From: Amyelois transitella
Taxonomy: Eukaryota > Arthropoda > Insecta > Lepidoptera > Pyralidae
Assembly: GCF_032362555.1 (NCBI RefSeq)
Contig: NC_083531.1
Span: 2,418,001-2,482,000, forward strand
Direction of reading: 5' to 3'
Length of the DNA: 64,000 bases
Below the pieces are notes generated by a model that had not been told where the DNA came from, ran no database searches, and saw only the letters and a program-made list of their open reading frames with translations. Position numbers and translations under genes: made by a program. Shown piece by piece: positions 1 to 64,000 of the stretch (the stretch's first letter is position 1; each line of letters opens with the position of its first letter).

Positions 1-3000
1 CAGGTATATACCTATACAAAAACATCAAAATTTAGACCAGAACTCTAACAATACTATCAGCATATCAAGGGTGTACATCAATACTTTGATGAAATTATCG
101 ATGTTATTAAAACATCTAGAAAAAATATTCTGTAGACCAAGGCAATCAGAACTTTTCTGTTTTACATAGAAAAAGAACATACCTATACAAAAACATCAAA
201 ATCTAGACCAGAACTCTAACAATACTATCAGCATATCAAGGGTGAACATCAATACTTTGATGAAATTATCGATGTTAATTCAACATCTAGAAAAAAAAAA
301 TATTTTGTAAGTCTAGGTATTCAGAACTCTTCTGTTTTACCTAGAACATCAACAGATCTATACAAAAACAGCAAAATCTGATCCAGAACTCTCATATTAC
401 TATCAGCATATCAAGGGTGAACACCAATACTTTGATGACATTATCGATGTGATTAAAACATCTAGAAAAAAAATATTTTGTAAGTCTAGGCAATCAGAAC
501 TCTTCTGCTTTACAAAGAACTGGTATATACCTATGCAAAAACATCAAAACCTAGACCAGAACTCTTACAATACTATCAGCATATCAAGGGTGAACATCAA
601 TACTTTGATGAAATTATCGATGTTATTAAAACATCTATAAAAAAAATATTTTCTAAGTCTAGGCAATCAGAACTCTTCTGTTTTACATAGAACAGGTATA
701 TACTTATACAAAAACATCAAAATCTAGACCAGAACTTTCATAAAACTATCAGCATATCAAGGGTGAACATCAATACTTTAATGAAATTATCGATGTTATT
801 AAAACATCTAGAAAAAAAATATTTTCTAAGTCTAGGCAATCAGAACTCTACTGTTTTACAAAGAACTGTTATATACCTATACAAAAACATCAAAATCTAG
901 ACCAGAACTCTCATAATACTATCAGCATATCAAGGGTGAACATCAATACTTTGATGAAATTATCGATGTTATTAAAACATATAGAAATAATATTCTGAAA
1001 ACTTAGGCAATCAGAACTCTTCTGTTTTACATAGAACAGGAACAAACCTATACAAAAACATCAAAATCTAGACCAGAACTCTAACAATACTATCAGCATA
1101 TCAAGGGTGAACATCAATACTTTGATGAAATTACCGATGTTTGTAAAACATCTAGAAAAAAAATATTTTCTAAGTCTAGGCAATCAGAACTCTTCTGTTT
1201 TACATAGAACAGGTATATATCTATACACAAACAGCAAAATCTGATCCAGAACTCTCATATTACTATCAGCATATCAAGGGTGAACACCAATACTTTGATG
1301 ACATTATCGATTTGATTAAAACATCTAGAAAAAAAATATTTTGTAAGTCTAGGCAATCAGAACTCTTCTGTTTTACAAAGAACAGGTATATACCTATACA
1401 AATACATCAAAACCTAGACCAGAACTCTTACAATACTATCAGCATATCAAGGGTGAACATCAATACTTTGATGAAATTATCGATGTTAATTCAACATCTA
1501 GAAAAAAAAAATATTTTCTAAGTCTAGGCAATCAGAACTCTTCTGTTTTACATAGAACAAGTATATATCTATACAAAAACAGAAAAATCTGATCCAGAAC
1601 TCTCATATTACTATCAGCATATCAAGGGTGAACATCAATACTTTGATGAAATTATCGATGTTATTAAAATATCTAGAAACAAAATACTTTGTAAGTCTAG
1701 GCAATCAGAACTCTTCTGTTTTACATAGAACAGGTATAAATCTATACATAAACATCAAAATCTAGACCAGAACTCTAACAATACTATCAGCATATCAAGG
1801 GTGAACATCAATACTTTGATGAAATTACCGATGTTTGTAAAACATCTAGAAAAAAAATATTTTCTAAGTCTAGGCAATCAGAACTCTTCTGTTTTACATA
1901 GAACAGGTAGAAATCTATACATAAACATCAAAATCTAGACCAGAACTCTAACAATACTATCAGCATATCAAGGGTGAACATCAAAACTTTGATGAAATTA
2001 ACGATGTTATTAAAATATCTAAAAAAAAGTATTCCATAAGTCAAGGCAATCAGAACTCTTCTGTTTTACATAGAACAGGTATAAACCTATACAAAAACAT
2101 CAAAATCTAGACCAGAACTCTTACAATACTATCAGCATATCAAGGGTGAACATCAATACTTTGATGGAATTATCGATGTTTTTAAAACATCTAGAAAAAA
2201 AATATTCTGTAAGTCTAGGCAATCAGAACTCTTCTGTTTTACAAAGAAAAGGTATATACCTATACAAAAACATCAAAATCTAGACCAGAGCTCTAACAAT
2301 ACTATCAGCATATCAAGGGTGAACATCAAAACTTTGATGAAATTAACGATGTTATTAAAACATCTAAAAAAAAGTATTCTATAAGTCAAGGCAATCAGAA
2401 CTCTTCTGTTTTACATAGAACAGGTATAAACCTATACAAAAACATCAAAATCTAGACCAGAACTCTTACAATACTATCAGCATATCAAGGGTGAACATCA
2501 ATACTTTGATGGAATTATCGATGTTATTAAAACATCTAGAAAAAAAATATTCTGTAAGTCTAGGCAATCAGAACTCTTCTGTTTTACAAAGAAAAGGTAT
2601 ATACCTATACAAAAACATCAAAACCTAGACCAGAACTCTTACAATACTATCAGCATATCAAGGGTGAACATCAATACTTTGATGGAATTATCGATGTTAT
2701 TAAAACATCTAGAAAAAAAATATTTTGTAAGTCTAGGCAATCAAAACTCTTCTGTTTTACAAAGAACTGGTATATACCTATACAAAAACATCAAAATCTA
2801 GACCAGAACTCTCATAAAACTATCAGCATATCAAGGGTGAACTTCAATACTTTGATGAAATCGTCGATGTTAATAAAACATCTAGAAAAAAAATATTCTG
2901 TAAGCCAAGGCAAACAGAACTCTTCTGTTTTACAAAGAACAGGTATATACCTATATAAAAACATCAAAATCTAGACCAGAACTCTCATAATACTATCAGC

Positions 3001-4497
3001 ATATCAAGGGTGAACATCAATACTTTGATAAAATTATCGATGTTATTAAAATATCTAGAAAATAATACTTTGTAAGTCTAGGCAATCAGAACTCTTCTGT
3101 TTTACATAGAACAGGTATATACCTATAAAAAAATTCAAAATCTAGACCAGAACTCTAACAATACTATCAGCATATCAAGGGTGAACATCAATACTTTGAT
3201 GAAATTATCAATGTTATTAAAACATCTAGAAAAAATATTCTGTAAACCAAGGCAATCAGAACTCTTCTGTTTTACAAAGAACAGGTATATACCTATATAA
3301 AAACATCAAAATCTAGACCAGAACTCTCATAATACTATCAGCATATCAAGGGTGAACATCAATACTTTGATGAAATTATCGATGTTATTAAAATATCTAG
3401 AAATAATATTCTGAAAACTTAGGCAATCAGAACTCTTCTGTTTTACATAGAACAGGAACAAACCTATACAAAAACATCAAAATCTAGACCAGAACTCTAA
3501 CAATACTATCAGCATATCAAGGGTGAACATCAATACTTTGATGAAATTATCGATGTTAATACAACATCTAAAAAAAAAAATATTTTCTAAGTCTAGGCAA
3601 TCAGAACTCTTCTGTTTTACATAGAACAGGTATATATCTATACACAAACAGAAAAATCTGATCCAGAACTCTCATATTACTATCAGCATATCAAGGGTGA
3701 ACATCAATACTTTGATGAAATTATCGATGTTATTAAAATATCTAGAAAAAAAATACTTTGTAAGTCTAGGCAATCAGAACTCTTCTGTTTTACATAGAAC
3801 AGGTATATACCTATACAAAAACATCAAAACCTAGACCAGAACTCTTACAATACTATCAGCATATCAAGGGTGAACATCAATACTTTGATGAAATTATCGA
3901 TGTTATTAAAACATTTAGAAAAAAAATACTTTGTAAATCTAGGCAATTAGAACTCTTCCGTTTTACAAAGAACAGGTACATTCCTATACAAAAACATCAA
4001 AACCTAGACCAGAACTCTTACAATACTATCAGCATATCAAGGGTGAACATCAATACTTTGATGAAATTATCGATGTTATTAAAACATCTAAAAAAAAAAA
4101 TATTCTGTAAGTCAAGGCAATCAGAACTCTTCTGTTTTACATAGAACAGGTATAAACCTATACAAAAACATCAAAATCTAGACCAGAACTCTCATAAAAC
4201 TATCAGCATATCAAGGGTGAAATTCAATACTTTAATGTAATTATCGATGTTATTAAAACATCTAGAAAAAAAATATTCTGTAAGCCAAGGCAATCAGAAC
4301 TCTTCTGTTTTACATAGAACAGGAATATACCTATACAAAAACATCAAAATCTAGACCAGAACTCTAACAATACTATCAGCATATCAAGGGTGAACATCAA
4401 TACTTTGATGAAATTATCGATGTTAATTCAACATCTAGAAAAAAAAAATATTTTGTAAGTCTAGGTAATCAGAACTCTTCTGTTTTACAAAGAACTG
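1..4497 (+). repeat. Satellite array, direct arm (about 173-bp monomers)
   Basis: Head-to-tail monomers follow each other at 171-175 bp, measured from successive copies of the motif CATATCAAGG (61, 232, 407, 580). Roughly 26 units fit in this arm and the array runs off the left edge. A core containing 'tatcagcatatcaaggg' and the small dyad 'catcaatactttgatg' is nearly invariant, while the A-run before 'atattttgtaag' and the 'tatacctatacaa' stretch vary. Distinctive variants recur far apart (a 'ctgaaaacttagg' unit near 995 and again near 3410), which indicates higher-order repeats. The short open frames in it are the same satellite phrase repeated and are not genes. Confidence 0.97.
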
Positions 4498-7400
4498 ATG
4501 ATAGATGTTGAATTAACATCGATAATTTCATCAAAGTATTGATGTTCACCCTTGATATGCTGATAGTATTGTAAGAGTTCTGGTCTAGGTTTTGATGTAT
4601 TTGTATAGGTATATACCTGTTCTTTGTAAAACAGAAGAGTTCTGATTGCTTAGACTTACAAAATATTTTTTTTCTAGATGTTTTAATCAAATCGATAATG
4701 TCATCAAAGTATTGGTGTTCACCCTTGATATGCTGATAGTAATATGAGAGTTCTGGATCAGATTTTGCTGTTTGTGTATAGATATATACCTGTTCTATGT
4801 AAAACAGAAGAGTTCTGATTGCCTAGACTTAGAAAATATTTTTTTTCTAGATGTTTTACAAACATCGGTAATTTCATCAAAGTATTGATGTTCACCCTTG
4901 ATATGCTGATAGTATTGTTAGAGTTCTGGTCTAGATTTTGATGTTTTTGTATAGGTTTGTTCCTGTTCTATGTAAAACAGAAGAGTTCTGATTGCCTAAG
5001 TTTTCAGAATATTATTTCTAGATGTTTTAATAACATCGATTATTTCATCAAAGTATTGATGTTCACCCTTGATATGCTGATAGTATTATGAGAGTTCTGG
5101 TCTAGATTTTAATGTTTTTGTATAGGTATATACCAGTTCTTTGTAAAACAGAAGAGTTCTGATTGCCTAGGCTTACAGAATATTTTTTTTCTAGACGTTT
5201 CAATAACATCGATAATTTCATCAAAGTATTGATGTTCACCCTTGATATGCTGATAGTATTGTAAGAGTTCTGGTCTAGATTTTGATGTTTTTGTATAGGT
5301 ATATACCTGTTCTATGTAAAACAGAAGAGTTCTGATTGCCTAGACTTACAAAGTATTTTTTTCTAGATATTTTAATAACATCGATAATTTCATCAAAGTA
5401 TTGATGTTCACCCTTGATATGCTGATAGTATTATGAGAGTTCTGGTCTAGATTTTGATGTTTTTATATAGGTATATACCTGTTCTTTGTAAAACAGAAGA
5501 GTTCTGATTGCCTTGGCTTACAGAATATTTTTTTTTCTAGATGTTTTATTAACATCGACAATTTCATCAAAGTATTGATGTTCACCCTTGATATGCTGAT
5601 AGTTTTATGAGAGTTCTGGTCTAGATTTTGATGTTTTTGTATAGGTATATACCTGTTCTATGTAAAACAGAAGAGTTCTGATTGCCTAGACTTAGAAAAT
5701 ATTTTTTTTTTCTAGATGTTGAATTAACATCGATAATTTCATCAAAGTATTGATGTTCACCCTTGATATGCTGATAGTATTGTTAGAGTTCTGGTCTAGA
5801 TTTTGATGTTTTTGTATAGGTTTGTTCCTGTTCTATGTAAAACAGAAGAGTTCTGATTGCCTTAGTTTTCAGAATATTATTTCTAGATATTTTAATAACA
5901 TCGATAATTTCATCAAAGTATTGATGTTCACCCTTGATATGCTGATAGTATTATGAGAGTTCTGGTCTAGATTTTGATGTTTTTATATAGGTATATACCT
6001 GTTCTTTGTAAAACAGAAGAGTTCTGATTGCCTTGGTTTACAGAATATTTTTTCTAGATGTTTTAATAACATCGATAATTTCATCAAAGTATTGATGTTC
6101 ACCCTTGATATGCTGATAGTATTGTTAGAGTTCTGGTCTAGATTTTGATGTTTTTGTATAGGTATGTTCTTGTTCTATGTAAAACAGAAAAGTTCTGATT
6201 GCCTTGGTTTACAGAATATTTTTTCTAGATGTTTTAATAACATCGATAATTTCATCAAAGTATTGATGTACACCCTTGATATGCTGATAGTATTGTTAGA
6301 GTTCTGGTCTAAATTTTGATGTTTTTGTATAGGTATATACCTGTTCTTTGTAAAACAGAAGAGTTCTGATTGCCTAGACTAACAAAGTATTTTTTTTCTA
6401 GATGTTTTATTAACATCGACAATTTCATCAAAGTATTGATGTTCATCCTTGATATGCTGATAGTTTTATAAGAGTTCTGGTCTTGATTTTGATGTTTTTG
6501 TATAGGTATATACCAGTTCTTTCTAAAACAGAAGAGTTCTGATTGCCTAGACTTACAAAATATTTTTTTTCTAGATGTTTTAATCACATCGATAATGTCA
6601 TCAAAGTATTGGTGTTCACCCTTGATATGCTGATAGTAATATGAGAGTTCTGGATCAGATTTTGCTGTTTTTGTATAGATCTATTGATGTTCTAGGTAAA
6701 ACAGATGAGTTCTGATTACCTAGACTTACAGAATATTTTTTCTAGATGTTGAATTAACATCGATAATTTCATCAAAGTATTGATGTTCACCCTTGATATG
6801 CTGATAGTATTGTTAGAGTTCTGGTCTAGATTTTGATGTTTTTGTATAGGGATGTTCTTGTTCTATGTAAAACAGAAGAGTTCTGATTGCCTAGACGTAC
6901 AAAATATTTTTTTTCTAGATGTTTTATTAACATCGACAATTTCATCAAAGTATTGATGTTCACCTTTGATATGCTGATAGTTTTATGAGAGTTCTGGTCT
7001 AGATTTTGATGTTTTTGTATAGGTATATACCTGTTTTATGTAAAACAGAAGAGTTCTGATTGCCTAGACTTACAAAATATTTTTTTTCTAGATGTTTTAA
7101 TCACATCGATAATGTCATCAAAGTATTGGTGTTCACCCTTGATATGCTGATAGTATTATGAGAGTTCTGGTCTAGGTTTTGATGTTTTTGTATAGGAATG
7201 TACCTGTTCTTTGTAAAAAGGAAGAGTTCTTATTGCCTAAATTTACAAAGTATTTTTTTTCTAGATGTTTTAATAACATCGATAATTTCATCAAAGTATT
7301 GATGTTCACCCTTGATATGCTGATAGTATTGTAAGAGTTCTGGTCTAGGTTTTGATGTTTTTGTATAGGTATATACCTGTTCTATGTAAAACAGAAGAGT

Positions 7401-8203
7401 TCTGATTGCCTTGGCTTACAGAATATTTTTTTTCTAGATGTTTTAATAACATCGATAATTACATTAAAGTATTGAATTTCACCCTTGATATGCTGATAGT
7501 TTTATGAGAGTTCTGGTCTAGATTTTGATGTTTTTGTATAGGTTTATACCTGTTCTATGTAAAACAGAAGAGTTCTGATTGCCTTGACTTACAGAATATT
7601 TTTTTTTTTAGATGTTTTAATATCATCGATAATTTCATCAAAGTATTGATGTTCACCCTTGATATGCTGATAGTATTGTAAGAGTTCTGGTCTAGGTTTT
7701 GATGTTTTTGTATAGGAATGTACCTGTTCTTTGTAAAACGGAAGAGTTCTAATTGCCTAGATTTACAAAGTATTTTTTTTCTAAATGTTTTAATAACATC
7801 GATAATTTCATCAAAGTATTGATGTTCACCCTTGATATGCTGATAGTATTGTAAGAGTTCTGGTCTAGGTTTTGATGTTTTTGTATAGGTATATACCTGT
7901 TCTTTGTAAAACAGAAGAGTTCTGATTGCCTTGACTTACAGAATATTTTTTTTCTAGATGTTTTAATAACATCGATAATTTCATCAAAGTATTGATGTTC
8001 ACCCTTGATATGCTGATAGTATTGTTAGAGTTCTGGTCTAGATTTTGATGTTTGTGTATAGGTATATACCTGTTCTATGTAAAACAGAAGAGTTCTGATT
8101 GCCTAGACTTAGAAAATATTTTTTTTCTAGATGTTTTACAAACATCGGTAATTTCATCAAAGTACTTATATGGTGATAGTATTGTGAGAGATTGATGTTT
8201 CTG
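4498..8203 (-). repeat. Satellite array, inverted arm
   Basis: The same monomer continues on the other strand after a switch near 4497, for about 21 units. Blocks are near-identical reverse complements of parts of the direct arm but in shuffled order: about 4508-5100 matches 900-1494, 5690-6070 matches 3200-3600, 6080-6300 matches 30-250, and 7400-8130 matches 3570-4300. The last unit is truncated and decays after 8160. Confidence 0.95.
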
Positions 8204-8827
8204 TAATAAAAAATGTTTTTATTTGTTATGATTTATGATTTTTATGAGTTACACTTTTACAGTATTATTGCAGTTTGTATTTTGCTAGAATAAAATGTTT
8301 ACTCTTTCGAAAGAATTTCATAATAATACCGTTAAATTGAACTTTCATCCGTCTTGGGCTTGTTTTTATTCTCACACAGTTTTTTATTTCAATATTTATT
8401 TTGATTTGGTGTACAAGACTTAAAACAAGAAAGTTTTTTTCTTCTGTAACAGTTAAATAAATATATTATTCAATTTTGTGAAATCATGTCGTCTAGGTAC
8501 ATGTTCCCATTATTATTTTTTTCCGAAGCAAATAAGCCAGAACTTTTTGTTAGAAGTACCTAGAACTATAAAAGTGATCCTAATGAATAATTAACAACCA
8601 AAAAAATTGCAATTTGTCCGAAATGATATGCTACCGGAAGTTGGCATATCATTTTTTCAAAAATTTTTAAAAAATTCATTTTACTAGAACTTTTTCTAAA
8701 AACCACCAGGAACTATAGAACTATTGTGGATGCGAATAGAACTCTCATAAAATTTTGATATGCTGAAAGTTGTTATGCTAACTTCACCGACATAATACTG
8801 TAAGAGTATTATATATAAGTAGGTACT
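8204..8827. other. AT-rich flank of the satellite, no gene seen
   Basis: No convincing exon. Around 8730-8780 'gaactctcataaaa' followed by 'tgatatgctgaaagtt' resembles a diverged piece of the satellite monomer, and 'gaacta' and 'agaact' fragments occur from 8540. The rest is plain AT-rich sequence. Confidence 0.5.
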
Positions 8828-9017
8828 AGAGGCCGCCCGCGATTTCGTCCGCGTGGAATCCCGCGGGAACTCCGGGATAAAAAATAGCCTATATGTTATT
8901 CTGGGTCTTCAGCTACCTACATACCAAATTTCATCGTAATCGGTTCAGTTGTTTTTGCGTGAATGAGTAACAAACATACATATTTACAAACTTTCGCATT
9001 TATAATATTAGTAGGAT
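8828..9017 (+). repeat. S3-type interspersed repeat
   Basis: Begins 'gaggccgcccgcgatttcg', passes 'accaaatttcatcgtaatcgg' and ends 'ataatattagtaggat'. A close copy lies at 61386-61570. Confidence 0.75.
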
Positions 9018-9088
9018 TTAAGTGATGAGACTTCAATAAGTGGTACCTTGTATCAAATTTTGAAAATAAACCTATTCTATTCTATCAG
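9018..9088 (+). repeat. S4 repeat fragment
   Basis: 'gtggtaccttgtatcaaatt' matches the end of the S4 copies at 55690-55820 and 59037-59232. Confidence 0.6.
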
Positions 9089-9196
9089 AAAGAGATGGAG
9101 TGATCCTAGATAATTTGCGAAGCTGTTGGTTCAATCTACCTGAATTGATGTAGGTATGTATAAACATATCTACATATAGTACGTATGTTATACTGT

Positions 9197-9453
9197 TGTG
9201 CCGTGTGGTTCCCGTGCCGGGATACTACAAAAAATAGGACCACTCCTTCTCCCACGGATGTCGTAAAATCCGACTAAGGGACAGGCTTACAAACTTGGAA
9301 TTCTTTTTTTAGGCGATGGGCTAGCAACCTGTCGCTATTTGAATCATAATTCTATCTTCTCTCTTATATGTCTTCTGTCTTTTCAATACTGTTGTCTCTG
9401 TCTACCCCACAAGAGATGAAGACGTGACCATATGTATATATCTATATGTATGT
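9197..9453 (+). repeat. S2 interspersed repeat
   Basis: Near full-length: begins 'gtgccgtgtggttcccg', contains 'cgatgggctagcaacctgtc' and 'tctgtctaccccac', and ends in a TATG-rich tail. Confidence 0.85.
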
Positions 9454-9727
9454 ATTTTATACTTACCCAATAAAATAATGTACCGAAACATTAGTCGAAT
9501 GGTCGCTTGTCGTGCAATTTAAACAGTACCTATATATTTAAACACTTACCAATAATTTTATCGAAACACGTAAAAATGTTTTAACTGCTAATTACAAAAT
9601 TTGTTTTTTTTTCTCAGTTTATTCAATTTATAAAACATTACATAGTTAGGTAATCAAATGTTATCAGCATTTGGCCCAGACTTCGTATGCGGGGAACAAT
9701 ATTCATACCTTCATAATTTTTTTTTTT

Positions 9728-9836
9728 GGTGCCGTGAGGTTCCTGGCACCTATATAAAAAAAATAGGACCATTCCATCTCTTTCCCGTAGACGTCGTAAA
9801 AGGCGACTTAGGGATAGGCTTATAAACTTGGGATTT
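9728..9836 (+). repeat. S2 interspersed repeat, 5' half
   Basis: From 'gtgccgtgaggttcctggc' to 'aggcttataaacttggga'. It lies in the otherwise gene-free stretch 9454-10404 downstream of the Artemis-like stop codon. Confidence 0.8.
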
Positions 9837-10181
9837 TTTTTGAACAATATAAAAAAAAACAGATTTTTTTGCGACAAAATCATAATCTTAATAAAACATA
9901 AAAAGTCTTGTACAATTATTTGACAAAGGGTAAAAGTACGGCTACATAGTGCATACATACCATCACGCCTGTTTCCCATTGGGGTAGGCAGAGACTGGAT
10001 TTCCACTTACTACAATCCTTACAGGCCTCTCCCGCTTTCTCCACACTCATTTATCTTTTCATGCTTGAAAAAGAAACTGATATAATTTATTGGTGTACTT
10101 TTATCCTTTTATCGCCTCTTACCACATTCGCAGGAATAAATAAAAACAAAGATTTTTTTCTAAATTTTAATTCTTAAAGAA

Positions 10182-10187
10182 TTTATT
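10182..10187 (-). promoter_or_regulatory. Candidate polyadenylation signal (AATAAA) of the Artemis-like gene
   Basis: TTTATT on the plus strand reads AATAAA on the minus strand, about 220 nt past the stop codon. Position and hexamer only. Confidence 0.35.
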
Positions 10188-10404
10188 AATGTCATACGTT
10201 AATCACAGACCAATGCTTTTTATTGAATTCCATGTTAAAAATATAATTTAAAATTCAATTCATCATAATAATATAAACTTAATATCATCATGTCAGTATA
10301 AAAATATATGTTTAACAACATAAGTTAAAACATAAACAAAAAAAAAGTCCATTTACTTTAAAATTCTTGTCAAATTTAACTTGCACGCTTTGTACCGCTA
10401 ACAT

Positions 10405-13400
10405 TCACAATTTAACCCTCCTTTTTTTGACAGGAGACAAAACGACATCCACACATTCCCTAGTGGACTCACTCAGAACATATTCATTAGGAAAACCTAT
10501 CACTTTGTTTGGTTGAAAATGATTCACGAAATATATCAATTCACTTCGACTAGAATGAGTACTGAAGCATACACTCATTTTGTTGCCTGCGATTTTTTCC
10601 AAAGGTATATCTTCAATTTTGTACCCGTTCCATTTCATAGCAGACAGGCGTATAGTTAGAAATATATATTTATGACGAAACGGTATTTCACAATTTCTGT
10701 GATCCGAGGAATTGAAAGCGCAGTTGTGAATGTCTATGAGGTTCTTGTCGTTCGTTACGCCTGGTAGGGCTTTCATTTTGCTGAAACACAAATAAAACAT
10801 GCATAGATAAATGTTATAACGTCTTTATCCCTTACCGGGTAGACAGAGTCGACAGTCACGCGAAGACATAAAAGGCATGGCGTAATGATGGAATTGAGAT
10901 CCAAATTGCGACAGGTTGCTAGCCCATCGCCTAAAAGAAGAATCTCAAGTGTACATACCTCTCCTTTAGTCGCCTTTAGCGAAATATTTTTAAGTGCTTC
11001 AAATCTCAACCAGTACTTCAGTAATTTCGAGAAGTTAAATTAATGTTACTACTTTAACGCCATCTATTGGAAAAAATTGGGTAATAGATGGCGCTAACAG
11101 TCATCGGATATCGTCGGTAAAACTAAACACGTCCAATTCTCTCATGATTTCATTTTATTTGCATATAACAATAAACAGAAAATATATGTATTTTTATTCT
11201 TTTGTTTGTAACAAATAAACTCAAAAACTACTCTACCTTTTTTCATTAATATTTGTCACAGAGACAGGTAAACGACTCTGAAAAAACATAGGCAACTCCC
11301 TTAGAAATTCTCAAGGGACTGAATCCCCGCGAAAAAGCTAGTACTCTATTTATAAAATTTGTTACATACTTCTTACCATCGTCATCGCCCACAAAATATG
11401 TAGAAAATATTTTAACTTATGAGAAATTACTATTAAAAATTTTTGTTCTCTATCTCGATCTTACCTGTATAAAGACCACTTCGCGTCCACCACATAGACT
11501 TGCCTACCCAATTTTTCAAAAATATCATTAAACACACATTCATATCCATATTTAGCAGGAGTTTCCAAAGCTACTTTGAACTCGTCACCTCTCTCCAGCC
11601 AGTATTTTATTTCTCTGAGCATATAGTCTATGCTCTCTGACCTTCTTGGCAAGTCCTCTTTGTCTATTGTCAGAAATGTGGTGTCCAAATATATCGTGTC
11701 TATATGAATTGGTTCATTACGATTATTTGAATTGTGTAGGTCACGAATTTTTTTAACATCATTTTGTGTATACCTGTAATTATAAATAAATAGGCATGAT
11801 GACTGATTCATTCAAAACTGGAACGGATGAGACGGACTGGACGGCCTCTGTGGCGCAGCGGAAGTATGCTTGTCTGTGACACCGGAGGTCCCGGGTTCAA
11901 ATCCCGGCCAAGGCATGACGAGAAAAGAACTTTTTCTGATTGGCCTGGGTCTTTGATGTTTATCTATATAGGTATTTACTATAAAGTATAGTATTGTTGA
12001 GTTAGTATCTCGTAACACAAGTTTCGAACTTACTTCGAGGCTAACTCAATCAGTGTAATTTGTCCCGTATATATTTATTATTTATTTATTCATATTATCA
12101 CGTCATTATCCATGGGAAAGAAGAGATTGAGTGGTCACATTATTTTTAAAAGCTTTTATTTAGTTTGACTTGTATGTTATTTATATTAAAGAAAATGCTG
12201 CAGTGCAGTTTTTTACCGCTTCTTCTGCACTGACGCCTTGGAAGCGGCAGTAAACTTAGTTTTAAGTAATTTATTTGACGTCAACCAATGTTGTTAAACC
12301 ATACGTTTTGACAATTATTAAGCGATATGAAGTATCCTATAGTAATGAATAAAAATTTTGAATTTGAATTGGTGCCGGGAACCACACGGCACTTCACTTC
12401 TTTCACAAGTATCTCACCTAAAATCACCCGTATACAGTACAGTCTTTCTGTTTGTTTGAAACAAAATCATCGCTGAACCCAGACAATGCCCTGCTGGAAT
12501 CAGGGTGACACCAAGATGTACTTCCTCATATTTCTCAGTACTGGGCAACGTCAATATGTTATGTTCACCTGAAAATACATGGATATACAATTTTTATACA
12601 TATTTTTCCCTTTACATGGTAGGCAGAGTATTCAAAATACTGGAAGGCCATGTTCAACTGTTCGGTTTTATGATAGAATTGAGATTCAAATAATGACACA
12701 TTGCTAGCCCATTGCCTAAAAGAAGAACCCCAAGTACAAAAGCTTATTCCATTGGTCGTCTTTTACAACACCCATGGGAAAGAAATGGGGTGGTCCTTTA
12801 GCTTGAAGGCCATTATCAGTATTAATGGCTTACCGATAGAATTGAGATTCAGATAGTGACAGGTTGCTAGCCTATCACTTGAAAGAATCCTAAGTTTATA
12901 AGCTTTTCTTTTAACTTAATTCATTCAAGTTGACAGCCTCTGTGGAGCAGTGGAAGTCTCTTGCCTATGACACCGACAGGTTCGAATCCTGGTAGGTAAT
13001 TCAATCTGTGTAATGTCCCATATATATTTGTACTAGATGTGCCCGCAACTTCGTCCACTTGGAATGGTTATTTTGGGCATCATTGAAGCTCTCAAGGATG
13101 AATAATTTCCCCCAATTTTTTCCATTATTTATTTGCTCCTTATAGTTGCAGCATGATGTTATATAGGCTAAAGCCTTCCTCGATAAACAGCCTATTCAAT
13201 GCAAAAATAATTTTTCAATTCAAACCAGTAGTTATTGAGATTAGCACATTCAAACAAACAAACTTTTCTGCTTTATAATATTAGTAAAGATAAGCACATC
13301 AGGTACAGCCAGACCTCTTTTTCTTCTGGCTTGTGGAAGTTTAAGGTTGACTTATTAGTTAAGGACAATCTATATATATCATGATCGTTTTCCAGCTTGA

Positions 13401-13714
13401 TTAAACCAAAATGCAGAATGCATATACTTACCCATCTTTAAAGGCTTCACGAAAGGGGCTAAATCACTAAATTCATGTTCAAATATTTTGGCGGTAACAT
13501 CTGACATGTAAATAGATATTCTTTTTTTTGCGAGGAAGTTTGCAAATTCTGAATTCTTATTATCACCATATCTCACTGTGTTTAAGAGGCCCACAGTATG
13601 ATCCGTGTGTGCGTGACTGAGGAAATATGCCTGTGTATCATATTTCTCAAAATTATCTACGTATATTCCCGGAATTTCATCGATTTCTCCACAAAAACTA
13701 GAGTCGCAACCCAT
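10405..13714 (-). CDS. Artemis/SNM1-family nuclease (metallo-beta-lactamase plus beta-CASP)
   Basis: Four exons on the minus strand: 13432-13714, 12418-12568, 11465-11773 and 10405-10780, with introns of phase 1, 2 and 2 and GT-AG ends. They join to 372 residues plus stop. Residue 20 (D) and SHAHTDH at 33-39 are metal-binding motifs 1 and 2. H122 in [10 protein letters not shown] is motif 3 and D143 in YTGDFR motif 4. D175 in YLDTTF begins the beta-CASP part, [11 protein letters not shown] is motif B, and [11 protein letters not shown] carries the last conserved His. This is the order known in Artemis (DCLRE1C), which opens DNA hairpins and trims ends in non-homologous end joining in the nucleus. 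The length equals the catalytic core; the long C-terminal tail of vertebrate Artemis is absent. SNM1A/Apollo are the alternatives, but the short N-terminus beginning just before motif 1 and the YLDTTF phrase favour Artemis. Introns hold S1, S2 and S4 repeats. Confidence 0.92.
10812..10965 (-). repeat. S2 interspersed repeat (intron 3 of the Artemis-like gene)
   Basis: Reverse-oriented: 'cgggtagacagagtcgac', then 'cgacaggttgctagcccatc' and 'gcctaaaagaagaatc'. Lies between exons 3 and 4. Confidence 0.8.
11841..12091 (+). repeat. S1 tRNA-derived SINE
   Basis: The tRNA-like head 'ctctgtggcgcagcgg' (pol III A box) and 'gggttcaaatcccgg' (B box) is followed by the S1 body and a 'tatatttattatttattta' tail. 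It sits in intron 2 of the Artemis-like gene. Confidence 0.9.
12186..12370 (+). repeat. S4 interspersed repeat
   Basis: 'atgctgcagtgcag', 'cgcttcttctgcactgacgc' and 'ttgacgtcaacc' define this family; a scrap of S2 ('ggtgccgggaaccacacggc') follows it at 12370-12393. Confidence 0.75.
12418..12568 (-). CDS. Artemis-like exon 2 (motifs 3 and 4)
   Basis: A 151-bp exon between a 'ttttcag' acceptor (12569-12570) and a GTGAGA donor. It enters in phase 1 and leaves in phase 2, exactly joining exon 1 (...LKMG) to exon 3 (YTQNDVKK...). It encodes the stretch ending VLYTGDFR and supplies two metal ligands, so the gene would be dead without it. An S2 copy begins about 20 bp upstream of its acceptor. Confidence 0.92.
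12590..12797 (-). repeat. S2 interspersed repeat (intron 1 of the Artemis-like gene)
   Basis: Diverged minus-oriented copy with 'ttgctagcccattgcctaaa' and 'cccatgggaaagaaatgg'. Confidence 0.75.
12832..12912 (-). repeat. S2 fragment
   Basis: 'gtgacaggttgctagcctat' and flanks, minus orientation, inside the same intron as the copy before it. Confidence 0.7.
12933..13030 (+). repeat. S1 SINE with internal deletion
   Basis: tRNA-like head 'cctctgtggagcagtgg' and B box 'ggttcgaatcctgg' joined almost directly to the S1 end 'caatctgtgtaatgtccca'. Confidence 0.75.
13030..13292 (+). repeat. S3 interspersed repeat
   Basis: Begins 'actagatgtgcccgcaactt', contains 'ggcatcattgaagctctcaa' and ends 'tataatattagtaaagata'. 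Confidence 0.85.
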
Positions 13715-15710
13715 TATGTAGTTAGAAAAGAGAACAGCAGAATCTGTGTGTTATTAGTATTTTGATTACGTAAAAGTAATCTATGATTAACATAAACTGC
13801 AATATATAACAGCTTTCCAGACTTTAGATTGTAAAAATAAAAAAAAGAAGGAACCGCACAATAAGGAAAGGAAACCAAGAAGTAAACAAATAACACCGCT
13901 GAGTCCACCGCAGTTGGTTGAGCTGTTGTGTTGTGACATGCTAGTGACAACTGACATAGATGTCTTATAAAACGTAAAAGCGCCAAACTCAGGTTGCAAT
14001 CAGTGGTGCTGTGCATAAAGGCACGGAATAATATAACACATAATAGAAGCAGTATTTCCATTTAATTCATACGTATCTGTCCTGTCGTCAAACCTACTTA
14101 TAAAAATATATACTTAAAAGTCTAAAACAAAAAGATAGAACAAGCACACTAGGGAGGCGCTATTATTGGTTTTATTCTAGTTAATACACAACTATGACAA
14201 TAAAAATAAAGACAAGATTATTTTTAAAATATCATAGGTAACATTATCATGACGCAATTACATTTTATTACATTTGAGGTACATAAAAACAAAGCTTATA
14301 AACACTTCTGTACCTACTACTATAGATTTCATAAGACATTTGTAATCATTCAGCGACTGGCTGTAATGTAACAATTTGTGTTTGTATGTCGACTTGATCA
14401 AATATGATTATTCTATAAATAATCTGGGGAATTAGTTAACGATTCTGTTGTTAATGCACTCAAAGACAGAGCAGCAAGTAATTATGAAGAGGATTATGTC
14501 TCAGGAGTACATAACTTTGGTAACCCAGTTACGTTTCCATAACATTTCCATCAATGAACCGAACAATACTGTACATATTTCTATTAGTCTATGACTGGGA
14601 TTTTCCCGAAATACGTTTTTTGCTTGGTTGGCCCCGTTACCCTAACCCAGAGTTCTCATTCACCCCACAGACACTGATTTCAAACCCAAGCCCAACACAT
14701 CTATTTCTGTTGTGTATGTGTTTCGCAGTGTTCTGATTCCATCCACCATTTCCATTTGGTGGAATAAGTTATTCATTCGCCATAAATATATTTTTGTAGA
14801 TTTCTCAACTTAATGAAATTTCATTAATTTTCGTTGTACACGTTTTCGGACCGAATTGTTTTGATGCTGCAGTGTTTTTGTTACGTAATACAAAGTTATT
14901 ATTTATTGTGATAATGATAGAGTGTAGCTACATATTCTCCAAAACAATTATTTTCATGTCGGGTCAATGTTAATAAGTTTGCAAAAAGGTAAGTAATCTG
15001 ATTTCCCATTGCGCACTGTTCATACATTTTATCACCTTTTTCCCGGGGTGGTAGAAATAAGATCTTTTCCACTCGATATAAGCCCTTGACTTTAAGTTTC
15101 TTTGAATTTGGAAGAAGCGAAAGAAGTATGCAGAGATCGTGTGTAGAGGAAAGATGTAGTCTCTGCCTACCCCTTTGCGAAAGAGGCGTGAATATATATG
15201 TATCATCTTTAATTATTTACATTTATCAACTCACAACTTGTGTGCTGCAATGTCAGACATAGTTATAGTACAAAGCGTATGCGCAGATTTCCACAGTCTC
15301 ACACGAGTGCTCAACCATTGTTCATTTTTTAAATAATCTATGTAGGTAGGCTTGTAGCAATCGTTTAATTACCATTGAAGTTACCTTTGTTTTTAATTTT
15401 AGCCTGTTAGTCTTTCTTTAAACATGAATAAATATTAATTAAATTTTCATGTAAGCTCATTTGTAGTAGTAGTAGTATTATATTGGATTTTGATCTGAAA
15501 TTCTTCTTCTCATCTTCCCGTGCATATTGTTAAACTCAATGAAGGTGAATGCTTATAAATTTGGGATTCTTCTTTTATGTGGTGGGCTAGCATCCTTATG
15601 GCTTAATTCGTATGTAAAGTGCCGAGTACCAAAGTAACATCTGATTAACATAGTAAAAATGTATTTAATTGATGTGGAAAGTGCTTAAAATCTTTCAGAA
15701 TAACGCTACA
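13715..15710. other. Divergent intergenic region between the Artemis-like and zinc-finger genes
   Basis: The two genes are transcribed away from each other from this 2-kb stretch, so both promoters should lie here. I see no convincing coding exon. It contains an LTR-less retrotransposon scrap (15107-15205) and an S2 scrap at 15541-15605. A microsatellite-like 'gtagtagtagtagta' lies near 15463. Confidence 0.5.
15107..15205 (+). repeat. Non-LTR retrotransposon 3' scrap
   Basis: 'gaagcgaaagaagtatgcag', 'gatgtagtctctgcctaccc' and 'gaaagaggcgtga' match the end of the reverse-transcriptase frame better preserved at 37491-37833. Confidence 0.7.
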
Positions 15711-15969
15711 ATGGGTACGGAGATATCAAAAGAGGAAAAAAATAATTCAAGCAATACAGACCATGAAACTAAATATATACAATCAACAACAGATATAACA
15801 AAAATACCTAGTGTATTTGTGAATAAAGACTTATTGAACTTTGTGTTGACAGAGCAAAGAGTGACAAAGTATGATAGAAAAGTTTATGAGGTACACGGAC
15901 AGTTTTATGCAGAGGATGAGTATAATGAGTTTGGTGACATCACACCATTTAAAATTTATGCTCAAAAAG
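15711..15969 (+). CDS. Zinc-finger gene exon 1
   Basis: Encodes 86 residues, first acidic and Ser/Asn/Lys-rich, then a stretch with VTKYDRKVYEVHGQFY and no finger. Donor AAAG|GTGAGT, phase 1. The ATG at 15711 follows a possible 'ctttcag' acceptor (15692-15698), so the 5' UTR may be spliced. Confidence 0.6.
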
Positions 15970-18900
15970 GTGAGTTTTTTTAGAGGATGTAAAAAAAAAA
16001 ATCAAAAAACAAACCAGGGATGGAGGTGGGTGTAGGGTATGTAAGGGCAGATGGAATCGCATTGGACCGAAAATTAAATTGTTTTCAAAGTAGTTTCATA
16101 ATATAAAAAAATATAAAAAATAATACCGTGTGGTTCCCAGCACCAATACAAAAAAATAGGACCACTCCATCACTGTCCCATGGGTGTCGTAAAAGGCGAC
16201 TAAGGAAAGGCTTACAAATTTGGGATTCTTTTTTAGGCGATGGGCTAGCAACCTGTCACTATTTGAATCTCAATTCTATCAGTAAGCTAAATAGTTGAAC
16301 GTGGCCATTCAGTCATTTCAAGACTGTTAGCTATGTCTACCCTGCAAGGGATATAGATGAGACCATATGTATGTATAAATAATACTTGTAATATTTTTAT
16401 AAATACTATTAAAAATATTTACATCATCAGAGGGCCTTGCGAGAGGTACATTTAGTTTGGCGAAAAGAAATGTAAAACCTATAATAATAATATAAATATA
16501 TACGGGGCAAATTACACTGATTGAGTTAGCCTCTAAGTAAGTTCTTTGAGACTTGTGTTACGAGATACTAACTCAATGATACTATATTTTATAATAAATA
16601 CTTACATAGATAAACATCCAAGACCTAGGCCAATCAGAAAAAGTTATTTTCTCATCATGCCCTGGCTGGGATTCGAACCCGGGACCTCCAATGTCAGAGA
16701 CAAGCGTATTACCGCTGCGCCACAGAGGCCGTCATAACAAAACCTAGTCCACACACAGTTTGTATAAGTCAATCGAAAGAGTCACTTAATTGTTTACTTG
16801 GCAAAGTGGTTTTGTACTTCCCTTTAACCTGCAGGTCTCAAGTTCGTTTCCCGGCAGGTCCTGTTTGATAACAATATTTTTCTGATTGCCTCAGCTCTTA
16901 GATTTTAGAAGTTTGGTTATAGCTAATCTGGGTGATATTGTCCCATATTTATTGTTTATCATAGTTAAGCATATGATATTTTTATATTACAAATGTTGTA
17001 ATTATAGTTTCAGATTCCAAAAAGCTTGATATGGAAATAAAAATGTGTAACCATGGATATATAATTAATTCGACAATATTTCTAAGCATCGTTAATTTCC
17101 ACACATTAATGGTTGCTATTGATGATTATTTAAATTGTTTTGTTTGCGATAAAATTATTTGGAAAGAAGATGAGGATGATCATATCAGGAGTGATGAACA
17201 TCAGATTAACTTGGATAAATATCCGCCTTTGGAGAAATTTGGTTTAAGCATTATGAGACTGGTAAGTTAGTGAACTTAAATAAGAAAAGAAGAATAATAT
17301 TCTTCTTCCTTTGCTTCGATCACAGTTGCATCCTCAGCACTCTGGAGAGGAGCCCAGGGTATGCCTTTGACCATGTATCCTGGATTGGGTGAGCCTGGTT
17401 TTTACACAACCATCTGTCCTCCACAACCTTTGCAGGGGAACCTATCTCAGATGGGGTTGATCATGGTTACACATTCAGTTACCAGATTGTGCAGGTTCCC
17501 TCACGATGTTTTCAAGAGCTTTGGTTAGTATTAACACTAATGTACATAACTTCGATAATAGTCATTGGTACATGGTCGAGGTGTACCACATGTTTCTAGA
17601 AGAGTAGACGCAGCCCATAACTGAGACATTCGGCCCTGAAAGAAACTCTTAAAGTGATAGTGAGCGTGAAAGGTGGAGAACATGTGAATACGTAGTAAGA
17701 AGTTACTGCATCTCTTCGTCTTCCACAACCTATTTTTTTACCGTTATGATTCATATACACTCAACTAGCTGTGACCGCGACTTCGTCCGCGTGGAATCGT
17801 TATTTTGGGCATCATTGAAGCCCTCAAGGATGAATAATTCCCCCGTTTTTTTTTCACATTTTCCATTATTTCTTCGCTCCTAATAGTTGCAGCGTGATGT
17901 TATATATCCTAAAGCCTTCCTCGATAAATGGTCTATTGAAAACAAAAATAACAGATAAAGTATACGAATACGAAATCAGTATTAATAGTCATAGCGAGTT
18001 CTAAAATAAGTGAGCGCCATCTATTAAGCTTTTATGTAACTAAATTGAACATCCACATTCATTGTGTTTTTTTATAAAATCAATAGACTGCAGTGTGTTT
18101 TTGTCATTAACGATATGTATAAAACAAAGTAGAAATTCTAGCTTAATCTTATCTAAAGTAAACTATTTAATTTAATTTTTTCTTTTTTAGCTTTATCTTA
18201 TCTAAATTAAATACTTTAATTTAAGTTTTGAAGCAATAATTGAAGTTTTTCAATTACATATATACATAACTTCTTTTATCCTTTATCAATTTTAATGAAA
18301 CAAAGTTTTGACAATGCACGTAAATACATCTGTGGAAGTCGTGTTCAAATCGCTCGAAGTAATAAATTATAAAAAATTCGCAAATTCGAAATAACAGTTA
18401 TATAACTCAGACAGACTAACAAAAATTACAAATATTTTTATTTATTTTTTGGTTTCATCTGTTTTTGGAAAGATATAATATACCTACTCGATTTGAACTG
18501 TTTTATTATATGTACCTCTGTTTTGATGAAATAAAATATTTAGAAGTTATAACAGAAGACTAGCTTTAACACGCAGCTTCGCCCGCGCGGTTTTAGCGCC
18601 GACAACTACAAAAAGAGTACAGTTTTTTTTTGCAAATCCCACGGGATCTATAATTTTTACCGGGATGAAAGATGCCTATGTCCTTCTCGAGACTCTTAAT
18701 CCACATGTTTCTTACGAATATACATAAAAACTACTGATTTCCACGAAAAATACATACATATAATCACGTCTATATCTCTTGCGGGGTAGACAGAGCCAAC
18801 AGCCTTCAAAAGACTGAAAGGCTACGTTCAGCTGTTTGGCTTAATGATAAATAATAAATAAATAAATGTATACGGGACAAATTACACAGATTGAGTTAGC

Positions 18901-21900
18901 CTCGATGTAAGTTCGAGACTTGTGTTACGAGATACTAATTCAACGATACTATATTTTATAATAAATACTTGTATAGATAAACATCCAAGACCCCAGGCCA
19001 ATCAGAAAAAGATCTTTTCTCATCATGCCCTGACCGGGATTCGAACCCGGGACCTCCGGTGTCACAGACAAGCGTACTACCGCTGCGCCACAGAGGCCGT
19101 CAAATGATATAAATGATAGAATTGAGATTCAAATAGTGACAGGTTGCTAGCCCATCGCCTAAAAGAAAAATTCCAAGTCTTATAAAGACTATCCCTTAGT
19201 CGCTTTTAACAACATCCACGGGAAAGAGATAGTCCTATTCCTTTTTTTTTATTGGTGCATTTAAATATATAAAAGCGAAAAACATTCACTCACTCATTCA
19301 CTCACTCACCAATCACGAAATCTTAATTGGACCAATACCTACGTGTAATTTTGTAGGAAGGTAGATTATTAGTAGGAGACGTGTATCAAGAAACGATTTT
19401 TGGAAATTCAATCCCTAATTGTATTAACTTTCTTCTTGATATCAGCCGCTGTTTTACAGTTAAAATCTAGAATTGGAATTTGGTATAGTCGCCTTTTACG
19501 GCATCCATGGGAAAGAGATAGAGTGGTCCTATTCTTTTTTCTATTGCTTCCCGGCACCACCACACGGCGCTATTGTAATTTTCACGAAATTCAACACAGA
19601 TATAGGAGAGCCCCGCGCAAAAGTAAGTTACCATAAAATATGCGAAATTTCAAGAAGATTAAGTCTCCTTGGGGTAAACAAAATTACTTCCGCGATATTG
19701 TTTGATTGATGTTTATAACGTAAATATTGTCTCTCAGAAAAACGAACACGGCCATTGTGGCGTTTGCAATACAGTATTGCATAAAAACTATCTAGAAACC
19801 CATTCGGAAGAGGGAAGTCACTGTGATAAACAGACGATAGCATCTCTAAATGCTACTCGTACTACGAAGCGGCATAAAAAAGTAAGACGAAAAAAGAAAA
19901 AAGGCGGAAAGCAAAACAATGATAATGCTACGGATATTAAGAATACTGATACAAATTTAATCAATAATAATGTTATGTCGATAATGGAAATCCAGAATGA
20001 TGATAAAAAAATAAATAACGACGAAAAAACAACAAGAGCAGAGATGAACAATAATGATACGAATAATGAGGAAGCAGCACTTACAGAAATCGAGAATAAT
20101 GATGACAATGCAAATGGAAATAATGATTGTGCAATGAATAAAGAAATAAATAATGATGAATCATACGAAAATACATTAATGAAATCCACAGTTTCTGTTA
20201 AAGTTCTGAATAATGTTCTAGAAATGTCATATTATACTTGGAATATGATTTGTATTAGTAAAGCATCTAAAAGTAATACATTTTATTGTATGGCTTGCAA
20301 GATTGCCAATCAATTAGAAAAAATTGAAAATCATATCGTTGAAAAAGTGCATGATGATAATTTGAAAAGATTTAAAATTAATCATATTTACAAAGATCAT
20401 GTTATTCGACAGGTAAGTTAATTTAAGCGGTTATTATATGACTAGCTGATGCCCGCACATTCGTTCGCGTGGCTGAACGATTTTTGATAATGAATCCTAT
20501 TCTATATTCCGTAATTCCTTCGTATAGCTGGACCATCATGGTTCTCCATCAATCGTCACATTTTTAAGATCATTTATATCTTCTATGACAGACAAAAAGC
20601 TCTGTATTCAAATTCAAATATTACTACTGTTTCCTCACCGCCTAATTTTAATTTCAAATAAATTAATTTGATGTAGGTATAGTTTTTTTTTATACTGTTT
20701 TATTATATGTTTTTAATGAAAAGTTGCAATTTTATTTCAGGATGACAAGTTCAGTCACTGTGGTACATGCAATACTGTACATTTTTTGAGCGGAATCGAC
20801 GAACATATTAGTAAAATGCATAAAAGTAAGAAAGCAGTTGCAGAACCACTGAGTTCACCTGAATCCCATTTAGGAAATAAACAAATTCTGAAAGATAAAT
20901 GTCTTCTTTCCGAAACCAGAAATAAAAATAATGAAAAAACAAATATAGATGCAAACATTAATGATAAAATAAATGCAATCATTAATGAAAGACATTTCGT
21001 GATTTTATGCGGATATAAAATCAATATTTCATTGATGTCTCTTCACGTTATTTTTCGTTATGTGAACGGATTCTATTGTGGACTGTGCAGAATTAATTTT
21101 CCATTCTTTTATATACAAGTTCATATATGTAATCCTATGCATTTACTTTTGTTGAAATCTGTACCGGCGTTGCCTCAATATGGCTATAATTATATAAGAT
21201 TGGTAAGTATTTTTTTCTATTAAATAGTCGTTGCTCTGCAAGGGAAGAAAAAGTCGCGCGTGTAAAGAAAGTTGATAAAAAAGACTGACTTGGGTTAACT
21301 TAAAATTATATTAAGAGCCATTTCACACGTTTTAACAGTGCAGCCCTTATTTAAGTTACATAATTTTATCCAAAACTAAGACGAACATTATAAATGTTCA
21401 ACTTACATCAAATTACTAGATAATATTATAATCGATTTAATGAGCTAAGACAACTGGGTTTATTATGCAGTTTTGTTGACATGTGTCAAAAATCTTCAAA
21501 AATTGCATTAAGTAATACTTAAGCGCTCCCTAACGTACCTTTATTTTATCTCGGACGTTTCGAATCATGTAATAATCATGTCGCCGAGCGACTTTTCAGA
21601 AGATAAAATAAAGTTACGTAACGTTTAATACCTGTATTATTTATATATAGTATCATGCAACGCGTAAGTTTAAAATCAGTCATACGGTACATGGATGTAT
21701 AAATGTTGCCAACAGTTTTTTTTTGTACAGGTCAATGGGTTACCGCATTGTGGCATTTGCCATTGTGTTGTACAACCAGACTTACTGTTGCACCACATTC
21801 AGAACGCAGGTCATGTAATATTGACCAACTTAGCTCTTGGCAAGGCTATGTTACAGAATTTTCCAACTGCTGCTGGAATAGAGACAAGACTAAATAACGA

Positions 21901-24900
21901 TGTAGCAAACATAAATAACGATGTTGCAAACATAAACAATGACAATGAAAATATAAATAATGATGTTGGAAACATAAATAATGATGTTGCAAACATAAAT
22001 AATGACGATGAAAATATAAATAATGATGTTAGAAACATAAATAATGATGTTGATAACATAAATAATGTTGTTGCGAATAAAATTGACGATATTTCTAAAC
22101 CAAGCAGCGATTTTTTAAATGATAACAATAACGTTTCTAATATGAATAATGATGCCACAACTATTAACAACGATGAAATTGAAAATACACAGACTTCGTC
22201 AGTTGACGATGGAAATATAGTGAATGATGTTTTGGTTGAAAAAACAAATGAATCAGGTTTAGCCGAGAAATTCTCAAATAAAGACAGCAAAATTGATTCA
22301 GCAGATGTTTTTGAAATAGAAGTTGCTTTAGGTAGATCTAAAATTACATTAATGTCCTACCACGCTATGGTGCCTAAAGGCGACGGAGATAGACATTGCT
22401 TTCTTTGTAGAAAAAATGTGGAATACGATCAGGTGAAAAATCATATTGATAGTGATTTGCATATGGAAAATATGAAGAAACACAAATTTTTAATTGAATA
22501 TGGCGAAAATTTTATTAGACAGGTGAATAGTTAGCTCAATCACATATATATGGTATCGCCTCATGTTTTATATGTTAAGTTACTTTTTTGGCGACGGGCT
22601 AGCAACCTATCACTAATCTCAATTCTTATTATTAAGCCATAAAGATAATTATGGCATTTCAATCTTTGCGAGAATGTCTGCTCTGACAACCCCGCAAGGG
22701 ATATGGACGTGATTAATTGTATGTATGTACTTATATATTGTTCTTCTATGTTTTGCTATATAAGTATTTATTTTATTTAAAATATAGAATCGTTGAGTTA
22801 CTATTTCGAGGCTTACTTATGTGTGTAATTTGTTGCCATATGTATTTATTTATTTAACTCATTAAATAGTCATTGGTAAGTAGTCACATGTAAAGGAAGT
22901 ATCAAATAAAACTTCAACATTTTCATTTTCAGAATACTTTATTGTACCACTGTGCGTTTTGCAACACAATATTGAGACGCGCTGATTTTAAAGCGCACTT
23001 AAACTGTACGTCACATGAAAATAACAAGAAATTAATGTCATCATTTAAAAAGAAGCAATTAAAAAAATATATATGTAAAGCCTACGAAAAGCAAAAAGAG
23101 TGCATATTCTTCCGCGAAAAGGAGACAGATATAAAAGTTACTCTGTCACTTTGTAAAACAAATGATGAATCTATAGAAATTTTAAAGCAAAACGAGTTTG
23201 ATTTACCGCGCAAAAATGATATAGAGACAAAATCGAACGCGTCATCTTCTACCACAAATACTGAACCCAACGAAAATTTGAAGAAAACCCAGACTTATTC
23301 ATCGTGCCTAAAGGCATTGATGTTTACAGACAGTCTTTCAACTTCCGCCACAAATGTTAATTCGAATGAAAATTCCAAACAAAGCGGGTCTAATTTATCG
23401 TGCGAAAAAGAATCACAGATTATAATAGACAGTCTGTCAACTTTTATCACAGATGTTGAATCCAATGAATGCGAAAAGGTATCAGAAATTGTAGACAGTC
23501 TCTCAACTTCTACCACAGATGATTCTAAAGAAAATTTGAAGCATAGCGAGTTTAAATTATCCCGCCAACAATTTGACATTGAAGACTGTATGTCAACGTC
23601 AAATAAAAAATTAAAACAAAAAGAATCTTTATTCTTCCATAAAAATGAACCAGAGGTCAACGCGAGCGTGTCTTCGTCCACACAGCTTATGTCGAATGTA
23701 AATTTTAAAAAGAGGAAGCTAGTGATATTGAAAGGTTACAATTTAAAATACGCATTGAATTGGGAGGCGTGGCATGCGATTTCCAAAGTTAGAAATACTT
23801 ACCAAAGATGTTCACATAAATGCTTATTATGCAGGGACCTTTTAAATAATAAGAAAGATATATATGTTGCAGTCAAAACTCTTAACCAGTCAAAAGTACT
23901 TTTGACTAGCAACAAAAAAGCTTTTTGGGTGGTTTACAAAAAAAATACCTAACACTCGAAGGGTGATCGCTCGCTGCGCTCGCGATCACCCTTCGAACCT
24001 ATCACATGCATGTCGCGTCTGAGAACAATGTCCGAAAAGAATACGACTACTTATTTGTTAGTAAGAGCGCGTACCTGCTTCATGCAGCAACGGTCAAAAG
24101 TACTTTTAACTGATTTTGCTAGTCAATAGTACTTTTGACTGGTTAAGTGCTAGTCAATAGTACTTTTGACTGGTTAAGAGTTTTGACTGTGACATATATA
24201 ATCACGTTAATAGCGTAAAACATACGTGTAACTTAAGGCTGCCTTTTATGACTGAATATTTTCCTGATTTACTTAGACAGGTAATTATTATTTGTTTTAT
24301 TTTTACTTTTATGAAAAATGTGCCGTGTGGTTCCCGGCACCAATACAAAAAAGAATAGGACCACTCCATCTCTTTCCCATGGATGTCGTAAAAGGCGACT
24401 AAGGGATAGACTACATAAACTTGGGAGTCTTTTCTAGGCGATGGGCTAGCAACCAAGCTGCTTCGCTTAGTGATAGAATTGAGATTCAAATAGTGACAGG
24501 TTGCTAGCCTGTCGCCTAAAATAAGAATCCTAAGTTTATAAGACTTTCCCTTTAGTCGCCTCTTTCGACATCCATGGGAAAGAGATTGAGTGGTCCTATT
24601 ATTTTCCTACTGGTGCCGGAAACCACACTGCACATCTTTTAAATATTACAAACGACGAACGATGAATTCAGCCACCTAAAAAATAATATAGGTTTTTCGC
24701 AAATCCCACAGTAACTTATAGTTTTTACCATTTCTGGACGGCCTCTGTGGCGCAGTGGTAGTATACGCTTGTCTGTGACAACGGAGGTCCCGGGTTCGAA
24801 TCCCGGCCCGGTTTGACACACCATCTCAAATATATTCGCGCCATAAAAAAATTTACGACTTCTGTGGCGCAGTGGTAATACGCTTGTCTGCGACACCGGA

Positions 24901-25320
24901 GGTCCCGGGTTCGAATCCCGGCCAGGGTACAATGAGAAACGAACTTTCTCTGATTGGTCTGGGTCTTGGATGTTTATCTATATAAGTATTTATTATTATA
25001 TATAGTATCGTAGAGTTAGTATCTCGTCACACAAGTTTCGAACTTACTTCGAAGCTAACTCAATCTGTGTAATTTGTCCCGAATATATATAAAGATATGA
25101 ACTTTATATAATAGTTAATCGAAGGCTCTAATATGTATACTGTTTTCTATTACAGATCGACGAATCAACCATCAATTGTGTTGTATGCAACACTGAAATA
25201 TATAACATTTGTAATATAAATTGTCATGTGTCAGGTCAAAATCATAAAAATAATTTTAAAATGTTTTTGACCAATAGCTGTGACAAAACTGGCTGTTTAG
25301 AAGAAGTTTTAGTACTATGA
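15711..25320 (+). CDS. Multi-exon tandem zinc-finger protein, family not recognised
   Basis: Seven exons: 15711-15969, 17014-17261, 19738-20412, 20741-21202, 21731-22522, 22933-24280 (split by a MITE) and 25156-25320. The first intron is phase 1 and all others phase 0. Without the MITE the protein is 1204 residues; read through it, translation stops at 23950-23952. Exons 3 to 6 begin with an 'HC-x2-C' finger and exons 2 to 6 end with another, so each of the last five introns lies between two fingers of the form C-x2-C-x11-12-H-x5-H. That spacing is known from U1/matrin-type and JAZ-type fingers that bind RNA or DNA; a nucleic-acid role is inference. Exon centres are low complexity (Asn/Asp- or Ser-rich). 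The N-terminus MGTEIS fits a myristoylation pattern, weakly. An ATG at 15672 is the other possible start. Confidence 0.72.
16123..16378 (+). repeat. S2 interspersed repeat
   Basis: Near full length, from 'taccgtgtggttcccagc' to 'gaccatatgtatgtat', in intron 1 of the zinc-finger gene. Confidence 0.85.
16490..16734 (-). repeat. S1 tRNA-derived SINE
   Basis: Full length in reverse: tail 'ataaatatatacggggcaaa', B box 'gggattcgaacccgg', A box 'ccgctgcgccacagag'. Confidence 0.9.
17014..17261 (+). CDS. Zinc-finger gene exon 2 (one finger)
   Basis: Acceptor 'agtttcag', donor CTG|GTAAGT. Finger: CFVC-x11-H-IRSDE-H, preceded by the phrase FLSIVNFHTLM that recurs in altered form before the last finger of each following exon. 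Confidence 0.7.
17306..17530 (+). repeat. S5 interspersed repeat
   Basis: 'gagaggagcccagggtatgc' and 'catggttacacattcagtt' also occur at 54478-54680; otherwise unassigned. The following 17530-17760 shows no gene. Confidence 0.65.
17764..17945 (+). repeat. S3 interspersed repeat, 5' part
   Basis: 'ctagctgtgaccgcgacttc', 'gggcatcattgaagccctca' and 'cctcgataaatggtctatt'. Confidence 0.8.
18562..18750 (+). repeat. S3-like repeat variant
   Basis: 'cttcgcccgcgcggttttag', 'cgggatgaaagatgcctatg' and 'aaaaactactgatttcc' are typical of lepidopteran repeats; the family is not identified. The stretch 17946-18561 before it holds nothing I recognise. Confidence 0.5.
18752..19258 (-). repeat. S2 copy split by an S1 insertion
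   Basis: The S2 body runs from 'cacgtctatatctcttgcgg' to 'ggcttaatgata' (about 18850). It resumes after 19101 at 'gatagaattgagattcaaat' and ends 'tattggtgca'. 'aatgata' is duplicated at both sides of the inserted SINE. Confidence 0.85.
18851..19101 (-). repeat. S1 SINE nested in S2
   Basis: Full-length reverse copy ending 'gctgcgccacagaggccgtc', inserted in the older S2. Confidence 0.88.
19259..19483. repeat. S6 repeat block
   Basis: 'gtgtatcaagaaacgatttt' and 'gatatcagccgctgttttac' recur in the same order at 57480-57720, again directly after the same S2 variant. Confidence 0.7.
19484..19570 (-). repeat. S2 fragment
   Basis: 'tcgccttttacggcatccat' to 'cccggcaccaccacacggcg'. Confidence 0.75.
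19738..20412 (+). CDS. Zinc-finger gene exon 3 (two fingers)
   Basis: 225 residues, phase 0 at both ends. N-terminal finger HCGVC-x11-H-SEEGS-H, then a basic patch (RRKKKKGGK), an Asn/Asp-rich centre, and C-terminal finger CMAC-x11-H-IVEKV-H before DHVIRQ|GTAAGT. Confidence 0.8.
20413..20740 (+). other. Intron 3 of the zinc-finger gene
   Basis: Holds a short S3-like piece at 20441-20500 ('ctagctgatgcccgcacat'); nothing else recognised. Ends in a good 'tttatttcag' acceptor. Confidence 0.6.
20741..21202 (+). CDS. Zinc-finger gene exon 4 (two fingers)
   Basis: 154 residues, phase 0 at both ends, acceptor 'tttatttcag'. Fingers HCGTC-x11-H-ISKMH and CGLC-x11-H-ICNPM-H; ends YIRL|GTAAGT. The linker is shorter than in the neighbouring exons. 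Confidence 0.78.
21203..21730 (+). other. Intron 4 of the zinc-finger gene
   Basis: No repeat or conserved feature recognised. Confidence 0.5.
21731..22522 (+). CDS. Zinc-finger gene exon 5 (two fingers, INND repeats)
   Basis: 264 residues, phase 0 at both ends. Fingers HCGIC-x11-H-IQNAG-H and CFLC-x11-H-IDSDL-H. Between them lies a run of 7-residue units of the type NINNDVA (21-nt period) from about 21892 to 22075. Ends FIRQ|GTGAAT. Confidence 0.8.
21892..22075 (+). repeat. In-frame 21-nt tandem repeat (NINND units)
   Basis: About nine units of 21 nt around 'aacataaataatgatgtt', each giving a 7-residue NINND-containing unit, inside exon 5 of the zinc-finger gene. Repeat length is a multiple of three, so unit gain or loss keeps the frame. 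Confidence 0.85.
22578..22730 (+). repeat. S2 interspersed repeat, 3' part
   Basis: 'gcgacgggctagcaacctat' to 'gattaattgtatgtatgta', in intron 5 of the zinc-finger gene. Confidence 0.75.
22933..24280 (+). CDS. Zinc-finger gene exon 6, interrupted by a MITE
   Basis: Starts after 'tttcag' with finger HCAFC-x11-H-LNCTS-H and a Ser-rich centre with three imperfect DSLST-containing repeats. The last finger opens at CLLCRDLLNNKKDIY (to 23865) and closes at NHVNSVKH from 24200; the exon then ends at DLLRQ|GTAATT (24280). The 334 bp between are a transposon plus a duplicated 9-mer. Removing them restores a C-x2-C-x12-H-x5-H finger in frame. As it stands the frame stops at 23950-23952. Confidence 0.75.
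23870..24189. mobile_element. MITE inserted in zinc-finger exon 6
   Basis: Ends are inverted: CAGTCAAAACTCTTAACC at the left and its complement at the right, with further copies of 'agtcaaaagtacttttgact' subterminally. A 9-mer GATATATAT at 23857-23865 and GACATATAT at 24191-24199 may be the target duplication with one mismatch. A perfect palindrome lies at 23956-23995 (arms 'cgaagggtgatcgc'). No coding capacity of its own. Confidence 0.85.
24318..24458 (+). repeat. S2 interspersed repeat, 5' half
   Basis: 'gtgccgtgtggttcccggca' to 'ggcgatgggctagcaacc'; abuts an inverted copy. Confidence 0.85.
24470..24635 (-). repeat. S2 interspersed repeat, inverted neighbour
   Basis: 'gatagaattgagattcaaat' to 'gccggaaaccacactgcaca'; together with the previous copy it forms an inverted S2 pair in intron 6. 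Confidence 0.85.
24738..24815 (+). repeat. S1 SINE head, truncated
   Basis: A box 'ctctgtggcgcagtgg' and B box 'gggttcgaatcccgg', then 'gtttgacacaccatctcaaa', a leader also seen before the S1 copy at 35007. Confidence 0.85.
24855..25091 (+). repeat. S1 tRNA-derived SINE
   Basis: Full length, ends 'gtcccgaatatatata' just before the last zinc-finger exon. Confidence 0.9.
25156..25320 (+). CDS. Zinc-finger gene exon 7 (last, one finger)
   Basis: 54 residues and TGA. Finger CVVC-x12-H-VSGQN-H; acceptor 'ctattacag', phase 0. AATAAA at 25357-25362 follows the stop. Confidence 0.72.
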   Translation: MDESTINCVVCNTEIYNICNINCHVSGQNHKNNFKMFLTNSCDKTGCLEEVLVL

Positions 25321-25427
25321 TTTTGACATATCAAGATTTCTAATATTTACGTAAAAATAAAAATTAAGAAATTTTATAAAATTCTTAGTTAGTAAAGCAA
25401 GTGGTGATAACATTTTTTTATAACCTA

Positions 25428-25487
25428 AATTAAGACTGTTGGCTTTGTCTATCCCGCAAGCTATATAGACGTAATTCTAGACGTATG
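25428..25487 (+). repeat. S2 tail fragment, host of the hAT insertion
   Basis: 'gactgttggctttgtctatc' to 'gacgtatg'; the hAT duplication site follows directly. Confidence 0.7.
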
Positions 25488-25495
25488 TAACGTAT
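25488..25495. repeat. 8-bp target-site duplication, left
   Basis: TAACGTAT, identical to 29466-29473. Confidence 0.95.
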
Positions 25496-28400
25496 CAGTG
25501 GCGTAGCGTAGTGGGGGCGGCAGGGGCGGCCCGCCCCGGGCGGCACTTTTACGGGGCGGCAAAATTTAACAATAAATAATAAAAATATTTTGTAAATATT
25601 TGAACCATTTTATATTTTTATCGCAACTACAAATTCGGACCGATTGAAAGGAGCTCGGAATTTTTCATTGCTTATTTTGTGACGAATTCGGGGAATCCTT
25701 TCTCTTTGAATGATATTTTGTAGCGACTGGCAACAACCTCTATACTGGTTTGTGGGAATTCCCCGTTTATGACTAACAATCAGCGAGAATGACTTCTATT
25801 ACATATATATTAAGTTCAATATAGCTTATTACACCTACGGGGAAGCCCCTTTAAAGTACGGGGAATTACGTGCTTTGACAAAGTTTGACAATTCAGAGAA
25901 AGTTTTATTGATGGATCGTCAGTTGTCCAATTCACATTGTCTCGTATTTTAACTATGTTACGCTTTCTAAATTGTGATTTTTGTGCAAATAAGTACGTGT
26001 AGTAGTGGTGAAATTATTGAACAACTTTTAACTGTGTGAGTATTAAATATTATATTTATCTAATTGTATGTTGGACTATCTGATATGTTTTTCAAACTTT
26101 AATTTTTTGAAGTGAAAACTTCTTTAGCGGCGTTGAGCACTTTTTCTGTAATGGGTATAAAATCTTAAACTCGCGTCAGGACACGTGACCCTGATCGAAA
26201 AAGCGTAAGACGACACGTGACCTGATGTGGGCAAGCGCAGCGGCGGAGGGCGAGGGGGGCCTGCTGTTATATAGCAACCCAAATCTAAAAAATTACAAAA
26301 ATCCTGATACTTTTGATACCAGGCCCTATTAAGGGTTAATAAATTTCCAAATATTTACTTACAAATATTCAAGTTTCTACCTGTTTATTAAGATCGAGTA
26401 AAAATTGCTTAGTTTTGTTTACAACTCTAACCTCTAACTTGTACATTTATCATTTAATATTTTTTTATTTTAGCATCAAAAATGAAAAGAGTAAAAGAAA
26501 GTGGGGCATCTTACCGTAATAAGAGAAGAGCTAAGTTGGAAAATATTAGAGCAAATGAAGGAGCTTTACTTAAATATGTGAAAAGTGTTATTCCTGAGAC
26601 GTCAGATTCCTCGTTAGGTTTAAATTCATCACAGACAACTTCAAACTCAGAACAAGCTGAAAAAATACAAGAACTTGACACTGTTCCTAAAGATCAAATT
26701 CCAACAACATCTACTGCATTAGTGTCTCCATCTGTATGTCCAGACATGGACATGCATAGTTCCGAAACAGAGATTGATACAACATCAGCATTGTCTCTTA
26801 TTCAATACCAAAATTTCGACGATATTGGAAAATGGCCTGAACACATAGACGACAATATCCGATTGCATCTCATTCAGCAAGGACAGGAAATTATTCAGCA
26901 TATTGATACTAATTTTGCTGAAATGTCAACAGTAACACGCTCAGATTCGTGCTCCTTAAAATCAAAAGGAGAGACAAGACGGCTTACTAAGGAATGGTTT
27001 TACCGTACATTGACTAACGGCGAAAAAGTTTTACGTACTTGGATGGCTTATTCTCCATCTAAAGCATCATTATTTTGCTTTTGTTGTCGTTTATTTGAGA
27101 ACGTAAATACACCGAATGGATCTAAATTTTGCTCATCTGATGGATTTAATACTTGGTGGAAATTAAATCCTAAGGTTTCAAGTCACGAATCAAGTGCACT
27201 ACACATCCAAAATTATTGTAAATGGAAGGAGTTGGAGAGCAGACTTCAAAAAGGACAGACTATTGACAAAAAAGAGCAAGACATAGTGGCAAAAGAAATA
27301 AAGAAATGGCAGGAAATTCTTATCAGAATGTTTGATATTATAAGATTCCTTGCCAAACAAAATTTGGCTTTACGTGGACATATAGAAAACGACACCAGTA
27401 CCAATAGAGGTAACTTTTTAGAATTGGTTAATTTAATTGCAAAATACGATCCTGTACTTCGTGAACATCTTGTAAGGTCTAAAATGTGTGGCAAAATTTC
27501 AATCACTTATATGTCACCACAAATACAAAACGAATTTATTGCCATTTTGGGAGATTATGTTCGCCAACATATCATCGGACAAATAAAAAAGGCTAAGTAT
27601 TATGCAATTATATTCGACAGCACTCCAGATCTTTCTCATAAAGATCAAACAAGTCAGGTATTAAGATACGTAGTAATTGAAAATCAGGAGGTAAAAGTAA
27701 TGGAATCTTTTATAGATTTTATTGAAACTAAAGACAAAACTGCTGAAGGAATTTCAAAGATGATTTTGGACAAGATTCAAGCTGATGGCCTAGATATAAG
27801 CAACTGTAGAGGCCAAGCATATGATAATGCTGCTGTTATGGCTGGAAAGTATTCAGGAGTTCAGCAAAGAATTCAAGAAATAAACCCTAAAGCTGAATTC
27901 GTACCTTGCTCAAATCATTCTTTAAACCTAGTTTGTTTACACGCTGCCTCAGTTGAGGTGGATTCAGTAACTTTTTTCGGCACTTTAGAACGTTGCTATT
28001 CATTTTTTTCCTCATCGACACATCGTTGGGAAGTTCTGATAGCAGCTACAGGCAAAAGCTTAAAAAGGGTTCAAGACACGCGGTGGAGTGCAAGAGGCGA
28101 TGCCGTAAATATGACATGGCATCATTACAAAGACATTCTCGTCACTTTGGAAAAACTGACAGAGGCAGGTGAAAGCTTAAACACTAGGACAGATGCAGGT
28201 GCTTTACTAGTTTCGATGCAGTCATTTTCCTTTCTTTGTTTTTTGGGCCTGTGGCAACCGGTGCTACATGAAGTGAATGATGCACAAAAATATTTACAAA
28301 CAAGAGGACTTGACATAAGATTGTGCGCTCAGAAAGTAAATGCTTTGCAGATGATATTGACAGAGAAAAGAGAGGAATGGGCAAATGGCGCTGTAGGTTA

Positions 28401-29465
28401 TGCAAAAGATATGTGTGAAGAACTTGGAATTTCCATAAAACCTCTGAGGCGCATAACAAGAAAGCATATTTTTGATGACGGAACTAGAGATGTTAACTTG
28501 TCTTGTGAAAATGAGTTGAGACGAAAGCTGTTTTCTTCGTTAGATAGAGTTATTGTAGAAATTCGTGAGCGTTTTCAACAGCTACAGAATTTAACGGATA
28601 AGTTTGCTTATCTAACGCCGGCTATATTATTAGATCCAGACAACACTGAATGTAATCTAGACTACGCATCTGACGAAATTGACGAGCAGGATTTCAAGCT
28701 GGAACGACTTCGACTGCGGACTTTCGTTGCTGCTACAGGCAACGAAAATAAATTGATTAATGCAGACTCACTTGAATTATTTAAATTTATTATTAAATCC
28801 AAGCTGGAAGATACTCTGCCCAATATTTTAATAATGTTCCGAATATTTTTTACAATTGCCATAAGCAATGCCAGCTGTGAGAGAAGTTTTTCAAAATTGA
28901 AATTAATTAAAAATTATTTAAGATCAACAATGGGTACTCTAAGACTAACTAATTTGGCTATTTTGTCTATTGAACAAGAGGTGTGTGATGCGATAGACAT
29001 TGACGGTGCAATAAAAGACTTTGCTCTTAAAAAAAGTAGACGTATAAATTTTTAATTGAAGACGGAAGTTTTGTTTTTAATTGTAACAAATACTCATATT
29101 ACTATTCAATAAAAATATAACATTGTAGTATCGTTCTAGTTCTAATTAAAAATTGATTTTATTTAATCTTGTCGATCATCAAGGTGTAATTAATCTTAAG
29201 TGATAGGTACCTAAGTTATATCAATGTATCTAAGTGGTTAAAGTAAAAGATTTTTTGTTTAATAAACGTGATTGTAAAACTTAAATAAACTTTTTTATTT
29301 AAAATCTAACCTGTATAATGCAAAATAATGATGACTGCTCTCGCCGAAAAGTTCTCTATAATTAATATATGTAATGTATAGTATACATTAAATTAAAATA
29401 CCTAAATAAGAGGGCGGCAAAATGGTTTTCCGCCCCGGGCAGCCGACACTCACGCTACGCCACTG
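25496..29465 (+). mobile_element. Complete hAT DNA transposon (3970 bp)
   Basis: Begins CAGTGGCGTAGCGTAG and ends with the complement of CAGTGGCGTAGCGTGAG. The imperfect inverted ends go on through G/C-rich 'gcccgccccgggcgg' blocks. Perfect 8-bp duplications flank it, the hAT hallmark. The leader 25570-26471 is non-coding, contains two CACGTGAC motifs (near 26181 and 26215) and ends in a 'ttttattttag' acceptor, so a 5' intron is likely. Intact ends, intact frame and perfect duplications point to a recent insertion. Confidence 0.95.
26482..29055 (+). CDS. hAT transposase (TTF-type finger, DUF4371, dimerisation domain)
   Basis: 857 residues, uninterrupted. A basic N-terminus (MKRVKESGASYRNKRRAK) precedes a TTF-type zinc finger at about 165-250 with CFCC at 199-202. 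The RNase-H-like core follows: IIFDSTPDL holds the first Asp (D379) and GQAYDNAAVM the second (D448), then the CSNHSLNLV zinc-like motif (476-484). The hAT C-terminal dimerisation region has SNASCERSFSKLK at about 795-807, with the conserved Ser-x-Glu-Arg. This arrangement is shared with the ZMYM1-like/'TTF-type' hAT transposases of animals. It acts in the nucleus, cutting at the element's ends. AATAAA at 29108-29113. Confidence 0.95.
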   Translation: MKRVKESGASYRNKRRAKLENIRANEGALLKYVKSVIPETSDSSLGLNSSQTTSNSEQAEKIQELDTVPKDQIPTTSTALVSPSVCPDMDMHSSETEIDTTSALSLIQYQNFDDIGKWPEHIDDNIRLHLIQQGQEIIQHIDTNFAEMSTVTRSDSCSLKSKGETRRLTKEWFYRTLTNGEKVLRTWMAYSPSKASLFCFCCRLFENVNTPNGSKFCSSDGFNTWWKLNPKVSSHESSALHIQNYCKWKELESRLQKGQTIDKKEQDIVAKEIKKWQEILIRMFDIIRFLAKQNLALRGHIENDTSTNRGNFLELVNLIAKYDPVLREHLVRSKMCGKISITYMSPQIQNEFIAILGDYVRQHIIGQIKKAKYYAIIFDSTPDLSHKDQTSQVLRYVVIENQEVKVMESFIDFIETKDKTAEGISKMILDKIQADGLDISNCRGQAYDNAAVMAGKYSGVQQRIQEINPKAEFVPCSNHSLNLVCLHAASVEVDSVTFFGTLERCYSFFSSSTHRWEVLIAATGKSLKRVQDTRWSARGDAVNMTWHHYKDILVTLEKLTEAGESLNTRTDAGALLVSMQSFSFLCFLGLWQPVLHEVNDAQKYLQTRGLDIRLCAQKVNALQMILTEKREEWANGAVGYAKDMCEELGISIKPLRRITRKHIFDDGTRDVNLSCENELRRKLFSSLDRVIVEIRERFQQLQNLTDKFAYLTPAILLDPDNTECNLDYASDEIDEQDFKLERLRLRTFVAATGNENKLINADSLELFKFIIKSKLEDTLPNILIMFRIFFTIAISNASCERSFSKLKLIKNYLRSTMGTLRLTNLAILSIEQEVCDAIDIDGAIKDFALKKSRRINF

Positions 29466-29473
29466 TAACGTAT
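29466..29473. repeat. 8-bp target-site duplication, right
   Basis: TAACGTAT, identical to the left copy. Confidence 0.95.
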
Positions 29474-29498
29474 TAAATATTGAGCTGGATATGATTAC

Positions 29499-29752
29499 AC
29501 AAAACCAATACAAAAAAGATTAGGACCACTCCATCTCTTTCCCATGGATGTCGTAAAAGGCGACTAAGGGGTAGGCTTATAAACTTGGGATTCTTCTTTT
29601 AAGGCGATGGGCTAGCAACCTGTCACTATTTGAATCTCAATTCTATCTTAAAGCCAAATAGCTGAACGTGGCCTATCAGTCTTAACTAGACTTGTGGCTC
29701 TGTCTACCCCGCAATGGATATAGACGTGATCATATGTATGTATGTATGTTCA
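29499..29752 (+). repeat. S2 interspersed repeat
   Basis: 'accaatacaaaaaagattag' to 'gatcatatgtatgtatgta'. The following 29753-30221 holds no gene I can support. Confidence 0.85.
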
Positions 29753-30221
29753 TCTTTTAAGCGATGGGCTGTCAATTCGTCTTTATCTGAACCTTTCAGT
29801 CCTTTCGAGAGATGGTATCTATGTCCCTTAATTGCGCGATTGAATGTACATATGTCTTTGGAGTTCTCAAACTTCTCACAAAGTGGAAAAATCTGTGGCC
29901 ATTTTTAATTGTGCCTTTGTTAGCATTATGTTGTAATGTAGGTATAGTTTTAAGGAGAGCGTTTATTTTTTTAAATATTTTAAATTTGTTATGTATAAAT
30001 TTTATTGTAACTTAGTACCTACTTAATGGCAAATTTGATTAAAATTTTATTTTTATAAGTATAAATTTTTTTTTTTTTAATTATTTTAATTATAATAGAT
30101 TTCGCCCGCGTGAAATTCTCCGTGTAATCACACTAAATATAAATCCTCATTGAGATTAAGTAAAGTGGTTAAAAGACATAAAATACGACAAAAGCACACT
30201 TTTACATACACATTTCTAATC

Positions 30222-30467
30222 TACATACATACATAAAATCATGTCTATATCCCTTGCGGGATAGACAGAGCCTTGAAAACACAGATAGGCCACGTTCAGC
30301 TATTTGGCTTTAAGATAGAATTGAGATTCACAGGTTGCTAGCCCATCGCCTAAAAAAGAATCTCAAGTATGTAAGCCTATCCCTTAGTCGCCTTTTACGA
30401 CATCCACGGTAAAGAGATGGAGTGGTCCCATTCTTTTTTGTATTGGTGCCGGGAACCAAATAATAGT
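30222..30467 (-). repeat. S2 interspersed repeat
   Basis: Full-length reverse copy, 'acatacataaaatcatgtct' to 'tattggtgccgggaacca'. Confidence 0.85.
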
Positions 30468-30514
30468 TCCCAAGAAACGAGTCGACAGCTCGGCGCCGGC
30501 GCCGGCTTTGTGAT

Positions 30515-30905
30515 TTGAAATACTAACTCAACGATACTATAGGTATCTATACTATATTGTTTGTTTGTTTGAAAGAGCTAATGTCAGGAACTACTGGGTC
30601 GAACTGAAAAATTCATTTTGCGTTAAATAGACCATTTATCGAGGAAGGTTTCAGGCTATATATCATCACGCTGCAACTACAATACTAGGATATAAGATGA
30701 ACTACAATATAAGGAGCCAAGATATAATGAAATATGTAAAAAATAACAGGGAAAATTATTCATTCTTGAGGGCTTCAATGATGCCCAAATGTCTATTCTA
30801 CGCGGACGAAGTCGCGGGCACAGCTAGTTTTTAATATAAATACTTATATAGATAAATATCCAAGACCCAGGTCAATCAGAAAAAGTTAGTTTCTCATCAT
30901 GCCAA
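30515..30905 (-). repeat. S1 SINE split by S3
   Basis: S1 body at 30515-30557 and 30829-30905 ('tactaactcaacgatactat' and 'gataaatatccaagacccag'), separated by an S3 copy. Confidence 0.75.
30558..30828 (-). repeat. S3 repeat nested in S1
   Basis: Reverse copy ending 'gaagtcgcgggcacagctag'. Confidence 0.8.
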
Positions 30906-31105
30906 AATTCAAAAATTCTAAATTTAAAATTTTTATTCATTACTATAGGATACTATATTATATCGCTTAATAATTGTCAAAACGTATGGTTTAACATAAT
31001 TGCATCAAATAAATTACTTAAAAACTAAGTTTACTGCCGCTTCCAAGGCGTCAGTGCAGAAGAAGCGGTAACAAACTGCACTGCAGCATTTTCTTCAACA
31101 ACGTA
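30905..31105 (-). repeat. S4 interspersed repeat
   Basis: 'tactgccgcttccaaggcgt' to 'gcactgcagcattttcttc', followed by a (TA)n run near 31167. Confidence 0.75.
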
Positions 31106-31359
31106 AACTTCACAATATTAATTAAACTTAGAATAGAATGGACGAGAGAATACATTGTTAAAAATATATATATATATATATTTTATGGATTGCCAATTTT
31201 AAAAAGATTTATGTACTTACAGAGTGTACTGAATTTTGATTTAAGTTCAAATCAAACTACAATTAATTACGAGGTTTCTGTGCCAAGCTCCAGCCAGATG
31301 TTTTTATCATTAAGGTAATCATCAGTCCTATAATAAGCCTTCTCACAAAGTACTTTCTT

Positions 31360-31449
31360 TACATACTCTTTGCCGTGCCTAGGATTCGTATCCGGGACAT
31401 ACTGCGTCACAAAACGTAGGTGCTACCGCTGCGCCACAGAGGCCGTCAC
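31360..31449 (-). repeat. S1 SINE head
   Basis: 'ctaggattcgtatccgggac' (B box) and 'ccgctgcgccacagaggccg' (A box). Confidence 0.8.
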
Positions 31450-32452
31450 GTTAAAAAAATAATTAATCAAGAAAGTCATGTTCAATTCTAATTAACCATT
31501 TTTATAGCCATAAAATTGTTATTTCTTTTGTGATTAAAGATTTTACAGCCACTAATTGTTGAAAGCCAAAAAAATTTTTATTGAAAAGGTCTTTTTAAAA
31601 TGTACACGTGTTATGGGGTAAAAATTTTGATTTTGCTGCAAATTTTGGCCGTAGTTTGTAAGTATAAAAAGAATCGGTCGCATTGAAAACCTTCTCCTTT
31701 TTTAAAAAAAATTAATCCACCTTTTTTATAGTACGTTAAAAATAAGTTTTTCCATACATTCTATTAATATCCTAATTCTAGTGGCTTATAATAAAAATCC
31801 AAAAGGAAATGGTGATATATGTTTCAGATAGTGACTCATTTCCTGAACCCAAAATTGTTAGCCATTATCTTGATCGACTTTACCAATTTGTACTGCAGAA
31901 GAGAATCAGTTAACACATACAATGTTTTCTCTTTGATACGAGACACAATTATCAAACAAGCATATCTTACTAGCTATGCCACGGGACATCGCTCTTTTTT
32001 AATTAATCAAGGTTTTTTCCATCCGTGTACCAAATTTCATTAAAATCTGTCCAGTAGATTTTGCGTGAAAGAGTAACAAACACAACCACTGTTCGGCGCA
32101 TGCGCAAGAGGTCTCTTTCGCGAAATGTCCCCTGGTCGCAAAATTACTCGTTCACAGAATTCATCTTTCGCAAAATGTCCCACTAGCGCAAGTGACTTGA
32201 ATTAAATTGATTTTTAAACAAAGTAATTTAAGAGATTTATCCGATTTCAAAAAAAGAGGACACCGATTGGAGTCGGTTCTCTTTTTCAAAATGTTATAAT
32301 AGAATTTTAGAATAATTTTCTTATAACGCAATATTCTCTAAAAGTATATATCTAATATTATATTTTTAATTATCGTTTAGTGTCCCAGAGAGGCAAAGAT
32401 GGGGAGCCAGCAAGGTATTAAATTTTATTTGTATAACTTACAGTGGTCATCT
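31450..32452. other. Intergenic stretch, no gene seen
   Basis: Contains a repeat tail near 32025-32085 ('accaaatttcattaaaatct', 'gcgtgaaagagtaacaaaca'). Two copies of a 'ttcgc-aaatgtcccc' phrase lie at 32117-32133 and 32166-32183. No exon supported. Confidence 0.5.
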
Positions 32453-33025
32453 ATACTAATATTATAAAGCTGAAGAGTTTGTTTGTCTGTTTGTTTGTTT
32501 GAACGCGCTAATCTAAGGAACTACTGGTTCGAATTGAAAAATTATTTTTGTGTTGAATACAACATTTGTCGAGGAAGGCAACAACAAATTTATTGGATAA
32601 AGATTAATATTATTACGTTGATACAAATCTTAACAAATAATGCATTAATTTCAACCATATTTGATTACCATAAAACGGTTCTAGTGAGCTTATCTTAAAA
32701 GAAAGACATAAACTGTCGCAGACATTATTTTAGATGATTTCGAGAGAAATAATTCTTTCATACATATATTTTTGGTATCTTGAACCGTTTTCGCAGCACA
32801 CGCAACGGAAGCACTCAAGAATGAATAATTTTCCCCGTTTTTTCACATTTTCCATTATTTCTTTGCTCCTTATAGTTGCAGCGTAATGTTATATAGCCAA
32901 AATCCTTCTTCGATAAATGGTCTATTCGACGCAAAAATAATTTTTCAATTCGAACCAGAAGTTCCTGAGATTAGCGCGTTCAAACAAACAAACTGTTCAG
33001 CTTTATACTTAATATTAGTATAGAT
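32453..33025. repeat. S3 pieces (reverse, then forward)
   Basis: A reverse S3 piece at 32453-32585 and a forward piece at 32805-33025 ('atgaataattttccccgttt' to 'aatattagtatagat'). Nothing recognised between them. Confidence 0.7.
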
Positions 33026-33312
33026 AAAGCATTTACTTACTTACTTATGTATTTAAATATCTGAGATGAGACCTACAATTCTTTATTACGTCACTAAAAG
33101 TTTTTTATCACTTTCAGAGGGGCAGCTCCAGGTTCCACGGGGAAGTCAGGGGCGTAAGAATTACCTAGTTCATTAACACAACTTGACTGATTGATTGATT
33201 TATTCGTTGAATAACATGGAAATCGATTAAATTTTAGCAAAACTATGTTGTATGAAAATTTATGATTAATCGCGTTGACTTTGTTCAACAGCGCAGACTT
33301 ATGTCGAATTCT
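33026..33312 (+). repeat. Duplicated gene segment, copy 1 (mini-exon A)
   Basis: About 285 bp almost repeated at 33711-33854 plus 34541-34660. It includes a 36-nt mini-exon at 33118-33153 between 'cactttcag' and GTAAG, phase 2 in and out, encoding GAAPGSTGKSG. It lies upstream of the signal-peptide exon I use for the Kazal-like gene, so it is either a 5' alternative cassette or a leftover. Confidence 0.6.
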
Positions 33313-33598
33313 AAATTTAATATTATAAAGCTGATGAGTTTGTTTGTTTGAACGCGCTAATCTCAGGAACTACTGGTTCGAATTGAAAAATTATTTTAGT
33401 GTTGAATAGACCATTTATCGAGGAAGGCTTTAGGCTATATAACATCACGCTGCAACTATTAGGGAATTTAGGGAATTAAGAAATGATGGAGAATGTGAGA
33501 AGAATCAGGGAAAATTATTCATCCTTGTGGGCTTCAATGATGCAAAAAATAACTAAGTACTTATTCCACGCGGACGAAGTCGCGGGCACAGCTAGTAA
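33313..33598 (-). repeat. S3 interspersed repeat
   Basis: Full reverse copy, 'ctgatgagtttgtttgtttg' to 'gtcgcgggcacagctagt'. Confidence 0.85.
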
Positions 33599-33710
33599 CA
33601 AATAAGAATCATAGCTGAAACCATAGTTTAGGGATAAGCCCGCCTTTGTACTGTACTACTGTTTTATATTTGTAATGTAGGTACTCCTTTAGTGAAAAAT
33701 AAAGCATTAA

Positions 33711-34660
33711 CTTACTTACTTATGTATTTTAATATCTGAGATGAGACCTACAATTCTTTATTTACGACACTCAAAGTTTTTTTACCATTTTCAGAGGGGC
33801 AGCTCCAGGTTCCACGGGGAAGTCGGGAAAGTAAGAATTACCTAGTTCGTTAACCAGTGTTGCCAACTATTATTTTGAAAAGGTCGTAGGCCAGATTAGA
33901 AAATTACGTAGACATAGTAAAATTTCCAAATGAGAAATACGTAGATCTACGTACTTTTATCTGCTTGAAATGAAGAAGTGAATAAAACGACAATTCATAA
34001 GACCCTAAAAGTTGCAAACAGTCAGAAGATAGATAAAACTGGTTAAAGATATCTCCGCTAACAAAAATAATAGTAATAAATAAATAAATATTCCAGTAAC
34101 TAGTCAAGTTTCACATTATCTACATTCTACATATGAAACACCACTTACAGATAATTTAAAAAAGTTTGCTACTTCATGGTCATCGATTTATTAAAATTAT
34201 TCAATTTTATTTCATTTTTAGATTAATTAAATTTATACATAGAATCAGTCGTGATTTATTTTTAAGCTACTTTTCGTGAAAAGTAAGCCTGTTAGCGTTT
34301 CAGTGGAAAGTCTGTTTATGTTCGTCATTTGCGCTATTTCATTCATTCAACTTTTTTCGCGAAAGTAACGGAATTAATGCCCATTCAGTCTAACGACGAG
34401 ATATGTTATTTTGCAATTGAATAATTTTGATAGAAAATACCTACGTAGATTTTGGGACTAAAGTTTGTTGGTTTGCGTGAAAGGCTTAAAATACGTAGAT
34501 CTACGTAAAAAGACGTAGAGTTGGCAACGCTGTCGTTAACAAAAATTGTCTTTTATTTATTCGTCTAATAACATGGAAATCGATTAAATGATAGCAAAAA
34601 ACTATGACAACTTAGGCTTAATCACATTGGCTTCGTTCAACAGCGCAGACTAATGTCGAA
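33711..34660 (+). repeat. Duplicated gene segment, copy 2 (mini-exon B), split by a MITE
   Basis: Same segment as 33026-33312, with mini-exon 33795-33830 (GAAPGSTGKSGK, phase 2 in and out). The 678-bp hAT MITE separates 'cctagttcgttaac' from the rest ('aacatggaaatcgattaaat'). Confidence 0.75.
33855..34532. mobile_element. Non-autonomous hAT element (678 bp)
   Basis: Inverted ends CAGTGTTGCCAAC and GTTGGCAACGCTG, perfect 8-bp duplication TCGTTAAC at 33847-33854 and 34533-34540. A subterminal palindrome 'tacgtagatctacgta' occurs at both sides (near 33928 and 34491). No transposase. Confidence 0.93.
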
Positions 34661-34735
34661 TGAAATTAAAAAAATAACGACTTTATTAAAAGTACATTTA
34701 TCTAACTTAAAATATAAAAGACAAAACATCTCATA

Positions 34736-37700
34736 ATGTTGAAGTTCCTATTTATCCTCCTTTGCGCCGCATTGACGCAATGCACGCGTCCGATTGTGTT
34801 TTTTTTTTTACTTTTCGATTTTCGAATTATAGTCAAATTTTATTCAAAAATAGCTCCGTATTTTTTTTTAAATCCCCAAAAATAATAAGCGACACTTCAA
34901 GACACATAATGAATGATACAATAGCGGACAATTTAGTTCGTGGGTTCAAATAGCGAGCTATGTTTGACACACAATCTCAAATACATTCGCGCCATAAAAA
35001 AATTTTACGGCCTCTGTGGCGCAGCGGTAGTACGCTTGTCTGTGACATCGGAGGTACCGGGTTCGAATCCCGGCCAGGGCACAATGAGAAAAGAACTTTT
35101 TCTGATTGGCCTGGGTCTTGGATGTTTATCTATATAAGTATTTAATATAAAATATAGTATCGTTGAGTTAGTATCTCGTACACAAGTTTTGAAATTACTT
35201 CGAAGCTAACTCAATCAGTGTAATTTGTCCCGTATATATTTTTTTATTTACATATTTTTCGAACTCTGTAATGATGAGGCGGCACTAAAATGGTTTTTCT
35301 TATCACTTTCAGAGACGGATCGCCTGGCACCTCGGGGAAGTAAGAAATACATACATACATATGGTCACGTCTATATCCCTTGCGAGGTAGATAGAGCCTG
35401 AACAGTCTTCAAAAGACTGAATGGCCACGTTCAGCTATTTGGCTTAATGAAAGAGTTGAGAATAGTGACAGGTTGCTAGCCCATCGCCTAAACGAGAATC
35501 CCAAGTTTGTAAGCCTATCCCTTAGTCACTTTTTACGACATCCATGGGAAAGAGATGGAGTGGGTCTATTCTTTTTTGTATTGGTGCCGGGAACCACACG
35601 GCACTTCCATTCGCAACCATATCAGGAGATAAAATTGGTGGTCTTGGATGTTTTTCTATATTTGTATTTATTATAAAATATAATATCGTTGAGTTAGTAT
35701 CTCGTAACACAAGTCTCGAACTTACTTCGAGGCTTACTCAATCTGTGTAATTTGTCCCGTTTATATTTATTTATTTAATAATTACCACAACCACTTTAAC
35801 TTAAGCTGTTTTATTTGTGTATTCCTGTACCTACTAAGTTTTTAAGATAGGTAAGATATTTTTGACGCCTGTAACAAATTTAATTTCTGTTTTAGAAATG
35901 CCTCAGTCCTCTACAAGGAGTGGATGGCCAAGAAAAAAAATGGTGTGTAATTTTTTTATATATCTACTTCAAACTGTTAACCTTAAATTCGTTTTCAATG
36001 GGTGAGAAAAACCGCTGAAAGGATGTCTAGTGTATTTATTTATTTAAACTTGATGCATGTAAAATGTACAAAAGGACTTAAATGCCACAAGGCTTTCTCT
36101 GCCAGCCGAACCATATGAAACAGCGAAAAGTCTAAATCGCGCAAGCAAAGATTTCACGGATTTGAGCATATATACAACCTCCGACACAACATTATTTACC
36201 GCGCGGTTCCCCAGGCATCACACCTAGCCTGTCGGAAGATCTTCCCTTTGTTGGCGGTCGAGCCGAATCATCGCCACAAAACAAATAGTCAATTAAAGAC
36301 CTCGCTGGTAAAACAAGATGGCTGAATCTTCAGTTATTGTATAAACACATATACATATAGTATTTCGGATTCTGCTTCTCATGTACTCTTCTATTCCATT
36401 CCCATTATATATTTTAAAGAATGTTTCAAGAAAAAGGTTTATATACGTTACACGAGCGATGCCGGGGCGTGTATCGAATTTTCAAATATTTTTGGATATT
36501 CTTTTGGTTATTAAGCCGCTACATTTATCACACTTATACAATTGAAACTTTATCTTAGTCACGACACGAGTCTTTGTTTGTGTTTCATATAGGAATTTAT
36601 GAAATAAAACATTCGAGCTATGGTTGCATGATGACGCCATCACAAACTGTTTTTATTGTATGTCCGTTACAAACTGTTTTATTCTCTCTTGACAATGACA
36701 TTGACACTCATAGATAATTAATCATAATATGACACAGTTTGTTTTTGTTTATTTTTTTATAACGTGCGCAGATTGACCTGCACTAGCACCTAGGTCATAA
36801 CTGAAAATCAGCGTATTGCTCTATAACAATAAATTCCTTGAGTTGTGACCTTTTTCTATTGCTGCAACTCACACCCTAATTAATTTGTATTTTATATTAA
36901 ATTGTAAATTGTGTGTAGCAAATCAAATAGTAGTACCGTGTGGTTCCCGGCACCAATACAAAAAAGAATAGGACCACTCCATCTGTTTCCCATGGATGTC
37001 GTAAAAGGCGACTAAGGGATAGGCTTATAAACTTGGGATTCTTCTTTTAGGCGATGGGCTAGCAACCTGTCACTATTTGAATCTCAATTCTATCATTAAG
37101 TCAAATAGCTGAACGTGGCCATTTAGTCTTCAAGACTGTTGGCACTGTCTACCCCGCATGGGATATGGACGTGACCATATGTATGTATGTATATGGAAAT
37201 CAAATAAATGAATTATCTATCTATCTATCTACTATTTCAGTGAAACAAAGGGGCTACAGGCCCCCCCGTTGGCCAGATGTCCACATTTCTGCGAGACCTA
37301 GTTCTTTCCACCCGAGCCTTATGGACTACTGTGACCCTGAACGATGTAAAGACTACAATAAAGTCGCGTGCGGTCATAACAGGAAACAATTCGTGTTCCA
37401 ATGGTTTCAGAGCGTCTGCCATATTATTTTAAACAACAAGTGCTCATATTACAGAGGGTTATTAAGTAAGTAAATGTTGTGATGTGAAAGAAGATGTAGT
37501 TACAGGAATAGAAAAGGGTATGTTGAGATGGTTCGGTCATGTGGAGAGGATGAATGAAAACAGGTTGACTAAGCAGATATACCTACATGGAGAGTGTGGA
37601 GGGAAAGGTCGGAGTGGGAAGACCTAGACGAACGTATCTTGATCAAATTAAGGACGTCCTGGTAAAGGGTCAGGTCAAGAGTGCCCGAAACCGCCGAGCT

Positions 37701-39485
37701 TGCATGAAGAGAGTTATGAATGTGGATGAAGCGAAGGAAGTATGCAGAGATCGTGGCAAGTGGAAAGAGGTAGTCTCTGCCTACCCTGCGGGAAAGAGGC
37801 GTGATTTTATGTATGTATGTATTAAGTAAGTAATCATACATGCTTGGTATAGTAAAACTAGACGCGCCTCGTGGTTTCGCTTCCGTGGGAATTGCGGTAT
37901 AAAAAGTACATAATATGATAGGAAAACTTTCTGAGATGTGTGTTAGTCTTGATCAAACTTAAATCTGATGTACAAAAAATTCTCCCCCGATTCGTGGGTA
38001 ATCAGGTGGTCAGCTTTTGTCCGTGATACGAAATATCATTTTTATAGGCTCAGTAGTTTTTGAGATTTCGTAATGAGTGAGTGAATGTTTTTCGCTTTTA
38101 TATACAGGGTGTCTGGTAAATCCCGTTGCATATTGAAATGGGGCACTCAGAATCTGATTCTAGTTTCAAATAATTAGAAAATATTATGAGGTTAAGATTT
38201 TCTTACCTACAATTTTTTTTACTACTAATACTACCTTAATTATTCTACAAAAACAAGAAGTATGGGGATCCTTGCGGCCGGTGGCTGCGCTCGCTGGATT
38301 TTTTCTTTTCTATATTCGTTCTATATTTAAATAAAATTAAGCGCGTTCATAATTAACTATGCCCCTAAATATTAAACGCGATTTACCAGACACCCTGTAT
38401 ATACAGATGTGCCTACGCATCCCTTTTTTTAAGCAACTCATTCATATTTAAAAAAAAACATATTTTTTATTAATTCGCACGGGTCACTTCATATCATTTA
38501 ATAATTGTCATATCTTTTGGTTTCACAACATTGGTTCACGTCAAATGAATTACTTAAAACTGAGTTTACTGCTTCTTCCAGAGTTCTACCCAGTGAAAGT
38601 GGAATATTGTAAGGTCTATGTAATGTACTCGCTCCGGGATGGGTGCCCCCAAGAGTGTCCGAATGTCGAACACCCTGTATGTGCTGTGCATATAGACGAC
38701 AACACCCCTGTAGTATTCAAAAGTAGGTGCGAGTTGTACGCTGCAAATTGCAAGCACAAGTTGCAACGTAAGTAGACCATCCATATACCTACCTATATAG
38801 TTACATATATAAAAAAAAATTGTTGCCCGCAACTTTTTTCGTCGTAAAAGTTAACTGACAATCTTTTATCTTCTTTTTTCGACTTCCCCTTTTTTCTCAA
38901 TTATTGCCTATGTTCTTCCTCACCTCACAAATTTTATCGAAATCGGTTTAGTGGTTTAGGCGTGAAAGCGTAACAGACAGACAGACAGTTAATTTCGCAA
39001 TTATACTACCCATAAGACCAACAAAAGCCAAAATTGTCATTTTTAGAATATCTGTCTGTCAGTATGTTCATATGAGCATCACGCGAAACTGCTGCTCCGA
39101 TTTGGATGCGGTTTTCTCTGATGTGTTGGTTTGGTCCAACTTAAAAACTGGCTTAGCTAAATTTCTTTCTATTGCTTCTTGGAGAAATTTAGCTTTTATA
39201 TTATAGAGGGTTAGCTTTTATGAATTGAGATTACGGCGAACGAAGTAGCGGAAAACAGCTAGTTCAGAAATCAAATCTACAAAAATACAGAAAAACTTCT
39301 CTTTGGAACTTTAAAACTATTATTTTATTTCAGAATACGTGGAGGTAGACAAGTCTGTTTGTTTAAATGACGCGAATTTGCTGATTGAAGCATTGAGCGA
39401 TATGGCGGATGAAGAATTAAATCAATACGATGATGAAGATGTGGGAAGTTTCGAAAATGGTCAGAAAAAATATTATATCGATTGA
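34736..39485 (+). CDS. Secreted two-domain Kazal-like protein
   Basis: Proposed exons: 34736-34797 (signal peptide MLKFLFILLCAALTQC), 35313-35339, 35896-35942, 37241-37465, 38582-38767 and 39334-39485; 232 residues in all. Phases agree throughout (2, 2, then 1, 1, 1). The fourth and fifth exons each carry one Kazal-like domain with matching spacing: C-x4-C-x7-C-x15-C-x6-C, then C-x3-C-x7-C-x15-C-x6-C (CPNVEHPVC). The sixth Cys of each lies at or after the next exon start. Kazal domains usually inhibit serine proteases outside the cell; the target here is unknown. The acidic tail ends KKYYID. AATAAA at 39494-39499. The first exon is the weakest part: its donor is a poor GTTTTT. Confidence 0.68.
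34961..35250 (+). repeat. S1 tRNA-derived SINE with leader
   Basis: Leader 'tttgacacacaatctcaaat', then S1 from 35007 to a 'tatatttttttattta' tail; intron 1 of the Kazal-like gene. Confidence 0.9.
35313..35339 (+). CDS. Mini-exon C of the Kazal-like gene (27 nt)
   Basis: Between 'cactttcag' and GTAAG, phase 2 in and out, encoding DGSPGTSG and part of a Lys. Related in sequence to mini-exons A and B, 9 nt shorter, and joins in frame to 35896. Confidence 0.6.
35347..35606 (-). repeat. S2 interspersed repeat
   Basis: Full reverse copy, 'atggtcacgtctatatccct' to 'gggaaccacacggcact'. Confidence 0.85.
35632..35772 (+). repeat. S1 SINE, 3' part
   Basis: 'ggtcttggatgtttttctat' to 'tgtcccgtttatatttat'. 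Confidence 0.8.
36025..36260. repeat. Retrotransposon-tail-like repeat
   Basis: 'gtacaaaaggacttaaatgc' and 'caaggctttctctgccag' resemble the 'gcacaaaggcggactt' stretch near 50045. 'aagcaaagatttcacggatt' recurs inverted at 55870. The rest of 35943-36930 has no feature I recognise. Confidence 0.5.
36934..37192 (+). repeat. S2 interspersed repeat
   Basis: Near full length, 'taccgtgtggttcccggcac' to 'ccatatgtatgtatgtata'; a (TATC)n microsatellite follows at 37216-37232. Confidence 0.88.
37491..37833 (+). mobile_element. Non-LTR retrotransposon, 3' end of the reverse-transcriptase frame
   Basis: Best preserved of several copies: the frame reads [19 protein letters not shown], then, after a shift, VGRPRRTYLDQIKDVL and VSAYPAGKRRDFM, a C-terminal signature common in lepidopteran non-LTR elements. 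5'-truncated and broken. Confidence 0.8.
37855..38104 (+). repeat. S3-like repeat hosting a MITE
   Basis: 'cctcgtggtttcgcttccgt' to 'gaatgtttttcgcttttata'; the MITE sits at its end. Confidence 0.6.
38105..38397. mobile_element. MITE with CAGGGTGTC ends (293 bp)
   Basis: Inverted ends CAGGGTGTCTGGTAAATC and GATTTACCAGACACCCTG, flanked by TATA at 38101-38104 and 38398-38401. Confidence 0.85.
38488..38580 (-). repeat. S4 fragment supplying a 3' splice site
   Basis: 'acattggttcacgtcaaatg' to 'tttactgcttcttcca' matches S4 copies (compare 50515-50585) and ends exactly at the acceptor of the second Kazal exon. Confidence 0.75.
38820..39265 (+). repeat. S3-like repeats in the last Kazal intron
   Basis: 'gaaatcggtttagtggttta', 'gtaacagacagacagacag' and, further on, 'ctgctgctccgatttggatg' to 'gcggaaaacagctagt'. 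Confidence 0.6.
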
Positions 39486-40187
39486 GAAATGTCAATAAAT
39501 GTTATGATGTGTGATAATGTGTATTTATTGTAAAGTTTTTTGATAAAGTGGCAACTATATTCAATATAAAGTCGAGTAAGTAAACGCGCGAATGTGTATT
39601 CGTATGCGAATTTAGAGTTTTAAGCGCAAAATCTCGCAAATCTGGTTTTCTTTTAAACTTTGTGTGTTTTTATTATGATTTTTATATAGCCTCAAGGTAA
39701 ATTTTAGCCCCAGTAGAATGCCAGACGCAACGCTGTTTTCATTTTTAAAAATTAACATGTGTGTCAGAATCGCGGGTGTACCTCACGGATTTAAATATCT
39801 GTTTTGGATTAAAAACGTACCTGATGTGTACCTCAGTGTACCGATCCTAAAAATCTGTGTACCTCCTTCTATGTAAAGATTTTTTAATTAAATAGGTACA
39901 CCCGCCATCCTGACGTCAGGACCGCGGGTGTACCTCTAGTTAGCATCTGAGGTAATTAAACTGTATATGTAGATTTGGTACCTCTTGTGTACCTGTAGAA
40001 ATGAATATTAAATAAATAAAAAATATTAAGGGTACAGAGAAAATGAAAAAACAAAGTATTTTTTTTTTCTTTGACGTCGTTTTTATTATATAAAAATAAC
40101 TACAGTATAAATAACAAAAAATAAATTCGCACTATGGTTTCGGTTACATGCGTTATGTAGTGCTTGCATCTTCAGTCTTCTGTACAT
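39486..40187. other. Region downstream of the Kazal-like gene, with GTGTACCTC repeats
   Basis: No gene. From 39772 to 40002 'gtgtacct' occurs at least five times and 'aggtacacccgc' once in reverse, which is unlike anything else here. Confidence 0.6.
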
Positions 40188-40401
40188 ACAACATACATAC
40201 ACGGTCACGTCTATGTAGACGTGACCGTGAATGTATGTATAGGGATATCCCTAGCGGGGTAGACAGAGCCAATAGTCTTGAAAAGACTGAATGGCCACGT
40301 TCAGCTGTTTGGCTTAATGATAGAATTGAGATTCAAATAGCGACAGGTTGCTAGCCCATCGCCTAAAAAAGAATCCCAAGTTTGTAAGCCTATCCCTTAT
40401 G
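40188..40401 (-). repeat. S2 interspersed repeat
   Basis: Reverse copy with a palindromic end around 'cacgtctatgtagacgtg' at 40205-40222. Confidence 0.8.
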
Positions 40402-40603
40402 TACCTAACCTACATACAAACAGACAGAAATCGCGGGCTCAACTAGTACTCGCTCAACTACAACTAGTATATAAAAATTACTATTACTAATTGAGATTGC
40501 GATTTGGTTTTGCACATTTTTAAAGGTCTATCTGCTACTTCGGTCGCATGCACCACAATAATTGATGAACCGATGACCATCATTATAAAATATTTCTATT
40601 CTA

Positions 40604-40902
40604 AAGTGCCGAGTGGTTTCTGGAACTTTAGAATACAACCACGACATATCTTTCCCATGGATTTCGTAAAAGGCGACTATGGGAATGGGTTATAAACTTG
40701 GAATTCTCGTAGGCGATGGGCTAGCATATGAACCTTGATTCCATCATTGGGCCATACAGCAGAACATGGCCTTTCAATTCTTTTAAAAACTGTTGGCTCT
40801 GTCTACCCCGCAAGGGATATAGACGTGATTATCTGTATTTACGTCACTATATTCATATAGCTAGTCACGTCTATGTATATCCCTTGCGGCGTAGACGGAG
40901 TA
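40604..40902 (+). repeat. S2 repeat plus a short reverse piece
   Basis: Forward copy 40604-40842 ('agtgccgagtggtttctgga' to 'gacgtgattatctg'), then a reverse scrap at 40862-40902. Confidence 0.75.
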
Positions 40903-41078
40903 CTATTCTATTAAAGTGATGGGATCCACACGGCACGACTTTAAACAAAAACAGCCGTAGTTCAAGCGACCGATTTTTAATACGTTCTCTTGTATGTTGA
41001 AAAACGCATCGCTGAATTTCATAGTTCGTGATTAACAGAAAAAAAAAATTACCTACGAAATATTTAGTTCTTCTCAGA

Positions 41079-44000
41079 ATGAAAGAAATATTGTTCGTAG
41101 TAGTTATTGCTGTGGGTACGTTGTTTATTCATTCATTTCTTGATTAGATTGTTTTATCCTCTACTTATATAGCCTTAAGCCTTCCTCGATAAATGGTCTA
41201 TTCAACGCAAAAATAATTTTTCAATTCGAACCAGTAGTTCCTGAGATTAGTGCGTTCAAAAAAACAAACAAACAAACTCATCGGCTTTATAATATTAGTA
41301 TAGATTTGTTTCTTCAAAATAAGTAATATATTTCGGAATAACACTAATCATAAGACTGAGGAAGTGGTAGGTAGGCTTATAAACTTGGGATTCTTATTTT
41401 AGGCGATGGGCTAGCAACCTGTCAGTATTTCAATCTCAAATTTATCATCAAGCCAAAAAGCTGAACGTGGCTATATCAGCCTTTTGAAGACTGTTGGCCC
41501 TGTCTACCCCGCAAGGAATGTAGACGTAACTATATGTATGTATGTATGTATGAGGCAATAGCAACTTGCGAATTATATGAAGATAAAAAAACGATTAACA
41601 AAATAAATATTTATTGTTTGCTATTTTCACAATACGCTAACTTAAAATAATCGATGGAAAAAATGTGACAAGAAACAAAAAACTATCGAACAAAAACGAA
41701 GACTCCGCGATTTCAAATTGCCGGGCGCTAGGTCTTCCATTAAGAGACAGGACCGTATTCTAGGGGCCGGACTCATCAGGAACTTAAATATGATATAATG
41801 TATTGACGTATGTATTTTATAATTATTTGTATAATAAAAATCTTTAAATATATATATATGTATATAATTATAATGCAAATTTTAAATGTAACCTAATACC
41901 CGCTACAAGCTAGTGGTAAGTTCTGGTGATAGTGCCGTCGCAATAATGTTATGGCAAACATATTATTTTAATTGATATTCTCATAACTGTCCAATCCATC
42001 ACTATATTAATTAATTTTGGTGAAAAAATTCTGACACACCAGTGACACCTTGAAGTTTTACTTATGTTAGTATGTTCGCCTTCAGATAAACTGTTTACCT
42101 TCTCCTGTTACTCGATCGACAAAGCTATTATAACCTGATGGACAGCAAAGACATTATTGACTACAAGTCAACTCATTCATCTTTTCTCCACTTTCAAATC
42201 AAAATCCATTGAACGCTGAACAGCCAAGGTGATGCAACATATCCTTATCTTACATTTAAGTACCTAATGAATTTATTTATTAACCCTTTTCAGTATTAAA
42301 ATGTACCCTATTGATACACGCACCAACACCAACTATACTGGACCGACTATCGCTTTTAAAATTAAGAATGTCTTCGGATATAAGGACGAAGAAACCGGAA
42401 TTTATCCCCCCTGAGAACGACGTAGACCCATTGGAGACCAAAATCGTCAGAACTGGCCCAATAACTCCTATAAGCAGACACAGGAAGAAAAGACTTCGCA
42501 TCCGCACCATACCCACGACAAAATCAACAATAAATATAAATGAAATAAACATTAATAACTTAACAATACGTGAAAATGTAACAAATAAAGCAAAACCTTT
42601 GAGAACGAAGTTGCAGGCGAAGAAATGGGAGAAACATGTAAAAAAATATGGCAACCCCGTTGAGATTTTTTATAGGAGGGATACGGGATTGGACGCTCAG
42701 ACGGAAGCTGAGATGAGGAGGCGGCATTCCTTGCTCTGTGTAGACCTGTTGAGACCTATTATAACTGGCATGAAGAAGAACGCGACGGTCAGCAAGTTCA
42801 TTGGGGAACAGGTTGCAAATCGGTGATTATTTTTTTTAATCTTTTTTTCTATAAAATACATACATAAAATCACGCCTCTTTCCCGGAGGGGTAGGCAGAG
42901 ACTACCTCTTTCAACTTGCCATGATCTCTGCATACTTCCTTCGCTTCATCCACACTCTCTTCATGCAAGGTCGGCGGTTTCGGTACTTTTGACCTGACCC
43001 TTTACCAGGTCGTCCTTAATTTGATCAAGATACGTTCGTCTAGGTCTATAAATTAGTTTTTTCTATAAATTAGTCGCTTTTGAGCGCGATTTCACTCTCG
43101 TGCTGATTACTCTCTAGGTCTATCTGTGTACCAAATCTCATCAAAATCGGTTAAGTAGTTTTTGAGTTTATTTGTTATAATTATAAACATACAATAATAC
43201 AAAACTTTTCTCTTTATTATAAGTGTACTAATCCATACTAGTTGATAAAGGTCAGTTTACACCGAGACGAGACACGGCCGCTGATGCCAAAATGTATTAC
43301 ATACTACTCTGTCAAGAAAGTAGCAGGAAAAGATCAATAATACACAAACTGTTTGTTATTCATCCAAATTTATTTTATCACCTTCAAAATATGCTCCTTT
43401 AGAAACGATACACTTACGCCAACGAATAATCCAATCATCAAAACATTTTTTAAACGCTGTTTCCGGAATTGAGGTCAGTTCTCGCCGCGAATTCTCTTTT
43501 ATGTCTTCTACCGATTGAAAACGGGTGCCACGAAGTGGTAATTTGAGTTTAGGAAAAAGAAAAAAGTCGGCTGGAGCCATATCTGGTGAATATGGTGGTT
43601 GCTCGATGGTATTTGTTGAGTGTTTGGTTAAAAATTCGTTCACAATGATGGCCTTGTGCGAAGGTGCATTATCATGGTGCAAAATCCAAGAATTTTCTTT
43701 CCACAAATCTGGCCTTTTTCGTCGGATTTGCTCTCTTAAACGCCGCATAACACTCAAATAATATTCCTTATTTACCGTTTGACCTTCCGGCAAGAATTCC
43801 GAGTGCACAACACCGCGATAGTCAAAGAAAACAGTCAACATGACTTTGACTTTTGAACGACTTTGGCGTGGTTTTTTCGGTTTCGGTTCAGTTGGAAGGC
43901 GCCACTCCGAAGCTTGTTGACTAGTTTGCATGTCAAACTCGTAAACCCACGTCTCGTCACCAGTAACAATGCGTTTCATGAATGTTGGGTCGGAATTGAC

Positions 44001-46287
44001 TCGTTCTAGCATGTCCTCAGCGACTCTCATGCGATTGAGTTTTTGAAAAAAATTCAGGTCTTTTGGGACTAGCCGAGCGGCAACATGTTTCATACCCAAA
44101 TTATTAGTTAAAATGGTACGGATCGACTCGTGAGATACAGAAAGTTCGGTGGCTATCTCTCTCAAAGTTGAATGAGGATTTTCAGTCACTATTTCCTTCA
44201 CTTTTGCGATGTTAACTTCAGTTGCAGACGTTGATGGCCTACCAGAGCGAGGCAAATCTTCCATCACATCTCGACCGCTTTTGAACGCTTTGTACCACTC
44301 ATAAGCACGAGTTTTTGATAAAGTCGATTCACCGTAAGCCTTCTGTAACATTTTCAGTGACTCCGAACACGATATTCCATTGGCAATGCAAAATTTAAGA
44401 CAAACTCTTTGTTCGATGTTTTTATCCATTATGAAATTAGCAATACACACTAGATATAATATAACTAAAAATAGCACTGTATTTAATGTAAACAACAGAT
44501 GCAACTCAAACTCCGCGCCAAAATGGAAAACAGTTGTGCCAATCTAACAACAACAAAAAAAACAAAAATTTGAATTTGGAACCATAAATAAATAATCCAT
44601 TCCCGATACTTTTCTGACTGAATGTATATCCATATCATATAGTCACGTCTATATCCCTTGCGAGCTAGACAGAGCCAACAGTCTTAAAGAGACCGATAGG
44701 CCACGTTCAGCTGTTTAGCTTTGATAGAATTGATATTCAAATAGTGACAGGTTGCTAGCCCATCGCCTAAAATAAGACCTACGTTAGCTAAGCCTAGTAT
44801 TATAAATGCAAAAGTTTGTAAGGATGTGTGTTTGTTCGTTACTGTTCCATCCAAACACTACCTACTGAACGGATTTTCATGAAACTTTGCCTCAATAATA
44901 TATATTACCATTTATTTCAGCCTCATCCAACTGCTATCTTCAAACGGCAAATCACAAACGCCAGAAGATATAGAAGCTATATTGTATCAAATAAACGAAT
45001 TGCAACTACGCTTCTTCCAATGGGAAGTTACGTCTTTGAAGAAATTATTCAATTTTATTATGCCCGGTGTGTTTACATACTTACATACGGTCACGTCTAT
45101 ATCCCTTGCGGGGTAGACAGAGCCAACAGTCTTGAAAAGACTGAATGGCCACGTTCAGTTATTTGGCTTAATGATAGAATTGAGATTCAAATAGTGACAG
45201 GTTGCTAAACGCCTAAAAAAGAATCCCAAGTTTGCAAGTCTATCCCTTAGTCGCCTTTTGCGACATCCATAGGAAAGAGATGGAGTGGTCCCAAAATTCA
45301 AAATTTTTATTCTATAGGATACTTCATATCGCTTAATAATTGTCAAAACTTTTAGTTTCACAACATTGGTTGACGTCAAAAAACTTAAAAACTAAGTTTA
45401 CTGCCGCTTCCAAGGCGACACACCTTACTAATATTGATATAAAAAAAAGCGTGGGTTTATATTAATTCACTTTTTCAGGACAAAAGCACTCATTCAAATC
45501 ATTAAAACACGGAGTGAAGAAAATTTTCGAAAAGTGGCATATGGACCTGTCTAACACGCAAATTTTGATCAAAGACTCACGAATGTTTCGACCGCCCTGT
45601 ATAGGAACTTCTGAAGGTAAGTCTTGATTCAACTTAGATATCTAAATACAGTTCAACCAATCAAAATCAATAGCAATTTTTGTCGACGCAGAATAGCGCA
45701 ACCTACTGCCGAATCAAGCCAAAAAAAAAAATAAAAAAAAAAATTTTAAATCCGAAAACAAAATGTCTGCTTCTATCTCGCTCGTAATAGCTGACAGTTC
45801 AGTTCGCGGGTTCAAATGGCGCGCTCTGATAGGCTTAAACGCTTAAATATTTTCGCGCCATAAAATAAATTTTATATCTGATGCTTGACATTTGGTTTGG
45901 GTTTTACTGTTTTTTTTTTAATAATTGTATTTTACGATATCTTAAAAAAATATGGAAATATCATTCATAATAAATAGGTACTGATGAAGTTATACTTCTT
46001 ACTGCTTATCAACATACCTACATAGGTATGTTGATAAGCAGTAAGAAGAAGTAATATATTTGACTAATGATGAGGCAGTATGGTCTTTGACCTTAGCCTG
46101 TTACATGTGGAACAATCAAAACAAAAAACTAAAGCTAGGGGGAAGACTGTAAGTGATGATTAATGATTTCATTCCAGGATCAACTAGAAGCTCCCTGGGG
46201 ACTCGTTACACAAAACCAGCAACGCCGAAATCCACTTGTAAGCCGAAGGATACAGAATGCAATAAAGAGTATGATGTGGGATATTAA
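41079..46287 (+). CDS. Secreted protein of unknown function, five exons
   Basis: Exons 41079-41115, 42294-42822, 44921-45066, 45479-45616 and 46178-46287 join with phases 1, 2, 1, 1 into 319 residues. The start MKEILFVVVIAV... continues through LLIHAPTP as a clear signal peptide split by intron 1. The mature part is basic, with RKKRLRIRT, then RTKLQAKKWEKHVKKYG, then a helical stretch (SQTPEDIEAILYQINELQLR). It ends with a short two-Cys tail (CKPKDTEC). I do not recognise the family. Intron 2 contains a mariner. The donor at 42822 (CG|GTGATT) is weak; if unused, exon 2 would end in TGA at 42824-42826. AATAAA at 46287-46292. Confidence 0.7.
41165..41306 (+). repeat. S3 interspersed repeat, 3' part
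   Basis: 'gccttcctcgataaatggtc' to 'ataatattagtatagat', in intron 1 of the secreted-protein gene. Confidence 0.8.
41369..41552 (+). repeat. S2 interspersed repeat, 3' part
   Basis: 'taggcttataaacttgggat' to 'tgtatgtatgtatg'. The rest of the intron to 42293 shows nothing recognisable. Confidence 0.8.
42857..43052 (-). repeat. Non-LTR retrotransposon 3' scrap
   Basis: Reverse of the 37491 type: 'gaggggtaggcagagactac', 'ttcatgcaaggtcggcggtt'. Confidence 0.8.
43305..44625 (-). mobile_element. mariner transposon in intron 2 of the secreted-protein gene
   Basis: Imperfect inverted ends: 'ctgtcaagaaagtagcagga' at the left and 'cagtcagaaaagtatcggga' read from the right. Exact limits and the TA duplication are not certain. 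One uninterrupted transposase frame. Confidence 0.85.
43356..44429 (-). CDS. mariner transposase (DD34D)
   Basis: 357 residues from MDKNIEQR, the usual type of start; an in-frame ATG 25 codons further up is less likely. The N-terminal helix-turn-helix half has the typical DLPRSGRPSTS linker and STLREIATELSVSHESIR. Catalytic residues are the Asp of VTGDETWVYE, the Asp of HHDNAPSH and the Asp of YSPDMAPADFFLF, the last two separated by 34 residues. Length is right for a mariner, and no stop or frameshift is seen. It would bind the element's ends and cut and paste at TA. Confidence 0.95.
   Translation of the reverse strand: MDKNIEQRVCLKFCIANGISCSESLKMLQKAYGESTLSKTRAYEWYKAFKSGRDVMEDLPRSGRPSTSATEVNIAKVKEIVTENPHSTLREIATELSVSHESIRTILTNNLGMKHVAARLVPKDLNFFQKLNRMRVAEDMLERVNSDPTFMKRIVTGDETWVYEFDMQTSQQASEWRLPTEPKPKKPRQSRSKVKVMLTVFFDYRGVVHSEFLPEGQTVNKEYYLSVMRRLREQIRRKRPDLWKENSWILHHDNAPSHKAIIVNEFLTKHSTNTIEQPPYSPDMAPADFFLFPKLKLPLRGTRFQSVEDIKENSRRELTSIPETAFKKCFDDWIIRWRKCIVSKGAYFEGDKINLDE
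44636..44786 (-). repeat. S2 interspersed repeat, 3' part
   Basis: 'cacgtctatatcccttgcga' to 'tgctagcccatcgcctaaaa'; an S3-like scrap ('ataaatgcaaaagtttgtaa') follows to about 44890. Confidence 0.8.
45079..45293 (-). repeat. S2 interspersed repeat
   Basis: 'ggtcacgtctatatcccttg' to 'gaaagagatggagtggtccc', directly joined to S4. Confidence 0.85.
45293..45420 (-). repeat. S4 interspersed repeat
   Basis: 'tataggatacttcatatcgc' to 'tactgccgcttccaaggcg'. Confidence 0.75.
45995..46048. repeat. Perfect 25-bp inverted repeat, 4-nt loop
   Basis: Left arm 45995-46019 ('cttcttactgcttatcaaca' and onward), loop ACAT, right arm 46024-46048; no mismatch. It lies in intron 4 of the secreted-protein gene. 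Confidence 0.95.
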
Positions 46288-46362
46288 ATAAATAAATATT
46301 ACATTTATAACAATTCTTACTATCTATCAAAGGCTGTCGATACTTTTAAACTTTAACAGGTA

Positions 46363-46598
46363 CCCATACATACATATGGTCACGTCTATATCCCTTGCGG
46401 GGTAGACAGAGCCAACAGTCTTAAAAAGACTGATAAGGCCACGTTCAGATGTTTGGTGTAATGATAGAATTGAGATTTAAATAGTGACAGGTTGCTAGCC
46501 TATCGCCTAAAAAAAGAATACCTACCAAGTTTGTAAGCCTATCCCTTATTTGCCTTTTACAACATCCATGGGAAAGAGATGGAGTGGTCCTATTCCTA
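46363..46598 (-). repeat. S2 interspersed repeat
   Basis: 'catatggtcacgtctatatc' to 'atggagtggtcctattcc'. The interval 46600-47100 holds no feature I can support. Confidence 0.85.
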
Positions 46599-47109
46599 TA
46601 TGACGAAAAATGATTTATTTGAAAATAAAGTAAACATTAATCAGACAAGGGATCCTGCTAGATTGGCATTTTAAAATTTTACCAATATGTATATTTAATG
46701 TATAGGATTATATTTTTTATATTGGTTATAATTCCATGGTTACACTCTTCTTCTCTTTCCGCTATACGCGTCAAAACTTCCAAAATATAAATTGTTTCTC
46801 ATCTTCCTTAATTCAGAACTGTCTTGACGTTTTCGCAATGGTATCCATTTATTCGTTTTTATTGTAAGTTTTGGCGGGAACTCCGTGTAAGACATCAAAT
46901 TTCTTATTGATAAGGGTTGAAGACCACGATTTGTTCTAAAAAAGTAGAATTTTTATTCTGTGAAAATGTACAGTCTACAGCCCACCAACCTACCCAAATT
47001 CAAATCTATCCATCCAGAGATTAGCATACAAACACAAACATAACCTTTTTTTTACTACTACTGGTTCTTCATATTCAATGTACGTACTTAATACTTTTTT
47101 AACTGTTTG

Positions 47110-47350
47110 CATAGATGTATTAACGTTTAAAGACGGTACGTCTTATAATCTTCTTTCTCTTTCTACTTCTCTAGCCAAGCTAATAGTTAGAAAGCGAGAG
47201 ACAATTAGACACAATTGCCTTTCATTGTTCATGAACACAGGTAGGTACAGATTATACGAGCCTTATATTATTGATTTATTGGCGCAAAAGGATCCACAGT
47301 TAGCGGAACTTTTAAAACTAAAGGCACTGACGCGAATGACGTTGTATTAA
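47110..47350 (+). CDS. Possible last exon of an unknown gene
   Basis: After 'gtttgcatag' an open frame (phase 1 entry) reads DVLTFKDGTSYNLLSL, a middle rich in Leu/Arg, then YEPYIIDLLAQKDPQLAELL and stops at 47348-47350. The amphipathic C-terminus looks protein-like. I found no upstream exon that joins it; ATGGTATCC at 46839 with a GTAAGT donor has the wrong phase. Confidence 0.3.
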
Positions 47351-47577
47351 TAGCAAAAGAAAATAAAACAAAAAAATATGTGAAAAACTTCATGGTTATG
47401 ACGATGAAGATGAATGATGAAAATGATGAATTTATTTTCTAGCATTTTACAACAAGAGTACATTTTTCACGTATTTTATTACTTTTCAATCTTTTCAATG
47501 TAGTTAAACAAAATAAAATGAAAAATGAACACTATTGACTGAAAAATTCTTGAAAGAGAAACTGAACATACCTACAT

Positions 47578-47813
47578 TACATACACATAATTACGGGGTA
47601 GACAGAGCCATCTTGAAAAGTCTGATAGGCTACGTTCAAATGTTTGGCTTAATGATAGAATTGAGATTCAAATAGTGACAGGTTGCTAGTCTATCGTCTA
47701 AGGGAAGAATCCCAAGTTTTTAAGCTTATTCCTTAGTCGCCTTTTACGACATCCATGGGAATGCGACGGAGTGGTCCTATTCTTTTTTTATTGGTGCCGG
47801 GAACCACACGGCA
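47578..47813 (-). repeat. S2 interspersed repeat
   Basis: 'acggggtagacagagccatc' to 'ggtgccgggaaccacacggc'. Confidence 0.85.
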
Positions 47814-48114
47814 CATTTATTTTTTTACCTACATACATAGGTAAATAAATAAATTACTATATATTCGGGACAAATCACACAAGGTTAGCGCAAATATTTT
47901 TGCGTCCTACAAAAATTTGAATTCTGCGCAGGCAATTCTGTAGATAGGAAGACTTCTGATAGCTTAATTTAATGCCTGCTAAAGATAGAGATAAAAAATA
48001 TTTGGCAGCATTTTAAAATAATCGGTCTGTGGTGACACCACACAGTTAATCAAAGAATATACACAGATTTTATACGATTTATTTTATAAACATTTTCATT
48101 TAAACAGAAGATAT

Positions 48115-49600
48115 TTATATATGAACCTTTTTGTTAATTTTCGCCGGCTGATTTTCCAAGTATTTCAGATCCTCTGGTTCTCTATCTCTGTCCGGAAGAG
48201 GTTCATTGAAGTCATACTTCTCAGCTACAACAGGAACACTAGCATAATAATTCGGACTACTCATACTGAATCTCTCCCTTGTTGGTATACCTGATCCTTT
48301 AAAAGTTTTACGCGTGGTTGGAGTCTTGCCATTCATGTTATCTAACTTCATCTTATAAGTGTGGTAATCGTAGTTCAAATTTTCAGTTTTTGCTTTGATC
48401 TCATCAGATTTGAATGCTTTGTAATCGTATTCCAATTTCTCATTATCATCCTGTTTTTGTATTACTTCTGAATTCGGATTACTGGGTTTCCTCTGTTCTA
48501 GTTTTTTAGATGTACTTACTTGATAATTGTGAGTTGTAGCTGCATTTGTATTCGATTTTTGAACCGGTGTATTTTCACTTTTCTTTGGAACATTATCACT
48601 CACTTTCATTTCATATTCTTCATAGCTGTCTTTTGTGTTCGTCAAATATTTTTCTTCAAAAAACGGCGCTGCCCCTTCTGGTAAAGGCTCGTTGTTTCCG
48701 CCATTCATATTATTGCTTTGCTGATTTCGTACATTCGCATTATCTTCAAATTCCTCTACTTTACCTTGATTAGTATAATCATAATCAGCTTTCTCGGGCA
48801 CTGGATCAGGCTTTGGCTGACCTCTTATTAAGGAAGTTTTATCATTTACAACAGGATGCGGAACATTATTAACATAATTCTTGTACTTCTCCAAATATTG
48901 AGCGTCCAATCGTTCTTTAATTTTTTCAACTAATTCGTCAAGATCTATTCGTGATAGTGATATCTTTTTGTTTTCATTTTCATGTCCATTTATATTTCTT
49001 TGTATTTTTTGTATTGGATCAACATTGCTTTTATGGACCACTTTTGTTTCATGTTGCTCCATGATGCCTACAGCTTCTTGTTTATTCGATATTCTTTTAT
49101 TATTATTGTTATCTCCTAATCTAGCAATTTTCTTTATCGGATTATTATTAACATATGTTACAGTGTTATTTGTTGCTTTATTATTTACTACATTTTTATT
49201 ATTAAACAACGAAGTTTCTGCAGCGATTTTAGCCAGCTTCTCAGCAAATTGTTCAGGGACGTACTTTTTGGCTATTGCTTTGAAATCGTCTATATTTGCA
49301 GCGAATAGTATTTCTCCGTTGATAACTGTGACTATAACTGAAATATAACCTGAAAATTAGACTTATTGGGTAGAACTATTTGATTATCTATATAGCGTGG
49401 TGATTAAAAATCAGTTTCGCAACACGTTGTTTCTAGATTCGATTCCAAGCGCGAGAATTGTATACTTTTGCTGGTCTTGCGGATTTATTATTAATTTGAC
49501 AACAGCAAGTATAGAATGGACCGAGCTAACATCACCTAAACCAAAAAATAAATAAGGCTCAGTACTTACACACGTGAACTATATGCAACAATAAATTCAT
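48115..49600 (-). CDS. Secreted hydrophilic protein of unknown function
   Basis: Two exons, 49570-49600 and 48115-49337, phase 1, giving 417 residues. The signal peptide MNLLLHIVHVFIVTVINGE is split by the intron. The start of the mature chain, DDFKAIAKKYVPEQFAEKLA, looks helical; next come an Asn-rich stretch and a region rich in Lys, Glu and Asn. Four to five Tyr-Asp motifs follow (ADYDYTNQG, LEYDYKAFK, LNYDYHTYK, EKYDFNEPL) near the C-terminus. No Cys framework or known domain. AATAAA on the minus strand at 48078-48083. Alternative: an extracellular matrix or gland product; the sequence does not decide. Confidence 0.75.
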
Positions 49601-49739
49601 TGTGAGTGGGAAATTTTATTGCTATTTTTTATAGAATTCGTCATAAAAATGCAATAATTTCAAAACTTTATACTTATTTTGCGTTTCACCGTAAAATATT
49701 TCATCCAAGTAAAAATGTAAACTACTTAACTTACCCTGG

Positions 49740-50135
49740 ACTTCATCTAGAATTGAATCGCTTTTTAAGCGGGACTTTCTAGGGTATTTTGGAATTTAGG
49801 CCCCCCGGGCTCCCGATAAATCCGGTAAATCTCTGATTCTCTTTTTTTTTATTTCTCACCTCACCGTATGAGCATAGGATTACCAATCCTTTATTTAGAA
49901 GATAAGTAATGTTACAGTGAGGAAATCTTTATATTCAGGCTTTGTAGCCATAATCCAATAAGGTTTCCCTGCAAACGCAGGGCAAGCGGAAGTAGATAGA
50001 TAAAACTCTTTATTGCACCATAAGTGTAAAACAGACAGAGAAGGCACAAAGGCGGACTTCAAATTCTTCTTTTAATGGTTCGTTATCAGAAAGTTAGATA
50101 AAAATTCTTGATAAAAACTAATATTCAATTTCGAC
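49740..50135. repeat. Retrotransposon tail-like sequence
   Basis: 'aactctttattgcaccataa' and 'acagagaaggcacaaaggcg' near 50004-50060 are typical ends of lepidopteran non-LTR elements. The rest of 49601-50138 has no gene. Confidence 0.45.
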
Positions 50136-50139
50136 AATC

Positions 50140-50145
50140 TTTATT
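50140..50145 (-). promoter_or_regulatory. Candidate polyadenylation signal of DH-PBAN
   Basis: AATAAA on the minus strand, about 95 nt past the stop. Confidence 0.45.
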
Positions 50146-50238
50146 GTTTCATTTATATTAAATACATCTCAAATATCTTTGCCCAAAACATACAAAATAT
50201 ACTAAATACTTATTATTTTAGTAGTATCTCAGTTCCAC

Positions 50239-53200
50239 TTATGACGTGCTGTTCACACTCCGCACCAATCTGATTGTGTCTGGGTAATCTGGTGGAAGAA
50301 ATTCAAAGATACAAATTCAAATCCTTTTTTTTTTAATTATGAAATAATATTAGTTGTATTTTTAATAATAGGTATAAATTAGAAATGTCATTTTCTTAGT
50401 TCACAATTTGGAAAAATTTTTTTGTCGATGAAAATAAAATTGTTTACTAACTTGTAAAAAAAGGAATTTAAATTCATTATTTTGGGACATATATCAATAT
50501 GACTTAATAATTGTCATAATGCTTTCACAACATTGGTTGACGTCAAATAAATTACTTAAAACAAGTTTACTGCTGCTTCCAAAGCGTCAGTGCAGAAGAA
50601 GCGGTAACAATATGCACTGCAGCATTTTCTTCATTATTGAAGAAATTAACGTCAACTTCACATTATACTAACTTAGAATATATTAAATCACGCCCCTATA
50701 CCGAAAGGGCAGGCAGAGTTTCGAGATACTAATTCAACGATACTATATTTTTTTATAATATATAATTAATACCCAGGCCAATCAGAAAAAGTTCTTTCTC
50801 TCATCATGCCCTGGCCGGGATTCGAACCCGGGACCTCCAGTGACAAAGACAAGTTCACCACCGCTGCGCCAGACGAAATTAATTAAGTTATGAATTTGAA
50901 TAAGACATCTTACCAACGAGTTCACGGCCAAGTCTAGGGGTGAAGTCAGGTTTTCTACTTGCTCTTACTGCATAATATGTCGCTCTGTTAAACAAATTAA
51001 ACATATTCTTATTGAATCTACTAGAGTACATATAGACACGTCCATATCAATTGCGGGGTAGCCAGAGGCAACAGTCTTGGAAAGACTGATAGGCCACGCT
51101 CAGCTGTTCGGTTTAATTATAGAATTGAGATTCAAATAGTGACAGGTTGCTAGCGCATCGCCTAAAAAGTATCCAAAGTTCATAAGCCCATCCTTTAGTC
51201 GCCTTTTACAACGTCCTTGGGAAATAGATGGAGTAGGTAGTCCTATTTCAAGAAGATAGGTTCAGTAGATAACGCGTGAAGATAAAACAAACAAAACAAA
51301 CTTACTTTCGCATTTATAAAATGGAAATACTCACAAGTCTTCATCTGAGACTGCCAAGTCTTCGTTCAGTCCGCGGCCGAGTCTCGGTGTGAAGTCCACA
51401 TTACTGTTATACCTCCTCCTGGGGTCCTGTCTCTCCTTCTGAGAGCGCCCAGGGCGCGGTGTGAAGAAACCTGATAACATACATACATACATATACTTAC
51501 AACACAGGTCAAAAGTACCCGAAACCGCCGAGCTTGCATGAAGAGAGTTATGAATGTGGATGAAGCGAAGGAAGTGTGCAGAGATCGTGGCAAGTGGAAA
51601 GATGTAGTCTCTGCCTACCCCTCAGGGAAAGAGGCGTGATTTTATGTATGTATGATGTATGTATATACAACACAATCACTCACAACCTAACCTAACCTGT
51701 CACTATTTGAATCTCAATTCTAGCACTAAGCCAAACAGCTGAGCGTGGCCTATCAGTCTTTTCAAGACTGGTGGCTCTGTCTACCCCGCTAGGGATATAG
51801 ACGTGATCATATGTATGTATGTATGTATCACTTACAACTAGTTTAAAAAAAATTAAATACATGCATACATATATATAATCATGTCTATATACCTTGCGGG
51901 ATAGGCAGAGCCAACAGTCTTGAAAAGACTTATCAGTCTTTCTTTTCTTATCAGGCCACGTTCAGCCATTTGACTTTCTGATAGAATTGAAATTCAAATA
52001 GTGACAGGTTACTAGCCCATCGCCTAAAAGAAGAATCCCAAGTCTTATATAGACTATCTTTTCGTCGCCTTTTACGTCATCCATGGGAAAGAGATGGAGT
52101 GTGGTCCTAATTTTTTTTGGTGCTGGGAACCACACGTCACCAATAAACAACTAGGCGACTAAAGAAATTTTAGTAACAAATTAAGAAACACAAATTAATA
52201 TATAAATAAATAAAGAGAATTTGACAGCCTCTGTGGCGCAGTGGTAGTGCCCTTGTCTGTGACACCGGAGGTCCCGGGTTCGAATCACGGCCAGGACATG
52301 ATGAGAAACGAACTTTCTCTGATTGGCCCGGGTCTTGGATGTTCATCTATATAAGTATTTATTATAAAATATAGTATCGTTGAGTTAGTATCTCGTAACA
52401 CAAGTCTCGATTTTATTTCGAGGCTAACTCAATCCGTGTAATTTGTCCCGTATATATTTATTTAAAGAAAGTTCAGGTCCTGACAACTTACCTGAAGGTA
52501 GCTTTTTAAGCCATGAACGTCGCGATTCCCCTTCTGTGAAATACGAGTAAGTTAAAACACACGTTTAATCGAAATAACTAAAATAAAGTTTAATGAACTT
52601 TAACACAGATATAATAAAGTCGAATTAGAAATATCTATGTGAGAAAAACATGTGGAGTGAAAGAGGATGTGGTGACCAAAGTTGAAAAGAATATAAAAAT
52701 AAATAAATAAAAATAAAAATGCGCCGTGTGGTTCCCGGCACCAATAAAAAAAGAATAGGACTCCATCTCTCTCCCATGGATGTCGTAAAAGGCGACTAAG
52801 GGCTAGGCTTACAAACTTGGGATTCTTCTTTTAGGCGATGGGCTAGCAACCTGTCACTGATTGAATCTCAATTCTATCTTAAAGCCAAATAGCTGAACGT
52901 GGCTTATTGGTCTTTACAAGACTGTTGGCACTGTCTACCCCGCAAGGGATATAGACGTGACCATATGTATGTATGTATGTATGGTCATTGAAAGTTCGAC
53001 ATGGCCGGCCCTGTCCCACTTTTACAGCCAGCTCTGCATTATAAATTCCTTTCGTTAGTCTGTCCTCATCCATTCTCTCGACATGTCCAAACCATCTCAA
53101 CATAACATACAACACTCAAAGTACCTTCAAACCTTTATTTAGCTTAAGTTTGTAAACAGTTTATTTAGTAGTAATAACAATTGCTATGTTATGGCAGAGC

Positions 53201-56200
53201 GGTGCCTCCTAGCACAAGAAATTTTGCTTAAAAGAAGACGCCTACAACTTGTATTATGCATTTACCTGTGGTTACCTAAATTAACATTTTTATTTTTACA
53301 TACATACATACATATTATCACGTCTGTATCCCTCGCGGGGTAGACAGAGCCAACAGTCTTGTAAAGACTAATAGGCCACGTTCAGCTATTTGGCTTAATG
53401 ATAGAACTGAGATTCAAATAGTGACAGGTTGTTAGATGGACTAACAACCTGTCACTATTTGAATCTCAGTTCTAGATGGACTAACAACCTGTCACTATTT
53501 GAATGTCAGTTCTAGATGGACTAACAACCTGTCACTATTTGAATGTCAGTTCTATCATTAAGCCAAATAGCTGAACGTGGCTTATTAGTCTTTACAAGAC
53601 TGTTGGCTCTGTCTACCTCGCTTAAAAAAGGAATCCCAAGTTTGTAAGCCTATCCCTTAGTCGCCTTTTACGACATCCATGGGAAAGAGATGGAGTGGTC
53701 CTATTCTTTTTTGTATTTAGGTTTCTTTGAAAGAAGCTGAGGACTCTTTTAGAAATAGTTTTTTATTCATAAAAAAGATGAGGACTCTTTCAAAGATAGT
53801 TTGTTTATTTAAATAAAGAATCAAGCCCCTTTCAAATTTTTTTTTTCATAATAATCGATTACTCATTCAAAAATAAGTTACCTTTTGCTTCAGACTCAGT
53901 TGCACGTTCGTAAAGATCGCTCTCATATTTTAGATTTGCCGCCGCTTCTAACAGCTTTTGGAGGATATCTCTGTAAAATAATATATATCCACTTATCCCT
54001 TGCGGATAAGAGAGTTATGAATGTGGATGAGGCGAAGAAAGTATGCAGAGATCCCTCCGGGAAAGAAACGTGATTTTATGTATGTATGTGTGGGATACAC
54101 AAAGCTAACAGTTTCGTTAACACTGAATACATACATAAAATCACTCCTCTTTCCCGGAGGGGTAGGCAGAGACTACCTCTTTCCACTTGCCACGATCTCT
54201 GCATACTTCCTTCGCTTCATCCACATTCATAACTCTCTTCATGCAAGCTCGGCGGTTTCGGGTACTTTTGACCTGACCCTTTACCAGGACGTCCTTAATT
54301 TAAACACTGAATGTATAGTGAAATAAGGGTATTGATTTAAATAGTCAGTAAATAGTGACAGGTTGCTAGCCCGTCGCCTAAAAGAAGAATCCCAAGTTTA
54401 TCAGCTTATCTCTTAGTCAATTTTTAAACTGACAAAAAATTACATATTGCATATAGCTGGAGCGATTTTTCAGCCTATTCTTCTTCCTCCTGGCTTTAGC
54501 CCCGGTTGCATCCTCAATTCTCAAGAGAGGAGCCCGGGGTATGCCTTTGACAATGAGTGAAATTGGGTGAGTCAGGTTTTAACACGAAGCTACTCCCATC
54601 TGACCTCCGGAACCTATGCAGGTGAACCCAACCCGTTTTGGATCCATGGTTACACATTCAGTTGTCTGAATATGCAGGTTTCCTGAAGATTGGTTTCCAT
54701 CATCGTAAAATCTTTCAGGCTCGACCGCCACTAAAGGGAAGATCTTCGGCGAGGCTGGTGTTACTCCTCGCGCGGAGACGATTTTACATCTTTATCTCCA
54801 TACGGGGTAGACAGAGCCGACATGACATGAGTATCAATTTTGCTTGCTTTTTGTTTTGCTTTTCATTCTTTTCATGACCTTTGGCTCTATGTACACCGTA
54901 AAGATCTATTGTCATGATGATGAAAATGCTGCAGTGTAGTTTGTTCCGTCGCTTCTTCTACACTTGCGCTTTAGAAGCGGTAGTAGATAAAGTTATACTC
55001 AAGTTACGTTGATGTCATTAAGTGATACCTCATAAACATAATACTCCGAAATTAAATCTATTTCTGAGCATCAATTTTATATTACCTCTCATCTTCCGCT
55101 GGGGGGTAAGACCTCTTCCCCAATCGTGGGCCGAACCATAGACCACTGCGGTCACTGTGGGCCCCACGGTCTATGCTTTCATCCTAAAAAAAAAAAACAA
55201 TCATAACTTAAAAAAAATATTGTACTGCCGCCAAAGTTCTTGTATTTCACTTACTCCGAATTCCCACCGGTAGCATTTATGCAAATAAAAATTCCTTTTG
55301 AATCACTCTATTTAAAAAAAAAACTTCATCAAAATCCGTCGTGTGGTTTTAAAGATCTAAGCATACATACATACAGACACGAGCGGCCCTACCTAACACC
55401 CGATGATATTAGATATGTTTAAAAAACACCCGATGACATTAAGATTAAAATAGTCCATTACTTTAGGTACCTGGGCATTTAATTAAATATAGTAACACAA
55501 TCTTAATACTTACGTGTTTTTGTTGAAAAATGTATTTAATATAACTTAATATGGTTTGTAGCAAAAGTAATGTGTTATTAAATTTTGTTTTATTAACTTA
55601 CTACTATAAAATTATTTTAAAACGTATTATTTAACGCAAAAGTATCAAGATTGTTTACCAAAAGAAATGGACACCTTCTTATCTAGCTATCTTGCTGCAG
55701 TGTAGTTTGTTCCGCCGCTTCTTCTACACATGCGCTTTGGAAGCGGTAGTAGTTAGGTATAATTAGATTTAAGTGATGTGACGTCAATAAGTGGTACCTT
55801 GTATCCAATTTTGAAAAAAACAGACACGCGACCTACGATTTCGAGTCGAATGTTTTATATATGCTCCAATCCGTGAAATCTATGCTTGCGCGATTTAGAC
55901 TCTACGCTGTTATTGGCTGATAATGACGCGTGATTTCAATTAATTTATTACATCATTTTGTACATTTCAGTTTTAACTACTACAATAGTCACTGGTTTAA
56001 TAATGGGTACAAACATTGATTGACTGTTTTGACTTTAGCGTAGTTGGCACACCGTGGATGTCGTGAGAGGCGACTAGAGAACAAGAAGTGGACTGCTGGA
56101 ACTCAGATTAGAGGCAGAGACTACATCTTTTCACTTGCTATGTTCCTTGCTCTCCTCAAAGTCAAGATATCCCGATATTCCCACGGGAATGGGAAAAAAA

Positions 56201-57089
56201 TGGGAGTTTTCGATTATACAAAACATAACTACTTAGTTACCTAATAACTAAAATGAAACTAACCTTAAAAGAATTCCCCACGTTTCCAACTTGGCTGCGC
56301 GCGCTCTACTGAAAAAACAACACATTTCCTGCTATACCTTATAAAGGGTTTCATACATACATACATACATATGGTCACGTCTATATCCCTTGCGGGGTAG
56401 ACAGAGCCAACAGTATTGAAAAGACTGAATGGCCACGTTCAGCTATTTGGCTTAACGATACAATTGAGATTCAACTAGTGACAGGTTGCTAGCCCATCGC
56501 CTAAAAAAGAATCCCAAGTTTGTAAGCCTATCCCTTAGTCGCCTTTTACTACATCCATGGGAAAGAGATGGAGTGGTCCTATTCTTTTTTGTATTGGTGC
56601 CGGGAACCACACTGCACCACGGCAAAGGGTTTCACTATATATATATAGTCCATTTATTTAGGTCAAATAGCTGAACGTGGCCTATCAGTATTTTCAAGAC
56701 TGTTGGCTCTGTCTATCCCGCAAGGGAAATAGACGTGATTATGTGAATGTACGTAAGTATGTATGTATGTTACTACAAAAACAGTAACAATATGACATAT
56801 TTTTTCGTGGAAAAATACATTTTTAAATTAATTTAAAGCTTTAAGCGGAAAAAATTAAATGTACCTAATAAGTATTAACAGATTTTATAAAAACACGAGA
56901 GCGCTCGCGTTTAAAGAAAAATCCCGTTACTTACGTAAATTTTCACAACAAAAAAACGAATTTGCTATTCTTAAAACTAGGTACCGAACAATAACTCACC
57001 TTTAGCAATAATTCGTCACCATAAACGACTACGATATATAAACTTAATGTTACTAATAGGAATAAAAATTTATCTCTCAGAGTCGACAT
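50239..57089 (-). CDS. DH-PBAN: Diapause hormone / pheromone biosynthesis activating neuropeptide precursor
   Basis: Seven exons: 57000-57089, 55086-55183, 53882-53970, 52492-52533, 51335-51470, 50914-50984 and 50239-50288. Intron phases are 0, 2, 1, 1, 2, 1, all GT-AG. They join to 191 residues; the silk moth precursor has 192. Order: signal peptide ([16 protein letters not shown]); diapause hormone with [11 protein letters not shown]; spacer [16 protein letters not shown]; alpha-like FFTPRPGR; beta-like [10 protein letters not shown]; a PBAN-like peptide from [12 protein letters not shown] to [10 protein letters not shown]; tail [13 protein letters not shown]. Gly-Arg or Gly-Lys-Arg gives C-terminal amides. 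In known moths the gene is expressed in the suboesophageal ganglion; the peptides signal through G-protein-coupled receptors to control diapause and pheromone synthesis. Odd: no gamma peptide is found, and the alpha peptide ends PRP, not PRL. Confidence 0.95.
50475..50645 (-). repeat. S4 interspersed repeat
   Basis: 'acattggttgacgtcaaata' to 'atatgcactgcagcattttc', in the last DH-PBAN intron. Confidence 0.8.
50718..50875 (-). repeat. S1 SINE, 5' part
   Basis: 'gagatactaattcaacgata' to B box 'gggattcgaacccgg' and 'accgctgcgcca'. Confidence 0.85.
50914..50984 (-). CDS. DH-PBAN: DH-PBAN exon 6: C-terminus of the PBAN-like peptide
   Basis: After a good acceptor (tttaatttgtttaacag) it encodes [20 protein letters not shown] and then ELV. 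Only one FXPRL-Gly-Arg is present, where silk moth has PBAN and gamma-SGNP in tandem. Confidence 0.9.
51027..51245 (-). repeat. S2 interspersed repeat
   Basis: 'cacgtccatatcaattgcgg' to 'gggaaatagatggagtaggt', between DH-PBAN exons 5 and 6. Confidence 0.8.
51335..51470 (-). CDS. DH-PBAN: DH-PBAN exon 5: alpha- and beta-like peptides and start of PBAN
   Basis: Contains FFTPRPGR, a dibasic-rich linker (DPRRR), [13 protein letters not shown] and [13 protein letters not shown]. The exon breaks inside PBAN, as I recall for other moth DH-PBAN genes. The alpha peptide's last residue is Pro where Leu is expected. Confidence 0.93.
51505..51660 (+). repeat. Non-LTR retrotransposon 3' scrap
   Basis: 'gtcaaaagtacccgaaaccg', 'gaagcgaaggaagtgtgcag', 'aaagaggcgtgattttatg'. 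Confidence 0.8.
51695..52140. repeat. Two S2 copies, forward then reverse
   Basis: Forward 3' half 51695-51828 ending in (ATGT)n; reverse near full-length copy 51861-52140 ending 'gctgggaaccacacgtcac'. Confidence 0.85.
52222..52465 (+). repeat. S1 tRNA-derived SINE
   Basis: Full length; A box 'ctctgtggcgcagtgg', tail 'cccgtatatatttattt'; ends about 25 bp before the donor side of DH-PBAN exon 4. Confidence 0.9.
52721..53104. repeat. S2 copy followed by a reverse retrotransposon scrap
   Basis: S2 forward 52721-52985; then 'ttcgttagtctgtcctcatc' to 'gacatgtccaaaccatctca' (53020-53104), the complement of the RWFGHVERM coding segment. Confidence 0.8.
53297..53720. repeat. Rearranged S2 cluster with a local triplication
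   Basis: Reverse S2 (53297-53436) meets forward S2 at a perfect palindrome around 'ttgttagatggactaacaa'. The forward block 'tagatggactaacaacctgt' plus 'cactatttgaat' is then repeated three times at about 49-bp spacing (53434-53545). A last reverse S2 piece ends at 53720. Confidence 0.88.
54008..54303. repeat. Retrotransposon 3' scraps, forward then reverse
   Basis: Forward 54008-54092 ('agagttatgaatgtggatga') and reverse 54121-54303 ('gaggggtaggcagagactac' to 'accaggacgtccttaatt'). Confidence 0.8.
54350..54422 (-). repeat. S2 fragment
   Basis: 'gacaggttgctagcccgtcg' to 'cagcttatctcttagtc'. Confidence 0.75.
54478..54770 (+). repeat. S5 interspersed repeat
   Basis: 'agaggagcccggggtatgcc' and 'ccatggttacacattcagtt' pair with 17306-17530; continues 'taaagggaagatcttcggcg'. 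Confidence 0.65.
54925..55060 (+). repeat. S4 interspersed repeat
   Basis: 'gaaaatgctgcagtgtagtt' to 'ttaagtgatacctcataaac', in DH-PBAN intron 2. Confidence 0.75.
55086..55183 (-). CDS. DH-PBAN: DH-PBAN exon 2: diapause hormone peptide
   Basis: Reads [16 protein letters not shown] and then [16 protein letters not shown]. The WFGPRL end followed by Gly-Lys-Arg is the diapause-hormone signature. Acceptor 'ttttttttag', donor AGAG|GTAATA; phase 0 in, 2 out. Confidence 0.95.
55690..55915 (+). repeat. S4 repeat and adjoining repeat
   Basis: 'cttgctgcagtgtagtttgt' to 'gtggtaccttgtatccaatt', then 'aatccgtgaaatctatgctt', which also occurs inverted near 36140. Confidence 0.7.
56352..56772. repeat. 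S2 reverse copy plus forward half
   Basis: Reverse full-length copy 56352-56621 and forward 3' half 56659-56772, in DH-PBAN intron 1. Confidence 0.85.
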
Positions 57090-57150
57090 TTTTAGTCCAA
57101 GTGTCGCTGGTAATTTTTATACACTGGAAAACTAAGGGTGAATCCGGGAA

Positions 57151-57156
57151 TTTATA
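57151..57156 (-). promoter_or_regulatory. Candidate TATA box of DH-PBAN
   Basis: 'actataaatt' on the minus strand, 62-67 nt upstream of the ATG, which would leave a 5' UTR of about 35 nt. A second, closer TATAAAA (57115-57121) would leave almost none. An octamer-like ATGCTAAT lies at 57177-57184. Confidence 0.4.
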
Positions 57157-57243
57157 GTAAACTTGATCGGAATTGTATGCTAATGAGTGGGGAGATTCGG
57201 GTAAAATGGAACGTTGCGATGTGTTCTTATCTAAATAGTTACA

Positions 57244-57478
57244 TATAGTCACGTCTTTATCGATTGCGGGATAGACAGAGCCAACAGTCTAAAAAGACTG
57301 ATAGGCCACGTTCAGCTATTGGAATTGATGATAGAATTTAGGTTCAAATAGAGACAGGTTGCTAGCCCATCGCCTAAAAGAATACCAAGTCTTATAAAGA
57401 CTATCCATTAGTCGCTTTTAACAACATCCACGGGTAAGAGATGGATCGGTCCTATTCCTTTTTTTTGTTGGTGCATTT
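57244..57478 (-). repeat. S2 interspersed repeat
   Basis: 'tagtcacgtctttatcgatt' to 'ttttgttggtgca'; same S2 subtype as at 19102-19258. Confidence 0.85.
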
Positions 57479-57725
57479 AAATATATAAAAGCGAAGAACA
57501 TACTTACTTCGAGGCTAACTCTTTATTTATTTATGATTCACTCAGTCACCGATCACGAAATCTTAAAACTAGACCAATTAGTGTATTTTGGCGGGAAGGT
57601 AGATTATAAGTAGGAGACGTGTATCAAGATACGATTTTTGGAAATTCCATTCCTTATTGTATATAACTTACTACCTGATATCAGCCGCTGTTTTACAGTT
57701 AAAATCTAGAATTGGAATTTGGGAT
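57479..57725. repeat. S6 repeat block
   Basis: Second copy of 19259-19483 with 'gtgtatcaagatacgatttt' and 'gatatcagccgctgttttac'; contains an S1 scrap 'acttcgaggctaact'. Confidence 0.7.
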
Positions 57726-57895
57726 ATATGTTACTTAGGTATGTGGTGGAGGATTTCTCAAAATTCCCGCGGGAAATTGAAATAGTGTTATTATTAAAAT
57801 GTACGCGGGCGGAGACGCTGGTTTCCTGTTGATAGTAAATAATTATATAATAGTAACGTACATACAAATAATCAAGTCTTTATACACATTTTTTT

Positions 57896-58164
57896 TGTGC
57901 CGTGTGATTCCCGGCACCATTACAAAAAAGAATAGGACCACTCCATCTCTTTTCCACGGATGTCGTAAAAGGCGACTAAGGGATAGGATAATAAACTTGG
58001 GATTCCTCTTTTAGGCGATGGGCCAGCAACCTGTCACTATTTGAATCTCAATTCTATCTCAAAGCCAATAAGCTGAACGTGGCCTATCAGTCTTTTCAAG
58101 ACTGGTGGCTCTGTCTACCCCGCTAGGGATATAGACGTGATCATATGTATGTATGTATGTATGG
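57896..58164 (+). repeat. S2 interspersed repeat
   Basis: Full length, 'gtgccgtgtgattcccggca' to 'catatgtatgtatgtatg'. Confidence 0.88.
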
Positions 58165-58430
58165 ACAAACATATACACATACAAATAATCAAGTCTTTAT
58201 ACATTATTACAGAAAACATTATTTTTTTTAAAACAGATTATGTACATTCTACCCCGACGTTCCCTAGACTTAAAAAGATTTAGATACAAATTGATACAAA
58301 TGTTCCCGTTGGATTCTTTGTTTTTTTTTTAAATAGATCTGTTTCGTGTCGCACTGTTAATGAAATAATAAGAATCTGTAGACTGGTGATCATTGTGAGT
58401 ACATAATTAAATCGGGAATCGTCTCAATCG

Positions 58431-58678
58431 TGCCGTGTGGTTCCCGGCATCAATGGAAAAAAGAACAGGACCACTCAATCTTTTTTCCAGGGATGTTGTG
58501 AAAGGCGACTAAGAGATAGGCTTATAAACTTGGGATTTCTCTTTTAGGCTAGCAGCAGACTATTTGAATCTCAATTCTATCATTAAGCCAAGCAGCTGAA
58601 CGTGGCCTTTCAGTCTTTTGATGACTGCTGGCTCTGTCTACCCCGCAAGGGACGTGAATATATGTTATGTTATGTAAC
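58431..58678 (+). repeat. S2 interspersed repeat
   Basis: 'gtgccgtgtggttcccggca' to 'gcaagggacgtgaatatatg', with a small internal deletion. Confidence 0.85.
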
Positions 58679-58828
58679 GTCTGAGTTAGAACTGTGTATA
58701 AACTTTGATATAGGTTTATGAGATAATAGAAATGGCGTATTATAATTGCAATTCCTAAGATACTTGATTTTGTTTAAAATAAATAATTTAGGTTCGATAT
58801 TTTTATAGTTGGGTAGTTAAACGTGTGT

Positions 58829-59035
58829 GTGCCGTGTGGTTCCCGGCACCAATACAAAAAAGAATAGGACCACTCCATCTCTTTCCCATGGATGTCGTAA
58901 AAGACGACTAAGGGATAGGCTTAAAAACTAGGGATTATTTTTAAGGCGATGGGTTAGCAACCTGTCGCTATTTGAATCTCAATTCTGTCATTAGGTAAGC
59001 CACACTGAACGTGGCTTTTTTAGTCTTTTCAAGAA
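58829..59035 (+). repeat. S2 interspersed repeat, 3'-truncated
   Basis: 'gtgccgtgtggttcccggca' to 'tttttagtcttttcaag', joined to S4. Confidence 0.85.
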
Positions 59036-59036
59036 T

Positions 59037-59232
59037 ATAATAGATTTATTTTCAAAATTCGATACATAAGGTATCATTTATTGACGTCAACATTACTTAC
59101 GTCAACATTCATAAATACTTAATATATAAACTACTATAAAAAAAATAATATCTTAAGTCTAATATATAATACCGCTTCCAAAGCGTATAATGTGTAGAAG
59201 AAGCTGCCGAACAAACTACACTGCAGCTTTTT
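59037..59232 (-). repeat. S4 interspersed repeat
   Basis: 'aaggtatcatttattgacgt' to 'aacaaactacactgcagctt'. Confidence 0.75.
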
Positions 59233-59523
59233 ACCGGATGTCAATTGTCAATTATGTTTGTACATAAATCTTTTCTAGAATTTAAATCGTGACCGTTTAG
59301 AAAAAAATTTTGAAACCAAATTGTGTGTAAGAGATGAAAACATGTTTGTATAGGAGTTGCTACTTACAAACGGTTAATACTTGATATAGGACGTCAATTT
59401 GGTGCTAGCCTTACGACAGGATATAAGCAATAATAGGATGAGTTTATGCGAGAATGGAACAAGAAGTTAATGTACTCTCGCCTTAAGAATAGGTCTACCT
59501 TAAACATACAATCACGTCTATAT

Positions 59524-59780
59524 GTGGCTCCCGGCACCAATAGATAAAATTATAGGACCACTCCATCTCTTTCCTATTGATGTCGTTAGAAGCGACTATC
59601 CCTTAGGATAAGCTAATAAACTTAGGATTCTTTTTTAGACGATGGTCTAGCAACCTGTCACTATTTGAATCTCAATTCTATCTTAAAGCCAAATAGCTGA
59701 ACGTGGCCTATCAGTCTTTACAAGACTGTTGGCTCTATCTACCCCGCAAGGGATATAGATGTAATTATATGTATGTATGT
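59524..59780 (+). repeat. S2 interspersed repeat
   Basis: 'gtggctcccggcaccaatag' to 'gtaattatatgtatgtatgt'; (TATG)n again near 59821. Confidence 0.85.
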
Positions 59781-60753
59781 GTACTAGTTCCATTTTTACT
59801 ACGCTTTTATTAGCTTGGGTTGTATGTATGTATGTATGTATGTATGTAACGGAATCTTTGAGCTTAATTTTCACTGGTTTCTAAACGTCTGATCAACTTG
59901 GAACTTTGCACACGTATCAAGGACCGATGACAATGCAATATTTTGATAAGAGTTTCTCATTATCCTTATTAAAACTGCCAGGATTAATAAATTCATTTTT
60001 AAATCCTTCGTAGGAGAGTAAAAGAGACAGAGATAGCGCCAGTGCCAGTAATCTATATACAATAAACCGAGAAGTTCTGACGTATAACGAGTCCAAAAAG
60101 AGATGTAATATAAAGTTACTATTAACCTGAGGCTTTTTTATTTCATCGCATCGCTCCATTTAGAATTACCATTAGAAACAATAGTAGAATTAGTAGAATA
60201 TTTTAAAACAATAAAAAATATATAAGTAATAAAACAAAATTAATAAATGAAAATTGAACAACTAAATTTACAATAATACAAGAATAAAATTACTACCTAC
60301 AGAACTTTGCGATATTTAATACGTATTTAACATATTAATGCAATTCTTGAATTAACATTAGGTATCTTTTGCCTATTTATAATAGCAACACTGTAATACT
60401 CGTTTGGAAAATGAGTGACAGTTTATTTACTTTAAATAAGTTTTGAATTCGATTCGAACACCTGTAAACTTTCTTTCTGTTTTTTTTTTTTACCGGTACC
60501 TGTGTATTTATTTGCACTTTGTTTTGTGCTGATAACTTGTCGTTATTTGGAGTTTGGAATCTTCCGTTGAGTCGAGCTTTGTTCTTCCGGATATTCGTGT
60601 GATTTTATCATGACTGACGTCTGACTGTGTTCACTGTGTTGTGCAGATATTTTGAGATAGGACTCCTGTAAAAAGTACCTGATTATTTGAGATAGGACTC
60701 CCAAATTTGTGTTTGTTTTTGTGAAAGACAGATTTTACAACAAAAGTGCCACG
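59781..60753. other. Gene-free AT-rich stretch upstream of the THAP-like exon
   Basis: 59870-60160 contains 'acttggaactttgcacacgt', which looks repeat-derived; 60160-60420 is featureless. The 300 bp before the ATG may hold the promoter, but I see no clear core element. Confidence 0.45.
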
Positions 60754-60802
60754 ATGTCTTCAGATAAACATTGTTGCGTTCCTGGTTGTAAAGGAGGTGG
60801 AG
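60754..60802 (+). CDS. Candidate first exon of a THAP-domain protein
   Basis: MSSDKHCCVPGCKGGG followed by G|GTATGT, phase 1. The C-x4-C opening right after the start Met is the first half of the C2CH THAP zinc finger, a DNA-binding domain of chromatin factors and P-element-like transposases. The Trp, Cys-His pair and the rest of the domain are not found downstream within the window, so the gene is partial or an orphan fragment. Confidence 0.45.
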
Positions 60803-61385
60803 GTATGTTTGAAATATTTTTGTTCCTGTATCAATCTGCCTCTTAATCTTGTGGTTTGATTCCTGGCAAGGCCACAATCGAAAATTATTATCATTGCTGG
60901 ATAGTCAAAAATATTATTAACAGTGATTTTTCCCTATAAAATTCTTTTCAACTGGGTTTAACAATCATCATTATGAGAATATAATGAGATTTAATCCAAT
61001 CAGGCCACGTATAACTTTAAGAAAGTTAATTGTGAAAACCTCCGGCGATGGGCGCATGGTTGCGAATGTCTTTTCTAGTAAGATAGTAGTTATACTAGAA
61101 GTGTTAACTTCCAAAAAATAATCGTATAAAGAAACTAAAAAACTACGCTTTTATTGCTAATCGAACTAAAAAATAGAAAATAAAAATTAATGACAAAGGA
61201 ATTATAAAACAGTAGTAGCAAGTCTAACAATCAGTTATAGTCAATTACCTCCGATTAAAATTATAACAAAATTAAATTTATAAACAAAACAATTTAAATC
61301 AGAGAAAAAAGCGTGCGTTTTTTAGTTTTTTTTAAACTATTATTTTTACATAATTTGCTCAATTCCATCATTTAACCATATAGAC
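60803..61385. other. AT-rich stretch, no feature seen
   Basis: No exon continuing the THAP-like frame and no recognised repeat. Confidence 0.45.
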
Positions 61386-61570
61386 TATAGAGGCCGCCCG
61401 CGACTTCGTCCGCGTGGAATACCGCGGGAAATTTCTGGGTCTTCAGCTATTTACATACCAAATTTCACCGTAATCGGTTCAGTAGTTTTTGCGTGAAAGA
61501 GTAACAAACATCTATACTGACATCCTGACATACTCACAAACTTTCACATTTATAATATTAGTAGGATTGA
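61386..61570 (+). repeat. S3-type interspersed repeat
   Basis: 'gaggccgcccgcgacttcgt' to 'ataatattagtaggat', closest to 8828-9017. Confidence 0.8.
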
Positions 61571-61797
61571 CTCTGTCTACCTCGTAAGTAAAGACGTGAC
61601 TATATGTATGTAGTAACGAGAAGAGAACAATATTCTTCTTTCGCTACCAAACTTGATTGATATGAATTGAAATGTTTTTGTATTGAAACAGTAAGTTAAT
61701 TAAGACCGTCCTGTTAAACAAGAATTAACGTGTTAATTGTTAAGCTATTTGTATTAATTAAAATACTATTTTTACCTTAATTAAACCATGCTGGTTT

Positions 61798-62056
61798 AAT
61801 ACAAACATATGGTCACGTCTATATCCCTTGGGGTAGACAGAGCCAACAGTCTTGAAAAGACTGAATGGCCACGTTCAGCTATTTGGTTTAATGATAGAAT
61901 TGATATTCAAATAGTGACAGGTTGCTAGCCCATCGCCTAAAAAAGAATCCCAAGATTGTAAGCCTATCCCTTAGTCGCCTTTTACGACATCCATAGGAAA
62001 GACATGGAGTGGTCCTATTCTTTTTTTTGTATTGGTGCCGGGAACCACACGGCACG
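61798..62056 (-). repeat. S2 interspersed repeat
   Basis: Full reverse copy, 'atggtcacgtctatatccct' to 'gggaaccacacggcacg'. The following 62057-62500 shows nothing recognised. Confidence 0.88.
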
Positions 62057-62504
62057 AATGGTTTAATAGTGATAATAGAAAAAAAGGTTCCTTGTTGCAT
62101 AACTACAAACAGTTCAATGCGTAAGCATATAGTGTCAATTTCATCTTGTTAATATGTAGTTTCATTCTAACTCAGTCATATTCGCATCTCAACGAAATGT
62201 GTAAGTGAATTTAATTTGAGTTTAAAGAACTATATTTCCTCACAAAGTATTAACAATTCACTTACTGAGAAACTTACAATATACATAAGTATAGCAAGAC
62301 GCTCGCTGTCTTGCTAAAACTTTGTCTTGTCTTTGTAAAACAAAAATTAAAATAAGGAACTAAGTATGTAGGGTAGGAGTAAAAAAATCTGCGTCGACTG
62401 CTAGAATGCGCATTTATCATTATCATTAAAAAATACGGTGGAAATGTGAGCGTTAAGGAGTAAAATCAGTGTGAAATTAGTGATAGAATAACAGCGTTAT
62501 AAGG

Positions 62505-62580
62505 GAATGTGAAAGAAGATGTAGTGACAGGAATAGAAAAGGGAATGCTTGGATGGTTTGGTCGTGATGCAGAAAAGAAA
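62505..62580 (+). repeat. Non-LTR retrotransposon 3' scrap
   Basis: 'gtgaaagaagatgtagtgac' and 'atgcttggatggtttggtcg'; an S1 copy follows. Confidence 0.75.
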
Positions 62581-62806
62581 GTTAAGCTTGTCTGTGACAT
62601 TGGAGGTCTCGGGTTCGAATCCCGGCCAGGGCATGATGAGAAAAGAACTGTCTCTGATTGGTTTGGGTCGTGGATGTTTATCTATATAAGTATTTATTAT
62701 AAAACATGATATCGTTGAGTTAGTATCTCGTTACACAAGTCTCAAAGAACTTACTTCGAGGCTAAATCAATCAGTGTAATTTGTCCCGTATATATTTATT
62801 TATTTA
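62581..62806 (+). repeat. S1 SINE lacking its A box
   Basis: 'cttgtctgtgacattggagg', B box 'gggttcgaatcccgg', tail 'tatatttatttatttaa'. Confidence 0.85.
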
Positions 62807-62867
62807 ATTAGACGAGGTAGTTGTAAAAGTGTGTGTGAGAATTTACGAAAGGGAATCTCTAGGGAAC

Positions 62868-63252
62868 GTACCTTGATCAAATCAGGGATGTTCTGGTAAA
62901 AATGTCAGGTCATGAGAATCATAAAACAGATATCATGCCGCTACCGCCAGGCTCAGGAAGAAGGGCTGGCCGAAAAGATCATGGCTGGACGTCGCAAAAG
63001 ATGACATGCGAGCCAATGGACTGAAATCCAAGGACGCCGAAAACCGGACCAAGTGGAGAGAGAAGTCGGAAGGCGGACCCCGGGCACCGGAACTTCTGTG
63101 GAGGGTGCAACCGGGAACTCGAGAGATGAGAATCATAAACCAACGAGTGTGCATAAAGAGAATGATGATTATGTATGAGAAGTATGCAAGGATCGTGAGC
63201 CGTTGAAAGATGTAGTTTCTTCCCAGCTCTACTTGAAAGAGGAATGATTTTA
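62868..63252 (+). repeat. Retrotransposon 3' remnants of two kinds
   Basis: Starts like the 37491 element ('gtaccttgatcaaatcaggg'). It then holds a different frame (DDMRANGLKSKDAENRTKWR), also typical of a non-LTR C-terminus, before returning to the first type at 63170. Confidence 0.65.
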
Positions 63253-63448
63253 TCCCAATTCCAATCAATATTATTAATGCGAAAGTGAGTTTGCTTGTCA
63301 CCTCTTCTTCTTTGTTCGTTATCTGCTGGACTCTCTTGAAATATTGCGTATTTATAATTAAGATAGAGAATTACATAGGATATTTTGCATCTTGGTAAAT
63401 CAGTTCTTTTGCGATAAGCCCGTATTCTTTTGTAGGCGTCGCTAAATT

Positions 63449-63603
63449 CGCGTTTTTACATACATACATACAAAAATGACGCCTCTTTACGGAGGGGTAG
63501 GCAGAGACTACCTCTTTTCACTTGCCACGATCTCTGCATACTTCCTTCGCTTCATCCACATTAATAACTCTCTTCATGCTAGCTCGGCGGTTTCGGGTAC
63601 TTA
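63449..63603 (-). repeat. Non-LTR retrotransposon 3' scrap
   Basis: 'gaggggtaggcagagactac' to 'tagctcggcggtttcgggta'. Confidence 0.8.
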
Positions 63604-63686
63604 ATTCGCGCTTTTAGGTGGCGCTAATCAGATCGGGCGAAGCTGCTTTTAAAAGCTATATAAATAACTCTGCAAAATTGTTACAG

Positions 63687-64000
63687 GGTCTTCACTTATT
63701 CTCCTATCCGTATGTTTATACGCCAACGGCCAAGTGGTTCCCGAGCATGAAAACCCCGCCATATCTCTCAACCATGACATTACTGTACATGCCAAACACT
63801 TCAGAAAAATAGTCCAAGACTTCGTGACTTCCAATCAGAACACAACGGAAGAACAATCCCAGAATATATCTAAAGTTTTAGACGAGTTTTTCAAAAGACT
63901 CGCGGTTGATTTGAACGATGTTTTAATGAGCGATAAAGAATGGGTGCAGATGGAGAAAATAGAAGATGGTTTTATGGATGAGAAGTTTGATGAGATAAAG
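63687..64000 (+). CDS. Partial exon of a secreted protein, runs off the right edge
   Basis: After 'ttgttacag' (phase 1 entry) an open frame continues to the window end, 104 codons. It begins SSLILLSVCLYANGQVVPEH, the rest of a signal peptide with likely cleavage after ANG. A helical, acidic chain with HFRKIVQDFV, FFKRLAVDLNDVL and EWVQMEKIED follows. The exon with the start Met is not identified. An intron inside the signal peptide also occurs in the two secreted-protein genes at 41079 and 49600. No family recognised. Confidence 0.6.

Follow-up and report, generated by a model that had tools for sequence, protein, structure and literature searches.

An Amyelois transitella gene with introns inside five zinc-finger pairs and a probable origin by repeated tandem duplication

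Classical poly-C2H2 arrays consist of H-x3/4-H fingers on short linkers, and proteins of the JAZ (ZNF346)/dsRBP-ZFa kind hold several fingers on long linkers. The U1/matrin-type finger is defined by its C-x2-C-xn-H-x5-H spacing, and ZF3 of JAZ contacts dsRNA via positively charged helix residues (PMC6488673). In the tandem CWCH2 pairs of Zic, Gli and Zap1, two fingers form one unit and the mean linker is 11.8 residues, compared with 8.1 in general C2H2 sequences (PMC2837044). Zinc-finger genes have also arisen within moths and butterflies: of the 217 orthogroups that originated at the base of Lepidoptera, 19 include a zinc finger (PMC11837612), so a gene of the kind described here would have company and could itself be one of them. 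The gene that we describe, from the moth Amyelois transitella, shares the U1-type spacing of ZMAT2, SF3A2, U1C, ZNF622 and JAZ, but its fingers are arranged as five pairs with a fixed 26-residue linker, each pair being split by an intron.

Within the window, by which we mean the whole 64-kb stretch of DNA that was analysed, we assembled a seven-exon gene model on the forward strand; it opens with an ATG at 15711, closes with a TGA whose last base is 25320, and is followed by an AATAAA at 25356, 36 bases past the stop codon. Exon 1 (15711-15969) starts at this possible start codon and encodes no finger; since the frame is open upstream of 15711 and another ATG and an acceptor-like CTTTCAG are found there, a further 5' exon is possible. 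Exon 2 (17014-17261) ends in a finger (17136-17201), which we class as B, as we do all exon-end fingers, and the exon-start fingers are classed as A. Exons 3 (19738-20412), 4 (20741-21202) and 5 (21731-22522) begin with A fingers at 19756-19821, 20759-20821 and 21749-21814 and end with B fingers at 20287-20352, 21077-21142 and 22397-22462, respectively. Exon 6 (22933-24280) has an A finger at 22951-23016 and a B finger split by a transposon, and exon 7 (25156-25320) carries an A finger at 25177-25245 and ends in the TGA. All six introns have GT-AG ends. Intron 1 is in phase 1 and does not lie between fingers; introns 2 (17262-19737), 3 (20413-20740), 4 (21203-21730), 5 (22523-22932) and 6 (24281-25155) are in phase 0 and each falls between an exon-end finger and the exon-start finger that follows, which confirms the five successive phase-0 introns of the original prediction.

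When splice sites were ranked by a generic score, the proposed donors took ranks 1, 2, 3, 6, 7 and 8 among the 501 GT sites of the gene, and the proposed acceptors only ranks 4, 5, 21, 39, 58 and 112 among 519. In 60 simulated windows the longest open frame was 184 aa; the frames around exons 3, 5 and 6 (247, 286 and 352 aa) are longer than this, and those around exons 1, 2, 4 and 7 (104, 97, 167 and 62 aa) are not. Searching open frames of at least 40 aa, we found the strict C-x2-C-x11,12-H-x5-H motif eight times in the 64 kb, all eight of them in this gene, and three times altogether in 40 simulated windows. Ten fingers of this form had been predicted; eight are strict matches, but the ninth, at the start of exon 4, is H-x4-H and the tenth, at the end of exon 6, is not contiguous, so that the predicted pattern of exons, introns and fingers holds at its core while two of its ten fingers depart from it. 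Judging from the open exons, splice signals and phases, together with the constant linker and two finger classes described below, this is probably one protein-coding gene.

Counting from the last histidine of each exon-end finger to the first cysteine of the next exon-start finger, we obtained a linker of 26 residues at five of five junctions; the fifth has both histidines on the right-hand side of the transposon insertion, so the count there needs no joining of the two halves. Spacers inside exons 3, 4, 5 and 6 measure 155, 85, 194 and 268 residues. A linker this constant, set against a spacing of 85 to 268 residues inside the exons, indicates that what is conserved is the finger pair spanning the intron and that the exon centres are spacers. 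The intron always falls 6-7 residues ahead of the first cysteine of the A finger, and the four uninterrupted pairs (the fifth left out) can be aligned across 84-85 residues with a single gap of one residue. The fixed linker, and a module that is the pair rather than the exon, are additions to what had been proposed for this locus. Neither described paired nor classical arrangements match this layout: a tryptophan between the two cysteines, as in tandem CWCH2 fingers, is found in none of nine fingers, and the 26-residue linker at all five pairs, with H-x5-H in eight of the nine contiguous fingers and H-x4-H in one, departs from both the CWCH2 pairs and the classical poly-C2H2 array.

The exon centres had been described as unrelated, low-complexity sequence. 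They are of low complexity and mostly unrelated, but when six pairs of spacers were compared with shuffled sequence, those of exons 3 and 5 proved clearly alike (6 of 300 shuffles as good) and those of exons 4 and 5 were borderline (27 of 300). The stretch ahead of the B finger is alike in two of ten pairs (4-5 and 4-6), though the B finger itself is common to these exons. The exon 5 spacer contains an Asn/Asp-rich repeat encoded in frame by a 21-bp tandem repeat at 21891-22073 (8.7 copies and a higher period of 63 bp). In a predicted structure of exon 3, pLDDT stays under 50 for residues 29-178, and finger islands flank this stretch.

The fingers themselves fall into two classes. Among the 126 possible labelings of nine fingers as one set of five and one of four, the actual A and B sets give the best separation. 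In profile tests, a held-out B finger was the best match outside the training rows in four of four profiles and a held-out A finger in three of five; the A fingers of exons 5 and 7 were not among the nine matches listed. When the exon 6 B finger was withheld from every profile, its right half was recovered weakly, in the right register (E 0.38 and 0.13 in two runs). Such a separation of A and B fits repeated duplication of one A-spacer-B period, as the original prediction had supposed for the exon, and we regard that supposition as supported. Three of the spliced pairs are 25-29% identical to the fourth, a low identity that would reflect old duplications or fast change. Our preferred reading, to which we assign a probability of about 0.6, is that a period holding one intron was duplicated in tandem, repeatedly, to give one moth gene whose product would comprise five modules, each with a B finger followed, after the 26-residue linker, by an A finger; the spacers that connect the modules would be long, fast-changing and probably unstructured.

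We used sequence profiles, structural prediction and structural superposition to compare the fingers with known families. A profile of nine fingers searched against the PDB found ZMAT2 at E 1.9e-4, ZNF622 was matched by profile as well, and hhalign against a set of U1 fingers gave 78% for B and 5% for A. None of nine single fingers matched a zinc-finger family in Pfam; the finger pair likewise matched no Pfam family, and the Pfam matches of exons 2-6 were weak and all below curated cut-offs. Structure prediction covered two B fingers and one A finger of the ten. The exon 5 B finger was modelled as a hairpin (strands 31-33 and 38-40) followed by a helix broken between the histidines (helices 42-49 and 52-60), the exon 3 B finger showed helices 193-200 and 203-211 at lower confidence, and the exon 3 A finger showed one helix (16-25) at low confidence with no break between the histidines. 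With one finger as the only query in VIA-align, the B finger model superposed best on spliceosomal chains. The GKKH that precedes the last histidine in ZMAT2 is absent from nine of nine fingers here. The U1/matrin assignment proposed for all the fingers is therefore supported for the B finger by spacing, PDB profile matches and predicted structure, but is weaker for the A finger, which matches the U1 set poorly.

When the four spliced pairs were combined into one profile, no solved protein with E below 0.001 matched the two fingers in order; the chain of ZNF622 was found at 5.5e-4 with the B part matched twice. The pair might be considered a two-finger domain of about 75 residues that is new to description and that this gene carries in intron-split form only, each copy arising when splicing joins the B finger of one exon to the A finger of the next; the gene would be a frame-safe generator of such domains. 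We view this as a tentative extension, less likely than not. Were it true, any duplication, loss or skipping of an exon would give another whole domain, spacers could change without cost, and a transposon-bearing exon could be tolerated by skipping.

Exon 6 carries such an element, which the original prediction did not mention. A palindromic MITE-like insertion at 23859-24200 lies inside the B finger; its arms (23859-23911 and 24148-24200) are 53 bp each and alike at 50 of 53 positions. The exon 6 frame stops at 23950-23952, at a stop codon brought by this inverted-repeat transposon of roughly 340 bp and lying 328 bases upstream of the last exon junction. By the usual rule, a transcript with a stop that far before the last junction is open to decay. 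Given that the transposon cuts the finger and that the stop lies at this distance, either the fifth pair would be lost or the transcript degraded, and the copy in the window appears to be a damaged allele, hit in its fifth pair. The ends of the insertion are AT-rich, and two readings, of 334 or 340 bases, keep the flanks in one frame. Under the 334-base reading, the distance from the first cysteine to the exon end is 42 residues, as in the four intact exons, and the implied target duplication is ATATAT, which is also the type given for one family of silkworm MITEs (PMC2997013). We also considered that the insertion might be spliced out and rejected this, as there is no strong donor between 23701 and 24280, the best scoring 1.4 compared with 4.65-8.9 for the proposed donors.

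These observations raise the question of whether the gene is already a pseudogene, with the transposon as the mark of a locus that no longer functions and decay too recent to have closed the other exons. The split finger, the stop codon and the want of a donor to remove the insertion agree with this, as does the codon-position GC pattern, which is present in exons 1-5 and missing from exon 6. Against it, the remaining exons are open in the right frames, all six donors rank within the top eight of the 501 sites, and on either side of the insertion the finger residues are still correctly ordered and spaced. We find lost function of the whole gene rather unlikely.

Another reading treats the exons as skippable phase-0 cassettes, such that the number of pairs would vary and the damaged exon 6 could be skipped. 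Phase-0 introns flank exons 3, 4, 5 and 6, and the lengths of exons 3, 4 and 5 are multiples of three, so that skipping would keep the frame and rebuild a pair from the B finger of one exon and the A finger of another. Moreover, the B finger leaves 19-20 residues before the intron and the A finger 6-7 after it, and any in-order joining would therefore yield a linker of 26 or 27 residues. We consider actual use of the exons in this way unlikely.

The original prediction had guessed at RNA or dsRNA binding, of the kind known from JAZ. By a crude count on predicted boundaries, net helix charge is negative in five of nine fingers and positive in four, and the loop between the histidines is net-positive in one of nine contiguous fingers. 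In a comparison confined to three fingers, JAZ not among them, this loop was positive in ZMAT2 and one ZNF622 finger and neutral in the other ZNF622 finger. Thus the fingers do not conserve the positive helix charge of JAZ and ZFa, and JAZ ZF3 ranked 29 in the structural superposition of the B finger. With the basic residues mostly missing, general dsRNA binding is not the favoured reading; the guess is weakened, and a JAZ-like double-stranded RNA binding protein seems improbable despite the shared spacing. Separate duplications of single fingers, with pairing across introns as an accident, find some agreement in the low identity among the spliced pairs and in the two A fingers not recovered by the others, but are very hard to reconcile with the best-of-126 separation of A and B and the identical linker at every junction.

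Returning to repeated duplication of a one-intron period, we infer that the two fingers of a pair may work jointly on a single ligand, and that a flexible chain bearing several pairs could provide multivalent binding to an RNA-protein complex, through its RNA or its proteins. If so, this would represent multivalent use of U1-type fingers outside the spliceosome. Because the intron cuts each pair at nearly the same point, the gene offers a testable case of exon duplication building repeat proteins; it would equally allow a test of whether a gene made of phase-0 cassettes can withstand the insertion of a transposon into one of its exons.

Relatives were sought with single-protein queries, which reach close relatives only, in collections of viruses, bacteria and archaea, and these searches are silent on the range of the gene among insects. 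In viral contigs, pattern matches were returned for exon 3 (17), exon 4 (31), the exon 5 B region (2) and exon 6 up to the insertion (1), none of them confirmed, and the exon 5 B region returned 375 pattern matches in genome contigs, again with none confirmed. Among the matches listed from open-licence literature, we noticed no paper on such a gene, and a word search of the main text of a silkworm C2H2 survey (PMC6613534) found no occurrence of matrin, intron or duplication.

The gene lies among repeats and mobile elements. At positions 1-8190, a 173-bp satellite unit makes up two arrays (26.0 and 21.2 copies) that face each other head to head and form a large inverted repeat, about 90% identical and centred near 4500; the tandem and palindromic repeats found elsewhere in the window have no relation to the zinc-finger gene. 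Exons on the reverse strand at 10408-13747 belong to a gene for a DNA-repair metallo-beta-lactamase, probably Artemis/SNM1-like, that is oriented head to head with the zinc-finger gene; a DRMBL match (E 4.5e-7) falls within 10408-10824, and two other tested pieces match no family. Just downstream of the zinc-finger gene, an open 865-residue hAT transposase frame with DUF4371 and hAT dimerisation domains occupies 26458-29055 on the forward strand, with clear terminal repeats absent from the 700 bases on either side. An open 395-residue mariner-type transposase frame (Transposase_1, E 1e-18) lies at 43356-44543 on the reverse strand. Finally, a dispersed SINE-like repeat with a tRNA-like part is found in the introns of the gene and around the window, with copies at 16481-16734, 18851-19102, 24855-25091, 11840-12097, 35002-35260 and 52219-52464, and four tRNA matches above the Rfam threshold are located at 11844, 19026, 35010 and 52227.
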